A stretch of DNA of 64,000 nt from Microbacterium endophyticum (lineage in GTDB: Bacteria > Actinomycetota > Actinomycetes > Actinomycetales > Microbacteriaceae): assembly GCF_011047135.1 (NCBI RefSeq), contig NZ_CP049255.1:2294001-2358000 (forward strand). The letters are read 5' to 3'. A program made the translations under genes and the position numbers. Each line of letters begins with the position of its first letter. Positions within the stretch are counted from its first letter, which is position 1. Shown here piece by piece: positions 1 through 64,000 of the stretch. Under the pieces are notes generated by a model that saw only the letters and a list, made by a program, of their open reading frames with translations, did no database searches and was not told the origin of the DNA.

Positions 1-204
1 ACGCATCGGAATCTCTCGTTCCCGCGACTCACGCGACGGAATGAGACGCATCTCAGCGAGCGCCATACGCCCGCCTTCGGCGAAATCTGCTGCCAGCCCT
101 GCCTGCAGCCGCGCGATTTGCGCGAGCCGAGATTCCGCCGACAACACAACCTCAGCCCGGGTGCGTGCCCCGGCTCGGTGTGGTGTGGTCGTGTTCTCTG
201 ACAT
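1..204 (-). CDS. DUF222/HNH endonuclease family protein, N-terminal fragment cut by window edge
   Basis: The complement strand opens with ATG at 204 and reads 68 codons without a stop to the window edge. The translation starts MSENTTTPHRAGARTRAE and continues through an amphipathic helix (LAQIARLQAGLAADFAEGG) to ESRERE-IPMR. That pattern matches the N-terminus of actinobacterial DUF222 (13E12-repeat) proteins, which usually carry a C-terminal HNH nuclease domain. The nuclease part lies outside the window, so activity cannot be judged. These proteins occur in many copies in Microbacteriaceae genomes and are often tied to mobile DNA. The family call is from the pattern of a short segment only. 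Confidence 0.6.
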   Translation of the reverse strand, partial: MSENTTTPHRAGARTRAEVVLSAESRLAQIARLQAGLAADFAEGGRMALAEMRLIPSRESREREIPMR

Positions 205-373
205 GACTCAAGTATCGAACATACCTCCGACATTGACCACGCTAGACCAGCTCGTGCGGTTTCACCCGAAAGGCTTTGCATCGATGCTGTCCGGGCTGCG
301 GCGAGTCGCTGACCGATGATCTCTGACGTCTCGTCGGGCCCATGAATGTGGTATTCATTAGCTATGTGTGAGT

Positions 374-387
374 TGACGCTTACGTCA
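374..387. promoter_or_regulatory. Inverted repeat overlapping a TTGACG box upstream of the Ig-repeat gene
   Basis: TGACG (374-378) and CGTCA (383-387) form an inverted repeat around CTTA. The left arm overlaps TTGACG (373-378), which could serve as a -35 element about 80 bp upstream of the ATG at 459. No convincing -10 is visible, so this may be an operator, a promoter part or chance. Confidence 0.25.
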
Positions 388-458
388 GTGCGTTCATCTA
401 CGTCGACGCGGCCGAAGTCCTCCGCAACGGCGCCTGGGGGGTAGTAGGGGGTGCTGCG

Positions 459-2123
459 ATGAGCAGCAAATTGCGCGCGCGCATCACACGTTCTTCGGCG
501 AAGTTGGCCGTGACCGCGCTGGTTGCGGTATCGATCAGTTTCATGCCACAGCAAGCGATGGCTGCAGAATCGCCGTTGCCCGAGCCGAGTGGCAGCGTGG
601 CCGTCGAGCCGAGTACATCGCCCACCATCGACGTTATTTCGTCACTCTTGACGGATATTCCGACAATTTCGGGAACGCCCAAAGTCGGTTCCACGCTGAC
701 TGTTAACCCGGGTGAGTGGGAAGCAGGCGCGAGCTTCTCCTATCAATGGTTTGCTGACGATGCTCCACTTTTATCCGCGACACAAGCGACGCTGAAGCTC
801 GCGAACACGATGGCTGGCACGCGCATTACTGTGCAGGTCACCGGGGCAAAGGAGAGCTTTGAATCGGCATCAGAGACTTCGCCCGCGACCTCGGTGGTTA
901 CGGGAGGCATTCTCGCGGCGGTGACGCCGAAAATCTCTGGCACCGCCGCGATCGGGTCGAAGCTCACGGCAGTCACCGGCTCATGGACGATCGGCACAGC
1001 GCTCTCGTTCCAGTGGTGCGCGAGCGGTAAAGCGATCTCGGGGGCGACATCTTCGACATACGTCGTCACATCGTCGCTTTCCGGGGCTCAGATATCGGTG
1101 AAGGTCACCGGAGCCAAGTCGGGCTTCACGTCCGTCTCGAAGACATCGTCAGTGACGGCGCGAGTGCTCGCGTCGCCGGTACCGAAAATCTCCGGCTCTG
1201 CCGCTGTAGGCGCCAAACTGACGGCGAAGCCAGGGTCATGGACGAGCGGGACGACCCTCAAATATCAGTGGTACGCGGACGGTAAGGCGATCTCAAAAGC
1301 GACCGGCGCGACGTATACGGTCAGTTCGTCGCTTGCGGGCAAGTCGATTTCCGTGAAGATTTCAGGTGCCAAGTCTGGGTACGTGTCAGTGTCACGTACA
1401 TCGTCGGGCACAGCCCTGGTGCTTCTGGCCTCGACCCCGAAGTTGTCTGGCACGGCTGCGATTGGTTCGAAACTGACGGTCTCGCGTGGTTCTTGGACAA
1501 GCGGCACGACCTTCAAATACCAGTGGTACGCGAGCGGCAAAGCAATCTCGGGTGCGACCTCGTCAATATATGTTGTGACTTCGGCTCGAGCCGGCGCGCA
1601 AATTTCTGTGAAGGTCACCGGTTCGAAGTCAGGCTTCACAACGGTCGCGAAGACGTCGACATCCACCGCGAAGGTTCTCGCGGCATCCACACCGAAAATC
1701 TCGGGCTCCGTCAAAGCTGGGTCGACGCTTTCTGCAAAACCGGGTTCGTGGACGAGCGGCACCACACTCAAATACCAGTGGTACGCGAACGGCAAGGCAA
1801 TATCAAAGGCAACTGGCGCGACGTACACGACGACAGCGTCGACAGTGGGTAAGAAAATCACGCTGCGAGTGACCGGATCGAAGTCAGGATACGTCTCGGT
1901 GTCTCGCACGTCGGCCGCGACGGCGACGATCGTTGCACCGCCAAAACCCCCAAAGCCCGCCGCGCCTGCGAAACCAAGCAGGCCCGCGGACAACAAGAAC
2001 TGCAGTGACTTCGCAAGCCAAGCGGCGGCGCAGGCGGCTTTCAACAAGTACTACCGGTATTACGGCGACGTCTTCGGCTTGGATGCTGATATGGACCGAA
2101 TCGCTTGTGAGTCCCTGCGATAG
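459..2123 (+). CDS. Secreted Ig-like repeat protein with C-terminal Excalibur domain
   Basis: 554 aa. A signal peptide is visible (RSSAK, hydrophobic stretch at residues 16-30, AMA-AE cleavage near 36). Five Ig-like repeats follow from about residue 67 to 491; repeats 2-5 start at residues 156, 241, 326 and 411, an exact 85-residue period, each with a [V/T]PK[I/L]SG opening and a YQW core. A Pro/Lys-rich linker (492-512) leads to an Excalibur calcium-binding domain (NCSDF ... YGDVFGLDADMDRIACE, 514-552). The protein is probably exported and cell-surface associated, with an adhesive or structural role that is inferred only. The ATG follows an AG-rich stretch (gtaggggg). No sortase motif or membrane anchor is seen. 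Confidence 0.8.
   Translation: MSSKLRARITRSSAKLAVTALVAVSISFMPQQAMAAESPLPEPSGSVAVEPSTSPTIDVISSLLTDIPTISGTPKVGSTLTVNPGEWEAGASFSYQWFADDAPLLSATQATLKLANTMAGTRITVQVTGAKESFESASETSPATSVVTGGILAAVTPKISGTAAIGSKLTAVTGSWTIGTALSFQWCASGKAISGATSSTYVVTSSLSGAQISVKVTGAKSGFTSVSKTSSVTARVLASPVPKISGSAAVGAKLTAKPGSWTSGTTLKYQWYADGKAISKATGATYTVSSSLAGKSISVKISGAKSGYVSVSRTSSGTALVLLASTPKLSGTAAIGSKLTVSRGSWTSGTTFKYQWYASGKAISGATSSIYVVTSARAGAQISVKVTGSKSGFTTVAKTSTSTAKVLAASTPKISGSVKAGSTLSAKPGSWTSGTTLKYQWYANGKAISKATGATYTTTASTVGKKITLRVTGSKSGYVSVSRTSAATATIVAPPKPPKPAAPAKPSRPADNKNCSDFASQAAAQAAFNKYYRYYGDVFGLDADMDRIACESLR
654..1931 (+). repeat. Five tandem ~255-bp coding repeats with alternating A-B-A-B type
   Basis: The repeat units encode the Ig-like domains of the secreted protein. 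The last four begin at 924, 1179, 1434 and 1689, exactly 255 bp apart. Units 2 and 4 share KAISGATSS and the ending AQISVKVTG. Units 3 and 5 share KAISKATGATYT and the ending KSGYVSVSRTS. This indicates duplication of a two-repeat block of about 510 bp rather than single-repeat expansion. Confidence 0.8.
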
Positions 2124-2210
2124 CTGTGCAGCCCGTCCACGCTGCTAAGAGTTCTATCGCGGGTTTCTTCCTGCAGGATTTGCCACTGCTATTGGAGGGT
2201 TACCGGTAAT

Positions 2211-2831
2211 ATGGGAGTAAGAAAAAGGCGCAATGTCGCACTTATTTGGGCTGCGGGCATTGTCGGAGTGGCCTTGCTTTCGGTGCGGGCAATTACCTCG
2301 CTATACGCAGCTGGCGAGAAGTACGACGATATTGCCACGACCGTCCTGATCCTTGTGTTGACGGTCGTAGTGTGTTTCGTAGGATACGGCTGGATGGTGT
2401 TGGTCTATCGTCATAACTCGTTTGGCGGGCTTGGGGCACTTCGTGAGCGGCACCCTGCTGCGATGATTTTCGTCAGTATGATTCGCGTAGATCAGAGGGA
2501 AGTGCTTGATCAAGTAGTGAGCTCCAAACGTGCTCTTAGACTCCCGGTGTACTACAGCATGGTTGTCGAAAGCAGGCAGATGTTGATCTACAAGGGAAAA
2601 AGATTTGTGGGCAGCATGGACCTTGTCGACACGCGGTTCGAGATCGGACGTGTGGATCTCCCGTTTCATACCATTCCTGCGTTGCGGATACGTTTTTCGA
2701 ATCGAGCTTCAACCGCTCTTGTTATGGTGCCGCTTTCGAAGTGGACGGGGTGGGTACCGGAGATGATGAAAGAAGACCTACTAGGACCGATGGTTGACCA
2801 GCTCAACCGTTCGGTGGCGACTGCCGAGTAG
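2211..2831 (+). CDS. Unknown two-transmembrane protein
   Basis: 206 aa, not recognised. Two hydrophobic segments are visible (about residues 9-31 and 42-66). They are followed by a soluble region of about 140 residues containing a run of beta-like strands (YKGKRFVGSMDLVDTRFEIG, then LRIRFSNRASTALVMVPLS). That order resembles bacterial PH-like domains attached to membrane anchors, but this is only a resemblance. The ATG at 2211 follows ggagggttaccggtaat, giving a plausible ribosome binding site. It opens the run of small membrane proteins that extends to 6184. Confidence 0.6.
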   Translation: MGVRKRRNVALIWAAGIVGVALLSVRAITSLYAAGEKYDDIATTVLILVLTVVVCFVGYGWMVLVYRHNSFGGLGALRERHPAAMIFVSMIRVDQREVLDQVVSSKRALRLPVYYSMVVESRQMLIYKGKRFVGSMDLVDTRFEIGRVDLPFHTIPALRIRFSNRASTALVMVPLSKWTGWVPEMMKEDLLGPMVDQLNRSVATAE

Positions 2832-3060
2832 AGAATCATTTTCCCGCCCCCCAACTGCTCGCTGACGAAGGGCCAACAGCGCTGATCACGTTGGGCCCAC
2901 GTTTTTGTGCTTGGTCAGTTTTTGATCGTTGACCAGGTGATCCCACGTGCCGGATGAGCAACAAACGCTTGAATTGGTGCGCACTAGTGAATGAGGTTGG
3001 AGAGGCTGGGTGTACAGCGATCATGTCCGACTCGCCCTCAGTGATGGGACCTGAAATGTC

Positions 3061-3609
3061 ATGCTAGAAAAGTCCCCACACTCTACTGCGCGGAGGGCCT
3101 TCGAAGTACTTCGCCGCGTGTTCTGGGCTTCAGGAAGCGTGTTGGTCGCGGTTGTCGCGTCCAAATGGTTACTTTTTGTTTCTGCGGGTCTCTTCATGGG
3201 TGATGGCGGCATGTTGGGGCTGTTCTTTACCGAACCGTTCGGGCTGCTTGTAGTCGCACCAATTGCGATCGCGTCGAGATCACGCTCGGCCTTCCGATCT
3301 GCCGCCTGGGCAGCCTTGCTCTACATAGCTTTCGTTCTCGCGTGCGTATATGTGGATTGGCAGCTCGATCCGGATGGTGCATGGACCCAATTGAACTGGG
3401 TGCAGGTGGTTATCGGGCTGGCGGTGACGGTCCTTCTCGCAAGCGGGCTCGGACACTCAGCGGTCGCTCGCCCGCCGAGTGTGCCATTGATTTGCCTTGC
3501 CTGCGTGTTGGCAGCCGTCTATGGGCTCTGCGCTGGTTTCGTGTTTCAGTCCGCTGTCTGGCTCATCGGCCTTGCTGTTGTGCTTCTGATTCGCGCAAGG
3601 CATCGGTGA
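3061..3609 (+). CDS. Unknown polytopic membrane protein
   Basis: 182 aa with about five or six predicted membrane segments (roughly residues 20-45, 54-76, 80-100, 108-127, 140-160 and 162-178). No family was recognised. The N-terminus is basic (STARRAFEVLRR) and the C-terminus ends RARHR, consistent with cytoplasmic charges. The preceding gap 2832-3060 holds no convincing gene. No strong ribosome binding site precedes the ATG, so the start is uncertain. Confidence 0.5.
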   Translation: MLEKSPHSTARRAFEVLRRVFWASGSVLVAVVASKWLLFVSAGLFMGDGGMLGLFFTEPFGLLVVAPIAIASRSRSAFRSAAWAALLYIAFVLACVYVDWQLDPDGAWTQLNWVQVVIGLAVTVLLASGLGHSAVARPPSVPLICLACVLAAVYGLCAGFVFQSAVWLIGLAVVLLIRARHR

Positions 3610-3749
3610 CGCCCGGGGGATTTTTCGAAGCCCGAGGTATCCAGGATCTGCGCGGGCTTGGACACAGAAGTCGCCCAGTTCCGTGACTGAGCCCCCGCCT
3701 CCCAGGCGTTCTAGATGGGCAGCCTATGCTTGCCGGAAAGGACCCGGAT

Positions 3750-3908
3750 ATGACAGACATCGACAGTGGCCGCGGCGGTGTCTCCCGAGCCAGGAGGCTC
3801 GCCTGGTGGATTGTTCTCGGTGGCCGTTGTATAGCGGTTGTCCTCCGTATCGGGCTAAGCGGCGGGCCCTGGAGCCAGTTTTTCAGGGGGATGGTGAGGT
3901 ATGGGTGA
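3750..3908 (+). CDS. Small single-pass membrane protein, 52 aa
   Basis: The reading frame starts at ATG 3750 with a good ribosome binding site (ggaaagga, 3735-3742) and ends at 3908. It overlaps the start of the next gene (ATG 3901) by 8 nt, which suggests translational coupling. The protein has a charged N-terminus (TDIDSGRGGVSRARR) followed by one hydrophobic segment (WWIVLGGRCIAVVLRIGL). Function is unknown. Support comes from the ribosome binding site and overlap only, so it may be a leader for the next gene. Confidence 0.45.
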   Translation: MTDIDSGRGGVSRARRLAWWIVLGGRCIAVVLRIGLSGGPWSQFFRGMVRYG

Positions 3909-4167
3909 CGTTGACAGCAGTACGATTCTGCCGAATCTTATTGTGGGGTGCGTTGCCGTGGCGGTGGGCGTTCTGATCGTTCTCTTCAGAAGAAGTGCTT
4001 ATCGATCCATCGTGGCAAGGTCAAAGCCGTCTTTTGTTCGTGTCGCAGAGCGAGTTAACCGAGGGCGAGGTCCGTTTTGGGTGGGTTTCGCCGGGGCCGG
4101 TGGCGTCTTAGTGGGAGCAGTCATGCTCGTCTGGGGCTTCGCGGGGCTTTCGCAACTTGCGAGCTGA
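3901..4167 (+). CDS. Small two-TM membrane protein, paralogue of the gene at 5675
   Basis: 88 aa with two hydrophobic segments (about residues 9-28 and 57-82) separated by a basic loop. It aligns end to end with the 89-residue product at 5675-5944: both have nine residues before an LP-x-[L/I]-IVG motif, then V-GVL, and the second hairpin carries V-AG/G-V-G. No function is recognised. It overlaps the 52-aa gene upstream and lies about 120 nt before the next membrane protein, suggesting one transcription unit. Confidence 0.6.
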   Translation: MGDVDSSTILPNLIVGCVAVAVGVLIVLFRRSAYRSIVARSKPSFVRVAERVNRGRGPFWVGFAGAGGVLVGAVMLVWGFAGLSQLAS

Positions 4168-4287
4168 GAGCTGAAAGCAGTGTGGGTATGCTGCGACCTA
4201 GCGAGACCTAGCGATCCGGGCTGGGCCTGGGGGCGCTTATCGGGCCGATTGGGCATCCGTCTGCGGCGTGCGATTGGGAAGGCTGAC

Positions 4288-4737
4288 ATGCTTGCTGCAA
4301 GCGAGAGAATGCACCGTGGTCGACTTTGGTGGGCGGAGGGCATTTCACTGGCTGTTGTTGCGGCGTTCTTCGTCATCGACGACGGTACGGCGGGTTGGCC
4401 GCTCCTGAGCGGCCGCTGGGAGTTACGGCCGGATGCGCTGACTCAGCTTGTTCCTCTATTTGCGTGGGCTCTGAGTGTCCAGCTTGTGTTGCTTGGTGGG
4501 TTGTATCTATTCTTGCGCAGTGTCTCGCGTCCGGCGGGGCATTGGGAAATCGCACTCGTTGTCGCGACTTGCATGGCAACGTCGATAGCGCCAGCTTTAG
4601 GGGTTCTTGTCTCGACGGAACTGTCCGGCGTTGAGGTAGTTTCGCTGGTCGCGTTTGGCTCGGGAATCGCAGGTTGTGTTGCTTGGCTTCCCATTACGCT
4701 TGCTCTAGTTATCAAGCACGTTCGCTACCAGGTATAA
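4288..4737 (+). CDS. Unknown polytopic membrane protein, 149 aa
   Basis: The start was set at ATG 4288 because gggaagg (4276-4282) lies at a good distance; the frame is also open upstream to 4180. Four hydrophobic segments are visible (about residues 15-30, 52-76, 85-107 and 117-145). The protein ends in a short basic tail (KHVRYQV). No family was recognised. It belongs to the cluster of small membrane proteins that ends at the tRNA-Lys gene. Confidence 0.55.
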   Translation: MLAASERMHRGRLWWAEGISLAVVAAFFVIDDGTAGWPLLSGRWELRPDALTQLVPLFAWALSVQLVLLGGLYLFLRSVSRPAGHWEIALVVATCMATSIAPALGVLVSTELSGVEVVSLVAFGSGIAGCVAWLPITLALVIKHVRYQV

Positions 4738-4949
4738 AGGCGTGCGTTGAAACTTCCTGAGTTTGTTGGCGACTCTTGGCCATTTTTCGGGTTTGACCAA
4801 TCTCTAATTCCACGCTGAGTTTGCTTCGTATAGAAGCGCAGCTCGTGCGAGACAACCCGGCGGATTCGTCTGATGGGAGGCTTCTCCTCAGAGAGGACGG
4901 GTGGCTGGAACCGTGCAGAGTTCGGGATATCGGAATTGTGGTTGGTGAT

Positions 4950-5396
4950 ATGAGGAACTTTGCCCACGTGTACCTCCTGATCGTTCTCTGCCTCGCGCTG
5001 ACCGGGTGTGACCCACACATGTTCCAGGGACGAGCTGCGCTGAGAGACTCCGAGGGGTCGCTCGAGGTTGCGATCTGTGTAGACGGCGACGTAAGCAGAA
5101 TTTCCGGGCTGGAGCGAGGGCGGTCAACATCTCAGCAGTGGACGGAGTTTTGGTCTCTTGATACTCAACAGGGTGTAAGTCCCGGGACCACCTTTGTTGC
5201 GGGTGCGTCAGGGGTTAACGGAGCCGAGGTGTTTTATGCGCCGACCCTCGCGCCAGGCAGCGAACTCGATATCGCGTTTTTCGACGGCGACGAGACGATC
5301 GCATCGGCTGTTTTCCGGATACCGTCGGACGGCGTACCCGCGGATGATTGGTTGCAATCCGACGGGACGACATCGTCGTCGGCTTGCCCAGAGTGA
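4950..5396 (+). CDS. Unknown lipoprotein
   Basis: The open frame begins further upstream at 4821, but ATG 4950 gives a classical lipoprotein signal (MRNFAHVYLLIVLCLALTGC, Cys20), so that start is preferred. The mature part has about 128 residues and looks beta-rich, with segments such as LEVAICVDGDVSRISGLERG and SELDIAFFDGDETIASAVFR. No family was recognised. It is the only clear exported protein within the small membrane-protein cluster. The gap 4738-4949 holds nothing else that I can support. Confidence 0.6.
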   Translation: MRNFAHVYLLIVLCLALTGCDPHMFQGRAALRDSEGSLEVAICVDGDVSRISGLERGRSTSQQWTEFWSLDTQQGVSPGTTFVAGASGVNGAEVFYAPTLAPGSELDIAFFDGDETIASAVFRIPSDGVPADDWLQSDGTTSSSACPE

Positions 5397-5674
5397 ACTC
5401 TCCTGCGATCGGCCACATTGATTATTGGGGTTTGTGGGCATGGTCGCTACGCGTCGAGAGGCCGCTGAGTGATTCGCGCTGAGTGTAGAAAGATGAATTC
5501 TCAGTAGGCTCAAGAGCTCGTTTGGTGCAGTACATGGACGCTGAGTAATGGGCAGCGATTGATTCGCGCAACCGGGATTCGAGAGCAAGTTAAGCGACGA
5601 CCTTTCACCTGGGGTGTTAACAGTCGGTGCTGGCGTGGGCTGTTTCGCTGATGGAGGTTGGTCGTGGTGATTTT

Positions 5675-5944
5675 ATGAATTCGGTGTCCCCTGACGTGGT
5701 TCTGCCGACCATCATCGTCGGACCGATCGTTGTGGTGATGGGCGTACTCGCAATTTGGCTCCGGTCCTACTTTGCGAATTCGAGCGCGCGTGTTTTTCGA
5801 ATTTACTTCGGCAAGCCCAGCGAAGGGCTGGAACATCCGAAAGCCGCTGGTTCAGTAGTCGTAGCTGGCGTGTTCATGATCACCGTGGGGCTATACATGA
5901 TTGCGGCTGGGGTCTATTACCTCTTCGCCCTGGGGATGGTCTGA
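5675..5944 (+). CDS. Small two-TM membrane protein, paralogue of the gene at 3901
   Basis: 89 aa. The frame is open from GTG 5627 and ATG 5651, but ATG 5675 aligns exactly with the start of the paralogue at 3901 (nine residues before LPTIIVG). Two membrane segments lie at about residues 10-30 and 58-86. Between them is a loop with FGKPSEGLEHPK. The stop is directly followed by the GTG of the next gene (5945), so the two are probably co-translated. Function is unknown. The gap 5397-5674 contains no supported gene. Confidence 0.6.
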   Translation: MNSVSPDVVLPTIIVGPIVVVMGVLAIWLRSYFANSSARVFRIYFGKPSEGLEHPKAAGSVVVAGVFMITVGLYMIAAGVYYLFALGMV

Positions 5945-6184
5945 GTGACTTTCTGGGATCTCGCCGGGGTCGGCGGCTCATTGATGTTTCTTATCGCGAG
6001 TCTTGCCCTGGTTACGCGCGCGAGAATCACCCGGCTGCTTCTTCGCCGCGCCACGCGGGCCGAGCCTAAGAGCATGACCGACCCGAATCTTGAATCGGGA
6101 GTTGGAGCGCGGCTCATGTACTCAGCGATAGGAGGCTGCTTTATCGGCGCGACGTTTCTCGCGCTCGCGATCGTGAGGCCGTAG
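5945..6184 (+). CDS. Small two-TM membrane protein, 79 aa
   Basis: This gene starts with GTG immediately after the TGA of the preceding one (5942-5944). It has the same plan as its neighbours: a hydrophobic N-terminal segment (about residues 7-25), a basic loop (RARITRLLLRRATRAEP), then a second segment (about 58-77). No family was recognised. It is the last gene of the cluster before the tRNA-Lys locus. Confidence 0.55.
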   Translation: MTFWDLAGVGGSLMFLIASLALVTRARITRLLLRRATRAEPKSMTDPNLESGVGARLMYSAIGGCFIGATFLALAIVRP

Positions 6185-6209
6185 ACGTAAAAAGTGGCCG
6201 ATGATGAGC

Positions 6210-6265
6210 CCGGGAACACCGACCACACGCGGCCACAACTGACCTTGTGTTCCCGGTGTTCCCGG
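6210..6265. repeat. Inverted repeat with duplicated right arm
   Basis: CCGGGAACACCG (6210-6221) is the exact reverse complement of CGGTGTTCCCGG (6254-6265). The right side also contains a second overlapping TGTTCCCGG copy (6249-6256 region), so two alternative hairpins are possible. It lies between the small membrane-protein cluster and the tRNA-Lys 3' end. No T-tract follows, so it is not a typical terminator. Confidence 0.5.
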
Positions 6266-6385
6266 TGTTGGCGCGGCTGATCCGAGCAACGATATCGGGG
6301 TTGTGTGGGCCCATTCATGAGGCAGCAAATCAAAGAACTTAAAACAACCGCTTGCGCAGGGTTGTCGGTTGTTGAAGCACAGATG

Positions 6386-6461
6386 TGGTGGGCCCGGTGG
6401 GGCTCGAACCCACGACCCGCGGATTAAAAGTCCGATGCTCTACCGACTGAGCTACAGGCCC
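6386..6461 (-). tRNA. tRNA-Lys (anticodon UUU)
   Basis: Read on the complement, the gene starts GGGCCTGTAGCTCAG, has anticodon stem-loop CGGAC-TTTTAAT-CCG with anticodon TTT, a T-arm GTGGG-TTCGAGC-CCCAC, and acceptor 3' strand CGGGCCC followed by A. The acceptor pairs with one G-U. CCA follows directly in the DNA (6386-6388). The 3' end faces the accessory cluster of small membrane proteins. Confidence 0.95.
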
Positions 6462-6500
6462 GTACCGGACTATCTTACTTGCCTTCGGCACTGCTCATGA

Positions 6501-6556
6501 CAAAGCGGCGGGGCCGCTGACATCTGTAGAGAAATGTCAGCGGCCCCGCCGCTTTG
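6501..6556. terminator. Perfect 23-bp hairpin terminator between fasciclin gene and tRNA-Lys
   Basis: The arms 6501-6523 and 6534-6556 are perfectly complementary, GC-rich in the centre, with a 10-nt loop. The arms begin with CAAAG and end with CTTTG. The hairpin lies 12 bp after the stop of the complement-strand fasciclin gene and before the tRNA, so it should end fasciclin transcription. Confidence 0.8.
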
Positions 6557-6568
6557 TGAGCTACGTAG

Positions 6569-7231
6569 TTACTCGGTGGGCATGAGTACCGTGTCAACCA
6601 GGTACACAACCGCGTTGGCGGTCTGGACGCCACCACAAATAACCATGGACTCGCCGTTGACCATGAGGTCGTCGCCGCTACCGGTCACCTCGAGGGTCGA
6701 GCCCTCTACGGTGTCGTGGGTACCGACGATGTCGGCGGGCTCGATCTCACCGGGTACCACGTGGTAGGTGAGGATCTTTGTCAGCAGGTCGCTGTCAGTC
6801 TTGAGGGTGTCGATCGTCGCCGAGTCGATCTTCGCGAACGCGTCGTCAACCGGTGCGAACACTGTGAACTCGCCACCGTTGAGAGTGTCAACGAGGTTGA
6901 CGTCGGGATTCAAGCCGCCGCTCACTGCTGCAGTCAGCGTGGTGAGGATGGGGTTGTTCGAGGCAGCCGTCGCTACCGGGTCTTCAGCCATTCCGGCAAC
7001 CGAACCCGACCCGTCGGGAACAGCAGCGTCGTAATCGGCGCAACCGGCGCCGACGAGGTTTGCGTAAGCGTCAGACGACATTGTCTCTTCGGCCATCGGC
7101 GTCGATGAGTCCATCGGCTCCGACGACGATCCTTCGGTGGTGCTGCCGGAGCCGGAACATGCCGACAGGGCGAGGGCGCCAACAAAGGCGAGCGAGATTC
7201 CGGCGCTGATGCGAGTCTTGGTGCTGAACAT
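6569..7231 (-). CDS. Fasciclin (FAS1) domain lipoprotein, MPT83-like
   Basis: 220 aa. The lipoprotein signal has the lipobox LSAC at Cys25, followed by a Ser/Thr/Glu-rich linker. A single FAS1 domain fills about residues 85-218 with the [11 protein letters not shown] and YHVVPGEI motifs and the ending [17 protein letters not shown]1 lipoproteins are surface proteins often linked to adhesion. It lies divergent to sigK-rskA; in Mycobacterium tuberculosis SigK drives the FAS1 proteins MPT83 and MPT70, so SigK control here is a reasonable inference. Confidence 0.88.
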
Positions 7232-7281
7232 GACTTCCTCCGTGTGTGGGGTGTCCGCCGCTGTCTGCGACGTTCATAAGG

Positions 7282-7309
7282 TCTTCGAGACCGTCGCCGA
7301 ATCGGATGG
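7282..7309 (-). promoter_or_regulatory. Candidate SigK-type promoter for the fasciclin gene
   Basis: On the complement, CCATCC (7309-7304) matches the reported mycobacterial SigK -35 box. Fifteen nt later TCGAAGA (7288-7282) matches CCGAATC in four of seven places. This would give a leader of about 45 nt before ATG 7231. The -10 match is weak and the spacer is one or two nt short. Confidence 0.35.
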
Positions 7310-7392
7310 AAAGTTTTTTACATCGCATGCCAAACCCCGAAATCCTGCGTCAAGATCGGGGCGTCGATTCATATCTGGACCGGGTGTAAGGC

Positions 7393-7995
7393 ATGCTGGA
7401 TGTCATGGTGATTGACGGCCTCGACGTTCCCGAAGACGGGGGTCCCTCAGTCGATCACGTTGCCGAACTTCTGCTGGCGGTCGCTCAAGGCGATCAGTCC
7501 GCGTTCGCCCGGCTATACGACATGATCTCTTCGCGCGTGTTCGGTCTTATCGTGCGGGTACTCGTCGATCGCTCTCAGAGCGAAGAGGTGCTTCAAGAGG
7601 TGTTCTTGGAGATCTGGCAATCCGCCAGCAAGTTCGCTCCGAATAAGGGCCAAGGAAGATCGTGGGTATTCACGATGGCACACCGACGAGCTGTTGACCG
7701 TGTGCGGTCAGCGCAGTCGAGTGCTGATCGTGATGTGCGTGCGGGATTCAAAGATATGGGCGTCGCACATGATGGCGTCTCGGAGGAGGCGGAGTTGCGC
7801 ATCGAAGGACGTCGGGTGGCCCAAGCTGTCTCGACGCTGCCCGAAGCACAACGAGAAGCTCTGACCCTTGCTTACTACGGCGGCTACAGTCAGAGCGAAA
7901 TCGCGGCCCTCGTTGGGGCTCCGCTGGGAACAATCAAAACAAGAATGAGAGACGGCCTCACTAGGCTGCGAGCAGAAATGGGGGTGACATCGTGA
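7393..7995 (+). CDS. sigK: ECF RNA polymerase sigma factor SigK
   Basis: 200 aa. A sigma-70 region 2 is visible (RSQSEEVLQEVFLEIWQSAS, then WVFTMAHRRAVDRVR). A region 4 helix-turn-helix follows (LPEAQREALTLAYYGGYSQS, then EIAALVGAPLGTIKTRMRDG). The pattern WVxxxAHRRAVDRVR is typical of the SigK group. The next gene, overlapping by 4 nt, encodes its membrane anti-sigma factor, and the divergent fasciclin lipoprotein is the expected target. ATG 7393 is used; ATG 7405 in the same frame is also possible. Confidence 0.9.
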   Translation: MLDVMVIDGLDVPEDGGPSVDHVAELLLAVAQGDQSAFARLYDMISSRVFGLIVRVLVDRSQSEEVLQEVFLEIWQSASKFAPNKGQGRSWVFTMAHRRAVDRVRSAQSSADRDVRAGFKDMGVAHDGVSEEAELRIEGRRVAQAVSTLPEAQREALTLAYYGGYSQSEIAALVGAPLGTIKTRMRDGLTRLRAEMGVTS

Positions 7996-8735
7996 GAAAA
8001 GAAGAGTTTGCTGAACTATCGGCAGGACACGCACTTGGCGCGCTGTCGCCCGAAGACCAGACTGCTTTCGCTGACGCGATGCTCGAGCACCCCGAATGGG
8101 CCGACCTCGTCTCCGACGATCTCAACACTGCTGCGGCGCTTGCTGACACGATTCCTGCTGTTGCCCCGCCACGTGCGCTGCGTGAGGGAATCCTCGCGCA
8201 AATTAATTCGGTGACACCTCTCGCTGTGACCGAATCGGAAGATGCTGTCTCGCGTTCTCGTCCAGCTCGTGGACGATGGGGCTCTCGCGCATGGTTTGCG
8301 CTGGCGGCATCCCTCGCCCTCGTCCTCGGAATCGGTGGCGGCGCCGTATACGTTTCGCAGCAGTTGAGCACACCGGCATCCGTCGTGGCTCTCGACCGCA
8401 TCGAACAAGCCGCTGATGCGCAAAGCGCAACGACAACTCTCGCCGATGGGGGAGAAGCGACCCTGCACTGGTCAGCATCGGAAGGTGAAGCTGTGCTCGT
8501 CTCCGACGGGCTGCCGACCCTCACCGAAGCGCAGGCCTTCGAGCTTTGGTATGTGCGCGACGGCGAAGCGATCGCCGCGGGCGTGTTCGACGCGTCGAAC
8601 GGAGAAGCAACAGCTGTTCTCAGCGGAGAAATGCACGAGGGTGACGTCATCGCGGTCACCGTCGAAGCTGCCGGTGGTTCGGCAGATGGCCAACCGACCT
8701 CGACTCCGATCATTGCGATCGAAACCGGCGCCTAA
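7992..8735 (+). CDS. rskA: Anti-sigma-K factor RskA
   Basis: 247 aa, starting at GTG 7992 inside the last codons of sigK (GTGA overlap), so the pair is coupled. The N-terminal anti-sigma domain (residues 1-65, FAELSAGHALGALSPED) would hold SigK in the cytoplasm. One membrane segment lies at about residues 97-119 (WFALAASLALVLGIGGGAVY). The extracytoplasmic RskA C-terminal domain contains the typical FELWYVRDG segment. In this family release is by regulated intramembrane proteolysis; the trigger here is unknown. Confidence 0.9.
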   Translation: MRKEEFAELSAGHALGALSPEDQTAFADAMLEHPEWADLVSDDLNTAAALADTIPAVAPPRALREGILAQINSVTPLAVTESEDAVSRSRPARGRWGSRAWFALAASLALVLGIGGGAVYVSQQLSTPASVVALDRIEQAADAQSATTTLADGGEATLHWSASEGEAVLVSDGLPTLTEAQAFELWYVRDGEAIAAGVFDASNGEATAVLSGEMHEGDVIAVTVEAAGGSADGQPTSTPIIAIETGA

Positions 8736-8786
8736 CTCGCGCTTGAAGTCGAGATCGCGCTTCGGTTCGGCGGGTAGCCTTGATCG

Positions 8787-9425
8787 ATGAGTGATGAGTC
8801 GAGGGAATTCCACAAGCCCATCCGCCGGCCCGCAGAGCTCTTCGATCGCCTTTTCGCAGCCGATGACCCGGCCGAAGTCTCTCGCGTCGCCCACGGCACT
8901 GCCGCTGCTCTCCTTTCGCGGGTGCGTGAAGACCCCGAGGCTAACGTCGTCGATCGCCTCGTCGATTTCACGCGCGATCATGGCATCGACGACATCGCCG
9001 AGTTGTGGTCGCGCTCACCCGCTCGGTCCTTGCCCGGAACCCTCTGGCGGCTGTACCTCGTGCAGTTGATGATCCACGAAGATCCGCAGACGGCTGCTTT
9101 GCTCTACGAGCGCGGACGCACAGATACATCCACTGCCGACGAGATCGTAGCTGGCGCGCCAGCGCCTGCGGGTCCGGAAGAGCTCGTGGCCCTCGTCGAC
9201 CTGATTATGCGGGGTGTTTTCCAAGGCGACTTCGCGGTGGCTCTCGAGCGCGCATCGGCCTTCTGCCGCCTTGAAGCGACGGGCGCAGCCCACCTCGCCG
9301 ACGACTACGACGCGACTGAGCCCGAGCGTGCATCAGCATTCACAACGCGTGCCTTGCGATTGACGACATATGCGACAGATCTCGCGTCCGCTGCGACGCT
9401 CTGGCGAAAAGACGCGCTCACCTAG
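8787..9425 (+). CDS. Conserved actinobacterial hypothetical protein
   Basis: 212 aa, mostly helical, without signal peptide or membrane segment. Characteristic stretches are HKPIRRPAELFDRLFAADDP and GTLWRLYLVQLMIHEDP. To my recollection, similar proteins in Microbacteriaceae are often wrongly labelled as an RNA polymerase subunit; nothing in this sequence supports that. The N-terminal EFHKPIRRP segment looks strongly conserved. No function is assigned. It lies 51 bp after rskA on the same strand and may be read through from it. Confidence 0.65.
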   Translation: MSDESREFHKPIRRPAELFDRLFAADDPAEVSRVAHGTAAALLSRVREDPEANVVDRLVDFTRDHGIDDIAELWSRSPARSLPGTLWRLYLVQLMIHEDPQTAALLYERGRTDTSTADEIVAGAPAPAGPEELVALVDLIMRGVFQGDFAVALERASAFCRLEATGAAHLADDYDATEPERASAFTTRALRLTTYATDLASAATLWRKDALT

Positions 9426-9450
9426 ACGTCGACGCGAAAAAATTAGCGCC

Positions 9451-9522
9451 GGGCCGCAGAACGCCTCTCGGCGCGAGGCCGCTCGAAGCGGCAGAGTATG
9501 GAGCCCGGGGTTACTGCGGCCC
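9451..9522. other. Long-loop inverted repeat between genes
   Basis: GGGCCGCAG (9451-9459) is the exact reverse complement of CTGCGGCCC (9514-9522). A smaller hairpin (GCGCCG/CGGCGC) overlaps its left part. It occupies the 157-bp gap before pabC, but no T-tract follows, so its role is unclear. Confidence 0.3.
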
Positions 9523-9582
9523 GACTACTCAAGTGTAACAAGAGCACGGCAACGAGCATTCCTTGCGGCGTAGGCTCACGGT

Positions 9583-10467
9583 ATGTCTTGGCGTTTTGCT
9601 CTGCTCATCGACCCGCTCGCAGCCGATGTTTCGCTGCCCGGCTATGGCCACACTTTCGAAGTCGTCGACCCGAGCGCTCCGGCATTGAGCGTGGGGGAAC
9701 TGAGCACTCAGCGCGGTGACGGAATCTTCGAGTCGATCGGTGTGATTAGCGGTCACGCCCAAGAGGTCGAAGCTCATCTGGAGCGCCTTGCGCACTCTGC
9801 GCGGCTGTGCGATCTGCCGGCGCCTCACCTCACACAGTGGCGCGAGGCAATCAACGTTGCCGCGGCCGTCTGCCCAGCGGGCGAGTGCGTCATCAAACTC
9901 ATTCTCAGCCGCGGTATCGAACACGGCCCGACACCCACCGCATGGGTGACTGCCGCTGAAGCGCCGAATAACGCCGCTGTGCGCGTGAATGGCGTACGAG
10001 TTGTCACGCTCGATCGTGGGCTCGACAGCGGCGCATCTGAGCGTGCTCCGTGGCTTTTGCTGGGGGCCAAAACGCTTTCCTATGCGGTCAACATGGCAGC
10101 CCTCCGGGAATCAAAGCGTCAAGGAGCGGATGACGCGATCTTTGTTTCTTCTGACGGCATTGTGCTCGAGGGGCCCACATCCTCAGTGATTCTGCGCTTC
10201 GGCGACAGGTTCGTGACACCTCAGCCGGGAGCTGGCATCCTCCACGGCACAACTCAGATGAGTGTTTTTGAACACTTGACGGCGCGGGGTCACGAGGCGG
10301 CGTACGAAACGATCACGGCGGCAGAGCTCGAACAAGCGGATGCCGCATGGCTCGTCTCGAGCGTGCGACTGGCAGCTCCGGTTTCTACCCTGAACGCAAA
10401 AAAACTCGTGATGGATGCCGAGTTCACGGCATCCATCAACGAGTATTTGCTGTCACCGCGCGACTAG
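9583..10467 (+). CDS. pabC: Aminodeoxychorismate lyase (class IV PLP enzyme)
   Basis: 294 aa. The fold-type IV PLP signature is present: GDGIFESIGV near residue 45, the Schiff-base lysine in GAKTLSYAVN (Lys163), and the EGPTSSVILRFGDRFVTPQ segment followed by GILHGTTQ. These enzymes convert 4-amino-4-deoxychorismate to 4-aminobenzoate for folate synthesis. Branched-chain or D-amino-acid aminotransferases share the fold, but the length and actinobacterial form favour PabC. The gene is convergent with pstB, with only 13 bp between stops. Confidence 0.82.
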   Translation: MSWRFALLIDPLAADVSLPGYGHTFEVVDPSAPALSVGELSTQRGDGIFESIGVISGHAQEVEAHLERLAHSARLCDLPAPHLTQWREAINVAAAVCPAGECVIKLILSRGIEHGPTPTAWVTAAEAPNNAAVRVNGVRVVTLDRGLDSGASERAPWLLLGAKTLSYAVNMAALRESKRQGADDAIFVSSDGIVLEGPTSSVILRFGDRFVTPQPGAGILHGTTQMSVFEHLTARGHEAAYETITAAELEQADAAWLVSSVRLAAPVSTLNAKKLVMDAEFTASINEYLLSPRD

Positions 10468-10480
10468 GCGCAGCGGGGGA

Positions 10481-11260
10481 TTATCCGAAGCGGCCCGAGA
10501 CGTAGTCTTCGGTGGCCTGCACAGCGGGAGTCGTGAAGATCGCCGACGTGTCGTTGTATTCGATGAGCTTTCCGGGCTTGCCGGTGCCCGCGATATTGAA
10601 GAAAGCGGTCTTCTCGCTGACGCGTGATGCCTGCTGCATGTTGTGCGTGACGATGACGATCGTGTAGTCGTTCTTCAGCTCGCCGATCAGCTCTTCGATC
10701 GCGTACGTCGAGATGGGGTCAAGGGCCGAGCAAGGCTCGTCCATCAGCAGCACGTCGGGGGAGACGGCAATCGCACGCGCGATGCACAGGCGCTGCTGCT
10801 GACCGCCCGAGAGTCCTGATCCCGGACGGTCGAGACGATCCTTCACTTCGTTCCAGAGGTTTGCGCCCTTGAGCGAGTTCTCTACGAGGTCGTCAGCGTC
10901 TGACTTCGAGATGCGCTTGTTGTTGAGCTTCACACCGGCGAGCACGTTGTCGCGGATCGACATCGTGGGGAAGGGGTTCGGCCGCTGGAAGACCATACCC
11001 ACGTCGCGGCGCACCGCCACCGGGTCGACGCCTGGACCGTAGAGGTCGTCACCGTCGAGCAGCACTTCGCCCTCGACGTAGGCGCCGGGAATCACTTCAT
11101 GCATGCGGTTGAGCGTGCGGAGGAATGTCGACTTGCCACAGCCGGAAGGGCCGATGAACGCTGTGACGGATCGGGGTTCAATCATCAGCGACACGTCTTC
11201 TACCGCGAGGAAATCGCCGTAGTACACGTTGAGGTCGTTGACTTCGATGCTCTTAGACAC
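10481..11260 (-). CDS. pstB: Phosphate ABC transporter ATP-binding protein PstB
   Basis: 259 aa ABC ATPase. Walker A is GPSGCGKST, the signature is [14 protein letters not shown], Walker B is [13 protein letters not shown] and the switch region is IVTHNMQQA. The segments [10 protein letters not shown] and [11 protein letters not shown] are hallmarks of PstB. It powers high-affinity phosphate import through PstA and PstC. It is the last gene of the pstSCAB operon on this strand, 19 bp after pstA. Confidence 0.97.
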
Positions 11261-11279
11261 GGGGGCTCTTTCTTTCGGT

Positions 11280-12377
11280 TCAGCGACGGCCGGTCTTGGG
11301 GGAGAACAGCTTCGCGATCATTCGCGCAGCCAGGTTCAACACCATGACGATGAGAATAAGGGTGAGAGCGCCGGCCCATGCGCGGGCGACGGAATCGTCC
11401 GGGGTCGTGCCCTGGTTCGCGTACTGGTTGTACACGTACACCGGCAGGGTCATCATGTTGCCATCGAAAAGGTTGAGGTTGAGGCTCTGCGTGTAGCCCG
11501 CTGTAAGAAGCAGGGGAGCAGTCTCACCGATGACACGCGCGATGGCAAGCATGATACCCGTGGTGATTCCGGCGATCGATGTCGGGATCACCACCTTGAG
11601 GATCGTGAGCCACTTCGGCACGCCTAGCGCGTAGGCGGCTTCACGGAGTTCGTTGGGCACGAGACGCAGCATCTCTTCAGATGACCGAACGACAACGGGA
11701 ATCATGAGCACGCTCAAGGCGATGGCGCCGATGATGCCCATTGAGATACCCGGACCGAAGAACAGCGCGAAGACTGCATAGGCGAACAGACCCGCAACGA
11801 TCGAGGGGATGCCGGTCATCACATCGACGAAGAAGGTGATGGCCCGCGAGAGCCGGCTGCCGGTGGAGTACTCGACGAGATAGATCGACGTCATGAGCCC
11901 GATCGGTACCGAGATCACAGTTGTTGCGGCCGTGATGAGCAGCGTGCCGTAGATGGCGTGGATCGCGCCGCCGCCGGCGCCCACGACGTTCCGCATGCTG
12001 GAGCTGAAGAACTCGATATCAAAGCGCTGCACGCCTTCGACCACGACGGTGTAGAGCAGCGAGATGAGCGGCAGCAGAGCGACGATGAACGCTGCCGAGA
12101 CGACTGCTGTGATGACCCGGTCTGCCGCTTTGCGACGGCCTTCGACGATGCTCGAGAGTACGCCGATGGCGATGACGAACAGCAGGGTGCCGAGGAACAC
12201 CGCGGCCGCGATATTGAAGTTCTTGATCGGCTGACCGGCGTTCAAGATCGCGAAGACTGCGAACATGATGAGCCACGATGCGCCGAGCACCGTCCACGGC
12301 ACAGATCGCGGCAGCTTGCCGCTTGTGAGGGAGTTCACCGACTTCACGGGAGAAGCGGTGGCTGTAACAGTCGACAT
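11280..12377 (-). CDS. pstA: Phosphate ABC transporter permease PstA
   Basis: 365 aa with about six or more membrane segments and the permease coupling loop ([20 protein letters not shown]). The start ATG at 12377 shares one base with the pstC stop (TGATG), so the two are coupled; an upstream in-frame extension to 12419 was rejected for that reason. The N-terminus is longer than in Escherichia coli and carries two extra hydrophobic stretches, common in actinobacteria. It forms the channel with PstC. Confidence 0.95.
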
Positions 12378-13339
12378 CAGTTTGCTCCCGAGAATTCGGA
12401 ACGGCGGTTGACAATCCAACGGGCAAGCGCGTTGACCGCGAACGTGAGCACGAAGAGCACAAGGCCGGTCGCGATCAACACGCTCACGCCATCGCCGTAC
12501 GCCTCAGGGAAGGAGAGCGCGATATTTGCGGGGATCGTGGTCGGGTTCGTAGCCGTAATGAGCTCGAATGTCACAGCACCGGACACCGAGAGCACCATCG
12601 TGACGGCCATCGTCTCTCCGAGGGCGCGTCCGAGGGCGAGCATCGCGGCCGAGACCATACCGCCGCGGGCGAAGGGGAGCACGGCCATGCGGATCATCTC
12701 CCAGCGGGTGGCTCCCAGCGCTAGTGCTGCCTCTTCGTGAAGCTTCGGGGTTTGCAGGAAGACCTCACGGCAGATGGCCGTCATGATCGGCAAGACCATG
12801 ATCGCGAGCACGAGGGCGGCGGTGAGGATGGTGCGACCCGTTGCGGATACTTGGCCGCCGAAGAGCGGAATCCAGCCGAGATATTCGTTCAGCCATGCGT
12901 AGAAGGGCTGAATGAGTCCAGCGAAGGTAACGCCGCCCCAGAGGCCGAAGACCACAGACGGCACAGCAGCGAGCAGGTCGATGATGTAGCCGAGGAACGA
13001 CGCGATACGGCGCGGCGCGTAGTGCGAGATGAAGAGTGCGATGCCGATAGCGAGCGGAGCGGCGATGATGAGCGCGAGGATCGACGCCCAGATGGTGCCG
13101 AAGACGAACGGGCCAACATAGGCCCAGAACGATTCGCCCTTAAGGATCGGGTTTGCCTCGGGGTCACCCGTGAACGCCGGAATGCTCTCGGCTACGAGAA
13201 AGACGGTTACGGCCGCGAGTACGACGAGGATCGTGATTCCGGCGGCGACAGCGGTGCCGGAAAAGACGAGATCGCCAGGCCGCCGGGGTGCCTTCGGTTT
13301 ACTGCGCGGCTTGGTGTCCTTCGCCGTAGTCATCGCCAT
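12377..13339 (-). CDS. pstC: Phosphate ABC transporter permease PstC
   Basis: 320 aa. A basic N-terminus (KPRSKPKAPRRPGD) precedes six membrane segments. The permease loop is EEAALALGATRWEMIRMAVLP, and the GRALGETMAVTMV stretch is typical of PstC. It is separated from pstS by 136 bp that contain a hairpin, and overlaps pstA by one base. Confidence 0.95.
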   Translation of the reverse strand: MAMTTAKDTKPRSKPKAPRRPGDLVFSGTAVAAGITILVVLAAVTVFLVAESIPAFTGDPEANPILKGESFWAYVGPFVFGTIWASILALIIAAPLAIGIALFISHYAPRRIASFLGYIIDLLAAVPSVVFGLWGGVTFAGLIQPFYAWLNEYLGWIPLFGGQVSATGRTILTAALVLAIMVLPIMTAICREVFLQTPKLHEEAALALGATRWEMIRMAVLPFARGGMVSAAMLALGRALGETMAVTMVLSVSGAVTFELITATNPTTIPANIALSFPEAYGDGVSVLIATGLVLFVLTFAVNALARWIVNRRSEFSGAN

Positions 13340-13418
13340 TCAAGCTTCCTTTGTGTGGAGTCCGATCGGGCTCAGCACGAGCCCCGGTGCGATCAAGCGC
13401 CGAGGCCCCTGCAGAACC

Positions 13419-13457
13419 TGCCCAGCTCGGAGTGTAACGAGTGCCCCGAGCTGGGCA
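13419..13457 (-). terminator. Hairpin between pstS and pstC
   Basis: TGCCCAGCTCGG (13419-13430) and CCGAGCTGGGCA (13446-13457) are perfect complements around a 15-nt loop. It lies 18 bp after the pstS stop and has no clear T-tract on the complement strand. It could act as a partial terminator or an mRNA 3' stabiliser that raises pstS level over pstCAB. Confidence 0.5.
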
Positions 13458-13475
13458 AGGATAAGCGGGATTAAA

Positions 13476-14576
13476 TTACTTGATCAGCGCGATCGCGGAC
13501 TCAACCTGGGTACGCAGGCTGTCGGAGATCGGAGCCGAACCAGCGTTCGACGCTGCGGCATCCTGACCCTCGGGGCTTGCGATGTAGGAGAAGTACTGCG
13601 ACACGAGGTCAGCGACGTTGGAGTCTTCGTACTCGACGCAACCGATGAGGTAGCTCACGAGAGCGATCGGGTAAACGCCAGCCTCGTCGGTGGTGCGGTC
13701 GAGCTCGATGGCGATGTCGCCGTCGGTGCGACCCTCAACCTCGGGAGAAGCGTCAACGAGCGCCGCAGCAGCTTCGGGCGAGTAAGAGACGAACTCTCCA
13801 CCGACCTCGATAGCAACGGTGCCGAGGTCGCCGGCCTGCGAAGCGTCGGCGTAACCAATGGTGCCCTGACCGCCGGTCACAGCAGCAACGACACCGGAGG
13901 TGCCCTGTGCGGCTTCACCGGAATCGAGCGGCCATTCGCCGTCAGCCTCGTAGCTCCACACGTCGGGTGCGACAACGTTGAGGTAGTCGGTGAAGTTCTC
14001 GGTGGTACCCGAGTCGTCCGAGCGGTGCACGGGCGAGATCGCGAGGTCGGGAAGGTCAACACCCGGGTTGAGGTCGGCGATAGCCGCGTCATTCCAGTTG
14101 GTGATCGTTCCGGCGAAGATGCCAGCGACCGTCTTGGCGTCGAGGTCGAGCGAGTCGATGCCGTCGAGGTTGAAGATGATCGCGATCGGCGAGATGTAGA
14201 GCGGCAGCTCGACGATTCCAGCGGCGCCGTCATCTGCGCACGAGGCGAAGCCGCCAGCGGCGATCTCCTCGTCGTTGAACGCACGGTCAGAACCGATGAA
14301 GTTGCTGGCGCCGGCGATGAAGTTCTCGCGGCCTGTTCCCGAACCGGTGGGCTCGTAGTTGATCGTGACGTCGGGGTTTGCCGTCTGGAATGCGGCGACC
14401 CATGCTTCCTGGGCTGCCGTCTGTGACGAGGCTCCCGTTGCGGAAAGGGTGCCCGAGAGCGTCGATGCGCTTTCGGTGTCAGTGGCGGTGCCACCTTCGT
14501 TTGCGGCGCAGCCGGCGAGAGCGAGAGCCGCGACAGCGGCGAGGGCGCCCACCTGGGCGATGCGGTTGATCTTCAC
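13476..14576 (-). CDS. pstS: Phosphate-binding lipoprotein PstS
   Basis: 366 aa from GTG 14576, chosen for the GAAGGA ribosome binding site just upstream and because it places a lipoprotein signal at the N-terminus (lipobox LAGC). Phosphate-binding motifs are present: TGASSQTAAQEAWVAAF, GSGTGRENF, SPVHRSDDSGTTENF and SGVVAAVTGGQGTIGYA. It captures phosphate outside the cell for PstCAB. A PHO box lies about 90 bp upstream, so induction at low phosphate is expected. Confidence 0.96.
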   Translation of the reverse strand: MKINRIAQVGALAAVAALALAGCAANEGGTATDTESASTLSGTLSATGASSQTAAQEAWVAAFQTANPDVTINYEPTGSGTGRENFIAGASNFIGSDRAFNDEEIAAGGFASCADDGAAGIVELPLYISPIAIIFNLDGIDSLDLDAKTVAGIFAGTITNWNDAAIADLNPGVDLPDLAISPVHRSDDSGTTENFTDYLNVVAPDVWSYEADGEWPLDSGEAAQGTSGVVAAVTGGQGTIGYADASQAGDLGTVAIEVGGEFVSYSPEAAAALVDASPEVEGRTDGDIAIELDRTTDEAGVYPIALVSYLIGCVEYEDSNVADLVSQYFSYIASPEGQDAAASNAGSAPISDSLRTQVESAIALIK

Positions 14577-14665
14577 TGTGAATCCTTCACAAATCAGGGT
14601 GGTGTGACCCGGTGCAGGGCACGCCCCGACGGTAGACACGAACTCTTAAGAGAGTGCGCTGCAGG

Positions 14666-14687
14666 GGTGAACGGGAGGTGAACGGCT
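14666..14687 (-). promoter_or_regulatory. PHO box (direct repeats) between pstS and the NRPS gene
   Basis: On the complement, GTTCACC occurs twice exactly 11 bp apart (plus-strand GGTGAAC at 14666-14672 and 14677-14683). This matches the 11-nt direct repeat units bound by PhoP in Streptomyces. It lies 90 bp upstream of pstS and 51 bp upstream of the NRPS start at 14735, so it could affect both. RegX3 or a PhoP homologue is the likely ligand. Confidence 0.75.
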
Positions 14688-14734
14688 CCTGTGTGTGCCA
14701 AATTGGGGCTCATGCGGAAAATAGTCTGATCGTC

Positions 14735-17700
14735 ATGCCCCACCTTCCCGACGTGGCGCAGCCTCTTTTGGATGCTGCTTCCCTCGCGCCCAGGTCCCGT
14801 ACTCTCATCGACGTTCTCCGTGCCACTGCGGCCCAGTTTCCCGAGGCATCCGCTCTCGACGACGGGTCTGGCGCGCTGAGTTACCGCGAGCTGCTGGCGC
14901 ACGTCAACCGGACAGCTGCACGCCTGCACGAGGCAGGCGTCCGGCGCGGCGACCGCGTGGGAGTGCGGGTGGCATCGGGTTCGAAGGAGCTCTACATCTC
15001 GATTCTCGGCGTTCTCGCCGCGGGCGCCGCATACGTTCCCGTCGATGCTGATGATCCCGACGAACGTGCACGACTTGTCTTCGGTGAGGCCGCCGTAACG
15101 GGCATCATCGTCGGTTCGGGGGAGTACGTCTCCTCTGACCACGAGACTGACTCTGCAGCAGAACCTCTCTTTTCCGGAGATGCGCCACACCCCGCAACGA
15201 CGTCCACTGCGACGGTCCCCTCACCGGAGCCGAGCGACGACGCGTGGATCATCTTCACCTCCGGTTCAACGGGTGTACCCAAAGGTGTCGCTGTGACCCA
15301 CCGCTCAGCGGCGGCATTCGTCGATGCCGAGGCCGGGCTCTTCTTACGCGATGCACCCCTTTGTGCTGGTGACCGAGTGTTGGCCGGACTCTCTGTCGCG
15401 TTCGATGCGTCGTGCGAAGAAATGTGGCTCGCGTGGCGAAATGGTGCGTGCCTGGTGCCCGCGCCGCGTGCACTCGTGCGCTCCGGTGAAGACCTCGCGC
15501 CATGGCTGCTGCGGCAGGGCATCACCGCGGTGTCCACAGTGCCGACGCTCGCGGCAATGTGGCCCTCGAGTGCGATCGAAAACGTGCGACTGCTTATTTT
15601 CGGCGGCGAGGCGTGCCCGCCGGAACTAGCGGCCCGACTCGTTGCGGACGGGCGTGAAGTGTGGAACACCTACGGTCCGACCGAAGCGACAGTCGTCGCA
15701 TGCGCGGCCCTCCTCGATGGCACAGTGCCGGTGCGCATCGGACTCCCGCTCGATGGCTGGAGTCTGGCAGTCGTGAACACCGCAGGCGAGCCAGTAGCCG
15801 AAGGTGAGACGGGCGAATTGATCATCGGTGGGGTGGGGCTTGCCCGCTACCTCGACCCCGCCAAAGACGCCGAGAAATACGCCCCGATGCCAACTCTCGG
15901 GTGGGACCGTGCCTACCGTTCCGGCGATCTCGTGCGCTACGACACCGAAGGCCTCGTCTTCCAGGGGCGTGCAGACGATCAGGTAAAGGTGGGCGGGCGG
16001 CGCATCGAACTCGGTGAAGTCGAGTCCGCGCTCCAAGACCTGCCTGGCGTTGCTGCCGCGACAGTAGCTGTGCGCACCACGGATGCCGGTGTCTCGGTGC
16101 TTGTCGGGTATCTCGTTGCCGACAACCCCGCTGCCGGATTCGACACCTCTTCCGCACGGATGACGCTGTCGGAGCGCCTTCCTGCGGCAATCGTGCCGCT
16201 GCTCGCCCTCGTCGAGGAGTTGCCGGTGCGGACGTCGGGAAAAGTGGATCGCGCAGCGCTCCCGTGGCCGCTTCCCGGCATCGATACTCCCGTCGCGGGC
16301 CTCACACCCGGCGAAGCATGGCTGGCTGAGCAGTGGCAGGCCGTCTTGGGTGTGCCCGTTCCGGGGCCGAAGGCCGACTTCTTCGATCTCGGCGGTGGGT
16401 CACTTGCTGCGGCGCAGCTCGTGTCGCGCATCCGTCAGCGCGTGCCGGAGTTCGCTGTCGCCGACATCTATGACGTACCCCGGCTGGGAGCGATGGCCAA
16501 AGCCCTCGGTCCACTCGTCTCCGACGATGACGTGCACTTTCACGAGCCGCTTCCGACTCCGCGGCGGATGCAGTGGCTCCAGACGCTCTTGGGAATTCCG
16601 TTGTTTGTGCTCACCGGCATCCGCTGGTTGTTGTACATCTTGACCGCGTCTGCGCTTCTCCAGCCTTTCGGCGGATTCGACGTGCTGCCTACCGTGCCGT
16701 GGCCGGCACTGGTCCTGGGGCTCCTCGTGTTCGCCACCCCCTTCGGCAAGATGGCGATCGCTGCCGGTGCCGCGCGCGTGCTGCTGCGCGGCGTGGCCCC
16801 CGGCGACTATCCGCGCGGCGGGGGAGTTCACCTGCGGCTCTGGCTCGCCGAGCAGTTAGCCGATCAGATTGATGCCGTCGGCCTTGCCGGCGCGCCGTGG
16901 ATCAGTTACTACGCTCGCGCATTGGGCGCCCGCATCGGTCGAAACGTCGATTTGCACACTCTGCCGCCCATTACGGGAATGCTCCGCATCGGTGATGGCG
17001 CCTCGATCGAGCCCGAGGTGGACCTGTCGGGGTACTGGATCGACGGTGACCTCGTGCGCATCGGCGAAGTGCGCATCGGAGCCGAGGCAACGGTGGGTGC
17101 ACGCAGCACTCTCGCCCCGGGCACCCGCATCGGGCAGCGCGCAGAAATAGCGCCAGGCTCCGCTGTTTTCGGTCGCGTTCGAGCTGACCAATCGTGGGCG
17201 GGATCCCCTGCCATCCGCGTAGGCGGCACCTCCCGCGGTTGGCCCGGCGAGCACGCACCTGCGACGCACCGCTGGCTGTGGGCATATGCCGCATCAGCCA
17301 TCGGCTTGGCGTTGCTGCCCGTCATCGCCTTCGCGTGCGGTGCGGCGGTGCTCGCACTCGGTATGCGCGGTGCAGATTCGCTTGCCGAGGCAGCGCTCGC
17401 CGCAGCGATCTGGCTCGTACCGGCAACGCTTCTTACGGGTCTCGTGTTTGCTGCTGTCGTGGTCCTTCTCGTGCGATTGCTCTCACTCGGTCTTCGCGAA
17501 GGTATTACGCCGGTGCGCAGCCGCATCGGGTGGCAAGCCTGGTCGATCGAGCGCTTGCTCGATGCATCACGCGTGCTCTTGTTTCCGCTTTACTCGAGCC
17601 TGTTCACGCCAGTGTGGCTCCGGATGCTGGGAGCATCTGTCGGTCGAGATGTCGAAGCATCCACGGTCTTGCTTCTGCCGTCGATGACGCGCATCGATGA

Positions 17701-18682
17701 CGGCGCGTTCCTCGCTGACGACACGATGGTCGCGACGTACGAAATGCGCGGGGGCTGGGTGCGCATCGGTCAGGTGCGCATCGGAAAACGCGCATTCCTG
17801 GGAAACTCGGGCATGGCTGCCCCCGGTCACCGGGTGCCAAAAGACGGGCTCGTCGCCGTGCTCTCTTCAGCGCCGTTCAAAGCGAAGGCCGGGTCGTCGT
17901 GGTTGGGTTCTCCCGCCGTGCGCCTGCGCCGTGTGTCTGCCACGGGCGACCAGACTCGTACCTATCAACCCACGGGCGCTCTGCGGGCTGCACGTACACT
18001 CTGGGAGCTATGCCGCATCGTGCCCGTCATCGTGACCTACGCGCTCGGGCTTGCGGTGCTCTTCACCTTCGCGGCGCTCGTCAGCGCCTGGGGGATCGGG
18101 TGGGCGATCGCGTTATCAGGAATTGTCATGCTGATCGCCGGAGCCGTCGCTGCCGCTATCTCAGCCGCGGCCAAGTGGGCGATCGTAGGTCCGATCCGGG
18201 CTGGCTCTCACCCGCTGTGGTCAAGCTTCGTCTGGCGCACCGAAGTCGCTGACACATTCACCGAGATGGTTGCGGCGCCGTGGTTTGCGCGCAGCGCTGC
18301 GGGAACCCCCGCGCTGGCCGTGTGGCTGCGCGCGCTCGGTGCGAATATCGGACGAGGAGTCTGGTGCGACAGCTACTGGTTACCGGAGCCCGATCTGGTC
18401 ACTTTGGGAGCTGGATCAACCGTCAATCGGGGCTGCGTTGTGCAGACGCACCTGTTCCATGATCGAATCATGAGCATGGACACCGTCGAACTCGCGCCGG
18501 GGGCAACCCTCGGGCCTCACAGCGTGATCCTTCCCGCTGCTGTCATCGGTGCTCATGCAACCGTGGGACCGGCCTCGCTCGTCATGCGAGGCGAGACTGT
18601 GCCTGTCGGCTCGCGGTGGAGCGGAAACCCGATCGGGCCGTGGCGTGCCGTCAAGGCGCGGGCATACCAATCCACCTCATGA
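14735..18682 (+). CDS. Pls/PosA-family single-module NRPS with membrane C-terminus (candidate poly-lysine-type synthetase)
   Basis: 1315 aa from ATG 14735; the frame is open further upstream. An adenylation domain spans about residues 20-505: A3 FTSGSTGVPKG (174-184), A5 YGPTEA, A7 YRSGDLV, A8 GRADDQVKVGGRRIELGEVE, A10 lysine K503. A carrier domain follows with DLGGGS (Ser556). No condensation or thioesterase domain is seen. The rest has six membrane segments and three hexapeptide-like, acyltransferase-like soluble parts (near 770-860, 985-1080 and 1230-1300), the plan of epsilon-poly-L-lysine synthetase Pls. Specificity residues read from alignment to GrsA are D224, A225, E228, S267, I288, G290, T312, V320, V321, K503, close to the lysine code DAESIGSVCK. 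The family call is firm; the lysine product is inferred. Confidence 0.85.
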   Translation: MPHLPDVAQPLLDAASLAPRSRTLIDVLRATAAQFPEASALDDGSGALSYRELLAHVNRTAARLHEAGVRRGDRVGVRVASGSKELYISILGVLAAGAAYVPVDADDPDERARLVFGEAAVTGIIVGSGEYVSSDHETDSAAEPLFSGDAPHPATTSTATVPSPEPSDDAWIIFTSGSTGVPKGVAVTHRSAAAFVDAEAGLFLRDAPLCAGDRVLAGLSVAFDASCEEMWLAWRNGACLVPAPRALVRSGEDLAPWLLRQGITAVSTVPTLAAMWPSSAIENVRLLIFGGEACPPELAARLVADGREVWNTYGPTEATVVACAALLDGTVPVRIGLPLDGWSLAVVNTAGEPVAEGETGELIIGGVGLARYLDPAKDAEKYAPMPTLGWDRAYRSGDLVRYDTEGLVFQGRADDQVKVGGRRIELGEVESALQDLPGVAAATVAVRTTDAGVSVLVGYLVADNPAAGFDTSSARMTLSERLPAAIVPLLALVEELPVRTSGKVDRAALPWPLPGIDTPVAGLTPGEAWLAEQWQAVLGVPVPGPKADFFDLGGGSLAAAQLVSRIRQRVPEFAVADIYDVPRLGAMAKALGPLVSDDDVHFHEPLPTPRRMQWLQTLLGIPLFVLTGIRWLLYILTASALLQPFGGFDVLPTVPWPALVLGLLVFATPFGKMAIAAGAARVLLRGVAPGDYPRGGGVHLRLWLAEQLADQIDAVGLAGAPWISYYARALGARIGRNVDLHTLPPITGMLRIGDGASIEPEVDLSGYWIDGDLVRIGEVRIGAEATVGARSTLAPGTRIGQRAEIAPGSAVFGRVRADQSWAGSPAIRVGGTSRGWPGEHAPATHRWLWAYAASAIGLALLPVIAFACGAAVLALGMRGADSLAEAALAAAIWLVPATLLTGLVFAAVVVLLVRLLSLGLREGITPVRSRIGWQAWSIERLLDASRVLLFPLYSSLFTPVWLRMLGASVGRDVEASTVLLLPSMTRIDDGAFLADDTMVATYEMRGGWVRIGQVRIGKRAFLGNSGMAAPGHRVPKDGLVAVLSSAPFKAKAGSSWLGSPAVRLRRVSATGDQTRTYQPTGALRAARTLWELCRIVPVIVTYALGLAVLFTFAALVSAWGIGWAIALSGIVMLIAGAVAAAISAAAKWAIVGPIRAGSHPLWSSFVWRTEVADTFTEMVAAPWFARSAAGTPALAVWLRALGANIGRGVWCDSYWLPEPDLVTLGAGSTVNRGCVVQTHLFHDRIMSMDTVELAPGATLGPHSVILPAAVIGAHATVGPASLVMRGETVPVGSRWSGNPIGPWRAVKARAYQSTS

Positions 18683-19980
18683 GCGAGGACCATGAAGGCT
18701 ACGCGCCGCAAAGCGGCGACCCTTCGTTCGACGTGGAGTCGTACGACCTCGACCTGACCTACCGGGTTCGCACGAATCGGTTGGAAGGTACCGCAATGCT
18801 CTCGGGGGTGGTGCGAGAGCAGACGCGCTCGCTTTCGATTGACCTCATCGGTCTTCGCGTATCGCGGGTGCGTCTCGATGGTGAAAAGCGTACGAAGTTC
18901 ACGCAGGGACCGCGAAAGCTTCAGGTCGGCGCGCCGCGCGAGTTGAGGCCTGGCGAGCGGTTCACCATCGCGATCGACTATGCCGGCGCTCCCGCCCCCC
19001 GACACTCGCGGTGGGGAACGATCGGCTGGGAAGAGCTCGACAACGGCGCTCTCGTGGCCAGCCAGCCGGTGGGTGCGCCCACCTGGTTTCCCTGCAACGA
19101 TCGTCCAGACGACCGCGCCACCTACTCGCTGAGCATCACTGTCGATGCCGAGTACGCTGTCGCGGCGACCGGCGTTCGCACCGACGTCACTCGCAAGGGT
19201 GGCATGGTGACATCCCGATTTCGGAGTGATGTTCCCACCGCGACGTACCTGCTCGCGTTGCAAATCGGCACATACACGCCCTCGCCGTTCGAGGTGCCGG
19301 GTGGAATCACTGGCGAGCTCCACACGGCTCCAACTCAGCGAGTCGCCGCTGCCCGTGCGTTTGCCGACGTACCGAAAATGCTCCGAGCCTTCACGGATGC
19401 CTTCGGCCCCTATCCGCAGCAGCACTGCACCCTCGTCGTCACCCCCGACGCGCTGGAGATACCGCTCGAGTCGCAGGGCATGGCCGTGTTCGGGTCAAAC
19501 CATTTGGCCCCCGACAGTGAGCGTCTCGTCGCGCACGAGCTTGCGCACCAGTGGTTCGGCAACAGTGTCGGCATCGGGCAGTGGAACGATATCTGGCTCA
19601 ACGAAGGATTCGCGTGCTACGCGGAATGGCTGTGGTTCGAGGCATCCGGTCGGCAAACCGCGGATGCGAGCGCGCGCGAGCACTACCGTCAGCTGCGCGG
19701 TGAACCGCAAGACCTCGTTATCGCTGAGCCCGGGCCCGATCTGATGTTCGACGACCGCCTCTACAAGCGTGGTGCGCTCGCTCTCCATGCTTTGCGCACG
19801 TTGCTGGGAGACACCGTATTCTTCGATCTGCTTCGCGAGTGGGCCGCCGACAACCGCCATGCGCTCGTCGATACCGAAGACTTTCGGATGCTCGTCGCTC
19901 GCTATTCACCGCGCCACGGCGGCGCGACCCTCAGCGCCTGGATTGACCAGCCCTCGCTGCCGAGCTTCCCGCGGCGGTAA
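18679..19980 (+). CDS. M1-family zinc metallopeptidase (aminopeptidase-like)
   Basis: 433 aa, starting at ATG 18679 within the stop of the NRPS gene (ATGA overlap). The zinc site is HELAH (286-290) with the third ligand Glu309 in WLNEGFACYAEW, and Tyr362 in DDRLYKRGAL fits the M1 catalytic tyrosine. The usual GxMEN motif is replaced by LESQGMAVFG. The protein lacks the C-terminal helical domain of long M1 enzymes and has no signal peptide. Coupling to a Pls-like NRPS recalls the epsilon-polylysine-degrading Pld aminopeptidases of Streptomyces; that role is an inference. Confidence 0.88.
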   Translation: MSEDHEGYAPQSGDPSFDVESYDLDLTYRVRTNRLEGTAMLSGVVREQTRSLSIDLIGLRVSRVRLDGEKRTKFTQGPRKLQVGAPRELRPGERFTIAIDYAGAPAPRHSRWGTIGWEELDNGALVASQPVGAPTWFPCNDRPDDRATYSLSITVDAEYAVAATGVRTDVTRKGGMVTSRFRSDVPTATYLLALQIGTYTPSPFEVPGGITGELHTAPTQRVAAARAFADVPKMLRAFTDAFGPYPQQHCTLVVTPDALEIPLESQGMAVFGSNHLAPDSERLVAHELAHQWFGNSVGIGQWNDIWLNEGFACYAEWLWFEASGRQTADASAREHYRQLRGEPQDLVIAEPGPDLMFDDRLYKRGALALHALRTLLGDTVFFDLLREWAADNRHALVDTEDFRMLVARYSPRHGGATLSAWIDQPSLPSFPRR

Positions 19981-20500
19981 CGAAGCGCGCTTGAACTGCA
20001 AGAGCGATTGCGACTCCCGATGGGCCCGAAAGATCCCAACCCCGAAATGCCGTGGATCCCGGGATAACCGCTGTCCACGCTTTTGTGTTTCCGGTGATCT
20101 CAACGCTGCGCGGATCAACGCGCAGCCCGCGACCGTCTGCTTTGAGAGCCGATTCGACGCGCACCCAATCAGTGACAGTCGCCGATGTGCGACCCAGCGC
20201 TCTCGCATACCCCTCGCGCGAGCGAACCGGGTCATCGGTAGCTTCCGCATCGATTCCGATAGCAGCTATTGAACGGCTGTCCGCTACTGCCACGAGGGCA
20301 AGCCCGCCAGCGTAAGAGACGCTCGCGCGCAGCGCGGCCCCCGAAATACGCACCGGACCATGATCGCCGCCACAGCGAGCGCATCCCGTCGAGATGTGAG
20401 CTGCGTCGCCGACGAGTCCCCGCAGCAGCGACCACGCGGCGTCCCGCCGACCAAGGCGATCGGGTGCCGGCCCCCATGCCACACGAACGTCAGGGCGCAC
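19931..20500 (-). CDS. 4'-phosphopantetheinyl transferase superfamily protein
   Basis: 189 aa from GTG 20500, which has GAAGGA at the right distance and follows the upstream stop by one base. The Sfp-type signature is present: SVSYAGGLALVAVA, IGIDAE and WVRVESALKADGRG. Such enzymes move the phosphopantetheine arm of CoA to the serine of carrier domains. A carrier domain (Ser556 of the NRPS) is encoded 2.3 kb away, so it is a likely substrate. The 3' end overlaps the convergent M1 peptidase gene by 50 bp. It is co-directional with the MutT-like gene and ppk1. Confidence 0.82.
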   Translation of the reverse strand: MRPDVRVAWGPAPDRLGRRDAAWSLLRGLVGDAAHISTGCARCGGDHGPVRISGAALRASVSYAGGLALVAVADSRSIAAIGIDAEATDDPVRSREGYARALGRTSATVTDWVRVESALKADGRGLRVDPRSVEITGNTKAWTAVIPGSTAFRGWDLSGPSGVAIALAVQARFVTAAGSSAARAGQSRR

Positions 20501-20501
20501 G

Positions 20502-21440
20502 TCAGTCCTTCGGAACGTGCGTCTCAATCGCGATAATTCCGGAACCTGGGTTCGTGGCCGAAATATGGGCCACAGAGAACCCGGCCAGGTCCAGTGCCGC
20601 GGCGGCCCCGATGTACGAGCCAGCGACAGTTCCAGTGGTCATCGCGATCTCGTTGAGAACATCGGGCATCACGGGTCGGTGGCTGCACAGCACAGCGGCT
20701 TTTCTCGACCGTACCCTCTTGCTGATGACGCTGCGTGGGTCTGCTGTGCCCGCTTCCCACGCGTCTTGGCTCAGCTCGGGCGTCGCTGTGACTTTGATTC
20801 CGAGCGTGGCCGCAAGCGGTGCGACAGTGTCAAGGCATCGGCGCGCGTCGCTCGAGACGATCCGACGAATGCCGAATGCTCGCAGCGCACCGACGATCGA
20901 CTCTGCCTGTCGTGTTCCCCGTGCGGTCAACGGGCGTGCACTGTCGATCGCGGCCCATGACTCGCGGGGGAGCGCCTTCGCATGTCGAAGCGCGATGATC
21001 GGGAACGTTTCGAGCACTCCGTCATCGACGAACTTGAGGAACGCCTCCAAAATCTCGACATCAGCGGGGTAGCTCACTTGAGCGAGTGCCTTCTTGGGAC
21101 TCAGCCACGTCAGCGCAGAAATTTCTTTATTCGGAACGAAGTCTGAGGCGCGGATCGCATCATCGGTCGCGTGTGCCGACCAGTAGTGCACGATCTTCTT
21201 GCGCCCGCTGGGCAGATGATAGGTCGACACGCCCACGGGAATTCCGAGCGATGTGCGGATGCCGGTTTCTTCGTGGATCTCACGGACCGCGGTCTCCGCG
21301 AGCATCTCGCCAGGGTCCACCTTGCCCTTGGGTAGCGAAAGATCGCGGTATTCCTCGCGACTGACGAGCAGCACCCTCAACTTGCCGTCGACGAGGCGCC
21401 AGACCACTCCGCCGGCCGCGTATACAGCTGTAGCCGTCAC
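20502..21440 (-). CDS. Nudix hydrolase-histidine phosphatase fusion (MutT1-like)
   Basis: 312 aa starting at GTG 21440 and overlapping the ppk1 stop (GTGA). The N-terminal half carries a full Nudix box ([20 protein letters not shown], then TGI; about residues 39-61). The C-terminal half looks like a phosphoglycerate-mutase-type phosphatase ([40 protein letters not shown]). This two-domain plan and the place next to ppk1 match MutT1 of Mycobacterium, which hydrolyses 8-oxo-GTP and diadenosine polyphosphates. Substrates here are not tested. Confidence 0.87.
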
Positions 21441-23608
21441 CGAATAGCCCGTGCCCGCGCGCGACGCTGACGTCGAATCGCGGCCATCGTCTTGTCTTGG
21501 AGATCCTCGAGCGGTTTGCCCTCGGCATCCGAATTATGACGCGTCCACTTGCCATCGGAACCCAGCCACCATGAGCTGGTTTCTGCGCTCAGCGCCTCGG
21601 TGAACAACGAGCCGAGGTGGGCGATTTGCGCCGGGTCGACGATACGAACAAGGGCTTCGACACGACGGTCGAGGTTTCGGTGCATCATGTCGGCGCTACC
21701 GATGTAAACCTGGGGGTCGCCATCATTTTCGAAACAGAAAAGGCGCGAGTGTTCGAGGTAGCGACCCAGGATGCTCCGCACCGTGATGTTTTCGCTCATC
21801 CCGGCGACACCGGGGCGCAGACTGCAGATGCCGCGCACCCACACGTCCACTGGTACGCCTGCTTGGCTGGCGCGATAGAGGGCGTCGATGATCTGCTCAT
21901 CAACCATCGAGTTGACTTTGATTCGGATGCCGGATGGGCGTCCTGCCAGCGCATTCGTGCGCTCCTTATCGATCAGTCGAACGAGACCTTTTCGCAAGTG
22001 CAGCGGCGCAACGAGCAGACGTTTGAACTTCTTCTCGATCGCATAGCCGCTGAGTTCGTTGAAGAGGCGGGTGAGATCGCGACCCACCTGGTTGTCCACA
22101 GTAAACAAGCCGAAGTCTTCATAAATACGGCTGGTCTTCGGGTTGTAGTTACCCGTTCCGACGTGACTGTAATGACGCAGCACGTTGTCTTCTTGTCGAA
22201 TGACAAGGGCAAGCTTGCAGTGAGTCTTCAAACCCACGAGACCGTAGACGACGTGCACGCCGGCCTTTTCGAGCTTGCGGGCCCACACGATGTTGTTCGC
22301 CTCATCGAAACGCGCCTTGACCTCGACGAGCGCGAGCACCTGCTTGCCGGCTTCGGCAGCGTCGATGAGTGCCTGCACGATGGGGCTGTCGCCAGACGTG
22401 CGGTACAGCGTCTGCTTGATGGCGAGAACGTAAGGGTCTTTCGCCGCCTGTTCGAGGAACGCCTGCACGCTCGTTGCGAATGACTCGTAAGGGTGGTGTA
22501 CGAGCACATCTGCTTTGCGGATAGCGGTGAAGAAGTCCACTCGCTCGTTGTTGTCGCCCGGCTGGAACGCTGCAGCTGTTGTAGGAACGTGGGGTGTGTA
22601 GTGCAGGTCGGGGCGTTCGATGCGTGCGAGGTCAAACAGACCGCGAAGATCGAGCGGCGCCGGAAGTCGATACACCTCCTGCGTCGTGATGCCGAGCTCA
22701 TCGACGAGCAGCTTCAACGTGAGTTCGTCCATGTCGTCGGCGATCTCAAGCCGAATCGGGGGCCCGAATCGGCGACGCATGAGCTCCGCTTCGAGGGCCT
22801 GGATCAGGTTCTCGGTCTCGTCTTCTTCGATCACCATGTCTTCATTGCGGGTGAGACGGAAGGCGTGATGATCGAGAATCTCCATCCCCGGGAAAAGATC
22901 CGCGAGATTGTTGGAGATCAGATCTTCGAGGGGGAGGTACCGCACGCGGTCGCCCTCGCGAAGCACCTCGACGAACCTCGGGAGCATCGGCGGCACTTTG
23001 AGGCGCGCGAACTCTTGGCGACCCGTCTTGGCATTGCGGATGCGGATCGCAAGGTTCAGGCTGAGGCCCGAAATATAGGGGAACGGGTGTGCCGGGTCGA
23101 CTGCCAGTGGCATCAGAACCGGAAAAACCTGCGTCTGAAAGTAGTCGTAGAGCCGCGCACGATCCGGGTCGGAAAGCTCGTCCCAACGCACGACGTCGAT
23201 GCCGGCATCAGCAAGTGCTGGGCGCACAAGGTTTCGCCATGCATCAGCGTGGCGCAGTTGCAGAGTGTGCGCTTCTTGAGAAATGTCGGCCAACACATCC
23301 TGCGGAGCGCGGCCAACGTTGGTGGGAACTGCAAGCCCGGTGATGATTCGACGCTTCAGTCCCGCAACACGCACCATGAAGAACTCATCGAGGTTGCTGC
23401 CGAAAATCGCGAGGAAGTTGGCGCGCTCCAGTGCCGGGAGGTGAGGATCCTCAGCGAGCTCGAGCACGCGCTGATTGAACGCGAGCCAGCTCAGCTCTCT
23501 GTCGAGATATCTGTTCTCTGGCAGTTCTGAGTCGCGCGATTCGTCGACTCCATCGAAGTCGTCGTCGTCTGCGTCACCAAGACCGGTGTCCAATGTCTCG
23601 TGGATCAT
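21437..23608 (-). CDS. ppk1: Polyphosphate kinase Ppk1
   Basis: 723 aa from ATG 23608; the frame also opens at ATG 23653 (738 aa). N-terminal [20 protein letters not shown] and [13 protein letters not shown] are typical. The phosphorylated histidine lies in [12 protein letters not shown], and the second conserved histidine 19 residues later in [11 protein letters not shown]. It builds polyphosphate from ATP reversibly. The upstream acidic tract ([18 protein letters not shown]) is poorly conserved. AAGGA directly abuts ATG 23608, an unusual spacing, so the start stays uncertain. A PHO-box-like repeat lies just upstream of 23608. Confidence 0.95.
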
Positions 23609-23630
23609 TCCTTCATCATGACATTCAGAA

Positions 23631-23652
23631 GTGACCGCCGTGTGAACTCTCA
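23631..23652 (-). promoter_or_regulatory. PHO-box-like direct repeat at ppk1
   Basis: On the complement, GTTCAC and GGTCAC lie 11 bp apart (plus-strand GTGAAC at 23642-23647 and GTGACC at 23631-23636), matching the period of PhoP repeat units with one imperfect unit. It lies 23 bp upstream of ATG 23608, or within the first codons if ppk1 starts at 23653. Confidence 0.4.
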
Positions 23653-23732
23653 TGCTGATAATGTCGCCTCAGATCGAATGAACGGGCCGAGGCGTGATCC
23701 GGGTGGGGGACACGCCAGAAGATAGGTCAGTC

Positions 23733-24995
23733 ATGTCTAAAAGCGACACAGCGCCGCCATCGTCCAACGAGCCATCGTCCGAGCGGGGCTTTACCAGCTA
23801 CCGAGCGCTTCCGCAGCGGGTTGGGTGGGCGTATCTCGCCGCGACCACATTCGGTCGATTGCCGATGGCGATGGTGCCACTTGCCATCCTCACTCTCGCA
23901 ACATCCGCGACGGGTTCAATCGCAATCGGTGGTTTCGCCGCATCCGCCGCCGCTATTGGCGAAGCAATCGGCGCGCCCACGAGCGGCTACCTCGCAGATC
24001 GATGGGGGCAGCGAGGCGTATTGCTCGGTGGGGTCGTCCTCCACGTCACGTTCCTCGTGGCTCTGGTTCTGACAGCAGGAGTGGGCCCTGATGCGATCAC
24101 TGTCGCGCTTTCCGGTGCGGCGGGACTGACGCTTCCTCAGGTTGGTGCGCTCTCGCGAGCACGTTGGATGGCCGTGGCCGATGGCGATCTTCCGGCAGCT
24201 TTTGCATTCGAGGGCGTTGTCGACGAGCTCGCGTACATTTTCGGGCCCGCGATCGTCGGCATTCTCGCGGTGACGCTCGCGCCGCAGGCAGCAGTGATCG
24301 TTGCCGGGATTCTGGTCGTCGTATTTGTGACGCAGTTCGCCGTGCACCGCACGCACCGGCTGGTGCCGCGTCGTCGCGATATGCGTGACGACACCGAGAC
24401 CGACGACACCGCTGGCGCGCCAGCGGGTCGCAGATTTCTTGTCGCTGTGTCTCTTACCGGCATGCTCGCGATGGGTGTGTTCTTCGGCGCTTCACAGACT
24501 GGTCTCACCGCGTTCGCCGAAGAGATCGGCATCCCGGATGCCGGTGCGCTCCTTTATGCGGTCATGGCCGTGGGTTCGGCTGTCACAACAATCGCGATGG
24601 TGTGGTTGCCGGCGCGAATCGGACTTTGGACGCGGTGGTGGATAGCCGGCGTCGGCATGAGCGTGGGCGCGACGTTGCTGCTGTGGGCGCCCGGTCTCGG
24701 CTTTGTGCTGGCGGCAGCCATTTTCGCGGGTCTTTTTCAAGGACCGCTGTTGCTCACGATCTTCACCGTCACGGGGTCTGTCGTTGTGAACGGTCGCGCC
24801 GGAATCGCGATGACTCTTGCGGCCAGTGGCGTCGTCATCGGGATCGCAGCTGGTGCTGCGATCGCCGGCGTCTGGGCTGAGCAAACCGGATCGCGCGGAG
24901 CGTTCGCGCTCGTGCTCACCGCATCGATTTCCCTCGCGGTCATCGGGTTGGCGATGGCGATCTCATCTCGCCTGCGAGAGCGACCGGCGCGATAG
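23733..24995 (+). CDS. MFS transporter
   Basis: 420 aa from ATG 23733, with 12 hydrophobic segments in two halves split by a charged loop near residue 215 (HRLVPRRRDMRDDTETDD). The segment SGYLADRWGQRGVLLGGVV after TM2 is the MFS motif A region. Strong start and substrate evidence are lacking; weak similarity to drug or sugar exporters is all that can be said. It stands alone between divergent ppk1 and convergent glnR. Confidence 0.8.
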   Translation: MSKSDTAPPSSNEPSSERGFTSYRALPQRVGWAYLAATTFGRLPMAMVPLAILTLATSATGSIAIGGFAASAAAIGEAIGAPTSGYLADRWGQRGVLLGGVVLHVTFLVALVLTAGVGPDAITVALSGAAGLTLPQVGALSRARWMAVADGDLPAAFAFEGVVDELAYIFGPAIVGILAVTLAPQAAVIVAGILVVVFVTQFAVHRTHRLVPRRRDMRDDTETDDTAGAPAGRRFLVAVSLTGMLAMGVFFGASQTGLTAFAEEIGIPDAGALLYAVMAVGSAVTTIAMVWLPARIGLWTRWWIAGVGMSVGATLLLWAPGLGFVLAAAIFAGLFQGPLLLTIFTVTGSVVVNGRAGIAMTLAASGVVIGIAAGAAIAGVWAEQTGSRGAFALVLTASISLAVIGLAMAISSRLRERPAR

Positions 24996-25008
24996 GGCGA
25001 GTGTTTCG

Positions 25009-25707
25009 CTACGCGTCGGAGCGTTCCTTGCGCGGAGGCACCTGATCTTCTTCGTACACGTTGAAGCGGTAGCCGACGTTTCGAACTGTTCCGATGAGCT
25101 GCTCGAGGTCGCCGAGTTTTGCGCGCAAGCGCCTCACATGAACGTCGACAGTGCGAGTGCCGCCGAAGTAGTCGTATCCCCAGACTTCGCTCAGCAGCTG
25201 TTCGCGGGTGAAGACACGTGAGGGGTGCGTGGCGAAAAAGTGGAGAAGCTGGAACTCCTTGTATGTGAGGTCGAGCGGCTTCCCGTGCACCTTGGCCGAG
25301 TACGACGATTCATCGATCGTGATGCCCGACGTCTGGATCCGGCTCGAGACCTGTTCTTTTGTGACTCGTCCGATCGCGAGGCGGATACGCGCGTCCACTT
25401 CCGCGGGGCCAGCGGTGACGAGGATGACGTCGTCCACGCCCCAGTCCGTCGACACAGCGGTCAGGCCGCCTTCTGTGACAACCAGCAGGAGCGGCGCATC
25501 GAGACCTGTCGTGTTGAGGATTTTGCAGAGCGACTTCGCGCCGACGAGGTCAATACGCGCATCGATGAAGATCACATCCGCGCTCGGCGCATTGACCAAC
25601 TGTGCCGGTTCTGCCGGGATTTGTCGTACACGGTGGCTCAAGAGTTCGAGCGCGGGCAGGATCGGGCCGCCCCCGTGTGCGGAGCTGAGTACAAGAAGCT
25701 GTGCCAA
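25009..25707 (-). CDS. glnR: Orphan response regulator GlnR
   Basis: 232 aa, OmpR type. The receiver-like N-terminal part contains [32 protein letters not shown] and [19 protein letters not shown], features of actinobacterial GlnR. The winged helix ([20 protein letters not shown], then [14 protein letters not shown] and [11 protein letters not shown]) is complete. GlnR controls nitrogen assimilation and works without a partner kinase, and no kinase lies next to it here. The C-terminus is charged (PPRKERSDA). Confidence 0.88.
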
Positions 25708-25819
25708 AGAGTCCTCCCGGCCGCGGTAGACCGCGTCGTGCCCTTATCTTAGGGGCTGGCGAGTGCACGCCGGCATCTCCGGCGTTCCACCAGCGCAGCG
25801 CATGCCCCACAATAGAGGC

Positions 25820-26110
25820 ATGTCAGCGCCCGACCTCGCCCCACGCCGTCCGCTCGGTGGCATCGTTACCGTTTGGATCGCCGCGGCCATCGCAGGACTC
25901 GTCGTGGGGTTCTTCGTCCCGTCCGACCTCCGCTCCGCGTGGACGCTTGTTGCGCTCGGAGGCGCGATCATCCTGTCCTTCATCGTTCAGCTCTGGTACG
26001 GGCAGACCCAGCGCTTTATCCAGCGAACATCGCTGTCGATTCTCGGCGCGCTCATCGTGCTGGGAATCATCAGCGCCGGGTTCAGGGTTGCCGCCCTCAT
26101 CCCCGCCTAG
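25820..26110 (+). CDS. Small three-TM membrane protein
   Basis: 96 aa from ATG 25820 (preceded by agagg). A polar start (SAPDLAPRRPLGG) is followed by three hydrophobic segments (about residues 14-32, 39-57 and 70-92). The charged loop YGQTQRFIQRTS separates the last two. No function is recognised; similar small proteins are common in Microbacteriaceae. It leads a close series of genes running to 29053. Confidence 0.65.
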   Translation: MSAPDLAPRRPLGGIVTVWIAAAIAGLVVGFFVPSDLRSAWTLVALGGAIILSFIVQLWYGQTQRFIQRTSLSILGALIVLGIISAGFRVAALIPA

Positions 26111-26129
26111 ATCGGTCTAGAATCAGATC

Positions 26130-26243
26130 ATGGATCTCGTCGCGCTTGAACTCTTCTTCGTGGGACTTCTGGGGCTTGCCTCGCTCGCGATCGCTTTCGT
26201 CTCTGGAGTCGTGATCAAGAACCTCTACCGCGGTCAGCGCTAG
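26130..26243 (+). CDS. Very small single-pass membrane protein, 37 aa
   Basis: The frame from ATG 26130 to TAG 26241-26243 encodes one membrane helix (ELFFVGLLGLASLAIAFVSG) and a basic tail (KNLYRGQR). It sits 19 bp after the preceding membrane protein and 10 bp before the nitrobindin-like gene. The clean transmembrane pattern supports it as real despite a weak ribosome binding site. Function is unknown. Confidence 0.55.
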   Translation: MDLVALELFFVGLLGLASLAIAFVSGVVIKNLYRGQR

Positions 26244-26253
26244 CGGCCCCGTC

Positions 26254-26856
26254 GTGATCGATCTACCCACGGATCTACCTGCCGAACTCGTTCCCCTCTC
26301 CTGGCTCATCGGAGTCTGGGAAGGGAGCGGCGTCATCGACTACGAAGCCGACGGCATCCACTTTGCGGGCGAATTCGCCCACCGCGTGAGTTTCAGCCAC
26401 GATGGTGGCGCGTACCTCAACTATTCGGCTTCGGCATGGCTGATTGGCGAGGACGGCGAACAACGTCCCCTTCTCGCCGAGATGGGCTATTGGCGGCTCG
26501 CGCGTGATGCCGCGGCATCCGATCCAGGGCCGGCTCTTCTTCCCGCGAGTGCACCCGCTGTCGTGCGTACCGCGGACGACGTCGAGAAACTACGAACGCC
26601 CGAAGGTGGCTTTGGTATCGAAGTTTCTCTTGTCCGCGCGGACGGCGTCTGCGAGCTCTACATCGGCCAGGCCACTGGGCCGCGGATCGACATTGCGACG
26701 GATGCGGTTGTCCGCACTGCGGGAGCGAAGCCATATGCGGCAGCGACCCGAATGTACGGACTCGTCGACTCGCATTTGTTGTGGGCATGGGACATCGCAG
26801 CACTCGGATCCGGACTCGCATCGCACGCGTCAGCTCGACTCGCGAAGGCGGACTAA
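26254..26856 (+). CDS. Nitrobindin-like FABP family heme-binding protein
   Basis: 200 aa from GTG 26254. The family motif GxWxGxG is seen as GVWEGSG near residue 20, with WLIG before it. The following strands fit the ten-stranded beta-barrel of the DUF1794/THAP4-like family, which binds heme and isomerises peroxynitrite. The usual distal histidine ligand near the C-terminus was not located with certainty (a candidate is SHASARLAK). The stop overlaps the start of the YgfZ-like gene (TAATG). Confidence 0.78.
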   Translation: MIDLPTDLPAELVPLSWLIGVWEGSGVIDYEADGIHFAGEFAHRVSFSHDGGAYLNYSASAWLIGEDGEQRPLLAEMGYWRLARDAAASDPGPALLPASAPAVVRTADDVEKLRTPEGGFGIEVSLVRADGVCELYIGQATGPRIDIATDAVVRTAGAKPYAAATRMYGLVDSHLLWAWDIAALGSGLASHASARLAKAD

Positions 26857-27944
26857 TGAACGAACTTTTTGCTGGAATTTCTGGAGCTGTGATCGACGAG
26901 TACGGAGTCGCTCACTTCGGAGCGCCGCTGCGCGAGCAGCGATCGCTGGCCGACGGTAGCGCTGTCGTACCGCTTTCGAATCGATCGGTGCTCGCCGTTG
27001 CCGGCGAAGACCGACTCACCTGGCTGGATTCGATCTCGTCCCAGGCGCTCAGCGCGCTCGCGCCGGCCGGCAGCTCGGAGACGCTGATTCTTGGTCCGAA
27101 CGGGCACGTCGAGTACGCGGCATCCGTATACGACGATGGTGAGACGGCGTGGCTCATCGTCGATGATGTGAACGCCGAGGGATTGCTCGCGTGGTTGACA
27201 CGGATGCGATTTCGGCTGCGAGTAGCGCCGCGTGACGCGAGCGCGGAATACTCGGTGGTCGGCGGAACGCCAGAAGCCCTCGCGGCGGTTGCACCAACTG
27301 CTCCGACGTGGCGCGATAGCTGGCCTGAGATTACCCCTGGCGGCCACGGCTACGCGGTTGTCGAAAGCCACCCCGGCACTGACTACTCCTGGGCCGAAGC
27401 TCTGCTCACGCCAGATGAAATCTCTGAGCTTGCGCACCGTGCTTCCAGCAACGAGATTTCGTTGGCGGGTTATATCGCGGCTGACGCACTGCGGCTCGCG
27501 GCATGGCGTCCGCGCGTGCGTGATATCGACGATCGCACGCTGCCTCACGAGGTCGACTGGCTGCGCACTTCCGTTCACCTCAGCAAGGGGTGCTATCGCG
27601 GCCAAGAGACTGTCGCGAAAGTACACAACCTGGGGCACCCGCCACGTCGAATGGTGATGCTTCATCTCGACGGTAGCGACAGCGTACTTCCGGCGAGGAA
27701 TGCCTCGGTGTTCGACGGCGAGACTCTGCTTGGAACCGTCTGGTCATCGGCGTTGCATTACGAGGATGGCCCGATCGCGCTCGCGATGCTCAAGCGGAAT
27801 TCGCCGGTCGAAGGTGTCGTGCAGGTAGAGACGCCCGAGGGGCGGATCGCGGCGACACTCGAAACCATCGTGCCGCCGGAGGCGGGAGCCGCTGCCAACG
27901 TGCCGCGCCTGCCGCGACTGTCGCGGCGCGCTGCGGTGCGGTGA
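26856..27944 (+). CDS. YgfZ/GcvT-type folate-binding protein
   Basis: 362 aa, start ATG 26856 sharing one base with the upstream stop. The YgfZ hallmark KGCYRGQE is present (about residues 245-252, followed by TVAKVHNLGHPPRRMV). The N-terminal part resembles aminomethyltransferase folds (GEDRLTWLDSISSQALS). YgfZ/IBA57 proteins act with tetrahydrofolate in repair or building of iron-sulfur enzymes. It lies in a tight set with the nitrobindin-like and FUSC-like genes. Confidence 0.88.
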   Translation: MNELFAGISGAVIDEYGVAHFGAPLREQRSLADGSAVVPLSNRSVLAVAGEDRLTWLDSISSQALSALAPAGSSETLILGPNGHVEYAASVYDDGETAWLIVDDVNAEGLLAWLTRMRFRLRVAPRDASAEYSVVGGTPEALAAVAPTAPTWRDSWPEITPGGHGYAVVESHPGTDYSWAEALLTPDEISELAHRASSNEISLAGYIAADALRLAAWRPRVRDIDDRTLPHEVDWLRTSVHLSKGCYRGQETVAKVHNLGHPPRRMVMLHLDGSDSVLPARNASVFDGETLLGTVWSSALHYEDGPIALAMLKRNSPVEGVVQVETPEGRIAATLETIVPPEAGAAANVPRLPRLSRRAAVR

Positions 27945-29053
27945 GCGGCGACCACGACCCGTCACCGCTGACGGCGCCGATTCCTACCGGATGGCGCACA
28001 CGTTGGGATATTCGACCACGACTGTTGCGCGTGCGCTGGTCGGCCGGCGCGATTGTCCAAATCGTTGTTGCTGTGACGGCTGCTGTCGCCGTAGCCCGGT
28101 GGGGCTTCGGCCACGCGACACCGCTGCTCGCGGCCACAGTGACAATTTCGAGTCTCGGCCTCGTGCGAGATGCCCGACCCATTCGTGTTCTCGAAACTGT
28201 TGCGGGGATGCTGGTGGGCATCCTGATCGCGGAGCTCCTCGTCATTACACTCGGCATCGGGTGGTGGCAGCTTGCTCTTTCGCTGGCACTTGCGATGGCC
28301 GCAGCTCGCTTCCTGGCAACCGCACCGGGCTTCACGATGGCGGCCGCAACGCAGGCAGCGATCGTCATGATTCTGCCGATCGACGTTCCGTTCGTACGAC
28401 TTCTTGATGGTGCCATCGGGGGAGCTGCCGCACTCGCCGTGACAGCGCTTATTCCGCGGAACACGCGACGCGCAGAACTTGCGGATGCAGAGAGCGTCTT
28501 TTCGGGTTTTGATGACGCGGTGGCGACCGTGGTTCAGGCCTTGCGCCGTGGCGACCGCATGCGTGCAGACCGAGCCCTCCAGAAAGCCCGCGCCTTGAGC
28601 ACCCGCATCGACGCGTGGACGGCATCGCTCGAATCGAGTCTCGCTATCGCGCGTATCTCACCGATTCTTGCGCGCACCAAGCCGGAGCTTCTCCGCCACG
28701 AACGCGTGCGTTCAGCCATGGATCTCTCGGTGCGAAACCTGCGGGTTATCGCCCGACGTGCGCTCTATGTTGAAGATGACGGTGCCAAACGCCCGCTTAT
28801 CGCCGACGTGATTGCTGAGATTCAGCGCGGTGCAACGCTCGTCCACCTCTCGCTGACTGATATCTCCTACGAGCCGTTGGCACGCGAGTCACTGCGCGCT
28901 GTCGCCGTGAGACTTGACCCAGGAGCAATGCTGCCGGATGCTGCGCCGAGCGATCAGAACCTGATCCTTTCGCTCCGACCCCTTGTGGTAGATCTCCTCA
29001 CTGCTGCCGGTATGCCCGGCGAACAGGCGAGAAGCTCAGTACCACGACTCTGA
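27941..29053 (+). CDS. FUSC/aromatic acid exporter family membrane protein
   Basis: 370 aa from GTG 27941, overlapping the upstream stop (GTGA). The N-terminal half holds five or six membrane segments (about residues 33-180), ending in LIPRNTRRAELADAE. The C-terminal half is a long soluble helical part (190-330) with many Arg residues. This plan fits the FUSC/ArAE family of putative efflux proteins. Substrate is unknown. Confidence 0.72.
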   Translation: MSGDHDPSPLTAPIPTGWRTRWDIRPRLLRVRWSAGAIVQIVVAVTAAVAVARWGFGHATPLLAATVTISSLGLVRDARPIRVLETVAGMLVGILIAELLVITLGIGWWQLALSLALAMAAARFLATAPGFTMAAATQAAIVMILPIDVPFVRLLDGAIGGAAALAVTALIPRNTRRAELADAESVFSGFDDAVATVVQALRRGDRMRADRALQKARALSTRIDAWTASLESSLAIARISPILARTKPELLRHERVRSAMDLSVRNLRVIARRALYVEDDGAKRPLIADVIAEIQRGATLVHLSLTDISYEPLARESLRAVAVRLDPGAMLPDAAPSDQNLILSLRPLVVDLLTAAGMPGEQARSSVPRL

Positions 29054-29113
29054 GTCGGCGCACCCGGCACGTTCCGGCCTGGTCGGGGTAGGTCTGCTCG
29101 GTATCATTGGGGT

Positions 29114-29863
29114 ATGACTGCGCCATACACGCTGATCCTCCTCCGCCACGGGCAGAGCGAATGGAACGAACTCAATCTCTTCACCGGGTGGGTGGATGTG
29201 CGACTCACCGAACAGGGGCGCGCTGAAGCCGCTCGCGGTGGCAAGCTCCTCGCCGAAGCGGGTCTTTTGCCTGACGTGCTGCACACCTCGGTGCTCAGCC
29301 GTGCGATCCAGACCGCGAATATCGCGCTCGACGCTGCCGACCGCCTCTGGATTCCCGTGAAGCGCTCCTGGCGCCTCAATGAGCGTCACTACGGTGCGCT
29401 GCAGGGCAAAGACAAGGCTCAGACGCTGGAAGAGTTCGGCCAGGAGCAGTTCATGCTCTGGCGTCGTTCCTTCGACGTGCCGCCCCCCGAGCTCGCTGAC
29501 GACAGCGAATTCAGCCAGATGAACGATCCTCGCTATGCCGGCATTGATGGTGACGTGCCCCGCACCGAATCGCTCAAGCTGGTCATCGATCGCATGCTCC
29601 CGTACTGGTCGAGTGAGATCGTTCCCGACCTCACCGCGGGCAAGACGGTACTCGTCACGGCTCACGGTAACTCACTGCGCGGTGTCGTGAAGCACCTCGA
29701 GGGCATCAGCGATGCAGATATCGCGGAGCTCAACATTCCCACCGGAATTCCGCTCGTCTATCGCCTCGACGCCGACCTTAAGCCGCTCGGCCCGGGCGAA
29801 TACCTCGACCCTGAAGCCGCAGCCGCAGGTGCCGCAGCCGTCGCGTCGCAGGGCAAGAAGTAA
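29114..29863 (+). CDS. gpmA: 2,3-bisphosphoglycerate-dependent phosphoglycerate mutase
   Basis: 249 aa. The catalytic histidine is in [20 protein letters not shown] (His11). Other family motifs are [33 protein letters not shown] and [17 protein letters not shown]. It interconverts 3- and 2-phosphoglycerate in glycolysis. The C-terminus has an Ala-rich tail. A strong hairpin follows at 29872-29921. Confidence 0.95.
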
Positions 29864-29871
29864 CCCCACCG

Positions 29872-29921
29872 CAAACGAAGAAGGAGCGGATGCCACGTGG
29901 CATCCGCTCCTTCTTCGTTTG
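29872..29921. terminator. Bidirectional terminator between gpmA and phoU
   Basis: A perfect 50-bp palindrome has 25-bp arms (29872-29896 and 29897-29921). The arms start CAAACGAAG and end CTTCGTTTG, giving A/T-rich flanks in both directions. It sits between the convergent gpmA and phoU genes. Confidence 0.9.
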
Positions 29922-29930
29922 TATAGCTGC

Positions 29931-30590
29931 TTACGCGTCGTCTGCTACCGGCACCCAGTCACCTGTGGCGAGGTAGACGATCTTCTTCGAAACTGACACC
30001 GCGTGGTCGCCGAAGCGCTCGAGGTAGCGGCTTGCAAGGGTTGCATCGACGGTGGCAGCAGCTTCGCCGCGCCATGAGTCGCTCAAGACCTTCTCGAAGA
30101 CGCTGACGTGCAGTTCGTCGAGTTTGTCGTCGGCGTTGCGAATCTCATCAGCAAGCGCGACATCACGCGTACGGAGCAACTCGGCGAGCTTGTTCGCGAG
30201 TTCAACATCAAGCTCACCCATTTTGGTGAAGGTGCCCTTGAGGCCCTTCGGGATGGCCCGATCGGGGAAACGCATACGCGTCAACTGCGCGATGTGCTCG
30301 GCGATGTCACCCATGCGCTCGAGCGATGCGCTGATGCGCAACGCCGAAACGACAACGCGAAGGTCGCTTGCCACGGGTTGTTGGCGAGCGAGAATATCGA
30401 TTGCGAGCTCATCGAGCGCAACCGTCTTCTCGTCAATAACAGGGTCGTTTTCAATGACTTCTTCGGCGAGCGCGACATCACTCGTTCCGAATGATTGGGT
30501 CGCTTTAGCCATGGCTTCTGCCACGAGCTCGGCGATCTCAATGAGTCGATCTTGCACATCTGCCAGCGATTGCTGAAAAACCTCGCGCAT
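29931..30590 (-). CDS. phoU: Phosphate signalling protein PhoU
   Basis: 219 aa from ATG 30590, preferred over ATG 30596 because AAGGA then lies 6 nt upstream. Helical throughout with two PhoU repeats: ENDPVIDEKTVALDELAIDI and EIRNADDKLDELHVSVFEKV. The SASLERMGDIAEHIAQ and SRYLERFGDHAVSVSKKI motifs are diagnostic. PhoU links Pst transporter state to the phosphate kinase-regulator pair; senX3-regX3 is divergent next to it. Confidence 0.95.
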   Translation of the reverse strand: MREVFQQSLADVQDRLIEIAELVAEAMAKATQSFGTSDVALAEEVIENDPVIDEKTVALDELAIDILARQQPVASDLRVVVSALRISASLERMGDIAEHIAQLTRMRFPDRAIPKGLKGTFTKMGELDVELANKLAELLRTRDVALADEIRNADDKLDELHVSVFEKVLSDSWRGEAAATVDATLASRYLERFGDHAVSVSKKIVYLATGDWVPVADDA

Positions 30591-30751
30591 CGACATTCCT
30601 TCCTGGCGGGGATAAGCGTTCGAACCGGCCTCCGCGATTCTCGCGAGCGAAGGTTAACGAACGGTGCCGCGAGAGTGAATAGTAGCTGGCCTGGGCGCAT
30701 CTGCCTCAATCCGGTTCCGAAGCGATGTGTAGCGCCGTCTAATCTGGAGAA

Positions 30752-31951
30752 ATGGAAACGACGCAGCTCGCGCTGCTCGCCCTGTTACTCGGGGTGATTA
30801 TTGGCGGGTCCGCCGCGCTCGTTGTCGTCGTCGCGCTTCGGGCGCGTGACCGACAGCTCGCCGAAGCATCCGTCGATGTACCCGACGGCGTGCGCGACGT
30901 CTTAGCGGGCATGGATGACGCGGCCATCGTGGTCGATGCATCCGGCACCGTCCGCGCGGCATCCGTCGCGGCTGGCGGGTTCGGCATGAATGTCGGCGAT
31001 GTGATCAGCGACGAGCAGCTGCGGACCCTCGCCCGCGCGGCGCGTGCGGTCGATGTGCCGGGTGCTGCCACGCTCACTCTGAAACGCGCACTCGCTCCCG
31101 CCGAACCGCGTCTCGTATCGGCACGCGCGAGCGCCATCTCCGGCCGACTTGTGCTCATCGTGGTGCGCGACATCACCGAGCGTGAACGTGTCGAACAGAT
31201 GCGCCGCGATTTCGTAGCGAATACAAGCCATGAACTCAAGACCCCCGTTGGTGCCGTGAGTTTGTTGTCGGAAGCAATCGAGTCGGCGGCTGACGACCCG
31301 GAACAGGTGCGGATATTCGCGCGACGCCTCAACGCTGAGGCTTCGCGACTGTCGTCGCTGACGTCGCGCATCATGAATCTTTCGCGACTTCAGGCGGCAG
31401 ATGAGTTGGCAAACGTGCGAGATGTTTCCGTCGATGAGATCGTGACTGGAGCGATCGACGCGCAAAGTCTGCAAGCAGATGTCGCGGGCGTCGAAGTTGC
31501 TCGTGGTGGCACGCGCGGATTGTATGTGCGCGGCGATGCGCAGATCTTGAGCGAAGCTCTAGGCAACCTCGTCGCGAATGCCATTGCGTACTCGCCGCGC
31601 TCCTCTCGAGTGGGCGTCGGTGTGAAGCTCGATGGCGAGGCAGTCGAGATCTCTGTCACAGACCGGGGTATCGGAATGACAGATGCCGAGCAGGAGCGGG
31701 TTTTCGAGCGGTTTTATCGCGCGGATCAAGCGCGTTCTCGGCGCACCGGCGGCACCGGACTCGGCCTGTCTATCGTGAAGCACGCGGTGCAGCGGCACGG
31801 GGGAGAGGTGCGCCTGTGGTCGAGGCAGGGCAAGGGCTCGACTTTCACAATCAGCCTCCCGCGCGCCAAAGCACCCGATGACATCCCGGAGCCGTCTAAG
31901 GCACGGAAGAAGAAGACTAAAGTTCAGTCCACGAATGGAGCTTCACTATGA
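30752..31951 (+). CDS. senX3: Sensor histidine kinase SenX3
   Basis: 399 aa. One N-terminal hydrophobic segment (about residues 5-28) is followed by a PAS-like part (50-145). The phospho-acceptor box is NTSHELKTPVGAVSLLSEAI (His near residue 156). N, G1 and G2 boxes are LGNLVANAIAYSP, DRGIGMTDAEQERVFERFYR and GGTGLGLSIVKHAVQRHGGE. Place and domains match SenX3, the kinase for RegX3 in phosphate limitation. It overlaps regX3 by 4 nt. The C-terminal tail is Lys-rich. Confidence 0.93.
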   Translation: METTQLALLALLLGVIIGGSAALVVVVALRARDRQLAEASVDVPDGVRDVLAGMDDAAIVVDASGTVRAASVAAGGFGMNVGDVISDEQLRTLARAARAVDVPGAATLTLKRALAPAEPRLVSARASAISGRLVLIVVRDITERERVEQMRRDFVANTSHELKTPVGAVSLLSEAIESAADDPEQVRIFARRLNAEASRLSSLTSRIMNLSRLQAADELANVRDVSVDEIVTGAIDAQSLQADVAGVEVARGGTRGLYVRGDAQILSEALGNLVANAIAYSPRSSRVGVGVKLDGEAVEISVTDRGIGMTDAEQERVFERFYRADQARSRRTGGTGLGLSIVKHAVQRHGGEVRLWSRQGKGSTFTISLPRAKAPDDIPEPSKARKKKTKVQSTNGASL

Positions 31952-32631
31952 CCCGCGTGCTCATTGTCGAGGACGAGCCGGATCTTGCAGATCCGCTCGC
32001 ATATTTGTTGCGTCGCGAGGGCTTCGAGACCGAGATCGCCGAAGACGGTGCCGCAGCGTTGACAGCGTTTCGGGAGCGCAGCGCCGATATCGTCCTGCTT
32101 GACCTGATGCTTCCCGGCATGCCGGGAACAGAGGTCTGTCGCCAGTTGCGCACCACATCGAGCGTCCCCGTGATCATGCTGACGGCGAAGGACTCCGAAG
32201 TCGACATCGTCGTGGGACTCGAGTTGGGTGCTGACGACTATGTCACAAAGCCCTACTCGGCCCGGGAGCTGCTTGCGCGCATGCGTGCAGTACTTCGTCG
32301 CTTCGAAAGCGCGGACGCTGATCTCGATGAACACGTCTTGAGTGGCGGACGCGTTTCGCTCGACATAGATCGGCATACGGTTTCCGTCGGCGGTGGCGAG
32401 ATCAGTATGCCGTTGAAAGAATTCGAGCTTCTCGAGGTTCTCATGCGCAATGCGGGGAGAGTCCTCACTCGGGGCCAGCTCATTGATCGTGTGTGGGGCA
32501 CCGACTACTTCGGAGACACGAAGACTCTCGATGTGCACATCAAACGGATTCGCTCTCGCATCGAAGAGCACCCGAGCCGTCCCAGCATGTTGGTCACAGT
32601 GCGAGGTCTGGGGTACCGCTTCGAGGCGTGA
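31948..32631 (+). CDS. regX3: Response regulator RegX3
   Basis: 227 aa OmpR-family regulator. The receiver has acidic VEDEPDLADPLAYLLRREGF, phosphorylated Asp in DIVLLDLMLPGMPG (about residue 52) and LTAKDSEVDIVVGLELGADD. The winged helix has GRVLTRGQLIDRVWGTDYFG and DVHIKRIRSRIEEHPSRPS. It controls phosphate-starvation genes; the PHO box at 14666 is a plausible target. Coupled to senX3 by an ATGA overlap. Confidence 0.94.
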   Translation: MTRVLIVEDEPDLADPLAYLLRREGFETEIAEDGAAALTAFRERSADIVLLDLMLPGMPGTEVCRQLRTTSSVPVIMLTAKDSEVDIVVGLELGADDYVTKPYSARELLARMRAVLRRFESADADLDEHVLSGGRVSLDIDRHTVSVGGGEISMPLKEFELLEVLMRNAGRVLTRGQLIDRVWGTDYFGDTKTLDVHIKRIRSRIEEHPSRPSMLVTVRGLGYRFEA

Positions 32632-32636
32632 TCCAA

Positions 32637-32676
32637 CAAAAAACCGCGGGGCGCTTGAGCGCCCCGCGGTTTTTTG
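32637..32676. terminator. Bidirectional terminator after regX3
   Basis: Arms 32637-32655 and 32658-32676 are exact complements. Six A precede and six T follow the GC-rich stem (ACCGCGGGGCGC), so it can end both regX3 and the convergent lipoprotein gene. Confidence 0.92.
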
Positions 32677-32687
32677 TGACCGGACCT

Positions 32688-33164
32688 TTACGGCACCAGG
32701 TCGGAAAGGTAAGAAAGATCGCCGTTCAAAACGGGAATGTCGACGGTGATGCCAGTCGAGGTGCCGGACTGGAACGTAATCGGAAGCGTCGCACCAGCCG
32801 CGGTGTCGAGGTCGGTGAGAAGCAAAGGTGCCGTTCCTTCGGCTCCCAAGCTCACGTTGCTTCCCGCGGGAATGCGAAGACGCTGCGTGTTCGAACTACC
32901 CGCTTCTCCGATGTCGAGTGTCACGGTTTGGGCTTGGTCTGACGTGTTCACCAGGGCGGCTACGAGGTTTCCCTCTGTGCCCTCTTCGTTTGTGACGATC
33001 AAGACGTTACGAATCTCGACTGGCCCGCTCTCGTTCGGAATGTTGATGCCATCCGAGGGCGAGTAGGGGACTGTCGTGGACGCCGGCGTGATCATGCTGC
33101 ATCCTGTCGTTCCGACGACAACGGCAGCGCTCACGACGAGCGACGCGATGAGGCGCGATTTCAC
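32688..33164 (-). CDS. Unknown lipoprotein
   Basis: 158 aa from GTG 33164, chosen for its GGGAGGA ribosome binding site; the frame is open to 33221. The signal ends VVGTTGC, a lipobox. The mature domain (about 135 residues) is beta-rich with TVTLDIGEAG and LPITFQSGTSTGITVDIP and looks like an Ig-like fold. No enzyme motif is seen. It lies divergent from carD. Confidence 0.75.
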   Translation of the reverse strand: MKSRLIASLVVSAAVVVGTTGCSMITPASTTVPYSPSDGINIPNESGPVEIRNVLIVTNEEGTEGNLVAALVNTSDQAQTVTLDIGEAGSSNTQRLRIPAGSNVSLGAEGTAPLLLTDLDTAAGATLPITFQSGTSTGITVDIPVLNGDLSYLSDLVP

Positions 33165-33320
33165 GGTTCCTCCCACAGTGGCTGAAAGCTTCTCTAGCAT
33201 TCTATGGGGTAGCGCCAGCACCGCGGAGCAGCCGGGCGCATCGCATGGCGGTCAGCGGCGGCATACCTTAGCGCACAAAGCCCTGTGGTATCCTTGAGGT
33301 TGCCGAAAGGACATAACTCC

Positions 33321-33803
33321 ATGCTTTTTGAGGTTGGCGAAACGGTCGTTTACCCCCATCACGGGGCAGCAACGATCGCCGAAGTGAAGACCCGGACGGT
33401 CAGAGGCGAAGAGAAGATTTATCTCAAGCTCCGAGTCACCCAGGGCGATCTAACGATTGAGGTCCCGGCCGATAACGTCGATCTCGTCGGTGTACGAGAT
33501 GTGATTGGCAAAGAGGGACTCGAGCGCGTTTTCGATGTCCTCCGTGCTCCTTTCACCGAAGAGCCGACCAACTGGTCGCGTCGGTACAAGGCGAACTTGG
33601 AAAAGCTCGCGTCGGGCGATGTCATCAAGGTCAGCGAAGTCGTTCGTGACCTGTGGCGCCGAGACCAGGATCGTGGCTTGTCCGCAGGTGAGAAGCGCAT
33701 GCTTGCAAAAGCGCGTCAGATCTTGATTTCTGAGCTCGCACTTGCGGAGAAGACAGACGAGGAGCGCGCAGGCGTCGTTCTCGACGAGGTGCTCGCGAGC
33801 TAG
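33321..33803 (+). CDS. carD: CarD-family RNA polymerase-binding transcription factor
   Basis: 160 aa from ATG 33321. The N-terminal RNA polymerase interaction domain has [20 protein letters not shown] and [19 protein letters not shown]. The helical DNA-binding part has [20 protein letters not shown] and the wedge tryptophan region [19 protein letters not shown]. CarD stabilises open promoter complexes, mainly at rRNA and growth genes. It is followed closely by ispDF, the usual actinobacterial order. Confidence 0.96.
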
Positions 33804-33832
33804 CGCTCGCTTTACGACGAGAGAAGCCAAGG

Positions 33833-35023
33833 GTGGCAATCACTCCTGTGCCACGTGTTGCGGTGATCGTGGTCGCTGCGGGGTCTGGGACACGTCTGTC
33901 AGCGGGCGCTCCGAAGGCATTCGTGGGGCTCGATGAGCACACTATTCTTTGGCACGCTCTCCGCGGAGTCGTTCGCGCGCCTTCAGCGCAGGTGATTGTT
34001 GTCGCGCCCGCCGATCGAGTGGGTGACGCGCTCACGGACGTCCGCGAGGTCGCCGGTGATCGTGCTGATCTCATCTCGGTCGTTGAGGGCGGAGCGACTC
34101 GACAGGCGTCCGTTAATGCCGGTCGAATGGCCGTATGGCCAGACGTTGAAATCGTGCTCGTTCACGACGCTGCGCGCGCACTGACGCCGCCGGATGTCTT
34201 CGCTCGCGTGATCGAAGCGATCGAGGGCGGTGCTGCGGCAGCGATACCGACGGTTCCTGTGGTCGACACGATCAAGCGTGTCGAGGGCGGGCAGATCATT
34301 GGCGTGATCGATCGGTCAGAATTAGCAGCCGCACAAACCCCGCAGGGCTTCGCTCGGCTCGTTTTCGACGCGGCGTATGAGTCTTCTGATGTCGAATTCA
34401 CCGATGATGCCGCGCTCATCGCGGAGTCTGGTCATGAGGTCGTCTCGGTCGAGGGCGACACGCTGGCTTTCAAGATTACGACCCCGCCTGATCTTGACCG
34501 CGCGCGCCACCTCGTTTCTCCGCTGCATGCAGTCCCCGCGCGTCGGGCGGTCGGGCCACGCATCGGTGTGGGTACCGATGTGCATGCATTCGGTGGCGAG
34601 GGAACGCTCTGGTTGGCTGGACTCGAATGGCCCGGCGAAGCGCCGCTTTCCGGCCATTCCGATGGTGACGCCGTCGCACACGCGATTGTTGACGCCTTGC
34701 TTTCCGCTGCGGGAATCGGTGACATCGGCACACACTTCGGTGTAGATCGTCCGGAGTTCTCGGGCGCGCACGCTGATGCGTTTCTCGCGCGCACCCGGGA
34801 GCTTCTGCTTGCCGAAGGATGGCACATCGGCAATGTCTCGGTGCAAGTGCAGGCTCTTCGTCCGCGATTTTCAGCACGCCGACAAGAAGCTGAAGCAGCC
34901 CTCTCCGCGGCGCTCGGCGGCGCGTCAGTCTCTGTTTCAGCGACGACCACCGACGGGCTGGGATTCACCGGTCGCGGTGATGGCGTCACGGCTACCGCTG
35001 TGGCACTTCTGCAGCCTGCCTAG
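33833..35023 (+). CDS. ispDF: Bifunctional IspD/IspF (MEP pathway)
   Basis: 396 aa from GTG 33833. The IspD half (1-235) has [31 protein letters not shown] and [20 protein letters not shown]. The IspF half (240-396) begins [12 protein letters not shown] and has [28 protein letters not shown] and [18 protein letters not shown]. It makes CDP-methylerythritol and then the 2,4-cyclodiphosphate for isoprenoid precursors. Fused IspDF proteins are less common than separate enzymes but known in several phyla. Confidence 0.95.
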
Positions 35024-35026
35024 CGC

Positions 35027-35491
35027 TTACAGGCTCGCGGTCATGTAGCGAGAGTGCGGGTCTTCGAGGTACTCGTCGAACGGGCCGCAATCGACGAACC
35101 CTTCACTCGCATAGAGGCGAGTCGCTGGTGTGAATTCGGGTGCCGTTCCGGTTTCGAGCCACAGTGACGACAGCCCCTTGTCCCGTGCCGTCGCGATGAT
35201 GTGACGAAGGAGAGCTCGGCCAACGCCATCGCCGCGAAATTTGTCATCGGCGCGCATCGACTTGATTTCACCTCGATCAGAGTCGAGTACCTTGAGCGCG
35301 GCGATTCCGGCAACGCTGTCGCCTATCCATGCTGACCAGAACGTGACCGAGGGATGCCGCAGCTGGTCGACGTCGAGAGCGTGGCAGCTGTCGGCGGGAG
35401 ACGTGGCGTGCATCGACGTGAGGTGGGATTGAACGAGCGCGCGCACACCTTCACCGGAAAGATCGTCGATGCGGATCTCAATGGTTGGCAC
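35027..35491 (-). CDS. GNAT-family acetyltransferase
   Basis: 154 aa from GTG 35491; GTG 35503 and a frame open to 35668 are alternatives. Acetyl-CoA-binding pattern is RGDGVGRALLRHIIATARDK. Flanking strands include TFWSAWIGDSVAGIAALKVL and LWLETGTAPEFTPATRLYASEGF. The pattern is near small-molecule or amino-acid N-acetyltransferases such as YsnE. Substrate is unknown. It is convergent with ispDF, with three bases between stops. Confidence 0.8.
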   Translation of the reverse strand: MPTIEIRIDDLSGEGVRALVQSHLTSMHATSPADSCHALDVDQLRHPSVTFWSAWIGDSVAGIAALKVLDSDRGEIKSMRADDKFRGDGVGRALLRHIIATARDKGLSSLWLETGTAPEFTPATRLYASEGFVDCGPFDEYLEDPHSRYMTASL

Positions 35492-35574
35492 TGTTCTCGA
35501 CACCTTTTTCTGGGATTCGTTTCGCACTGACTTCTCATCATCGACGGGGAGAGCGACGCCGGTAGGCTGGTGAA

Positions 35575-36966
35575 GTGACTCTCCGGCTATACGACACCAA
35601 GATGCGCTCATTGCGCGATTTCGTGCCGCTCGAAGCTGACTCTGTCTCAGTTTATGTGTGCGGTGCAACGGTGCAATCGGGGCCGCATATCGGGCACCTC
35701 CGTGCGGCTCTCAGCTTCGACATCCTGCGTCGCTGGCTGCAGGATCGCTTTGGTCGCGTCATCTTCGTGCGAAATGTCACCGATATCGATGACAAGGTTC
35801 TCGCCAACGCGACGGATGATGAGCCCTGGTGGGCGCTTGCATATCGAGTTGAACGAGAGTTCACGAGCGCTTATGAGGCCATCGGAATTTTGCCCCCGAC
35901 GTACGAACCGCGCGCAACGGGCAGTATTCCGCAGATGATCGAGCTCATCGCGGAACTCATCGAGCGCGGTCATGCCTATGCTGCCGACGGTGACGTCTAT
36001 TTCGATGTTGCGTCATGGCCGGCATATGGCGAGCTCACCCGCCAGTCCATCGATGCGATGGAACCCGCCGCGGATTCGGATCCGCGCGCAAAGCGTGATC
36101 CTCATGACTTCGCTCTATGGAAGGCGCGTAAAGAGGATGAACCGGGGGATGCCAGTTGGTCATCGCCGTGGGGCATGGGACGGCCAGGGTGGCACATCGA
36201 ATGCTCTGCGATGTCGCGACGTTACCTTGGCTCCGAGTTCGATATCCATGGTGGCGGTCTCGATCTGCGATTCCCGCACCATGAAAATGAGCTTGCGCAG
36301 TCCACCGCCGCCGGAGACGGCTTCGCCCGGTACTGGGTGCACAATGGTCTCCTGACTGTTGGCGATCAGAAGATGTCGAAATCGCTCGGTAATTTCTTGC
36401 TGGCCGCTGATGTGCTGGCCGAGCGGGATCCACTCGTCGTGCGGTACGCGCTAGCGGCAGCGCATTACCGCTCAAGCCTTGACCTGACGCCCGTCTCTTT
36501 CGATGAGGCCTCCGCTGCGCTCGAACGAATCAGCACTTTCGTCAAGCGCTCGATAGCCGCGAACGGGACGGTGTCTGCTGGATCGCTGCCCGACGATTTC
36601 GTACGTGCGATGGATGACGACCTTAACGTTCCGGAGGCTCTCGCCGTCGTGCACCGACTGGTCCGCGAGGGTAATGCTGCCCTTGACGCGGGCGACAAAA
36701 GTGCCGCCGCTGTAGCCGCAGCCGAAGTTACTGGCATGATGGGAACCTTGGGGATTGCTGTCGGCAACGACAGCAACGCGCGAACGGGTGCGGCTGAGGC
36801 ATCCGCTCTTGACGTTTTGGTTCAGAGCATGATCGCTCAACGTGCCGAAGCGCGCGCCGCAAAGGATTGGTCCGCTGCAGATCGTGTCAGAGACGCGATC
36901 GGTGCTGCGGGCATCGTTCTGGAGGACACTCCAGATGGAACTCATTGGAGTATTGATGGCCGGTAA
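35575..36966 (+). CDS. cysS: Cysteinyl-tRNA synthetase
   Basis: 463 aa from GTG 35575. The class I motifs are GPHIGHLR (HIGH box) and [10 protein letters not shown]. Zinc ligands include Cys in [10 protein letters not shown] and WHIECSAMS, and [11 protein letters not shown]. The VQxGPHIGH form identifies CysS rather than the mycothiol ligase MshC. It overlaps rlmB by 11 nt, so the two are coupled. Confidence 0.95.
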
Positions 36967-37948
36967 GCCAGGGCGCCCAGGCGCCAGTAAAGGTAACAAG
37001 AAGGGCCCTACAAAGGGCGCGGGCGGAAAGAACAAGCGCTCGCTTGAGGGACGTGGCCCGACGCCTAAGGCCGAGGATCGCGCGTGGCACCCTGCCGGAA
37101 AGCGTAAAGCTGCAGCCGAGCGCTACGCGGCCGCGGGAGGCAAGAAGCCATCTTCCGGCCCTCAGAACTCGCGACCGCGCGCGGCGAAGCGCGACGACGA
37201 CACCGAGATCGTGACGGGCCGCAACTCGGTCCTCGAAGCGCTCCGCGCAAAGATCCCGGCGACCGCTTTCTACATTGCACAGCGCGTCGAGATGGACGAT
37301 CGTGTCAAGGAGATGCTCTCGACCGCGACACAGCGCGGCATCCCCGTCATGGAGGTCACGCGCCCAGAGCTCGACCGCATGGCTGGCTTCGATGGCGTGC
37401 ACCAGGGCGTTGCTATCAAAGTTCCGCCCTACGATTATCCGCACCCTCAAGATGTTCTCGAGAAGATCGTCGACAGCGGCAAGGTGCCCCTCATGGTGGC
37501 GCTCGACGGCATCACCGATCCTCGAAACCTCGGCGCGATCATTCGTTCCACCGGCGCATTCGGTGGACACGCTGTGATTCTTCCCCAGCGTCGCAGCGCG
37601 AGCGTCAACGCCGCCGCGTGGAAGACGAGCGCTGGCGCGGTAGCGCGGGTGCCAGTCGCGCTCGCTCCGAACCTCACAGCGACACTCAAAGACCTCAAGA
37701 AGCAGGGTGTCTTCGTTCTCGGACTCGACGGTGGCGGTGACGTCATGCTCCCCTCGATCGAGCTCGCTGATCGTCCGGTCGTCATCGTCGTCGGCAGCGA
37801 AGGAAAAGGCCTTTCTCGACTCGTTGCCGAAACCTGCGACCAGATCGTTTCGATTCCCATCGAAGCGGCGACTGAATCCTTGAACGCCGGCATTGCGGCA
37901 TCCGTTGCGCTCTACCAGATCGCGACTTTCCGAACCGTCGCGAAGTAA
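36956..37948 (+). CDS. rlmB: 23S rRNA 2'-O-methyltransferase RlmB (TrmH/SpoU family)
   Basis: 330 aa from ATG 36956 with ggag upstream, inside the end of cysS. A basic, disordered N-terminal extension (about residues 1-75, many Lys, Gly and Pro) precedes the substrate-binding domain (VTGRNSVLEALRAK). The SPOUT knot has DGITDPRNLGAIIRSTGAFG, VIVVGSEGKGLSRL and IPIEAATESLNAGIAASVAL. It methylates a guanosine of 23S rRNA (G2251 in E. coli numbering). Confidence 0.93.
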   Translation: MAGKPGRPGASKGNKKGPTKGAGGKNKRSLEGRGPTPKAEDRAWHPAGKRKAAAERYAAAGGKKPSSGPQNSRPRAAKRDDDTEIVTGRNSVLEALRAKIPATAFYIAQRVEMDDRVKEMLSTATQRGIPVMEVTRPELDRMAGFDGVHQGVAIKVPPYDYPHPQDVLEKIVDSGKVPLMVALDGITDPRNLGAIIRSTGAFGGHAVILPQRRSASVNAAAWKTSAGAVARVPVALAPNLTATLKDLKKQGVFVLGLDGGGDVMLPSIELADRPVVIVVGSEGKGLSRLVAETCDQIVSIPIEAATESLNAGIAASVALYQIATFRTVAK

Positions 37949-37958
37949 AGGACGAATC

Positions 37959-38597
37959 ATGACACGCATCGCCGTCATCGGCGGAACCGGTTACGCCGGT
38001 CGCCACATCGTGAGCGAGGCCGTCGACCGTGGGCACACGGTCGTCTCCGTCGCGCGAAACATCGCGGCGGAACGCGTCGCAGGCGCAACCTACGTCGAGG
38101 GCACGCTTCTCGACGTTCCGAGTTTGATCGCCGAGCTTGAGGGCGTTGAGGTGGTCGTCGTGAGTGTCCCCGCGCGCGGTGAGCTCGTCGGTGTGTTGAA
38201 CACAGTTGTCGCTGAACTCGAGGCGCATCTTCCGGCTGATGTCCGCTTCGGCGTCGTCGGTGGGGCTGGCGGCAGTCTCGTCGCCGTCGGTGGCGCGCGC
38301 CTCGTCGACACTGATTTTCCCGAGGACTTCAAGCCCGAGGCCCTCGAGGCAATTGAGGTGCTTGAACACTTGCAGGAGCTTGAATCGGCACGAGACTGGT
38401 TCTTCGTGCACCCGGCAGCCGGGTTCGGCTCTTTCAATCCGGGTGAGCGAACCGGAAGGTACCGAGACGGCGGAGACGTGCTCGTCGTCGACGAGACCGG
38501 CAACTCGTTCATCTCCGGCGAAGACCTTGCGGTGGCCGTCGTTGACGAGATCGAGAGTCCAAAGCACTCGCGCGAGCGCTTCACCGTCGGTTACTGA
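37959..38597 (+). CDS. NAD(P)-binding epimerase-like protein (atypical SDR)
   Basis: 212 aa from ATG 37959, with aaagga upstream. The Rossmann motif GGTGYAGRHIVSEAVDRGH is at residues 8-26. It resembles the NAD(P)H-binding YwnB/Rv-type proteins in which catalytic Tyr-x3-Lys is absent; here none is seen. Function is unknown. It follows rlmB by 10 bp on the same strand. Confidence 0.82.
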   Translation: MTRIAVIGGTGYAGRHIVSEAVDRGHTVVSVARNIAAERVAGATYVEGTLLDVPSLIAELEGVEVVVVSVPARGELVGVLNTVVAELEAHLPADVRFGVVGGAGGSLVAVGGARLVDTDFPEDFKPEALEAIEVLEHLQELESARDWFFVHPAAGFGSFNPGERTGRYRDGGDVLVVDETGNSFISGEDLAVAVVDEIESPKHSRERFTVGY

Positions 38598-38618
38598 GTC
38601 TGATCGACTGACTCGGCC

Positions 38619-39929
38619 TCAGACGAGGTCGCGCCAGTCGATGCTGTCAGCCTCATCATCTTGCTCGAGCGGAGCATCGTCACTGATGATCGGCATCGAC
38701 ACAGTTTCAGTGGGAGGCCCCATCACTGTCGCTTCGTCTCGCCGGAATCGCAAGACGTTCTCGACGTACGAGGTGAGAACCTCAGCAAGCGGCGCAGCCT
38801 TGCCGCGCTCTTGTGACATATACCAACGGTGTTCGAGCACCTGGTGAAAAACCTCGGCAGGTTCGAGCTTTGAGCGCAGGTCGAAGGGGATTGCCTTAAC
38901 GACCGGCTCGAACACGCGGGTGAGCCACTCGTGGGCGACCATCTCTTCGTCGTCGCCGAGTCGCGAGATGCGCGCGCGGAACTCATCGAGATCGTTGAGG
39001 AGACGGCGAGCCTGATTTTCTTCTACGTCGAGGCCCGTTAGTCGCAGCAGTCGGCGCTGATGGTGGCCGGCGTCGACGACCTTCGGCTGAATCGACACCT
39101 TCGTGCCGTCGTTCGTGGTCTCGATCGACATCTCCCCGATGTCGAATCCCAGTTCGTTGAGGCGCTGTACCCGCTCTGTGATGCGCCACGACTCGTTGGC
39201 TGCGAACGTCTCTTGGTCGGTAAGGGCAGCCCAGAGTGCGTGATACGACGACATGATGCCGTCTGCTATCGCGACGGCGTCTATGCCGCCTTCCAATCGT
39301 CCACCGGCTTCAAGATCCATGATCTCGCCCGCGATGTTCGTGCGCGCGACATCAAGATCGTGCATGCGCTGACCTTCGGTGAGGCCGCCTTCGTGCAATT
39401 CGCCGGTCTCGGCGTCGACGAGATAGGCCGCGAAGCTGCCGGCATCCCGGCGAAAGAGTGTGTTCGACAGTGAAACGTCGCCCCAGAAGAAACCCACGTT
39501 GTGGAGTCGCACGAGCAGCAGCGCGAGAGCATCGACAAGACGCGTAGCGGTGTGTGGTCGAAGCACCTGCGTGAACAGTGCGCGGTAGGGGAGTGAGAAC
39601 CGGAGGTGCGCTGTGACGAGAGCCGCCGGAAGCGGCTCGCCAGAGGCATCTGTGCGACCACCGATGACCGCGAATCGATCAACGCACGGCACAGCAAGGC
39701 GCGTGAGATTGCCGAGCATGTCGTATTCGCGCCGTGCCATCTCGGCGGTGGTCTCTTTGATCGCAACGACCCGGCCAGACAGGTTTGCGAAGCGAACGAG
39801 GTGACGCGAAAGACCCTTGGGGAGATACACGATTGCCGAACTCGGCCAATCAGCCAATGGGGTAGCCCACGGCAATGATAGCAAGCCAGGGTCGATCGAA
39901 CTCGCTGTGATCGTCAACGACTTGGGCAT
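38619..39929 (-). CDS. DUF4032 protein with kinase-like fold
   Basis: 436 aa. The middle part contains the kinase-like catalytic pair FFWGDVSLSNTLF and AAYLVDAETGEL, and a lysine in RVVAIKETTAEMARREYDML fits the beta-3 lysine. The C-terminal part (about 280-415) is a helical DUF4032 domain with LEHRWYMSQERGKAAPLAEV. Such proteins resemble LPS/InaA-type kinases. Target is unknown. It is convergent with the NAD-binding gene. Confidence 0.82.
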   Translation of the reverse strand: MPKSLTITASSIDPGLLSLPWATPLADWPSSAIVYLPKGLSRHLVRFANLSGRVVAIKETTAEMARREYDMLGNLTRLAVPCVDRFAVIGGRTDASGEPLPAALVTAHLRFSLPYRALFTQVLRPHTATRLVDALALLLVRLHNVGFFWGDVSLSNTLFRRDAGSFAAYLVDAETGELHEGGLTEGQRMHDLDVARTNIAGEIMDLEAGGRLEGGIDAVAIADGIMSSYHALWAALTDQETFAANESWRITERVQRLNELGFDIGEMSIETTNDGTKVSIQPKVVDAGHHQRRLLRLTGLDVEENQARRLLNDLDEFRARISRLGDDEEMVAHEWLTRVFEPVVKAIPFDLRSKLEPAEVFHQVLEHRWYMSQERGKAAPLAEVLTSYVENVLRFRRDEATVMGPPTETVSMPIISDDAPLEQDDEADSIDWRDLV

Positions 39930-39947
39930 GTGTTCTCCTCTACGTAA

Positions 39948-39985
39948 CGCGCGGCGCGGGGATCAAAGACCCGCCGCGCCGCGCG
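39948..39985. terminator. GC-rich hairpin between ABC ATPase and DUF4032 genes
   Basis: CGCGCGGCGCGG (39948-39959) and CCGCGCCGCGCG (39974-39985) are exact complements with a 14-nt loop. No T-tract is seen. It lies in the 94-bp gap upstream of the DUF4032 start. Confidence 0.5.
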
Positions 39986-39995
39986 TGGAGTAAAT

Positions 39996-40013
39996 GCCCG
40001 ACTACTGTCGGGC
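39996..40013 (-). terminator. Short hairpin directly after the ABC ATPase gene
   Basis: GCCCGAC (39996-40002) pairs with GTCGGGC (40007-40013) around TACT. On the complement it is followed by ATTTA. It lies 10 bp after the stop at 40024 and is a weak terminator candidate. Confidence 0.5.
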
Positions 40014-40023
40014 TGCAACGTGC

Positions 40024-41127
40024 TTACGCCGACGCGATAGCACGGTCGGTGAGGCGGTCGCCCGACTCGAGGTCGAACACGTGCATGTGTCCCGGAACGG
40101 GGCTGAGAACAACTGTCTCGCCACTGTTCGGGTGGTTACGACCGTCGACACGAGCGACAACGTCTGTGCGCTTGCCGTTGATGTCGGCGTGGCCGTAGAG
40201 GTAACCGTCTGCACCGAGTTCTTCAACGAGGTCGACGACAACCGAGAGGCCTTCGCTGCCAGCCGGGTTGAGCTGGATGTCTTCGGGGCGAATACCCACT
40301 GTGACCTCGGAGCTCGATGCGCGACCGATGACGTCGGCCTCGATCGGCACCACGAGGCTACCGAAGGTTACACCGCCCTCTGCGAGGTTTGCGGGGAACA
40401 GGTTCATCGCGGGTGAGCCGATGAAGCCAGCAACGAAGGTGTTGCGGGGCTTCTCGTAAAGGTCACGAGGAGTGCCGACCTGCTGCAGGATGCCATCTTT
40501 CAGCACCGCGATGCGGTCACCCATGGTGAGCGCCTCTGTCTGGTCGTGCGTCACGTAGACAGTGGTGACACCGAGGCGACGCTGGAGCGACGCGATCTGG
40601 GTACGAGTCTGCACACGGAGCTTTGCATCGAGGTTCGACAGCGGCTCATCCATGAGGAAGACCTGGGGCTGACGGACGATTGCACGGCCCATGGCAACAC
40701 GCTGACGCTGACCACCGGAGAGCGCCTTGGGCTTGCGTGTGAGGTATTCCTCAAGGTCGAGGAGCTTGGCAGCCTCGAGAACGCGGGTCGCGCGCTCATC
40801 CTTGCCGATGCCAGCGATCTTGAGCGCGAAGCCCATGTTCTCAGCGACGGTCATGTGGGGATACAGCGCGTAGTTCTGGAAAACCATTGCGATGTCGCGG
40901 TCTTTCGGCGGAACGTCTGTAACGTCACGGTCGCCGATGCGGATGTGACCCGAGTTGACCTCTTCGAGGCCGGCGAGCATTCGCAGCGAGGTGGACTTAC
41001 CGCAACCGGAGGGTCCGACGAGCACGAGGAATTCGCCGTCGCTCACTTCAAGGTTGAGCTTGTCGACGGCGGGGCGAGTTCCGCCCGGGTAAAGCCGAGT
41101 TGCATTGTCAAACGTCACTGACGCCAT
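40024..41127 (-). CDS. MsiK/UgpC-type sugar ABC transporter ATPase, no permease nearby
   Basis: 367 aa from ATG 41127, with GAAGGAGAAG upstream. Walker A is GPSGCGKST, signature LSGGQRQRVAMGRA, Walker B VFLMDEPLSNLDAKL. The C-terminal TOBE region (FIGSPAMNLFPANL and VGIRPEDIQLNPAG) marks the CUT1/MalK group. No permease or binding protein is encoded next to it, so it may serve several distant sugar importers as MsiK does in Streptomyces. Confidence 0.92.
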   Translation of the reverse strand: MASVTFDNATRLYPGGTRPAVDKLNLEVSDGEFLVLVGPSGCGKSTSLRMLAGLEEVNSGHIRIGDRDVTDVPPKDRDIAMVFQNYALYPHMTVAENMGFALKIAGIGKDERATRVLEAAKLLDLEEYLTRKPKALSGGQRQRVAMGRAIVRQPQVFLMDEPLSNLDAKLRVQTRTQIASLQRRLGVTTVYVTHDQTEALTMGDRIAVLKDGILQQVGTPRDLYEKPRNTFVAGFIGSPAMNLFPANLAEGGVTFGSLVVPIEADVIGRASSSEVTVGIRPEDIQLNPAGSEGLSVVVDLVEELGADGYLYGHADINGKRTDVVARVDGRNHPNSGETVVLSPVPGHMHVFDLESGDRLTDRAIASA

Positions 41128-41347
41128 TTTTTCTTCTCCTTCACCGGCAGGTACGTGCCGGACGATCCGTTGTGAGGATTTAACGGGTGTTGCCCGTACG
41201 CCCATCATCGGGCGCTCGTTCATTATGTCATGCGAGAAATTGTCGTGTCTGGGCTTTTCTCAGCCTCTCTGACTACGATCTAAAAGGTCGCGCCTCCCTG
41301 CGCGGCATACCGGTACTCCCGGTTCTCCGCTTGTCTTTCGAGGTTCC

Positions 41348-42295
41348 ATGTCCAGCGACGACCCATCGAACGTGCCCGAAGCACGTGATCGGCGCCACGC
41401 CGTTCGCGAAAAAGCTGCACTGGTGCACGCGAAGCAGACACGTGCGCGCAAGATCCGATTCAGCGTCATCGCTGTGAGCGCTGTCGCTGTCGTCGCACTC
41501 ATCGCGGGTGCCGTGACCTGGACTGTTGTCTCCAACGCCTCGCAGCCGCAGTTGCAGCCGCAGAACACGAACGACGGATTCGTTATCACCGATGTGTCGG
41601 GGGTCACAGGTGTCACCCAGGCGGTTCCAGACCCGGACGAAACCGATAAAGCCGAAGACGAGCCAACCCCCAAGGTCACCAGCGCCGTCGACGAGGTCGA
41701 CATTCGCGTGTACATCGACTACCTGTCGACGGGTGCGCGCGACTTCGAAATGGCGAATGCCCAGCAGCTATCCACGTGGGTCTCCAACGACGTCGCCTCT
41801 CTGACGTATTACCCCGTCGCCATGCTCACGGCGAAGTCGAATGGCACGAAATATTCGTTGCGTGCTGCCAGCGCAGTTGCGTGTGTCGCGACGTACTCTC
41901 CGAACGCAGTTTTCGCTTTCAACCACAACGTGTTGGATAAGCAACCCGCTGAGGCAACCGACGGTCTGAGCGACAGCGACTTGGCAGACATTGCGCAGGC
42001 CTCAGGAGTTTCGAGTCCTAAGCTCGTTCGCTCGTGCATCGAGGACGAGAAATTCGTCTCGTGGGCGCGGTCAGCGACCGATCGAGCTCTGGAGGGTATT
42101 CCTGACACTGATTCTGAGACTCTTACCGGTACTCCTACGATTCTGGTCAACGGTGAGCCCTACCTTGGATCGCTCACCGATCCCAAAGAGTTCTCGCAGT
42201 TCGTGCTGACGGTCGCGAGTGATTCGTACTACACCACCCCGTCTCCGACGCCGTCACCCACTTCGGGTTCGGCGACACCCACTCCCACGCCGTAA
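41348..42295 (+). CDS. Membrane-anchored DsbA/thioredoxin-like protein lacking the CXXC active site
   Basis: 315 aa. The cytoplasmic N-terminus is charged (1-36), one membrane helix follows (38-61), then a linker rich in Asp, Glu and Pro. The thioredoxin-4/DsbA-like domain spans about 115-290. The position of the usual CPYC reads STGA (127-130, in YIDYLSTGARDFEMAN), while the cis-proline loop GTPTILVNG (261-269) is kept. Redox catalysis at the canonical site is therefore unlikely. The tail is Pro/Thr/Ser-rich. Cys179 and Cys230 remain. Confidence 0.82.
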   Translation: MSSDDPSNVPEARDRRHAVREKAALVHAKQTRARKIRFSVIAVSAVAVVALIAGAVTWTVVSNASQPQLQPQNTNDGFVITDVSGVTGVTQAVPDPDETDKAEDEPTPKVTSAVDEVDIRVYIDYLSTGARDFEMANAQQLSTWVSNDVASLTYYPVAMLTAKSNGTKYSLRAASAVACVATYSPNAVFAFNHNVLDKQPAEATDGLSDSDLADIAQASGVSSPKLVRSCIEDEKFVSWARSATDRALEGIPDTDSETLTGTPTILVNGEPYLGSLTDPKEFSQFVLTVASDSYYTTPSPTPSPTSGSATPTPTP

Positions 42296-42332
42296 CGGAT
42301 GGGGCCTGGCACCCAGTAGACTGGATCGCCTT

Positions 42333-42405
42333 GCCGGCTTGGCGCAATTGGTAGCGCACCTAACTTGTAATTAGGGGGTTGCAGGTTCAAGTCCTGTAGC
42401 CGGCA
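42333..42405 (+). tRNA. tRNA-Thr (anticodon UGU)
   Basis: Acceptor GCCGGCT (42333-42339) pairs with AGCCGGC (42398-42404). The anticodon loop is CTTGTAA with TGT at 42366-42368. The T-arm reads GCAGG-TTCAAGT-CCTGT. The discriminator base is A, and CCA is not encoded. Confidence 0.95.
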
Positions 42406-42458
42406 CAACAAACAGACGTTTCGCGTCCTTCCTCGAACCCGCGGGCGAAAGAGGGGCA

Positions 42459-43409
42459 ATGAACAAGCGGATGCCGTCGGCCCTCTCCGTGGGCCTCTCA
42501 CTGGCCGGTGCTGTCGCTGTCGGTGTGTTGACCGCACTTCAGGCGCGATCCAATGGATCGCTCGGGTCTGCGCTGGGTGACGGGCTCGTCGCAGCGTTCA
42601 TCTCGTTCGCTTCGGGCCTCGGCATCGTGCTCGTGCTCTGCCTTGTGTTTCCCTCGGGACGCACCGGCGTGAAAGCGGTAGCGCGGGGGGCTTTTCGCAC
42701 CATCCCGGCCTGGATGATGCTGGGCGGTCTCGCCGGAGCCTTGACCGTTGTGACGCAAAGTCTCACGGTTGCGACCGTGGGCGTCGCGCTGTTCACCGTG
42801 GGAGTTGTCGCGGGTCAAACCGTCAACGGTTTGCTCCTCGACAGGCTCGGCTACGGACCGGCCGGGTTCGTCGCCGTCACTATGCCGCGAGTAGTCGGTG
42901 CGACGTGCGCTGTCGTCGCGGTTGTGCTGTGTGTTGTCGGTGACGGGAGCGCGGGCGATACCTGGTGGATGCTCGTCTTGCCGTTTCTGGCAGGAGCTGG
43001 CATTGCGTGGCAGCAGGCAACGAATGGGCGGCTGAGGCAGCGCATCGACAGCGCACTCGTAGCGACCTTCGTCAATTTTCTGGGCGGCACTCTGGCGCTC
43101 GGAATAATCACGCTCATCCACATCGCGATTTCTGGGCCGCCGACGACGTTTCCCACGAGTCCCTGGGTATACCTCGGAGGTGCGCTCGGCGTGGTCTACA
43201 TCTTCTTGTCGGCGGCTCTCGTGCGCATCACCGGTGTGCTGTTGCTGGGGCTCGGATCGGTCGTGGGTCTCCTGTCGACAGCCGTCGTGCTCGACGTCAT
43301 CTGGCCAGCACCGTCAGGCCCGTCGACACTGTTCGCGATACTCGCAGCCGTTGTCGCACTTATCGGAGTCGGTGTCGCGGCGTTTCCGAAACGTCGCCCG
43401 CGGTACTAG
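42459..43409 (+). CDS. DMT-family transporter (YdcZ/DUF606 type)
   Basis: 316 aa with ten hydrophobic segments in two similar halves, each starting GV-LQARSNGSLG-like or W QQATNGRLRQRI-like. This internal repeat is the mark of YdcZ-type small DMT proteins in fused form. Substrate unknown. The 3' end overlaps the convergent nitroreductase gene by 4 bp. Confidence 0.82.
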   Translation: MNKRMPSALSVGLSLAGAVAVGVLTALQARSNGSLGSALGDGLVAAFISFASGLGIVLVLCLVFPSGRTGVKAVARGAFRTIPAWMMLGGLAGALTVVTQSLTVATVGVALFTVGVVAGQTVNGLLLDRLGYGPAGFVAVTMPRVVGATCAVVAVVLCVVGDGSAGDTWWMLVLPFLAGAGIAWQQATNGRLRQRIDSALVATFVNFLGGTLALGIITLIHIAISGPPTTFPTSPWVYLGGALGVVYIFLSAALVRITGVLLLGLGSVVGLLSTAVVLDVIWPAPSGPSTLFAILAAVVALIGVGVAAFPKRRPRY

Positions 43410-43969
43410 GCCGAAGCGTCGGTTTTCTTTTTTCGTGGCATCCGCGTTAAGAACCGATCGCCGTCGATGGACTTCCGACGACCCGGACGTGTGCGCGGTG
43501 GTTTGCCGCCCACGTACAGCCAGCCCATCAAGGCTTCATTTTTTGCCAACCCGTGCGCTTTAGCGACCGCCTTGCTGCGGGTTGCGCCGCCCGTTCGCCA
43601 GAACACACCCCACCCGGCCTCGTCGAGGAGAAGGCTCAACATGTGAGCGACACCGGCCGCCGTGGCCTCCTGCTCCCAGCGCGGGACCTTTTCGCTTTTT
43701 CCGTAGCTGACGACGACCGCTATCAGCAGAGGCGCACGCATCGGCTTCGTAGACGGATGCTTTTCGCCCTCTGCCTTCGCAAGCGCACGTCCGAGGCGTT
43801 CACGATCGGTGCCTCGCAACTCGATGAGTCGCCACGGGCGGAGCGCTGAGTGGTCGGCTACCGTGCCCGCCGCGGAAACGAAGCCGGCAAGCTCGGCGTG
43901 GTTGGGCGCAGCATCGGTGACGCGCGACAGCGACTTGCGTGCGAGCACGGCATCGAACGCGCCGCTCAC
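43406..43969 (-). CDS. Nitroreductase family protein
   Basis: 187 aa from GTG 43969, overlapping the msrB stop (GTGA). The FMN-binding N-terminal pattern ARKSLSRVT and HSALRPWRLIEL and the C-terminal LDEAGWGVFWRTGG and NEALMGWLYVGGKP fit small YdjA-like nitroreductases. The Arg/Lys-rich tail (RMPRKKK) is unusual. Natural substrate unknown. Co-translated with msrB, which suggests a redox or repair link. Confidence 0.82.
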   Translation of the reverse strand: MSGAFDAVLARKSLSRVTDAAPNHAELAGFVSAAGTVADHSALRPWRLIELRGTDRERLGRALAKAEGEKHPSTKPMRAPLLIAVVVSYGKSEKVPRWEQEATAAGVAHMLSLLLDEAGWGVFWRTGGATRSKAVAKAHGLAKNEALMGWLYVGGKPPRTRPGRRKSIDGDRFLTRMPRKKKTDASA

Positions 43970-44373
43970 GATGCCACCTCAGGACTGAACTCGAGGGCAA
44001 GAGAGTTCATGCAATACCGGTCGCCCGTGGGCGTGCCGAAACCGTCAGGAAAGACATGGCCGAGGTGTGAGCCGCACGAAGCACAGCGCACCTCTGTGCG
44101 CTGCATGCCGTGCGCGTTGTCGTCGATCAGCTCAACGGCATCGGGTCGAACCGACTCGTAGAAGCTCGGCCACCCACAGTGCGAATCGAATTTCGTTCCG
44201 CTCTGAAACAGCTCCGCGCCGCAACCAGCGCAGGTGTAGAGCCCAGCGCGTGCTTCGTCGAGCAGTTCGCCGGTCCAGGGGCGCTCTGTGGCGGCTTCCC
44301 GCAAGACGGCGAATCGATCGGGATCGAGTTCATCGCGCCACTGCGCATCTGACTTGTCGACGGGGTACGTCAT
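43966..44373 (-). CDS. msrB: Peptide-methionine (R)-S-oxide reductase MsrB
   Basis: 135 aa with a strong ribosome binding site (AAGGAGG). Zinc ligands are the pairs CAGC and CASC. The catalytic cysteine is in GDRYCMNSLAL, and the FDSHCGWPSFY and GHVFPDG motifs are complete. It reduces the R epimer of methionine sulfoxide. Confidence 0.96.
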   Translation of the reverse strand: MTYPVDKSDAQWRDELDPDRFAVLREAATERPWTGELLDEARAGLYTCAGCGAELFQSGTKFDSHCGWPSFYESVRPDAVELIDDNAHGMQRTEVRCASCGSHLGHVFPDGFGTPTGDRYCMNSLALEFSPEVAS

Positions 44374-44449
44374 GAAACCTCCTTGGGGCTCTCTCTATTC
44401 AACCCGAGTAGGTGGCAGCTGTCGCCCAGAGTGCGCCGAGAATGGACAT

Positions 44450-45448
44450 ATGACTGCATCCGAGCGCGCGGTGGTTTCAGCACGGTACGCGAGATTTGCG
44501 CGTGATGAGGCGCCAGGGCGCTCTGCGCTCTATGCCGATTGGGCTCAGGGCGTGGCAGACGACCCGCACGTGTGGGCAATTCTCGCGAAGATTCCCGCAA
44601 CGCATCGTCAGCCACCGTTGGTTTTCGCGGCGACGCGCCTTCTCGGTGCACCGCTATCGGCGTACAAGGAGTGGTCACAATGGCTGCACGCTCACGCCGA
44701 TCTCGTGATCGCTGAGTGTGAGCGTCGTTCGTTGCAAACCAATGAGCCGCTGCGCTGCGCTGCGCTCTTGCCCGCGCTGGCGCTCATCGAGGGCCCGATC
44801 GCTCTTATCGAGCTCGGCGCGAGCGCGGGGCTCTGTCTTTATCCCGACCAGTATTCCTACCGGTTCTCGCGCACGGGCGCGGGCGTCATCGAGCTCGATC
44901 CCGCTCGCGGACGAAGCAGTGTCGTTCTCGACTGTGAGCTCTCGGGAGAACCGCGCGTCGCGCTGCCGCATGTCGTGTGGCGCGCAGGGATCGATCTTTC
45001 GCCTCTCGACGCCCGAAATCCCGAGGATCGCGAGTGGTTGAAGATGCTCGTATGGCCGGGCGAGCAAGGGCGTGCCGAGCGCATCGCCGCGGCGCTCGAT
45101 ATTGCCGCAGCTGATCCGCCGATCCTTGTCGCTGGAGACGCCGAAGCCGAATTGCCGGCGCTCATCGCCCGCGCGCCTGAAGACGCAACCCTTGTGGTGA
45201 CCACACCCGGAGTGCTGATTCACATCCCGCGGGCGCGTCGCGACGCCGTTATCAGCGCGGCAAGCGCCGCGGCCAGATGGGTCACGATCGATCCACCCGC
45301 CGCCCACGATGCGTGGACTGTGCCGCCCGGCGAGGGCTGGCCCGCATCGCGATTCGTGCTCGGGATCGACGGCGAGATCGTGGCTGCAGTTGACCCGCTC
45401 GGCGCTGTCGTGGAGTGGCATCCGCTCTCGGTAACCGGTGCGCGTTAG
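44450..45448 (+). CDS. DUF2332 family protein
   Basis: 332 aa from ATG 44450. Family segments include RFARDEAPGRSALYADWAQG, LIELGASAGLCLYPDQYSY and EWLKMLVWPGEQGRAER. The GASAGL stretch looks like a methyltransferase-type glycine-rich loop, but no activity is known to me. No signal peptide. It stands just before the DUF3263 gene on the same strand. Confidence 0.8.
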   Translation: MTASERAVVSARYARFARDEAPGRSALYADWAQGVADDPHVWAILAKIPATHRQPPLVFAATRLLGAPLSAYKEWSQWLHAHADLVIAECERRSLQTNEPLRCAALLPALALIEGPIALIELGASAGLCLYPDQYSYRFSRTGAGVIELDPARGRSSVVLDCELSGEPRVALPHVVWRAGIDLSPLDARNPEDREWLKMLVWPGEQGRAERIAAALDIAAADPPILVAGDAEAELPALIARAPEDATLVVTTPGVLIHIPRARRDAVISAASAAARWVTIDPPAAHDAWTVPPGEGWPASRFVLGIDGEIVAAVDPLGAVVEWHPLSVTGAR

Positions 45449-45457
45449 CGTTGACGT

Positions 45458-45715
45458 ATGGATCTGACTGATCGTGACCGGGCGCTGCTGGTGTTCGAAG
45501 CGCAGTACCCGCGCCACGTCGGAGACAAAGAAGAGCGCATTCGCGCCGAGTTGCAGTTGAGCCCAGCCCGGTACTACCAACTCCTCGGACGCCTCATCGA
45601 CACCGCTGAGGCGCTTGAATTCGATCCTTTGCTCGTGCACCGACTGCGGCGCCTTCGTGACGCCGACGACCAATCACGCCGCGCGCATACCGCACGCACT
45701 GGTTCAGCCCGATAA
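45458..45715 (+). CDS. DUF3263 small DNA-binding-like protein
   Basis: 85 aa. The sequence LTDRDRALLVFEAQYPRHVG and LSPARYYQLLGRLIDTAEA forms a helix-turn-helix-like arrangement typical of actinobacterial DUF3263. The tail is basic. It lies 9 bp after the DUF2332 gene and 9 bp before the LytR_C-domain gene, an order common in this family. Confidence 0.85.
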   Translation: MDLTDRDRALLVFEAQYPRHVGDKEERIRAELQLSPARYYQLLGRLIDTAEALEFDPLLVHRLRRLRDADDQSRRAHTARTGSAR

Positions 45716-45724
45716 CATCGACGG

Positions 45725-46315
45725 ATGCCGAGAACGCCCACTTCGCGTGACCGATTCGACGATCTCCCCGAGGGAATTGACCGCGTCGGCGCGCATCGCG
45801 CCGAGAATCCCCGTATGCGCGGCTGGTTGGTCTTCATCTGGGCGCTCGTTGCAACGGTTGTCCTGACCGTCGTCGGCATCTTCGCGAGCATGATGATCTC
45901 GGGCCGAATCGACCTCTTCCCGACCGCTGACCCCACTGTCTCGCAGTCTGCGGGCGTCGAGCCCGTGGTCGACGCGTCGTACACGGTGCTTGTTCTCAAC
46001 GCGACCGATGAAACAGGACTCGGAACTGCGGTACGCGACGAAATCATCGCGGCCGATGTTGGATGGACCGGCGATACGGTGCTGGCGGCAAACGCAGCCT
46101 CGACCGATTTCGAGCAGACGACGGTCTACTACGCCTATCCCGAAGACGAAGCGGCCGCGATGGGTCTGGCTCAACTTCTGGGCGACGTTCCGGTCGTGCA
46201 GAGCGACGCATACCTCCAGACAGAACAGTCTGAGGACGGCTCTCAGACCCGTCAATTGACAGTCGTCGTTGGTGCTGACCGTGCCACAACTGGCGAGGAA
46301 GCGCCGGCCTCATAG
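45725..46315 (+). CDS. Membrane-anchored LytR C-terminal domain protein
   Basis: 196 aa. A charged cytoplasmic part (1-32) leads to one membrane helix (GWLVFIWALVATVVLTVVGI). The outside part has the LytR_C pattern YTVLVLNATDETGLGTAVRD and VYYAYPEDEAAAMGLAQLLG. The N-terminal catalytic LCP domain is absent. A cell-wall role is inferred from the domain only. Confidence 0.83.
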   Translation: MPRTPTSRDRFDDLPEGIDRVGAHRAENPRMRGWLVFIWALVATVVLTVVGIFASMMISGRIDLFPTADPTVSQSAGVEPVVDASYTVLVLNATDETGLGTAVRDEIIAADVGWTGDTVLAANAASTDFEQTTVYYAYPEDEAAAMGLAQLLGDVPVVQSDAYLQTEQSEDGSQTRQLTVVVGADRATTGEEAPAS

Positions 46316-46448
46316 CTCGGAAGTGCGCTCGTGTTTCCGGTCTGTAAAAAGTTCGCTGCCGCCGTGTCACAAGTTGCGGGAACGGCGATATCTCTTGCGT
46401 GCGCATGGATACGATTGCCGCGTCCTACTGCACTAACAGGAGATACGC

Positions 46449-46652
46449 ATGGCCGAGGGTACCGTTAAATGGTTCAACGCTGAGAAAGGCTTCGGCTTTA
46501 TTACGGTGTCGGATGGGCAGGACGTTTTCGTCCACTATTCGAACATCGACATGTCTGGATTCCGTGTACTCGAAGAAGGCCAAGCCGTCGAGTTCACGGT
46601 GGGATCAGGCCAAAAAGGACCTCAGGCAGAAGCTGTTCGCGTCGTAGCCTGA
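46449..46652 (+). CDS. Cold-shock protein, CspA type
   Basis: 67 aa, preceded by AGGAGATACGC. RNP1 is KGFGFI and RNP2 is VFVHYS; the start [15 protein letters not shown] is standard. It binds single-stranded nucleic acids as an RNA chaperone. A long leader (46316-46448) could carry cold-responsive structure, but none was resolved. Confidence 0.97.
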
Positions 46653-46771
46653 GCATCGACCTTCACCGGGCGGTTCTGCGTTCCCCTCTCTTGTGAGGGT
46701 GGCGCAGGGTCGCCCGTTGTCATGTCTGTAGCGGCGCACCCCACTTGCGCCCTCATCGGTGATTGCTCGCG

Positions 46772-46798
46772 CTTGCACTCGGCACCCCCGAGTGCCAA
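46772..46798. promoter_or_regulatory. Second, degenerate CIRCE-like element upstream of groEL
   Basis: CTTGCACTC (46772-46780), a 9-nt spacer and GAGTGCCAA (46790-46798) match the CIRCE arms in seven and eight of nine positions. It starts 33 bp before the perfect CIRCE element, about three helical turns. Confidence 0.6.
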
Positions 46799-46804
46799 AA
46801 TGAA

Positions 46805-46831
46805 TTAGCACTCGCAATCGCCGAGTGCTAA
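46805..46831. promoter_or_regulatory. CIRCE element (HrcA operator) of groEL
   Basis: TTAGCACTC (46805-46813), a 9-nt spacer and GAGTGCTAA (46823-46831) match the CIRCE consensus without a mismatch. It lies 36 bp upstream of the groEL start, consistent with HrcA repression released by heat. Confidence 0.97.
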
Positions 46832-48496
<1,665 letters not shown>

Positions 48497-48510
48497 TCCA
48501 CTAGACGCCT

Positions 48511-48542
48511 CGAAGGGCCCCGGCATCTGCCGGGGCCCTTCG
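48511..48542 (+). terminator. Rho-independent terminator of groEL
   Basis: Arms 48511-48525 and 48528-48542 (CGAAGGGCCCCGGCA and its complement) form a 15-bp GC-rich stem with a 2-nt loop, followed by TGTTTT. It starts 15 bp after the groEL stop. Confidence 0.88.
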
Positions 48543-48559
48543 TGTTTTCCGGGGGCGTG

Positions 48560-48847
48560 TCAGCGGAACATGGCGGCGTTGGAAAGTTCGGCATCGGCGT
48601 ACTGCTGACCGGCCAGAGCGAGCGCTTGGTTAACGGTGCCAATGGTGTCCTCGACGTGGTGTTGAGTTGCCCGCCACTGATCGACCACTCCTTGGAACGC
48701 CGTAGCGGCGGTACCAGTCCATGACGACTGGAGCTGGCTGAGTTGAGCAGTCAGCGAAGCCGACTCGCTATGCAACCGATCGATCGTCGCGCGGGCGGCG
48801 GCGGTGGTGGTGAGGACGGCGTCGCTATCGACGGCGAAAACAGCCAT
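48560..48847 (-). CDS. WXG100 (ESAT-6-like) protein
   Basis: 95 aa from ATG 48847, with GAAGGAGC upstream. Helix-turn-helix hairpin with the WXG motif in LQSSWTGTAATAFQGVVDQW (about residues 40-59), length typical of the family. WXG100 proteins are usually secreted as dimers by type VII systems. No EccC, EccB or partner gene lies in the window, so it is an orphan here. The C-terminus lacks a clear YxxxD/E signal except QQYADAE (Y, D at spacing two and Y-x3-E). Confidence 0.88.
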   Translation of the reverse strand: MAVFAVDSDAVLTTTAAARATIDRLHSESASLTAQLSQLQSSWTGTAATAFQGVVDQWRATQHHVEDTIGTVNQALALAGQQYADAELSNAAMFR

Positions 48848-48977
48848 GGGGTGCTCCTTCGATTGAGATGACGAAGACTTCACGTTAAGTGTGAGCACAC
48901 CACGCTGGTTCGCGACGGCTGCAGGCCGTGTACCGGTGTCGCGAAGGTTCCTGCTGGGGAGGAGAGAGACCGGTGCG

Positions 48978-50726
48978 TTAGGAGAGCTTCATCCGCGGCA
49001 ACGGCTGCGTTTCGATCAGAAGGTGAGCCGCGGCATCCTTACCGAGCGCCAGCGGGAACGCAACACGGAACGTCGCTCCACCACCGGCTGTATCGGTCAC
49101 TTCCACGTTGCCGTTGAGCGATTCGACGATCGACGCGACGATAGACAGGCCGAGTCCGGAGCCACCGGTATCGCGAGTGCGCGACGTGTCGGCACGCCAA
49201 AACCTCTCAAAGATGTGCCCACGGATTTGTGGGGGAATACCTTCACCGTGGTCGACGATCTCGAGCCAGCCCATCTGCTGTTCGGCGTCAACTCCGACAC
49301 GTACCTCGATGGGCGATTCGTCGGGGGAGTATCGTCGGGCGTTGCCGAGCAGGTTCGCGATGACCTGGCGGATGCGGTTCTCGTCGCCGAGCACGACAGG
49401 CGTCGGGCGCACGACCGGCACAGCGTCTGTAGAGAGATCGAGCGGGCCGGTGCCGCCGAAACCGTCTGCGGCGTTGTCCTGAGCCCGTGAGCGACGTCGC
49501 AGCAGCGAACCAGCGCGTTCCATGGGCGACACACGGCGACGCACCGACTCGGTGGGCGTCGTCGGGGGAGTGAGCGCTGTGGCATCCGGCAACGGTGGGC
49601 GTGGAGGAAGCGCCGTCGTGTCGACGACGGTGACAGTTCTTGAGGGAGCAGCGGCGCCTACGTCGAGCGCGGCATCTCGCGCAATCGGTCGCAGATCGAT
49701 CGGCGTGATCTCAACGCCGCGTCGCTCATCCAGTCGAGCGAGTGCAAGTAGATCTTCGACGAGCACGCCCATGCGAATCGCTTCTTTCTCGATTCGTTCC
49801 ATCGACTGCGCAATATCGTCGGGGTTTTTGATCGCACCCATGCGGTAGAGCTCGGCGTAGCCGCGTACCGTCACGAGTGGGGTTCGCAACTCATGGCTAG
49901 CGTCACCCACGAAACGCCGCATCTGACGCACTGTGGCGTCTCGCTGCGATAGCGCGCCGTCGATGCGACCGAGCATGGCGTTGATTGCGGATTTCAAACG
50001 CCCGACTTCTGTCGTGGGCGCTTCAACGTCGGTCATACGCAGGCTGAAGTCTCCGGCGGCGATTGCCTCAGCCGTCGACTCCACCTGTCCCAGGCTCCGA
50101 AACGTCAGCGTGACGACCCACCGCACGAGGAAAGCGCTCGCGATGACAGTGATGATGGCGAGAAAACTGTAGATGCCGAGGAACGCCGCCATGAAGCGCT
50201 CACTCGCCGCTGTCGGTATGGCGACAAGCTGTGTGTACAACAGCCCCGTCTCGGCATCCGTGTCAACGGCGACGGCCGCGCGGTACGGCGCCCCGCCAGC
50301 GGAGTTCTCAAGAGTGAATACAGCATCGGAGCCCTGTGCCATCGCCTGAGACATCGTGTAGCTGTCAGGGAACTCCGGCGCGGCCGCACCGTCACCACCG
50401 CCCTGATTGACGAGATGGCCATCGGATTCGGGGCTGTAGATAACCACGAAGTAGCTGGTCGCATTCGACTTATCGACGAACGTCAATCCGGCATCAGACA
50501 CTTCAGCGTCGAAAACCGAGCTAGCCACTCCGGTCTTCACGAGCTGGCGAACCTGCTCGTCGAGATTGTTTCCGAGTGTTTGGCGCAAAAACCCCATGGT
50601 CCCCACACCTGCCGCCAGCAATCCGATCGCGAGCACAGCAACCGTGACTCCCGTCACTTTGGCGCGCAGACTGACGCTGCGCCACCATCGAGTGACCGAG
50701 TCGGATGAGGTGGTGTCGGTTCCCAG
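48978..50726 (-). CDS. Sensor histidine kinase, HAMP type, likely CTG start
   Basis: 582 aa if started at CTG 50726, which has GGAGG six nt upstream and lies 17 bp after the regulator gene stop; the first ordinary start in frame is GTG 50657, which would cut off the basic segment TRWWRSVSLRAK before TM1. Domains: TM1, extracytoplasmic part (about 150 residues), TM2, HAMP, phospho-acceptor FVGDASHELRTPLVTVRGYA, and ATPase boxes VIANLLGNARRYSP, DHGEGIPPQ and GGSGLGLSIV. A Pro/Thr/Arg-rich insertion of about 70 residues lies between the two kinase domains. Signal unknown; similar to TrcS/TcrY kinases. Confidence 0.9.
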   Translation of the reverse strand: MGTDTTSSDSVTRWWRSVSLRAKVTGVTVAVLAIGLLAAGVGTMGFLRQTLGNNLDEQVRQLVKTGVASSVFDAEVSDAGLTFVDKSNATSYFVVIYSPESDGHLVNQGGGDGAAAPEFPDSYTMSQAMAQGSDAVFTLENSAGGAPYRAAVAVDTDAETGLLYTQLVAIPTAASERFMAAFLGIYSFLAIITVIASAFLVRWVVTLTFRSLGQVESTAEAIAAGDFSLRMTDVEAPTTEVGRLKSAINAMLGRIDGALSQRDATVRQMRRFVGDASHELRTPLVTVRGYAELYRMGAIKNPDDIAQSMERIEKEAIRMGVLVEDLLALARLDERRGVEITPIDLRPIARDAALDVGAAAPSRTVTVVDTTALPPRPPLPDATALTPPTTPTESVRRRVSPMERAGSLLRRRSRAQDNAADGFGGTGPLDLSTDAVPVVRPTPVVLGDENRIRQVIANLLGNARRYSPDESPIEVRVGVDAEQQMGWLEIVDHGEGIPPQIRGHIFERFWRADTSRTRDTGGSGLGLSIVASIVESLNGNVEVTDTAGGGATFRVAFPLALGKDAAAHLLIETQPLPRMKLS

Positions 50727-50743
50727 GGTGTTCCTCCGCTGGC

Positions 50744-51436
50744 TCAGGCGCTCTTGGCGGCCTTGAGCATGTAGCCGAAGCCGCGCTTCGTCTGAATCAG
50801 CGCTTCGGAGGAGTGCGGATCGATCTTGCGTCGCAGATACGAGATGTAACTCTCAACGATGCCAGCATCGCCGTTGAAGTCGTACTCCCAAACATGATCG
50901 AGAATCTGCGCCTTGCTCAGCACTCGGTTGGGGTTGAGCATGAGATAGCGCAAAAGCTTGAACTCGGTCGGGCTGAGATCGATGGGGGTCTCGCCGACGA
51001 ATACGTCGTGCGTGTCTTGATCCATCGTGATCTCGCCGGAGCGGATGACGGACTCTTCGTCGGCTTGCATCGTGCGTCGAAGGATCGCCTGAATGCGAGC
51101 GACGATCTCGTCGAGTGAGAACGGCTTCGTCACGTAGTCGTCGCCACCGGCGTTGAGGCCAGTGATCTTGTCTTCGGTGTCGTCCTTCGCGGTCAGGAAG
51201 AGAATGGGAGCCGTGTAGCCGGCCTCCCGCAATCTCTTCGTCACGCTGAACCCGTTCATGTCGGGCAGCATGACATCGAGGACGATGAGGTCCGGCTCCT
51301 CTTCGAGGACTGCCGAAATCGTCTGCGCGCCGTTTCCTACGGCGCGCACCTGGAATCCCGCGAACTTGAGGCTCGTAATGAGCAGGTCGCGGATGTTCGG
51401 CTCATCGTCTACGACGAGGATGCGAGGTGCGGTCAT
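50744..51436 (-). CDS. OmpR-family response regulator
   Basis: 230 aa. Receiver: ILVVDDEPNIRDLLITSLKF, phospho-Asp in LIVLDVMLPDMNGF (about residue 54), FLTAKDDTEDKITGLNAGGD. Winged helix: RVLSKAQILDHVWEYDFNGD and VESYISYLRRKIDPH, the TrcR/TcrX-like type with YDFNGDAGIVESYISYLRRK. It pairs with the kinase gene directly downstream and is probably the first gene of the operon. Confidence 0.92.
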   Translation of the reverse strand: MTAPRILVVDDEPNIRDLLITSLKFAGFQVRAVGNGAQTISAVLEEEPDLIVLDVMLPDMNGFSVTKRLREAGYTAPILFLTAKDDTEDKITGLNAGGDDYVTKPFSLDEIVARIQAILRRTMQADEESVIRSGEITMDQDTHDVFVGETPIDLSPTEFKLLRYLMLNPNRVLSKAQILDHVWEYDFNGDAGIVESYISYLRRKIDPHSSEALIQTKRGFGYMLKAAKSA

Positions 51437-51514
51437 AGCCCCATTATGGTGACCTGAGCGATGGGTCTGCTGGATATTTCCCGGGATGCCGTCAGTTTGG
51501 TCGATTTTTATGGC

Positions 51515-53170
51515 TCAGGCAGCGATGCCGTCGGCATCCAAAATCGTGTAGCTGTAGCCCTGCTCGGCAAGAAAACGCTGACGATTCTGAGCGAAATCCT
51601 GGTCTACGGTGTCGCGGGCGATGAGCGTGTAGAAGCTTGCCGTGTGCCCGTTTGTTTTCGGACGCAGCAGTCGGCCCAGGCGCTGTGCCTCTTCTTGGCG
51701 TGAGCCGAAAGAGCCCGAGACCTGAATCGCGACGGAGGCCTCGGGTAGATCGACCGAGAAGTTCGCAACCTTCGAAACCACCAGCAGGTTGACTTCACCT
51801 TCGCGGAAGGCTCGGTAGAGGTCTTCTCGCTCGTCTACGGGGGTTGCGCCCGTGATCTTCGGCGCGTTGAGAGCTTCGGCGAGGGTGTCGAGCTGGTCGA
51901 GGTACTGGCCGATGACGAGAATCTGCTCGCCCTTGTGACGTGCCGCGAGACTCTTCACGACCCCGATCTTGGCGGGTGCGGATGCGGCAAGCCGGTACCT
52001 GTCGTCGTCGGTGGCAGCAGCGTATTCAAGTCGGTCTCCCGCTGGAAGGTCGACACGCACTTCGTAGCAGGCTGCGGGCGAGATGAAACCCTGGGCTTCG
52101 ATCTCTTTCCAGGGCGCATCGAAACGCTTGGGTCCGATAAGGCTGAAGACATCGCCTTCTCTTCCGTCTTCGCGCACGAGCGTGGCGGTGAGACCCAGAC
52201 GGCGGCGAGCTTGGAGATCAGCCGTCAGCTTGAATACGGGGGCCGGCAAAAGGTGCACTTCGTCGTACACGACGAGTCCCCAGTCCAGCGCGTCGAGTAG
52301 CGCGAGGTGGGCGTACTCGCCTTTCCTCTTGGCGGTAAGAATTTGGTAGGTCGCGATCGTGACCGGCTTGATCTCTTTGACCTGCCCGGAATACTCACCG
52401 ATTTCTTCGGGCGTCAGCGTCGTGCGCTTCAGTAGTTCGTCTCGCCACTGCCGGGCGCTCACCGTGTTGGTGACCAAAATGAGAGTGGTGGTCTTGGTGT
52501 CGGCCATTGCGGCCGCGCCCACGAGCGTCTTTCCGGCGCCACAGGGGAGCACGACGACGCCTGAGCCGCCCTCGGAGAAGATGTCGACCGCTTTGCGCTG
52601 ATAGGGGCGAAGTGTCCAGCCGTCCTCTGCCAGCTCTATCGGATGCGGGGTGCCCGGCGTGTAACCAGCGAGGTCTTCTGCGGGCCAGCCGATTTTCAGC
52701 AGTTCTTGTTTGATCTGGCCGCGTGCCCACGCATCGACGACGAAGACGTGGGGAGCCGGGTGACCGAGAAGGAGGGGTTGGATTCGGCGGTTCTTCGACA
52801 CTTCAGAGAGCACAGCTGCATCGGTCGAGCGCAGGACGAGTATGTTCTCGCCGTACCCCGCGACGTCGGCGCGCTCGATGACGAGCCGTCCATAGCGCGC
52901 GACGGTCTCGCTGATGTCGATCGACACCGAGGGCGGCACGGGAAAACGTGACCATCGGTCGAGCGTCGAAAGCATGTCATCAGCGCTGTGCCCCGCGGCT
53001 CGAGCATTCCAGAGGCCCAGTCGAGTGATGCGGTAGGTATGAATATGCTCAGGGGCCCGCTCGAGCTCAGCAAAAATCGCCAGTTCATGGCGAGCGCTCT
53101 CAGCGTCGGGATGCGCCACTTCGAGGAGCACGGTGCGGTCACTTTGCACGATCAGGGGGCCATCAGCCAT
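51515..53170 (-). CDS. XPB/Rad25-type DNA helicase
   Basis: 551 aa superfamily 2 helicase. Walker A CGAGKT (210-215), DEVH box (303-306), RRRLGLTATLVREDGRE motif III region with a RED-like REDG, and motif VI EEAQRLGRLLR. The N-terminal damage-recognition-like domain (1-175) is typical of bacterial XPB. It unwinds DNA in 3'-5' direction in studied homologues, with a role in repair. The next gene encodes the partner with a helicase-associated domain. Confidence 0.94.
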   Translation of the reverse strand: MADGPLIVQSDRTVLLEVAHPDAESARHELAIFAELERAPEHIHTYRITRLGLWNARAAGHSADDMLSTLDRWSRFPVPPSVSIDISETVARYGRLVIERADVAGYGENILVLRSTDAAVLSEVSKNRRIQPLLLGHPAPHVFVVDAWARGQIKQELLKIGWPAEDLAGYTPGTPHPIELAEDGWTLRPYQRKAVDIFSEGGSGVVVLPCGAGKTLVGAAAMADTKTTTLILVTNTVSARQWRDELLKRTTLTPEEIGEYSGQVKEIKPVTIATYQILTAKRKGEYAHLALLDALDWGLVVYDEVHLLPAPVFKLTADLQARRRLGLTATLVREDGREGDVFSLIGPKRFDAPWKEIEAQGFISPAACYEVRVDLPAGDRLEYAAATDDDRYRLAASAPAKIGVVKSLAARHKGEQILVIGQYLDQLDTLAEALNAPKITGATPVDEREDLYRAFREGEVNLLVVSKVANFSVDLPEASVAIQVSGSFGSRQEEAQRLGRLLRPKTNGHTASFYTLIARDTVDQDFAQNRQRFLAEQGYSYTILDADGIAA

Positions 53171-53226
53171 AACGTACGAGCCTACCGTGGCTATTGATGT
53201 GCCCGGGCGCGCTATGCAGCGTTGAT

Positions 53227-54975
53227 TCAGGCGCGGTCGACGCGGACAATGCTCGTGATCGGCAGCGTGCGCTCGACATCCGCAGCTCTATCCCGCCCAC
53301 GAAGGCGTCCACCGCCGATGCCCGTCGCCTCGATCGTGAACGAGCGCGTGGCGCCTCCCGGCAGGGCAACTTCGATGATCAGGACCTCGTGTTCGCGAAC
53401 CGCGCGATCAAGTTCACGCTCTCGCCACACCGTGTCGATGTCAGCATCGGCTGGCATTCCCGCGCGCAGTTGAGAAATGAGACCGCTGAAACGTTCGATA
53501 GGCGAGAGGGCCGCGTCGCGCCCTGGGGTCGCACGGCGGCGAATCTTCTGACGCGCCCCGTCGGTGCCGAGAGCCATCGCGGGGTAGCCAGCGTCGATGA
53601 GCGTCCAATAAACGGCCTCACGTCCGACACCCGTAGCGAGTACCGCATCATCGAAAACCAGGCCGATACTGCGAACACTCTGGTCGACCGCAATTGTTGC
53701 GAGCACGTGCGGGTCATCGCTCTCGACATGCGTGCGCCCTGACACGCCGTCGACCAACACCCGCACGAGACCGTGCCGGTCGGACGCTCGTTCAATGAGG
53801 TAGTCAAGAGGCTGGGGGATGCCGGTGAGCGAGATCTCCGACAAAAATGCACGCAATGACTCCGCAGTCTCGCCGCCTGCGATGGCGCTAGAGAGGCTGG
53901 CGTCGCTGAACCGGTAGGTCGAAGCCTGAGCACGCGACTCGCGTTCGGCCATGGCGCGTAGGCGCATTTCAACGCGTGGAAGAAGGGGGCCCGGTGCAAT
54001 CGCTGAGAGGTCAGCCTGCAGATAAATGCGGTCGATCTCGGCGGGGAAAGCTGCACTCAGCGTTGCCGGGTCAGGATCGGCGCCCGCATGAACAGCAGCG
54101 GCCCACGGGGGGACAGTGCCGTTCGGCAAGAACAGCGCCCACCGCACGAGACGGCGGTGCAGCAAAACGGCCCGCGCCGGCCAACTCGCATCGAGGGGAT
54201 AGGCGGCTTGCCACGCTTCTGGCTGGTAGATACCGCCGTTCGGGGTCCGGATGCCACCGGGAAGCCGTTGGACCATCGACTTGGCGACCTGCGACCACCG
54301 CGAGACCGTGTCGGCACTGAGCCACTGCTCGCCGTCGGAGGTCACTATCCACTCACGATCGATGCCGCGGATGAGGGACGCATCTTCTGCCGCGCCGAGC
54401 AGATCTTCAAGTTCGTCGCCGTCGGCAACGGCTGCTGATTCAACGAGCCGTCGCCTATCGGCCGCGCCCACGGCTCCGCTACCTACGCGTTGAAGCGGAG
54501 AATGCTGGCATGCCAGCAGCACGTCGGTGAGCGCCGAGACGGCGGTGAATGCACGTTCCGCTGCGGCCGCCGTGTCGATTGCAGAGCTTTCCGCTGCCGT
54601 GAGCGTAGCTTCTTGTGCGATCGACCCGAGTTCACTCCCAGGGGCCGAGGTCTGATCCGATACGCGCGCTCGCTCCGCTACTGCCCGGTAGGGATTGCCC
54701 TCGTCGTCGGACAGGCCACGTTCGATGAGCCAGGGCGTGATGTCTGCTGATGCCGGTCCGGCGTCGGCAATCAACGACTGCAGCACGGCGCGGGGCGCGC
54801 GAATGAGCGCCCGATCTATCGATGCAGAATCCAAGAGCGCCGCAGCAGCATCGTAGAAATCACGCCACGACGCGGTCGCATTGACTCCACGAAGCGCGAA
54901 GAGCGAGGCCAGTTCCTCGGGCGAACGCGCTGAAAGGTTAGCCGCAAGGGCGCGTTCGTCTGAGAGGCCGCTCAC
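53227..54975 (-). CDS. Helicase-associated (XPB partner, Helicase_C_3-type) protein
   Basis: 582 aa from GTG 54975, one base after the upstream stop. It begins LSDERALAANLSARSPEELA SLF-like, has several winged-helix-like parts, and in the C-terminal half IYLQADLSAIAPGPLLPRVE and TYRFSDASLSSAIAGGETAE, which are typical of the protein always found next to bacterial XPB. No Walker motifs are seen. The C-terminus ends in a small beta domain with REHEVLIIEVALPGGATRSF. Role with XPB is inferred from constant pairing. Confidence 0.8.
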   Translation of the reverse strand: MSGLSDERALAANLSARSPEELASLFALRGVNATASWRDFYDAAAALLDSASIDRALIRAPRAVLQSLIADAGPASADITPWLIERGLSDDEGNPYRAVAERARVSDQTSAPGSELGSIAQEATLTAAESSAIDTAAAAERAFTAVSALTDVLLACQHSPLQRVGSGAVGAADRRRLVESAAVADGDELEDLLGAAEDASLIRGIDREWIVTSDGEQWLSADTVSRWSQVAKSMVQRLPGGIRTPNGGIYQPEAWQAAYPLDASWPARAVLLHRRLVRWALFLPNGTVPPWAAAVHAGADPDPATLSAAFPAEIDRIYLQADLSAIAPGPLLPRVEMRLRAMAERESRAQASTYRFSDASLSSAIAGGETAESLRAFLSEISLTGIPQPLDYLIERASDRHGLVRVLVDGVSGRTHVESDDPHVLATIAVDQSVRSIGLVFDDAVLATGVGREAVYWTLIDAGYPAMALGTDGARQKIRRRATPGRDAALSPIERFSGLISQLRAGMPADADIDTVWRERELDRAVREHEVLIIEVALPGGATRSFTIEATGIGGGRLRGRDRAADVERTLPITSIVRVDRA

Positions 54976-54976
54976 G

Positions 54977-55243
54977 TCATCGGTCCTTATTCGCCCTTGC
55001 CCTCCGGACGAAGGCTGTGATCAGGACGATGAACATGAGGACGAAGGCAACGATTGGCGCGATGTACACAACGATTCCGACCGCGGGCCATACGCCCGTG
55101 GAGAAATTGGCACCCGCAGAAGTACCGATCAAAATCGCGAAGAACAGCGCAATTGTCAGGATCACGAGTCCAAGGGACATGAAGGCGAGAATGCGATCAA
55201 TCCGGCGTACCGGTAGATCGTCGCCAGGGGCACGGGTGCTCAT
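54977..55243 (-). CDS. Small two-TM membrane protein
   Basis: 88 aa from ATG 55243 (GTG 55252 also possible, with AGGAG four nt upstream). Two hydrophobic segments (about residues 17-39 and 50-76), a basic tail RRARANKDR. No function recognised. It is one base upstream of the helicase-associated gene, so co-translated with it. Confidence 0.65.
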   Translation of the reverse strand: MSTRAPGDDLPVRRIDRILAFMSLGLVILTIALFFAILIGTSAGANFSTGVWPAVGIVVYIAPIVAFVLMFIVLITAFVRRARANKDR

Positions 55244-55351
55244 CGTGCCCACACTACTCCTGGTCGGCGGTGCCGTAGGCTAGCAACAGGGTCGGCAACC
55301 GGCCCTGTTCAGTTTTACCCGCGTCAGCGGGTCGTCTTCAGCGAGGTTTCC

Positions 55352-55735
55352 ATGCCCACCGGCAAGGTTAGATTTTACGACGAAGAAAAAGGTTTTGGTT
55401 TCATCACCGCAGAGGATGGCCAAGACGTTTTCTTGCACGCCACGGCGCTTCCCGCGGGTGCTCCCGCGCCGAAGGCCGGTGCACGTCTGGAGTTTGGTGT
55501 AGCTGACGGCAAGCGTGGTCTTCAGGCGCTTTCGGTACGTGTCATCGACGCGCCCGTGAGCCTTGCGAAGCGCTCACGGAAGCCGGCCGATGACATGGCG
55601 ATCATTGTGGAAGATCTGGTGAAGCTTCTCGACGACATCGGTGGAGACCTCCGCCGCGGTCGCTACCCCAGTGGTTCGCACGCCAAGAAGGTCGCTGCGG
55701 TTCTGCGCAAGGTAGCCGATGACCTCGACGCCTGA
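55352..55735 (+). CDS. Cold-shock domain protein with helical C-terminal extension
   Basis: 127 aa. The CSD fills residues 1-66 (GKVRFYDEEKGFGFI, DVFLHATAL). A C-terminal part of about 60 residues follows (AKRSRKPADDMAIIVEDLVK, DIGGDLRRGRYPSGSHAKKV), twice the size of CspA. It overlaps the DUF3027 gene by 17 bp, and the pair is a conserved actinobacterial arrangement. Confidence 0.92.
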   Translation: MPTGKVRFYDEEKGFGFITAEDGQDVFLHATALPAGAPAPKAGARLEFGVADGKRGLQALSVRVIDAPVSLAKRSRKPADDMAIIVEDLVKLLDDIGGDLRRGRYPSGSHAKKVAAVLRKVADDLDA

Positions 55736-56291
55736 TTCGACCCTTATCGCGGCCCACGATCTCGCGCTCGCAGCGCTGAAAGAGATCACGGCCGACGACG
55801 CGATCGGCGCGCCTCAGGGGCACCGTGTCGAAGCGGATGGCGTCATTACGCTGCTGTTCCAAAACCGTATGCGCGGATACCCGGGCTGGCTGTGGGCAGT
55901 GTCGGTCACGCGCGTTGACGGTAGCGAGCCGACTGTGCTCGAAACGGAATTGATTCCGGACGATGGCGCGTTGCTTGCACCGGAGTGGGTGCCGTGGGCC
56001 GTCCGGTTGGCTGATTATCACGCCCAGCAGGCAGTCACGAGCGCAGATGAAGATCTCGACGATCAGGATTCCGACGACGACTCCGACGACGACTCAGACG
56101 ATGAGTTCGACGACGGTGGTTCAGCGATTCTTCACTCGGGAGATGTAGACGGTGTCGACATCGACGAACTGGACGACAGCGACGAACTTGATGACTCCGA
56201 CGAGCTCGACGAGTCCGACGACAGCGACTCCGACGCTGAGGCCGAAGACGCTGACGCCGAAGACGCTGACGCCGAAGACGACGACCGATAA
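55719..56291 (+). CDS. DUF3027 protein with highly acidic repeat tail
   Basis: 190 aa. Residues 1-105 match DUF3027 (DDAIGAPQGHRVEADGVITL, RGYPGWLWAVSVTRV, LAPEWVPWAVRLADY). The remaining 85 residues are almost only Asp, Glu, Ser, Ala and Leu, built of short repeats encoded by tandem DNA repeats. Function unknown. Coupled to the cold-shock gene by a 17-bp overlap. Confidence 0.88.
   Translation: MTSTPDSTLIAAHDLALAALKEITADDAIGAPQGHRVEADGVITLLFQNRMRGYPGWLWAVSVTRVDGSEPTVLETELIPDDGALLAPEWVPWAVRLADYHAQQAVTSADEDLDDQDSDDDSDDDSDDEFDDGGSAILHSGDVDGVDIDELDDSDELDDSDELDESDDSDSDAEAEDADAEDADAEDDDR
56163..56276 (+). repeat. Tandem 18-bp and 15-bp repeats encoding the acidic tail
   Basis: Three 18-bp units (56163-56180, 56181-56198, 56199-56216) encode DELDDS or DELDES. 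Three 15-bp units (56232-56246, 56247-56261, 56262-56276) encode DAEAE or DADAE; the last two are identical at DNA level. Copy number is likely to vary between strains. Confidence 0.85.
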
Positions 56292-56299
56292 CCTTCGCG

Positions 56300-57412
56300 C
56301 TAGAGGTTCTTCAGCGTGTAGTCGATGCAGCGAATGAGCTGGCGTACATCGTCGGGTTCGATTGAGACGAATGTCGCGACGCGCAACTGATTGCGACCGA
56401 GCTTGCGGTACGGCTCGGTGTCGACGACACCGTTTGCGCGCAAGCTCTTAGCGATGCCCGAAGCGTCGATCGAGTCATCGAAGTCGATCGTGACGACCAC
56501 GGGTGACCGGTCGGCAGGATCGGTGACAAACGGTGTGGCGAATGAGCTGGCTTCTGCCCACTCGTACAGTGCGTCAGAGGATTCGTGTGTCCGAGCATCC
56601 GCCCACGCCAGACCACCATTGCCGAGAATCCACTTGAGTTGTTCTTCGAGAAGGAACAGCGTCGAGACAGCTGGCGTGTTGAGCGTCTGGTTGAGACGCG
56701 AATTGTCGAGCGCGTTCTTCAGGCTCAAGAACTCCGGGATGTAGCGATCGGATGCTGCAATGCGCTCAATGCGCTCGATCGCGCCGGGTGAGACGGCCGC
56801 AAACCAGAGGCCGCCATCCGAGCCGAGATTCTTCTGCGGCGCGAAGTAATAGACATCCGCTTCCGCGAGCGAGAAATCGATGCCGCCCGCGGCACTCGTC
56901 GCGTCGATGACGGTAAGCGCGCCCTCGTCGCCATGAACACGCGAGATCGGAGCACTTACTCCGGTCGAGGTTTCGTTGTGAGGCCAGGCGTAAACATCGA
57001 CGCCCTCAACGGCCTCGGCGGCGATGCGTGTTCCGGGCTCGGCTTTTCGTACATCGGGCGCCGCGAGCCACGGCGCGGCTGCCGAAGAAGCGAATTTGCC
57101 GCCGAACTCGCCGAAAACGAGGTTCTGAGCGCGGTTCTCGATGAGACCGAAAGCTGCAGCATCCCAAAATGCTGTTGACCCACCGTTGCCGACGATGATC
57201 TCGTAGCCCGCGGGAAGAGTGAACAGTTCGCCGAGGTGCTCCCGCACGCTGCCGACGAGGTTCTTCACAGGCGCCTGCCGGTGCGACGTCCCGAGAACCG
57301 ACCATCCCGACTGAGCGAGAGCTTTGAGCTGCGCCGGACGGATCTTGGAGGGGCCACATCCAAAGCGTCCGTCAGCCGGAAGAAGGTTAGGGGGAAGCGC
57401 AACGTGAGACAT
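56300..57412 (-). CDS. serC: Phosphoserine aminotransferase SerC
   Basis: 370 aa, the long actinobacterial form. PLP lysine in YFAPQKNLGSDGGLW (Lys near residue 194). Substrate and cofactor segments are RFGCGPSKIR, GTSHRQAPVK and GNGGSTAFWDAA. It makes 3-phosphoserine from 3-phosphohydroxypyruvate for serine and also acts in pyridoxine synthesis in some species. Convergent with the DUF3027 gene. Confidence 0.93.
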   Translation of the reverse strand: MSHVALPPNLLPADGRFGCGPSKIRPAQLKALAQSGWSVLGTSHRQAPVKNLVGSVREHLGELFTLPAGYEIIVGNGGSTAFWDAAAFGLIENRAQNLVFGEFGGKFASSAAAPWLAAPDVRKAEPGTRIAAEAVEGVDVYAWPHNETSTGVSAPISRVHGDEGALTVIDATSAAGGIDFSLAEADVYYFAPQKNLGSDGGLWFAAVSPGAIERIERIAASDRYIPEFLSLKNALDNSRLNQTLNTPAVSTLFLLEEQLKWILGNGGLAWADARTHESSDALYEWAEASSFATPFVTDPADRSPVVVTIDFDDSIDASGIAKSLRANGVVDTEPYRKLGRNQLRVATFVSIEPDDVRQLIRCIDYTLKNL

Positions 57413-57529
57413 GTCACGATTCTAGAGACAGGTCGCACGGCTTCGCTGCGAGCGTCGATGCCGAAACGGTCTTCGTCCCGTCGGCAATAGATAGGCTTGA
57501 CTTACTAGTTCACAGTTCCGAGGAATGCC

Positions 57530-58231
57530 ATGACTGATCTCATCGATACCACCGAGATGTACCTGCGCACGATCCTCGAACTCGAGGAAGAGCACATTGT
57601 TCCGTTGCGCGCGCGTATTTCTGAGCGCCTCGGACACTCTGGCCCGACAGTGTCTCAGACAGTAGGGCGCATGGAGCGTGACGGCCTCGTTGTCGTCTCG
57701 GACAATCGCACTCTGGAACTCACCACGTCAGGTCGCCAGAAGGCGATCGACGTCATGCGCAAGCACCGCCTCGCCGAACGGCTTTTGAGTGACGTGATCG
57801 GGCTCGACTGGGCATACGTTCATGAAGAGGCATGCCGCTGGGAGCACGTGATGAGTGAGCAGGTCGAGCGTCGTCTTGTTGAACTGCTCGGTCACCCCAC
57901 AGAATCGCCCTACGGAAACCCGATTCCCGGGCTCGACCAGCTCGGTGACGCTGCCTCATCGACATTCGGTGAAGGAGTCGTGAGTCTGGTACGTGCGCTG
58001 AACACGAGCGGCGGTCCGATGACGGGAACCGTCCGACGCCTCGCCGAACCCGCGCAGGTCGACCCCGAACTTCTGCAGCAGCTGCGCACAGCCGGCGTCG
58101 TACCCGGCGCGAAAGGCACGTATCAATTCAGTGAGGGCTACGTTCTCGTTCAGATGGACGGCAGTGATGAAGGGCTTGAACTTCCCGTCGAGGTTGCGAG
58201 CCACATTTTTCTTGTCCACCAACCTGCATAA
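57530..58231 (+). CDS. DtxR/IdeR-family metal-dependent regulator
   Basis: 233 aa. Winged helix DTTEMYLRTILELEEEHIVP and LGHSGPTVSQTVGRMERDGL, dimer and metal-site region RKHRLAERLLSDVIGLDWAY and EEACRWEHVMSEQVERRLVE, and a C-terminal SH3-like part. The HEEACRWEHVMS segment with Glu, Cys and His is typical of iron-sensing DtxR/IdeR; Mn-sensing members differ in the Cys position. A metal-dependent repressor role is expected. Confidence 0.9.
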   Translation: MTDLIDTTEMYLRTILELEEEHIVPLRARISERLGHSGPTVSQTVGRMERDGLVVVSDNRTLELTTSGRQKAIDVMRKHRLAERLLSDVIGLDWAYVHEEACRWEHVMSEQVERRLVELLGHPTESPYGNPIPGLDQLGDAASSTFGEGVVSLVRALNTSGGPMTGTVRRLAEPAQVDPELLQQLRTAGVVPGAKGTYQFSEGYVLVQMDGSDEGLELPVEVASHIFLVHQPA

Positions 58232-58428
58232 CGGCTCCCACTCTTGCGCTCGGCGTGACATATTCGTTACCGTCCGGTAGCCTCGGATGATCCCGAGGGT
58301 AAAAGCCCACCCTGGGTTTTCCGCGTCGAGTACCTTCTACGGTCATTGTCGCGGCCCGATTTTTATATACGTAACCGATATTTATTGCCGACAAGCCAGC
58401 GCAAAGCGTTGAGGCGGCGGAGGATAGT

Positions 58429-59349
58429 TTGGCTGATGTAACCGAGCCGTCTCAGGACGGCACCGACCTCTCGGAGGCGACTCATTCGAGTTCTCGACGA
58501 GACGCTCGTGCGGCGATCACTGCGGCCAACAAAACAGTGTCGAAGGCATCGGTTAAGAAAGCCCGTCGTCCCGTCTTTCCGGCGCGCGTTGTGAATAAAG
58601 CGGCAGCAAAGAAGTCCGCTCGAAGCGTTGTCATCGTGGCGATGGTTGGCGGCTTGGTCGCAACGGTCGCTTTGCCCGCCTATGCCGCCTTCAAGCCCGA
58701 GACCGAAGCGGTCACTGTGCAGCAGATGGCAGCTGAAGATGCACAGTCTCTTGTGATCGCATCGGATGCCACCGACGAATCGTTCAGCCGTGAAAGCTAC
58801 TCGGCAACGACCTCAGAAGAGATCGAGAAGAAGAAGGCTGAAGAGGCCGCAGCGGAGCGCGCACGTCAGTTGGCGGCAAGTGTCTCAACGGCAGCGTCCT
58901 CCTCGGCTGTCTCTGTCGATCTCAGCATGGTCGCTCCCGGCAGCGGAGAAGTTCGCTGGCCTGTGAGCAGCTTCACGTATACCGACATCAACCTCTTCCG
59001 TCCGCCGTCGCGCCCGAACCACAACGGGTTCGACATGCTCGCGCCGGCTGGAACTCCGATCTACGCCGCAGCGTCTGGCACCGTACGTGCTTCGCAAGAA
59101 AGCTTGGGCGGCTACGGCGTTGCTGTCGTGATCGATTCGGTCATCAACGGTCAGTCGGTATCGACCCTTTACGGTCACATGACGTATGGCAGCCGGGTCG
59201 TTGCCGCGGGCCAGACTGTCACAGCAGGACAGGTCATCGGCCTCGTGGGAAGCACCGGAAGCTCAACAGCGAACCACCTCCACTTCGAGGTCACGATCAA
59301 CGGTTCGCTCGTCAACCCGCTTCCGTGGCTGCAAGCCAACGCCGGCTGA
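58429..59349 (+). CDS. M23-family metallopeptidase, membrane-anchored
   Basis: 306 aa from TTG 58429, chosen for GGAGG upstream. A basic cytoplasmic region (1-62) precedes one hydrophobic segment (VVIVAMVGGLVATVALPAYA). A helical, Glu/Ala-rich part (about 115-150) follows. The peptidase domain has zinc ligands in HNGFDM and HLHFEV, with YGHM. M23 enzymes cut peptidoglycan cross-links. The 197-bp leader (58232-58428) holds imperfect hairpins but no riboswitch I can name. Confidence 0.9.
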   Translation: MADVTEPSQDGTDLSEATHSSSRRDARAAITAANKTVSKASVKKARRPVFPARVVNKAAAKKSARSVVIVAMVGGLVATVALPAYAAFKPETEAVTVQQMAAEDAQSLVIASDATDESFSRESYSATTSEEIEKKKAEEAAAERARQLAASVSTAASSSAVSVDLSMVAPGSGEVRWPVSSFTYTDINLFRPPSRPNHNGFDMLAPAGTPIYAAASGTVRASQESLGGYGVAVVIDSVINGQSVSTLYGHMTYGSRVVAAGQTVTAGQVIGLVGSTGSSTANHLHFEVTINGSLVNPLPWLQANAG

Positions 59350-59445
59350 CCACGACACGACACTGAGCGTTTACCGCGCGGTTCTTCTTCTTCCAGCGGT
59401 GTGCGTTACCCTGTCACTCGACGCTGAGAGAAGCGGAGAGCGCCG

Positions 59446-59556
59446 ATGGACGACATACCGAACATCCGAACCATGGATGCTTTTGGCATGTTCGCACTTC
59501 GGCATTGTGTGACTGGATGCTGCGGCTCTGCCGTGTCTGCAAGGCGCTGTCTGTGA
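59446..59556 (+). CDS. Possible 36-aa cysteine-rich peptide ending inside a terminator
   Basis: ATG 59446 has GGAG eight nt upstream. The product ends ALRHCVTGCCGSAVSARRCL, with four Cys (21, 25, 26, 35). The stop codon (59554-59556) lies in the loop of the hairpin 59541-59568. It may be a leader peptide or a small protein; coding potential is unproven. Confidence 0.3.
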   Translation: MDDIPNIRTMDAFGMFALRHCVTGCCGSAVSARRCL

Positions 59557-59573
59557 AGACGGCGCCTTTTTTC
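59541..59573 (+). terminator. Rho-independent terminator before the HNH gene
   Basis: AAGGCGCTGTCT (59541-59552) pairs with AGACGGCGCCTT (59557-59568) with one G-U pair and loop GTGA, followed by a T-run (to 59572). It lies 192 bp after the M23 gene and 75 bp before the HNH gene. Confidence 0.85.
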
Positions 59574-59647
59574 ATACCCTCCGCGGTTCGATCGTCATTC
59601 GAATCGAATATCCGGGAAGCCTTCCCGGCCATTCGGGAGGACAGGAT

Positions 59648-60145
59648 ATGCGCACACTGGTGCTGAATGCCGGCTACGAGCCACTTGCCGTGGTTTCTTT
59701 CAAACGAGCGCTCGTGCTCGTGATGAATGAGAAAGCGACAGTCATCGAACATGTCGAGGGCGAACCCATCTGGGGCGCCAGCGGCCTCTATGAGAGACCG
59801 GCGGTGATCATCCTGACGCGGTATGTACGCATTCCCGGCGCGCGTCGTGCGCCCGTAACTCGCCGTGGCGTGCTGCGTCGTGACGCGCACCGCTGTGCGT
59901 ACTGCGGAAAAGCCGCGTCGACGATCGACCACGTCATGCCACGTTCACGAGGGGGCAAGGGGACGTGGGAGAACCTGGTTGCCTGCTGCTTGCGGTGCAA
60001 CAATCTCAAGGGCAACCGAACGCCGCAAGAGATGGCATGGACGCTGCGCCTTGTTCCTGGTGCGCCGCGCGGAGCGCACTGGACGGTGCGCGGTGTTGAG
60101 CGTGCAGATCCGCGGTGGGAGCCGTACTTGCCGCTTGCGGCGTAG
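59648..60145 (+). CDS. HNH endonuclease family protein
   Basis: 165 aa, preceded by GGGAGGACAGG. The HNH core is RCAYCGKAASTIDHVMPRSR, then WENLVACCLRCNNLKGNRTP, with two CxxC zinc pairs. The N-terminal MRTLVLNAGYEPLAVVSFKR is conserved in a widespread actinobacterial group with a chromosomal, non-mobile setting. Target unknown. Confidence 0.92.
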   Translation: MRTLVLNAGYEPLAVVSFKRALVLVMNEKATVIEHVEGEPIWGASGLYERPAVIILTRYVRIPGARRAPVTRRGVLRRDAHRCAYCGKAASTIDHVMPRSRGGKGTWENLVACCLRCNNLKGNRTPQEMAWTLRLVPGAPRGAHWTVRGVERADPRWEPYLPLAA

Positions 60146-60165
60146 CGCGGTTCTCCGCGTTGGCA

Positions 60166-60672
60166 TCAGGGCGTTTCGAAGAGCCTGAGCCAACGGGCGA
60201 GGATCGGCTCGAGTGCTGCGCGGTCGGCCGGGTCGAGCTGGTCTACGAGCCGATGCTCGTTGATCATGTGAGCTGCGAACGCGTCGTCAATGAGCGTCAT
60301 GCCTTCGGGAGTGAGGTGCACGAGGCGTTGGCGTGCGTCAGCGTCTGAGGGTGCACGTTCCACGAGCCCACGCTCGATGAGCCGATCCACACGCTTCGTG
60401 AGCCCGCCCGAAGTCACCATCGTGTGGGCTGCTAAATCGCTCGCGCGAAGGGCATAGGGGGCACCGGTGCGCCGCAGCGATGCCAAGAGATCGAACTCTG
60501 CTTCCGAGAGGCCGAACCTGTCGTATACCTCGGTCAGCTCTTGAGTGAGAGCTAGAGCGAGTCGATGCAGCCTGCCGATGACGCCCTGCGGGGACGGGTC
60601 GAGATCGGGGCGTTCGCGCGCCCACTCGCGCTGAATGTGTGCGACGCGGTCATCGAGGGGGGAGGCATCCAT
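60166..60672 (-). CDS. MarR-family transcriptional regulator
   Basis: 168 aa. Winged helix: FGLSEAEFDLLASLRRTGAP, LAAHTMVTSGGLTKRVDRLI and ERAPSDADARQRLVHLTPEG. Divergent from an EamA-type exporter gene, with two matching palindromes in the 39-bp gap. It most likely represses both genes; the inducing ligand is unknown. Confidence 0.93.
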   Translation of the reverse strand: MDASPLDDRVAHIQREWARERPDLDPSPQGVIGRLHRLALALTQELTEVYDRFGLSEAEFDLLASLRRTGAPYALRASDLAAHTMVTSGGLTKRVDRLIERGLVERAPSDADARQRLVHLTPEGMTLIDDAFAAHMINEHRLVDQLDPADRAALEPILARWLRLFETP

Positions 60673-60682
60673 GTCTCGACTT

Positions 60683-60700
60683 TATCTTCCTTGGAAGCTA
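60683..60700. promoter_or_regulatory. MarR operator site 1 (imperfect palindrome)
   Basis: TATCTTCCTTGGAAGCTA is the site 2 palindrome with few changes. Its centre is 21 bp from that of site 2, two helical turns. It lies 10 bp upstream of the marR start. Confidence 0.75.
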
Positions 60701-60703
60701 AAG

Positions 60704-60721
60704 TATCTTCCATGGAAGATA
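60704..60721. promoter_or_regulatory. MarR operator site 2 (perfect palindrome over the eamA start)
   Basis: TATCTTCCATGGAAGATA is a perfect 18-bp palindrome. It contains the ATG at 60712 proposed as the exporter start. Confidence 0.85.
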
Positions 60722-61590
60722 AAAGAGTCCGATGGATGCTGCTTACGGCAATTGCACCGATTGCCTGGGGGAGTACGTACTTTGTGACTCGACACCTGTT
60801 GCCAGCGGATGCTGCGCTCTGGGGCAGTGTGATTCGATGTCTCCCTGCGGGACTTCTGGTGCTGGCTTTTGCCCGTCAGCTTCCGCGGGGGAGCTGGTGG
60901 TGGCGATCGGTGGTGCTGGGAATGCTGAATGTCGGTGGCTTTTCGGTGCTGATCTATATCGTGGGTCAGCGGATTCCGACGAGCTTGGCTGCGGCCCTCA
61001 TGTCGACATCGGCTGCCGCGATGATGCTCTTTGCTTGGTTGCTCTTGCGGCAGAGGCCACGTGCGGCGGCAGTGCTGGGAGCGGGCGTGGGCATCGTTGG
61101 TGTCGTGCTGATGCTGGGCCCGGGTGCGGGCCCGGTCGATATGTGGGGCGTGGTTGCCTCACTCGGGGCGATGCTTGCGTCTTCGGTCGGATTTGTGCTG
61201 ACAACTCGATGGGGTAGTGATGTTCCGCCCCTGGCCATGACGGCATGGCAGCTGATTGCGGGAGCTCTCGTCGTCTTGCCGTTCGCGATCGTTGTTGAGG
61301 GTGCGCCGCCCGCACTCGACGGTGGCGCGATTGCTGGCTTTATCTACATCATCGTCATCGCAACAGCTTTGGCGTACGGGGCATGGTTTACCGGGCTCTC
61401 TCGCTTGCCGGCGAGTGTTGTGGGCATTATCGGTCTTCTTAATCCGGTGACGGGTGCCGTGCTGGGGGTCGTGTGGGGTGGCGAAGCATTCGGTATTGCG
61501 CAGGCGGTCGGTCTGGCGCTTGTGATTGTGGGGGTACTCTGGGGCAGCCTTCCACCCCGCGTGGCTTCGCGCCGATTATCGACGTCGTAG
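60712..61590 (+). CDS. EamA/DMT-family exporter
   Basis: 292 aa from ATG 60712; ATG 60736 (MLLTAIAPIAWGS) is also in frame and would leave the operator fully upstream. Ten membrane segments in two EamA repeats: PIAWGSTYFVTRHLLPADAA and the second starting VDMWGVVASLGAMLASSVGF. Members export amino acids, drugs or purines. The MarR-type control suggests response to a toxic small molecule. Confidence 0.9.
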   Translation: MEDKRVRWMLLTAIAPIAWGSTYFVTRHLLPADAALWGSVIRCLPAGLLVLAFARQLPRGSWWWRSVVLGMLNVGGFSVLIYIVGQRIPTSLAAALMSTSAAAMMLFAWLLLRQRPRAAAVLGAGVGIVGVVLMLGPGAGPVDMWGVVASLGAMLASSVGFVLTTRWGSDVPPLAMTAWQLIAGALVVLPFAIVVEGAPPALDGGAIAGFIYIIVIATALAYGAWFTGLSRLPASVVGIIGLLNPVTGAVLGVVWGGEAFGIAQAVGLALVIVGVLWGSLPPRVASRRLSTS

Positions 61591-61635
61591 CCGATGTCGT
61601 AAGTCGTTGTTATCTTCGAAACCTGCATTGAATTG

Positions 61636-61653
61636 CTAGAACATAAGTTCTAG
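61636..61653. promoter_or_regulatory. SOS box (LexA site) of the imuA'-imuB-dnaE2 operon
   Basis: CTAGAACATAAGTTCTAG has 7-bp arms and contains GAAC-N4-GTTC, the core of Gram-positive LexA sites. It lies 21 bp upstream of the first gene, so DNA-damage induction is expected. Confidence 0.85.
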
Positions 61654-61673
61654 CCTGTAGGGATGAGGATGCC

Positions 61674-62354
61674 ATGACAGCGGCGACGACCGAGAATGTG
61701 CAGCGCTTGCGTGCACAGCTCAAGCGCGCCGAGGGGCGCCGCATGGATGCCCCGGTCTTTCCGGCTCCTCCCGCACTCTCGGCCCTTCTGCCCGGGGGCG
61801 GGCTTCGCGCGGGGGCCTCTTATTCGCTTGCGCCATCGGGTGCGCTTCTTCTTTCGCTGCTGGCGCGTCCGTCGCGCGCCGGATCATGGTGCGCCGCCGT
61901 CGGAATTCCGCACTTGGGCATCGAAGCTGCCGAACATGCGGGTGTCGACTTAGACAGGCTTGTGCTCATTCCTGACCCCGGTCCGCGCTGGCTGGCGGTT
62001 GTTGCCACCCTGGCTGATGTGCTGCCCGTGGTGGCAGTGCGCCCGCCTGCGCGAGTGTCTGACGGTGATGCAGCTCGGCTCGCGGCACGTCTCCGCGAAA
62101 AAGGGACTGTGCTTCTCGTGCAGGGCGCATGGCCGCAGAGCGAAGCGACCCTCGACGTCAGCGATCCGCAGTGGTCGGGGTTGGGGTCCGGGCACGGGCT
62201 CCTCGAGCAGCGTGCGTTGACGGTCACGGTGCATTCGAGGCGCACTGCTGTTCCGCGCCGAGCACGCATTCTGCTGCCAGATGCGCAGGGAGAGGTCGCC
62301 GCGGCATCCGTTTCGGTTGGTTCTTATCGAGCCGCGATGAGAGCGGTGAGCTGA
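61674..62354 (+). CDS. ImuA'-like mutasome protein
   Basis: 226 aa, preceded by GGGATGAGG. It has a reduced RecA-like pattern (LPGGGLRAGASYSLAPSGAL near residues 40-60, and VLLVQGAWPQSEATLDVSDP). Walker motifs are incomplete, as expected for ImuA' in actinobacteria. Place before imuB and dnaE2 and the LexA site support the call. It is thought to bridge the mutasome to RecA or the clamp. Confidence 0.8.
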   Translation: MTAATTENVQRLRAQLKRAEGRRMDAPVFPAPPALSALLPGGGLRAGASYSLAPSGALLLSLLARPSRAGSWCAAVGIPHLGIEAAEHAGVDLDRLVLIPDPGPRWLAVVATLADVLPVVAVRPPARVSDGDAARLAARLREKGTVLLVQGAWPQSEATLDVSDPQWSGLGSGHGLLEQRALTVTVHSRRTAVPRRARILLPDAQGEVAAASVSVGSYRAAMRAVS

Positions 62355-62355
62355 C

Positions 62356-63894
62356 GTGGCAGAACCAGTACGCACGCTCGTGCTGTGGGTGCCCGATTGG
62401 CCGATCATCGCGGCAGAGCACAGCGGTATTTTCGACGCTGCCGCACCTGTTGCCGTGGTGGAAAAAAACGCTGTCGTGGCGTGTTCGGCGACGGCCCGAG
62501 CCGAGGGTGTGCGGCGGGGGCAGCGGCGACGTGATGCGCAAGCGCGGTGTCCGCAGCTCACGATCATTGCGACCGATCTCGAACGAGACCACCGGGCTTT
62601 TGCCCCGGCAGTTGCCGCTGTCGAAGAGCGGGCGCCCGGAGTGCAGATTTTGCGTGCGGGGCTGCTGGCGCTTCGCATTCGCGGGCCAGCACGGTATTAC
62701 GGCGGCGAGAGCGAGGCAGCTTCGGTGCTGCGTGAGGCTGTCACGGATCTCGGTATCACCGATGTGCGAGCGGGAGTTGCCGATGGGGTCTTCACCGCTG
62801 AGCGCGCCGCGCGCAACATCACAACAACACAAGTGCCCGTGCACATCGTGCCCCCGGGGGGCTCTGCAAGCTTTTTGGCTCCGATGCCGGTGGCTGTTTT
62901 GGAGGATGCCGAGGTGGCGCTGCTGCTCGGTCGATTGGGCGTGCAGACACTCGGCCAGTTCGCGGGTCTTGACGCATCTCGCGTCGCGGAGCGACTCGGC
63001 CCTCACGGCGAGCGGTTGTTTGCGCTGGCCTCGGGGCGTGATTCCCGCGCTGTCGACCCGCGAACGCCGCCGCCGGAGCTTGATCGAGAGGTCGTTTTCG
63101 AACCGCCCGTTGAGGCTGCAGAACATGTGGCGTTCGGTATCAGGCTCGCGGCATCTGAATTCATCGATGCCCTCGGAGCGCTTGATCTTGTGTGCACCGA
63201 GCTGCGAGTCGAGCTCACGGGAGACCGAGCCGAGCACAGCGAGCGGGTGTGGCTGCATCCGACGGCATTCGATGCTGCGGCGGTGGTCGACCGTGTGAGG
63301 TGGCAACTGAGCGAAGACGCGCAGCACCTGGTGACGGGGGTCGGGCGAGTGCGGCTGTCTCCGGAGGCTGTGGATGCGGCATCCCACCACCACACCGGGC
63401 TCTTCGGCGGTGGCCCCGATGAGCGAGTGCACCATGCGCTTTCTCGGGTACAGGCAATGCTCGGGCACCGTGGGGTCGTGACTCCTGCCGTCGGGGGTGG
63501 GCGCCTACTTGCGGAGCGGCGCGTGCTGGTGCCGTGGGGAGATCGCGCTGTGCTTGCCCGAGAACGTGCGCAGCCGTGGCCTGGGCATCTGCCCGCCCCG
63601 TTGCCGGCGTCGGTGTTTCCGGAACTTCTGCCGGTCGACGTGACAGCTGCCGGAGGTTTTGGCGTTGATGTCGATGAACGCGGCAGTCTCACTGCAGAAC
63701 CGGAGTTGCTGATCGTTCGTGGCAGGCGTTCGCTCATCACCTCGTGGGCGGGCCCATGGCCCGTGATCGAGCGCGAGTGGGACGCCGACCGGGCTCATCT
63801 GACGCATCGCTTTCAGATCGTCGACGACGATCAGCTCGCGTGGTTGCTGGTGTGCACTGGCGGGGTCTGGGCGGCAGAGGCGAGGTATGACTGA
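62356..63894 (+). CDS. imuB: ImuB, Y-family polymerase-like mutasome protein
   Basis: 512 aa from GTG 62356. The N-terminus TLVLWVPDWPIIAAE shows a Y-family fold with the DxD metal site altered, as in inactive ImuB. Further family segments are RAEGVRRGQRRRDAQARCPQ, GPARYYGGESEAASVLREAV, LGVQTLGQFAGLDASRVAER and FGPHGERLF-like FALASGRDSRAV. It brings DnaE2 to damaged sites through the beta clamp. Overlaps dnaE2 start by one base. Confidence 0.92.
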   Translation: MAEPVRTLVLWVPDWPIIAAEHSGIFDAAAPVAVVEKNAVVACSATARAEGVRRGQRRRDAQARCPQLTIIATDLERDHRAFAPAVAAVEERAPGVQILRAGLLALRIRGPARYYGGESEAASVLREAVTDLGITDVRAGVADGVFTAERAARNITTTQVPVHIVPPGGSASFLAPMPVAVLEDAEVALLLGRLGVQTLGQFAGLDASRVAERLGPHGERLFALASGRDSRAVDPRTPPPELDREVVFEPPVEAAEHVAFGIRLAASEFIDALGALDLVCTELRVELTGDRAEHSERVWLHPTAFDAAAVVDRVRWQLSEDAQHLVTGVGRVRLSPEAVDAASHHHTGLFGGGPDERVHHALSRVQAMLGHRGVVTPAVGGGRLLAERRVLVPWGDRAVLARERAQPWPGHLPAPLPASVFPELLPVDVTAAGGFGVDVDERGSLTAEPELLIVRGRRSLITSWAGPWPVIEREWDADRAHLTHRFQIVDDDQLAWLLVCTGGVWAAEARYD

Positions 63895-64000
63895 TGGGGT
63901 TCAATAACCCACCGGTGAGCTGGGCCGAGTTCGAACGAGTGCTGAGCGATTCTGGGCGTGAGAGCGAGCGCCCGCCGGGAGCTGACGGGGGAGACAGCCC
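63894..64000 (+). CDS. dnaE2: DnaE2 error-prone DNA polymerase, N-terminal fragment cut by window edge
   Basis: ATG 63894 shares its A with the imuB stop (TGATG). The visible 35 codons read MGFNNPPVSWAEFERVLSDS and then a Glu/Pro/Gly-rich stretch. The MGFNNPP-W-ELER start is characteristic of actinobacterial DnaE2, the catalytic subunit of the SOS mutasome. The PHP and polymerase domains lie outside the window. Confidence 0.85.
   Translation, partial: MGFNNPPVSWAEFERVLSDSGRESERPPGADGGDS

Follow-up and report, generated by a model that had tools for sequence, protein, structure and literature searches.

A 64,000-nucleotide stretch of the Microbacterium endophyticum genome (hereafter, the window) contains a gene, pls, whose product is very probably an epsilon-poly-L-lysine (epsilon-PL) synthetase, judging from its anatomy, substrate pocket, clade, and coupled peptidase. 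Two observations appear new. In Microbacterium, pls, a coupled M1 peptidase gene, and a phosphopantetheinyl transferase (PPTase)-like gene lie together at the phosphate-uptake genes as a cassette (58/99 genomes), and outside this genus pls is often preceded by a PHO-box promoter of its own, laid out like that of Microbacterium pstS. We lean modestly toward the view that coryneform and Micrococcales-type actinobacteria make epsilon-PL in response to phosphate starvation, with pls belonging to the Pho regulon and Microbacterium keeping the kit within a pst/ppk island.

Anatomy, pocket, and predicted product of Pls

The pls gene (14735..18682, plus strand; ATG at 14735, TGA at 18680-18682) encodes a 1,315-residue protein of A-T-(2TM-C)x3 plan. 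Our analysis agreed with an earlier note on this DNA as to the coordinates and the presence of one A domain and one carrier domain (Ser556) without C or TE domains: Pfam placed only AMP-binding, PP-binding, and Hexapep on the protein, and the Pfam profile search returned neither a condensation nor a thioesterase domain. The A domain, taken as the stretch that aligns to the epsilon-PL synthase A domain 7wew and bears the pocket residues, covers residues 16-515 (14780..16279, plus strand), although the TIGR01733 profile places it at residues 49-444. The carrier (PCP) domain spans residues 529-591 (16319..16507, plus strand; PF00550, 44.4 bits), with Ser556 in DLGGGS(L). Residues 596-1315 (16520..18679, plus strand) form the C-terminal region, within which TIGR02353 matches residues 615-1300 as the Pls/PosA C-terminal region (725.4 bits; cut-off, 423.1). 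Hydropathy analysis gave ten partly overlapping stretches, a weak one in the A domain (85-104) and the others clustered at 617-642, 648-678, 847-880, 882-925, and 1091-1152. In the AlphaFold2 model of the C-terminal region (mean pLDDT 76, with parts below 50), long helices occur in three pairs, and a part rich in strands follows each pair. Six PDB fold matches to this model reached E<=0.001, comprising three galactoside O-acetyltransferases and three designed tetrahedron proteins, and many of the weaker matches were hexapeptide acyltransferases. Hydropathy, the moderate-confidence model, and the fold matches agree on six TM helices that set apart three acetyltransferase-like domains, as had been proposed. 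The gene is single-copy in the 2.92-Mb genome; five other matches correspond to A-domain parts at 30-31% identity.

The top PDB sequence match of Pls was 7wew (623 bits, E 8.3e-186). Re-extraction of the specificity code returned the ten residues reported earlier, D-A-E-S-I-G-T-V-V-K, at positions 224, 225, 228, 267, 288, 290, 312, 320, 321, and 503. All ten are identical in 7wew, as read from the printed alignment, and 90 of the 94 rows extracted share this pocket, among them a Streptomyces record whose annotation is epsilon-poly-L-lysine synthase; the other four rows are three reversed extractions and one outgroup. The earlier description of the code as near-lysine was right as to type and too cautious as to degree, and "near" was dropped because the residues are identical to the Pls pocket of 7wew and the clade rows. 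In a tree of 91 Pls/PosA proteins, the check that the earlier note had proposed, the window protein fell deep within the Pls side, among Microbacterium sequences and apart from L106, a poly-diaminobutyrate-type protein on a very long branch that served as the single outgroup. L106, assigned to a poly-diaminobutyrate locus because of its dat and ask neighbors, differs from the window protein in pocket (DFECLSAVTK) and shares 34.6% identity with it. A Pls homopolymer synthetase of the lysine type is supported alike by the pocket, by the tree, by the domain plan, and by the M1 peptidase coupled to the gene.

It seems very unlikely that this Pls-fold enzyme instead produces a different basic homopolymer (e.g., poly-ornithine) or a mixed short oligomer. 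The pocket code alone does not fix the substrate, ornithine or another basic amino acid would be compatible with it, and poly-diaminobutyrate and poly-diaminopropionate are made by enzymes that share the overall plan of the window Pls (PMC8117764); however, the ten residues match those of 7wew and the other Pls-clade rows, the poly-diaminobutyrate-type outgroup differs at six of ten, and the window locus has a PldII-like peptidase in place of dat/ask neighbors. An inactive or relic gene is harder still to credit. Corynebacterium variabile Pls was silent under the conditions tested, with epsilon-PL undetectable in the native organism and likewise upon overexpression of its Pls in C. glutamicum (PMC8117764), but the window pls frame is full-length, its pocket and carrier residues are intact, its C-domain columns are strongly conserved across relatives, and the three-gene cassette is retained.

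For an epsilon-PL synthetase, we infer the chemistry and export steps by analogy with Streptomyces Pls. The A domain would adenylate L-lysine with ATP and pass lysyl-AMP to the phosphopantetheine arm of Ser556; three membrane-anchored C domains would then join the lysine units by way of the epsilon-amino group, with the chain exiting at the membrane. The Pls-PldII system of Streptomyces albulus resembles the window Pls in its A-T-6TM-3C plan and its pocket (A domain 7wew). For the pls annotated at a Streptomyces locus (L104), identity over the aligned part is 52.8%; the record includes an M1 gene as a neighbor and, unlike the window, has no annotated PPTase.

A cassette among phosphate genes

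The neighborhood of pls, namely, a pldII-like peptidase, a PPTase, phosphate operons, and a PHO box, did not feature in the earlier note. Immediately downstream lies a gene for a PldII-like M1 metallopeptidase (18679..19980, plus strand; PF01433/PF17900) with an HExxH motif (HELAH, within HELAHQWFGN). Its start codon and the stop codon of pls overlap in the sequence ATGA, and an M1 match flanks pls in 80 of 80 named pls loci. A peptidase translationally coupled 3' of pls is also found in S. albulus (PMC9223678, PMC8117764). The window peptidase is likewise coupled to pls and is predicted to degrade the polymer, which it may trim or destroy for self-protection, as has been suggested for PldII.

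Next to the peptidase gene, the third gene of a minus-strand run, ppk-mutT1-ppt, encodes an Sfp/PptT-fold 4'-phosphopantetheinyl transferase-like protein (19931..20527). The first two members of the run are ppk, for polyphosphate kinase 1 (21437..23653; NF003922, 1170 bits), and a gene for a NUDIX plus histidine-phosphatase protein (20502..21440; PF00293, PF00300) that we take to be MutT1-like. The PPTase-like protein carries D-x-E and W-x-x-x-E-A-x-x-K (D93, E95, W121, E125, and K129), presumably the Sfp-type PPTase motifs. Its AlphaFold2 model (pLDDT 90.9) gave 34 PDB fold matches at E<=0.001, 31 of them to named phosphopantetheinyl transferases and three to entries called only "Transferase," with moderate TM scores of 0.43-0.60. 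We retain the name "PPTase-like" because the protein falls below the Pfam ACPS cut-off (13.2 bits versus 25), a database threshold rather than a biological trait. The genome has a second PPTase-like frame, but without the conserved acidic residues and Lys its product is an unlikely alternative activator. The adjoining protein is a putative dedicated activator of Pls, and AcpS may also act on the Pls carrier domain.

Among 99 genomes of the genus, pls occurs in 58, and the same 58 carry a close M1 match (E<=1e-136) and the PPTase, the latter with two additional weak matches. The cassette of pls, M1, and PPTase-like genes lies between ppk-mutT1 and pstSCAB. In 19 of the 20 genomes examined among the 41 that lack pls, the mutT1 and pstS alignments lie 85-547 bases apart, a clean empty site from which we conclude that the cassette is gained or lost as one unit. 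The GC content of pls (0.659; cassette, 0.656; window, 0.620) is the maximum of the window, with no other 3,948-base stretch equaling it in 1-kb steps. Such a high value could hint at import, a hint weakened by the wide distribution of pls in the genus and by the placement of the window gene among Microbacterium sequences in the tree.

The cassette is divergent from pstSCAB on the minus strand. The pstS gene (13476..14576; PF12849, 149 bits) scores slightly below the TIGR00975 cut-off (198.6 versus 205 bits); its open frame extends to 14639, with a likely GTG start at 14576 ahead of a lipoprotein signal. The pstC, pstA, and pstB genes follow (10481..13339; TIGR02138, TIGR00974, and TIGR00972). 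Some 12 kb from the cassette lie phoU (29931-30596, minus strand; above its profile cut-off), a sensor kinase gene (30752-31951, plus strand), and a response regulator gene (31948-32631, plus strand). The last two match many families, the best below equivalog cut-offs, and we take them to be of the SenX3/PhoR and RegX3/PhoB types from their position beside phoU. This SenX3-RegX3-type pair is a candidate reader of the PHO box described below. Across 144 pls loci, phoU, SenX3-type kinase, and CHAD neighbors were not general.

PHO boxes at pls and pstS

The intergenic region common to pls and pstS holds a PHO box, GTTCACC-tccc-GTTCACC (14666..14683, minus strand), which is the sole perfect match in the genome. 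Such 11-nt direct repeats of GTTCACC, found here at pstS and elsewhere at pls, are those of the actinobacterial Pho regulon (PhoRP/SenX3-RegX3). The window box faces pstS, with the -10-like CACTCT of the pstS promoter 9 nt past it (14651..14656, minus strand), whereas pls has a -10-like hexamer, TAGTCT, 7 nt upstream of its ATG (14722..14727, plus strand; sequence reading). No forward PHO box lies over the -35 position of the window pls, the best match being 10/14 without a composite promoter; for that reason we do not file this gene as a Pho-regulon member and only predict that it acts like one.

Beyond the window, we defined a composite promoter as a PHO box, 9 nt, and xAxxxT. It was present in 54 of 141 pls upstream regions versus 3 of 230 controls (Fisher p 1e-22), a p value that is partly post hoc since spacing 9 was taken from the hits of both sets; spacings of 7, 8, 10, and 11 gave just 2-4 hits in 141, near background. 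The control genes were called in the same loci with a crude open-frame method, and related genomes are not independent, the box label requiring eight changes on the tree. The remaining 87 upstream regions, including most of those from Microbacterium and every Nocardia or mycobacterial locus of the set, had no composite, and no PHO box was found at pls in Streptomyces L104, Kitasatospora L105, or R. opacus L107. In a second set of new genomes outside the genus, a pls box of at least 12 occurred in 24/60 versus 3/55 and of at least 13 in 11/60 versus 1/55. This set comprises 60 of 68 non-genus pls genomes, with G108, G143, G160, G171, G184, G222, G320, and G332 omitted because they were fragmentary or distant or because the alignment showed a 5' truncation. 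An earlier count of any PHO-like match proved too loose against mononucleotide shuffles and was replaced by the upstream controls, the second set, and the fixed-spacing composite.

The same composite layout precedes pstS in 27 of 30 Microbacterium cases. The primary pstS bears a box of at least 12 of 14 in 18 of 19 genomes, and in two genomes picked for a perfect pls box that box is the sole perfect site genome-wide, with a third having two perfect sites, at pls and at one pstS; because the genomes of the pstS comparison and three of the four perfect-site genomes were chosen for their pls box, these results check motif and rarity, not frequency. A one-mismatch scan found sites in 55 of 60 genomes, many per genome, and was set aside as evidence; among the matches listed, pls sites appeared in G275, G110, G156, and G169.

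Phosphate control of pls is probable in the genera whose pls carries the box and evenly balanced for the window gene itself. It is quite possible, if slightly short of an even chance, that the window box serves pstS alone and that pls is under other control from its TAGTCT promoter. The box is turned toward pstS, whose -10 lies 9 nt away; pls has no forward box ahead of it; and the other arrangement seen in Microbacterium likewise places the box at pstS. Conversely, the close relatives L011 and L012, nearest to the window gene in the smallest supported tree set, carry a second, forward box at pls (12 and 13/14) in the same intergenic region, and pls also has a box in many genera for which no pst gene turned up in the retrieved flank.

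A different proposal appears unlikely, namely, that outside the genus the reader of the repeat upstream of pls is not the phosphate regulator but a different member of the OmpR family. MtrA, for example, is an OmpR-family regulator with 11-bp repeats, and certain of the repeats read GGTAACC or GGACACC. M. tuberculosis PhoP likewise recognizes direct repeats of 7 bp separated by 4 bp (PMC4832192). Against this, the core of the PHO box in S. coelicolor is the 7-nt GTTCACC (PMC4415409), and pstS in the same genomes bears the same box. Returning to phosphate control, phosphate-starved cells would switch on the cassette by way of the SenX3-RegX3-type pair.

Relation to reported Pls and biological meaning

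Pls outside Streptomyces is not new. The earlier note held it to be known mainly from Streptomyces and relatives, yet Jiang et al. (2021) had already listed Microbacterium among the genera with Pls, naming its homologs in the same paper that validated the C. variabile enzyme in S. coelicolor (PMC8117764), and over half of the genus genomes examined here carry the gene. Nor is a Microbacteriaceae copy undescribed, as that note had supposed: a 2025 report presents predicted epsilon-PL clusters in Agrococcus phoenicis, Microbacterium canaveralium, M. jepli, and Leifsonia virtsii, of the same family and plan by description (PMC12067966). The window gene is a further member of this known group. The C. 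variabile locus is similar by description, with a chromosomal pls and peptidase in a coryneform (PMC8117764). The words "phosphate" and "phosphopantetheinyl" are absent from the main text of PMC8117764, the available part of PMC12067966 holds no phosphate link for its clusters, and our literature search found no report of pls as a Pho-regulon member.

Although pls genes are common in coryneform actinobacteria, tests of a single coryneform did not reveal epsilon-PL, and the authors describe the trigger as unknown (PMC8117764). We predict that phosphate starvation elicits epsilon-PL, making it a candidate for the trigger of silent pls genes, and the PHO-box layout common to pls and pstS makes low-phosphate growth a cheap test. 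More speculatively, the PPTase beside pls might partly account for failed expression in hosts unable to activate the carrier. If phosphate control holds, the polycation could serve starved cells, for example, by killing neighbors to obtain their phosphate or through binding to polyanions (polyphosphate or teichoic acid, for instance). It would also add to the known epsilon-PL producers, give the polymer a native role, and tie phosphate hunger to antimicrobial warfare.

Domain anatomy and predicted substrate of Pls

The 1,315-residue product of pls (14735–18682, +) is a Pls/PosA family synthetase with an adenylation domain (NCBIfam TIGR02353, 725 bits), to which Pfam adds a carrier domain and hexapeptide repeat and no other families. 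Together with the carrier-domain Ser556, this bears out the earlier note's single A domain and absence of C and TE domains. The six membrane helices it described are consistent with hydropathy, and its three C-terminal parts fit a predicted model of residues 596–1315 (mean pLDDT 76, parts under 50) built of three repeats, each a pair of helices leading into a strand-rich part. Of the six fold matches of this model at E ≤ 0.001, three are galactoside O-acetyltransferases and the other three are designed proteins. No second pls copy was found in the genome (2.92 Mb, one contig).

The top PDB match of the A domain is 7wew, the A domain of epsilon-poly-L-lysine (epsilon-PL) synthase (E 8.3e-186). 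The pocket code D-A-E-S-I-G-T-V-V-K was reproduced, and all ten residues are the same in 7wew. Identical pockets occur in 90 of 94 extracted rows; the four deviating rows are three reversed extractions (L087, L093, L094) and the outgroup L106 (DFECLSAVTK), which its dat and ask neighbors mark as a predicted poly-diaminobutyrate locus. The tree of Pls proteins called for earlier (91 proteins, quick method, no bootstrap) places the window protein among Microbacterium Pls, sister to those of loci L011 and L012 (SH-aLRT 96) and far from L106. By identity to the window, Microbacterium Pls form two groups (about 76–81% versus 71–73%). The window gene is thus predicted, very probably, to be a genuine epsilon-PL synthetase.

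Of 99 sampled genomes of the genus, 58 yielded a pls match; for the order the figure was 75 of 248, counting two matches of 36% identity that are perhaps not true Pls. Screening of named genomes yielded at least 592 relatives among at least 594 matched stretches, of which 80 were kept for analysis. The available portions of Jiang et al. 2021 (PMC8117764) validate Pls of C. variabile, report Pls with identical or highly similar pockets in Corynebacterium, Brevibacterium, Arthrobacter, Microbacterium, and others, and describe a pls operon with a peptidase; those of PMC12067966 predict an epsilon-PL cluster for three Microbacteriaceae species and Leifsonia. Because Pls from this family is already in print, the earlier proposal of an undescribed homopolymer synthetase in Microbacteriaceae was correct as to identity but not new.

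A cassette within the phosphate island

The ATG of the PldII-like M1 peptidase gene (start 18679, +) overlaps the pls stop, resembling S. albulus, where accessible text reports translational coupling of pldII to pls (PMC9223678). A same-strand M1 match lies downstream of pls in all 80 named loci, at about 170 bases or less in most and at some 640–2,200 bases in L056, L057, L059, L069, and L071. Convergent to the peptidase gene is ppt (19931–20527, −), which shares 26 bases with mutT1 and is the third gene of a ppk-mutT1-ppt run. Its 198-residue PPTase-like product scores below the Pfam cut-off, yet carries PPTase-type motifs and is confidently modeled (pLDDT 90.9); 31 of its 34 PDB fold matches at E ≤ 0.001 (TM 0.43–0.60) are named phosphopantetheinyl transferases and three just "Transferase." Across the 99 genus genomes, a close M1 gene and a PPTase match occur in the identical 58 that have pls, with weak PPTase matches in two others (G037, G082); the match in G058 lies on a different contig and carries in-frame stops. 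Other PPTase candidates in the window's genome are AcpS and one further frame (L116:1403–2041; G000:C1:1949602–1950240), which is probably no active PPTase since residues including the conserved Glu and Lys are replaced (Cys49, Cys52, Glu95, Glu125, and Lys129 in the pls-linked protein).

Twenty of the 41 pls-less genus genomes were inspected for an empty site. In 19, ppk, mutT1, pstS, and pstC follow in succession, with mutT1 and pstS alignments 85–547 bases apart and no cassette gene match; pstS was not found in the examined stretch of the twentieth (L196). A compact cassette including the PPTase-like gene sits in the phosphate island; phoU and a SenX3/RegX3-type pair lie at 29931–32631. GC content is high for the window (0.620) in both pls (0.659) and the cassette (14735–20527, 0.656). 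An OmpR-family response regulator near ppk (25009–25707, −) is weakly PhoB-like; we take it to be GlnR-like. The literature covered, as far as its text was available, gave no description of a PPTase-like gene beside pls.

PHO boxes at pstS and pls

The pstS–pls intergenic region contains the sole perfect GKTCACC-N4-GKTCACC in the genome, where six more sites have one mismatch; the S. coelicolor PHO-box core is given as GTTCACC in the accessible text of PMC4415409. The window box is oriented toward pstS, with CACTCT 9 nt further. A palindrome, CTCTTAAGAG (14643–14652), lies at the pstS −10 and is common to several Microbacterium relatives. Counting the window, 27 of 30 Microbacterium loci have a box with 9-nt spacing 5′ of pstS. 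pstS and pls are directly divergent in the window, L008, L009, L011, and L012, and, by upstream sequence, in L087, L093, and L095. Another layout places an extra frame, running into pls, between them (L007:5070–6014, L010:5337–6005, L013:5211–5978, L014:5331–6005, L015:5127–5978, L016:5274–6014). This Lys/Ala-rich frame, not seen in the window, is histone-H1-like by eye, its C-terminal part in L013 matching Rho_N weakly (23.5 bits against a cut-off of 24.9). A polycationic protein and a polycation synthetase here share one run.

In genera beyond Microbacterium, pls frequently carries a forward box of its own. Counted within 200 bases upstream, boxes stand at 18/81 pls versus 1/193 other genes at a score of ≥13 of 14, and at 29/81 versus 3/193 at ≥12. 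A further set, drawn from the order's other genera and including no pls whose first 200 bases also occur in the first set, gave 11/60 versus 1/55 controls (≥13, p 0.0045) and 24/60 versus 3/55 (≥12, p 1.4e-5). Where a pls upstream has a box ≥12 (53 cases), the −10-like xAxxxT lies exactly 9 nt past it in 38. The composite (box ≥11, spacing 9) occurs at 54/141 pls versus 3/230 controls (p 1e-22), these related rows not being independent (the box label changes 8 times on the tree versus 21.2 when shuffled); spacings of 7, 8, 10, and 11 give 2–4/141 each. At several Rhodococcus loci, a box scoring 12–13 of 14 precedes an element like GATAAC that failed the strict −10 test.

Genome-wide, the perfect composite occurs once each in the window's genome (pstS/pls), G110 (pls), and G275 (pls), and twice in Arthrobacter B1805 (G352; at pls and at a pstS). 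None of these four genomes gave a control match, and the latter three were picked for a perfect pls box. Of 19 genomes picked for a pls box, 18 carry a box ≥12 at their primary pstS, 11 with the strict −10; the scores of three second pstS copies are 10, 11, and 13, none with the strict −10.

Phosphate genes also neighbor pls: pst and ppk in L007–L016, pst in L085, ppk in L054 and L061, phoU in L107, and a Pit transporter in L142, L149, and L152. In these last three genomes, of one genus, the Pit-family gene (L142:825–2222, with PF01384; L149:643–2028; L152:1566–2786) and a DUF3349 gene lie upstream of pls, and a perfect GTTCACC direct repeat occurs on the opposite strand at the transporter start in L142 and L149. 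L107 is a plasmid-borne pls locus (R. opacus pROB01, 418198–432028) with phoU, DUF3349, and CYTH/CHAD genes nearby and no annotated M1 gene in the stretch.

Predicted phosphate control of epsilon-PL synthesis

Speaking against phosphate control, the composite is absent from 87 of 141 pls upstreams, including the window, most Microbacterium, and Nocardia and mycobacterial loci, and no PHO box was found at Streptomyces L104, Kitasatospora L105, or R. opacus L107. The window pls would be tied to phosphate by the shared intergenic region only. In an S. albulus high producer, RegX3-SenX3 and alkaline phosphatase D were raised, according to the available text of PMC10157215, a rise compatible with phosphate control of pls but no proof of it. 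The literature covered, most subscription journals lying outside it, yielded no mention of a PHO box at pls, and neither did the accessible portions of PMC9195005, PMC10012588, PMC9205021, and PMC9617413. The new element is the predicted phosphate control of epsilon-PL synthesis, which we offer as a testable idea.
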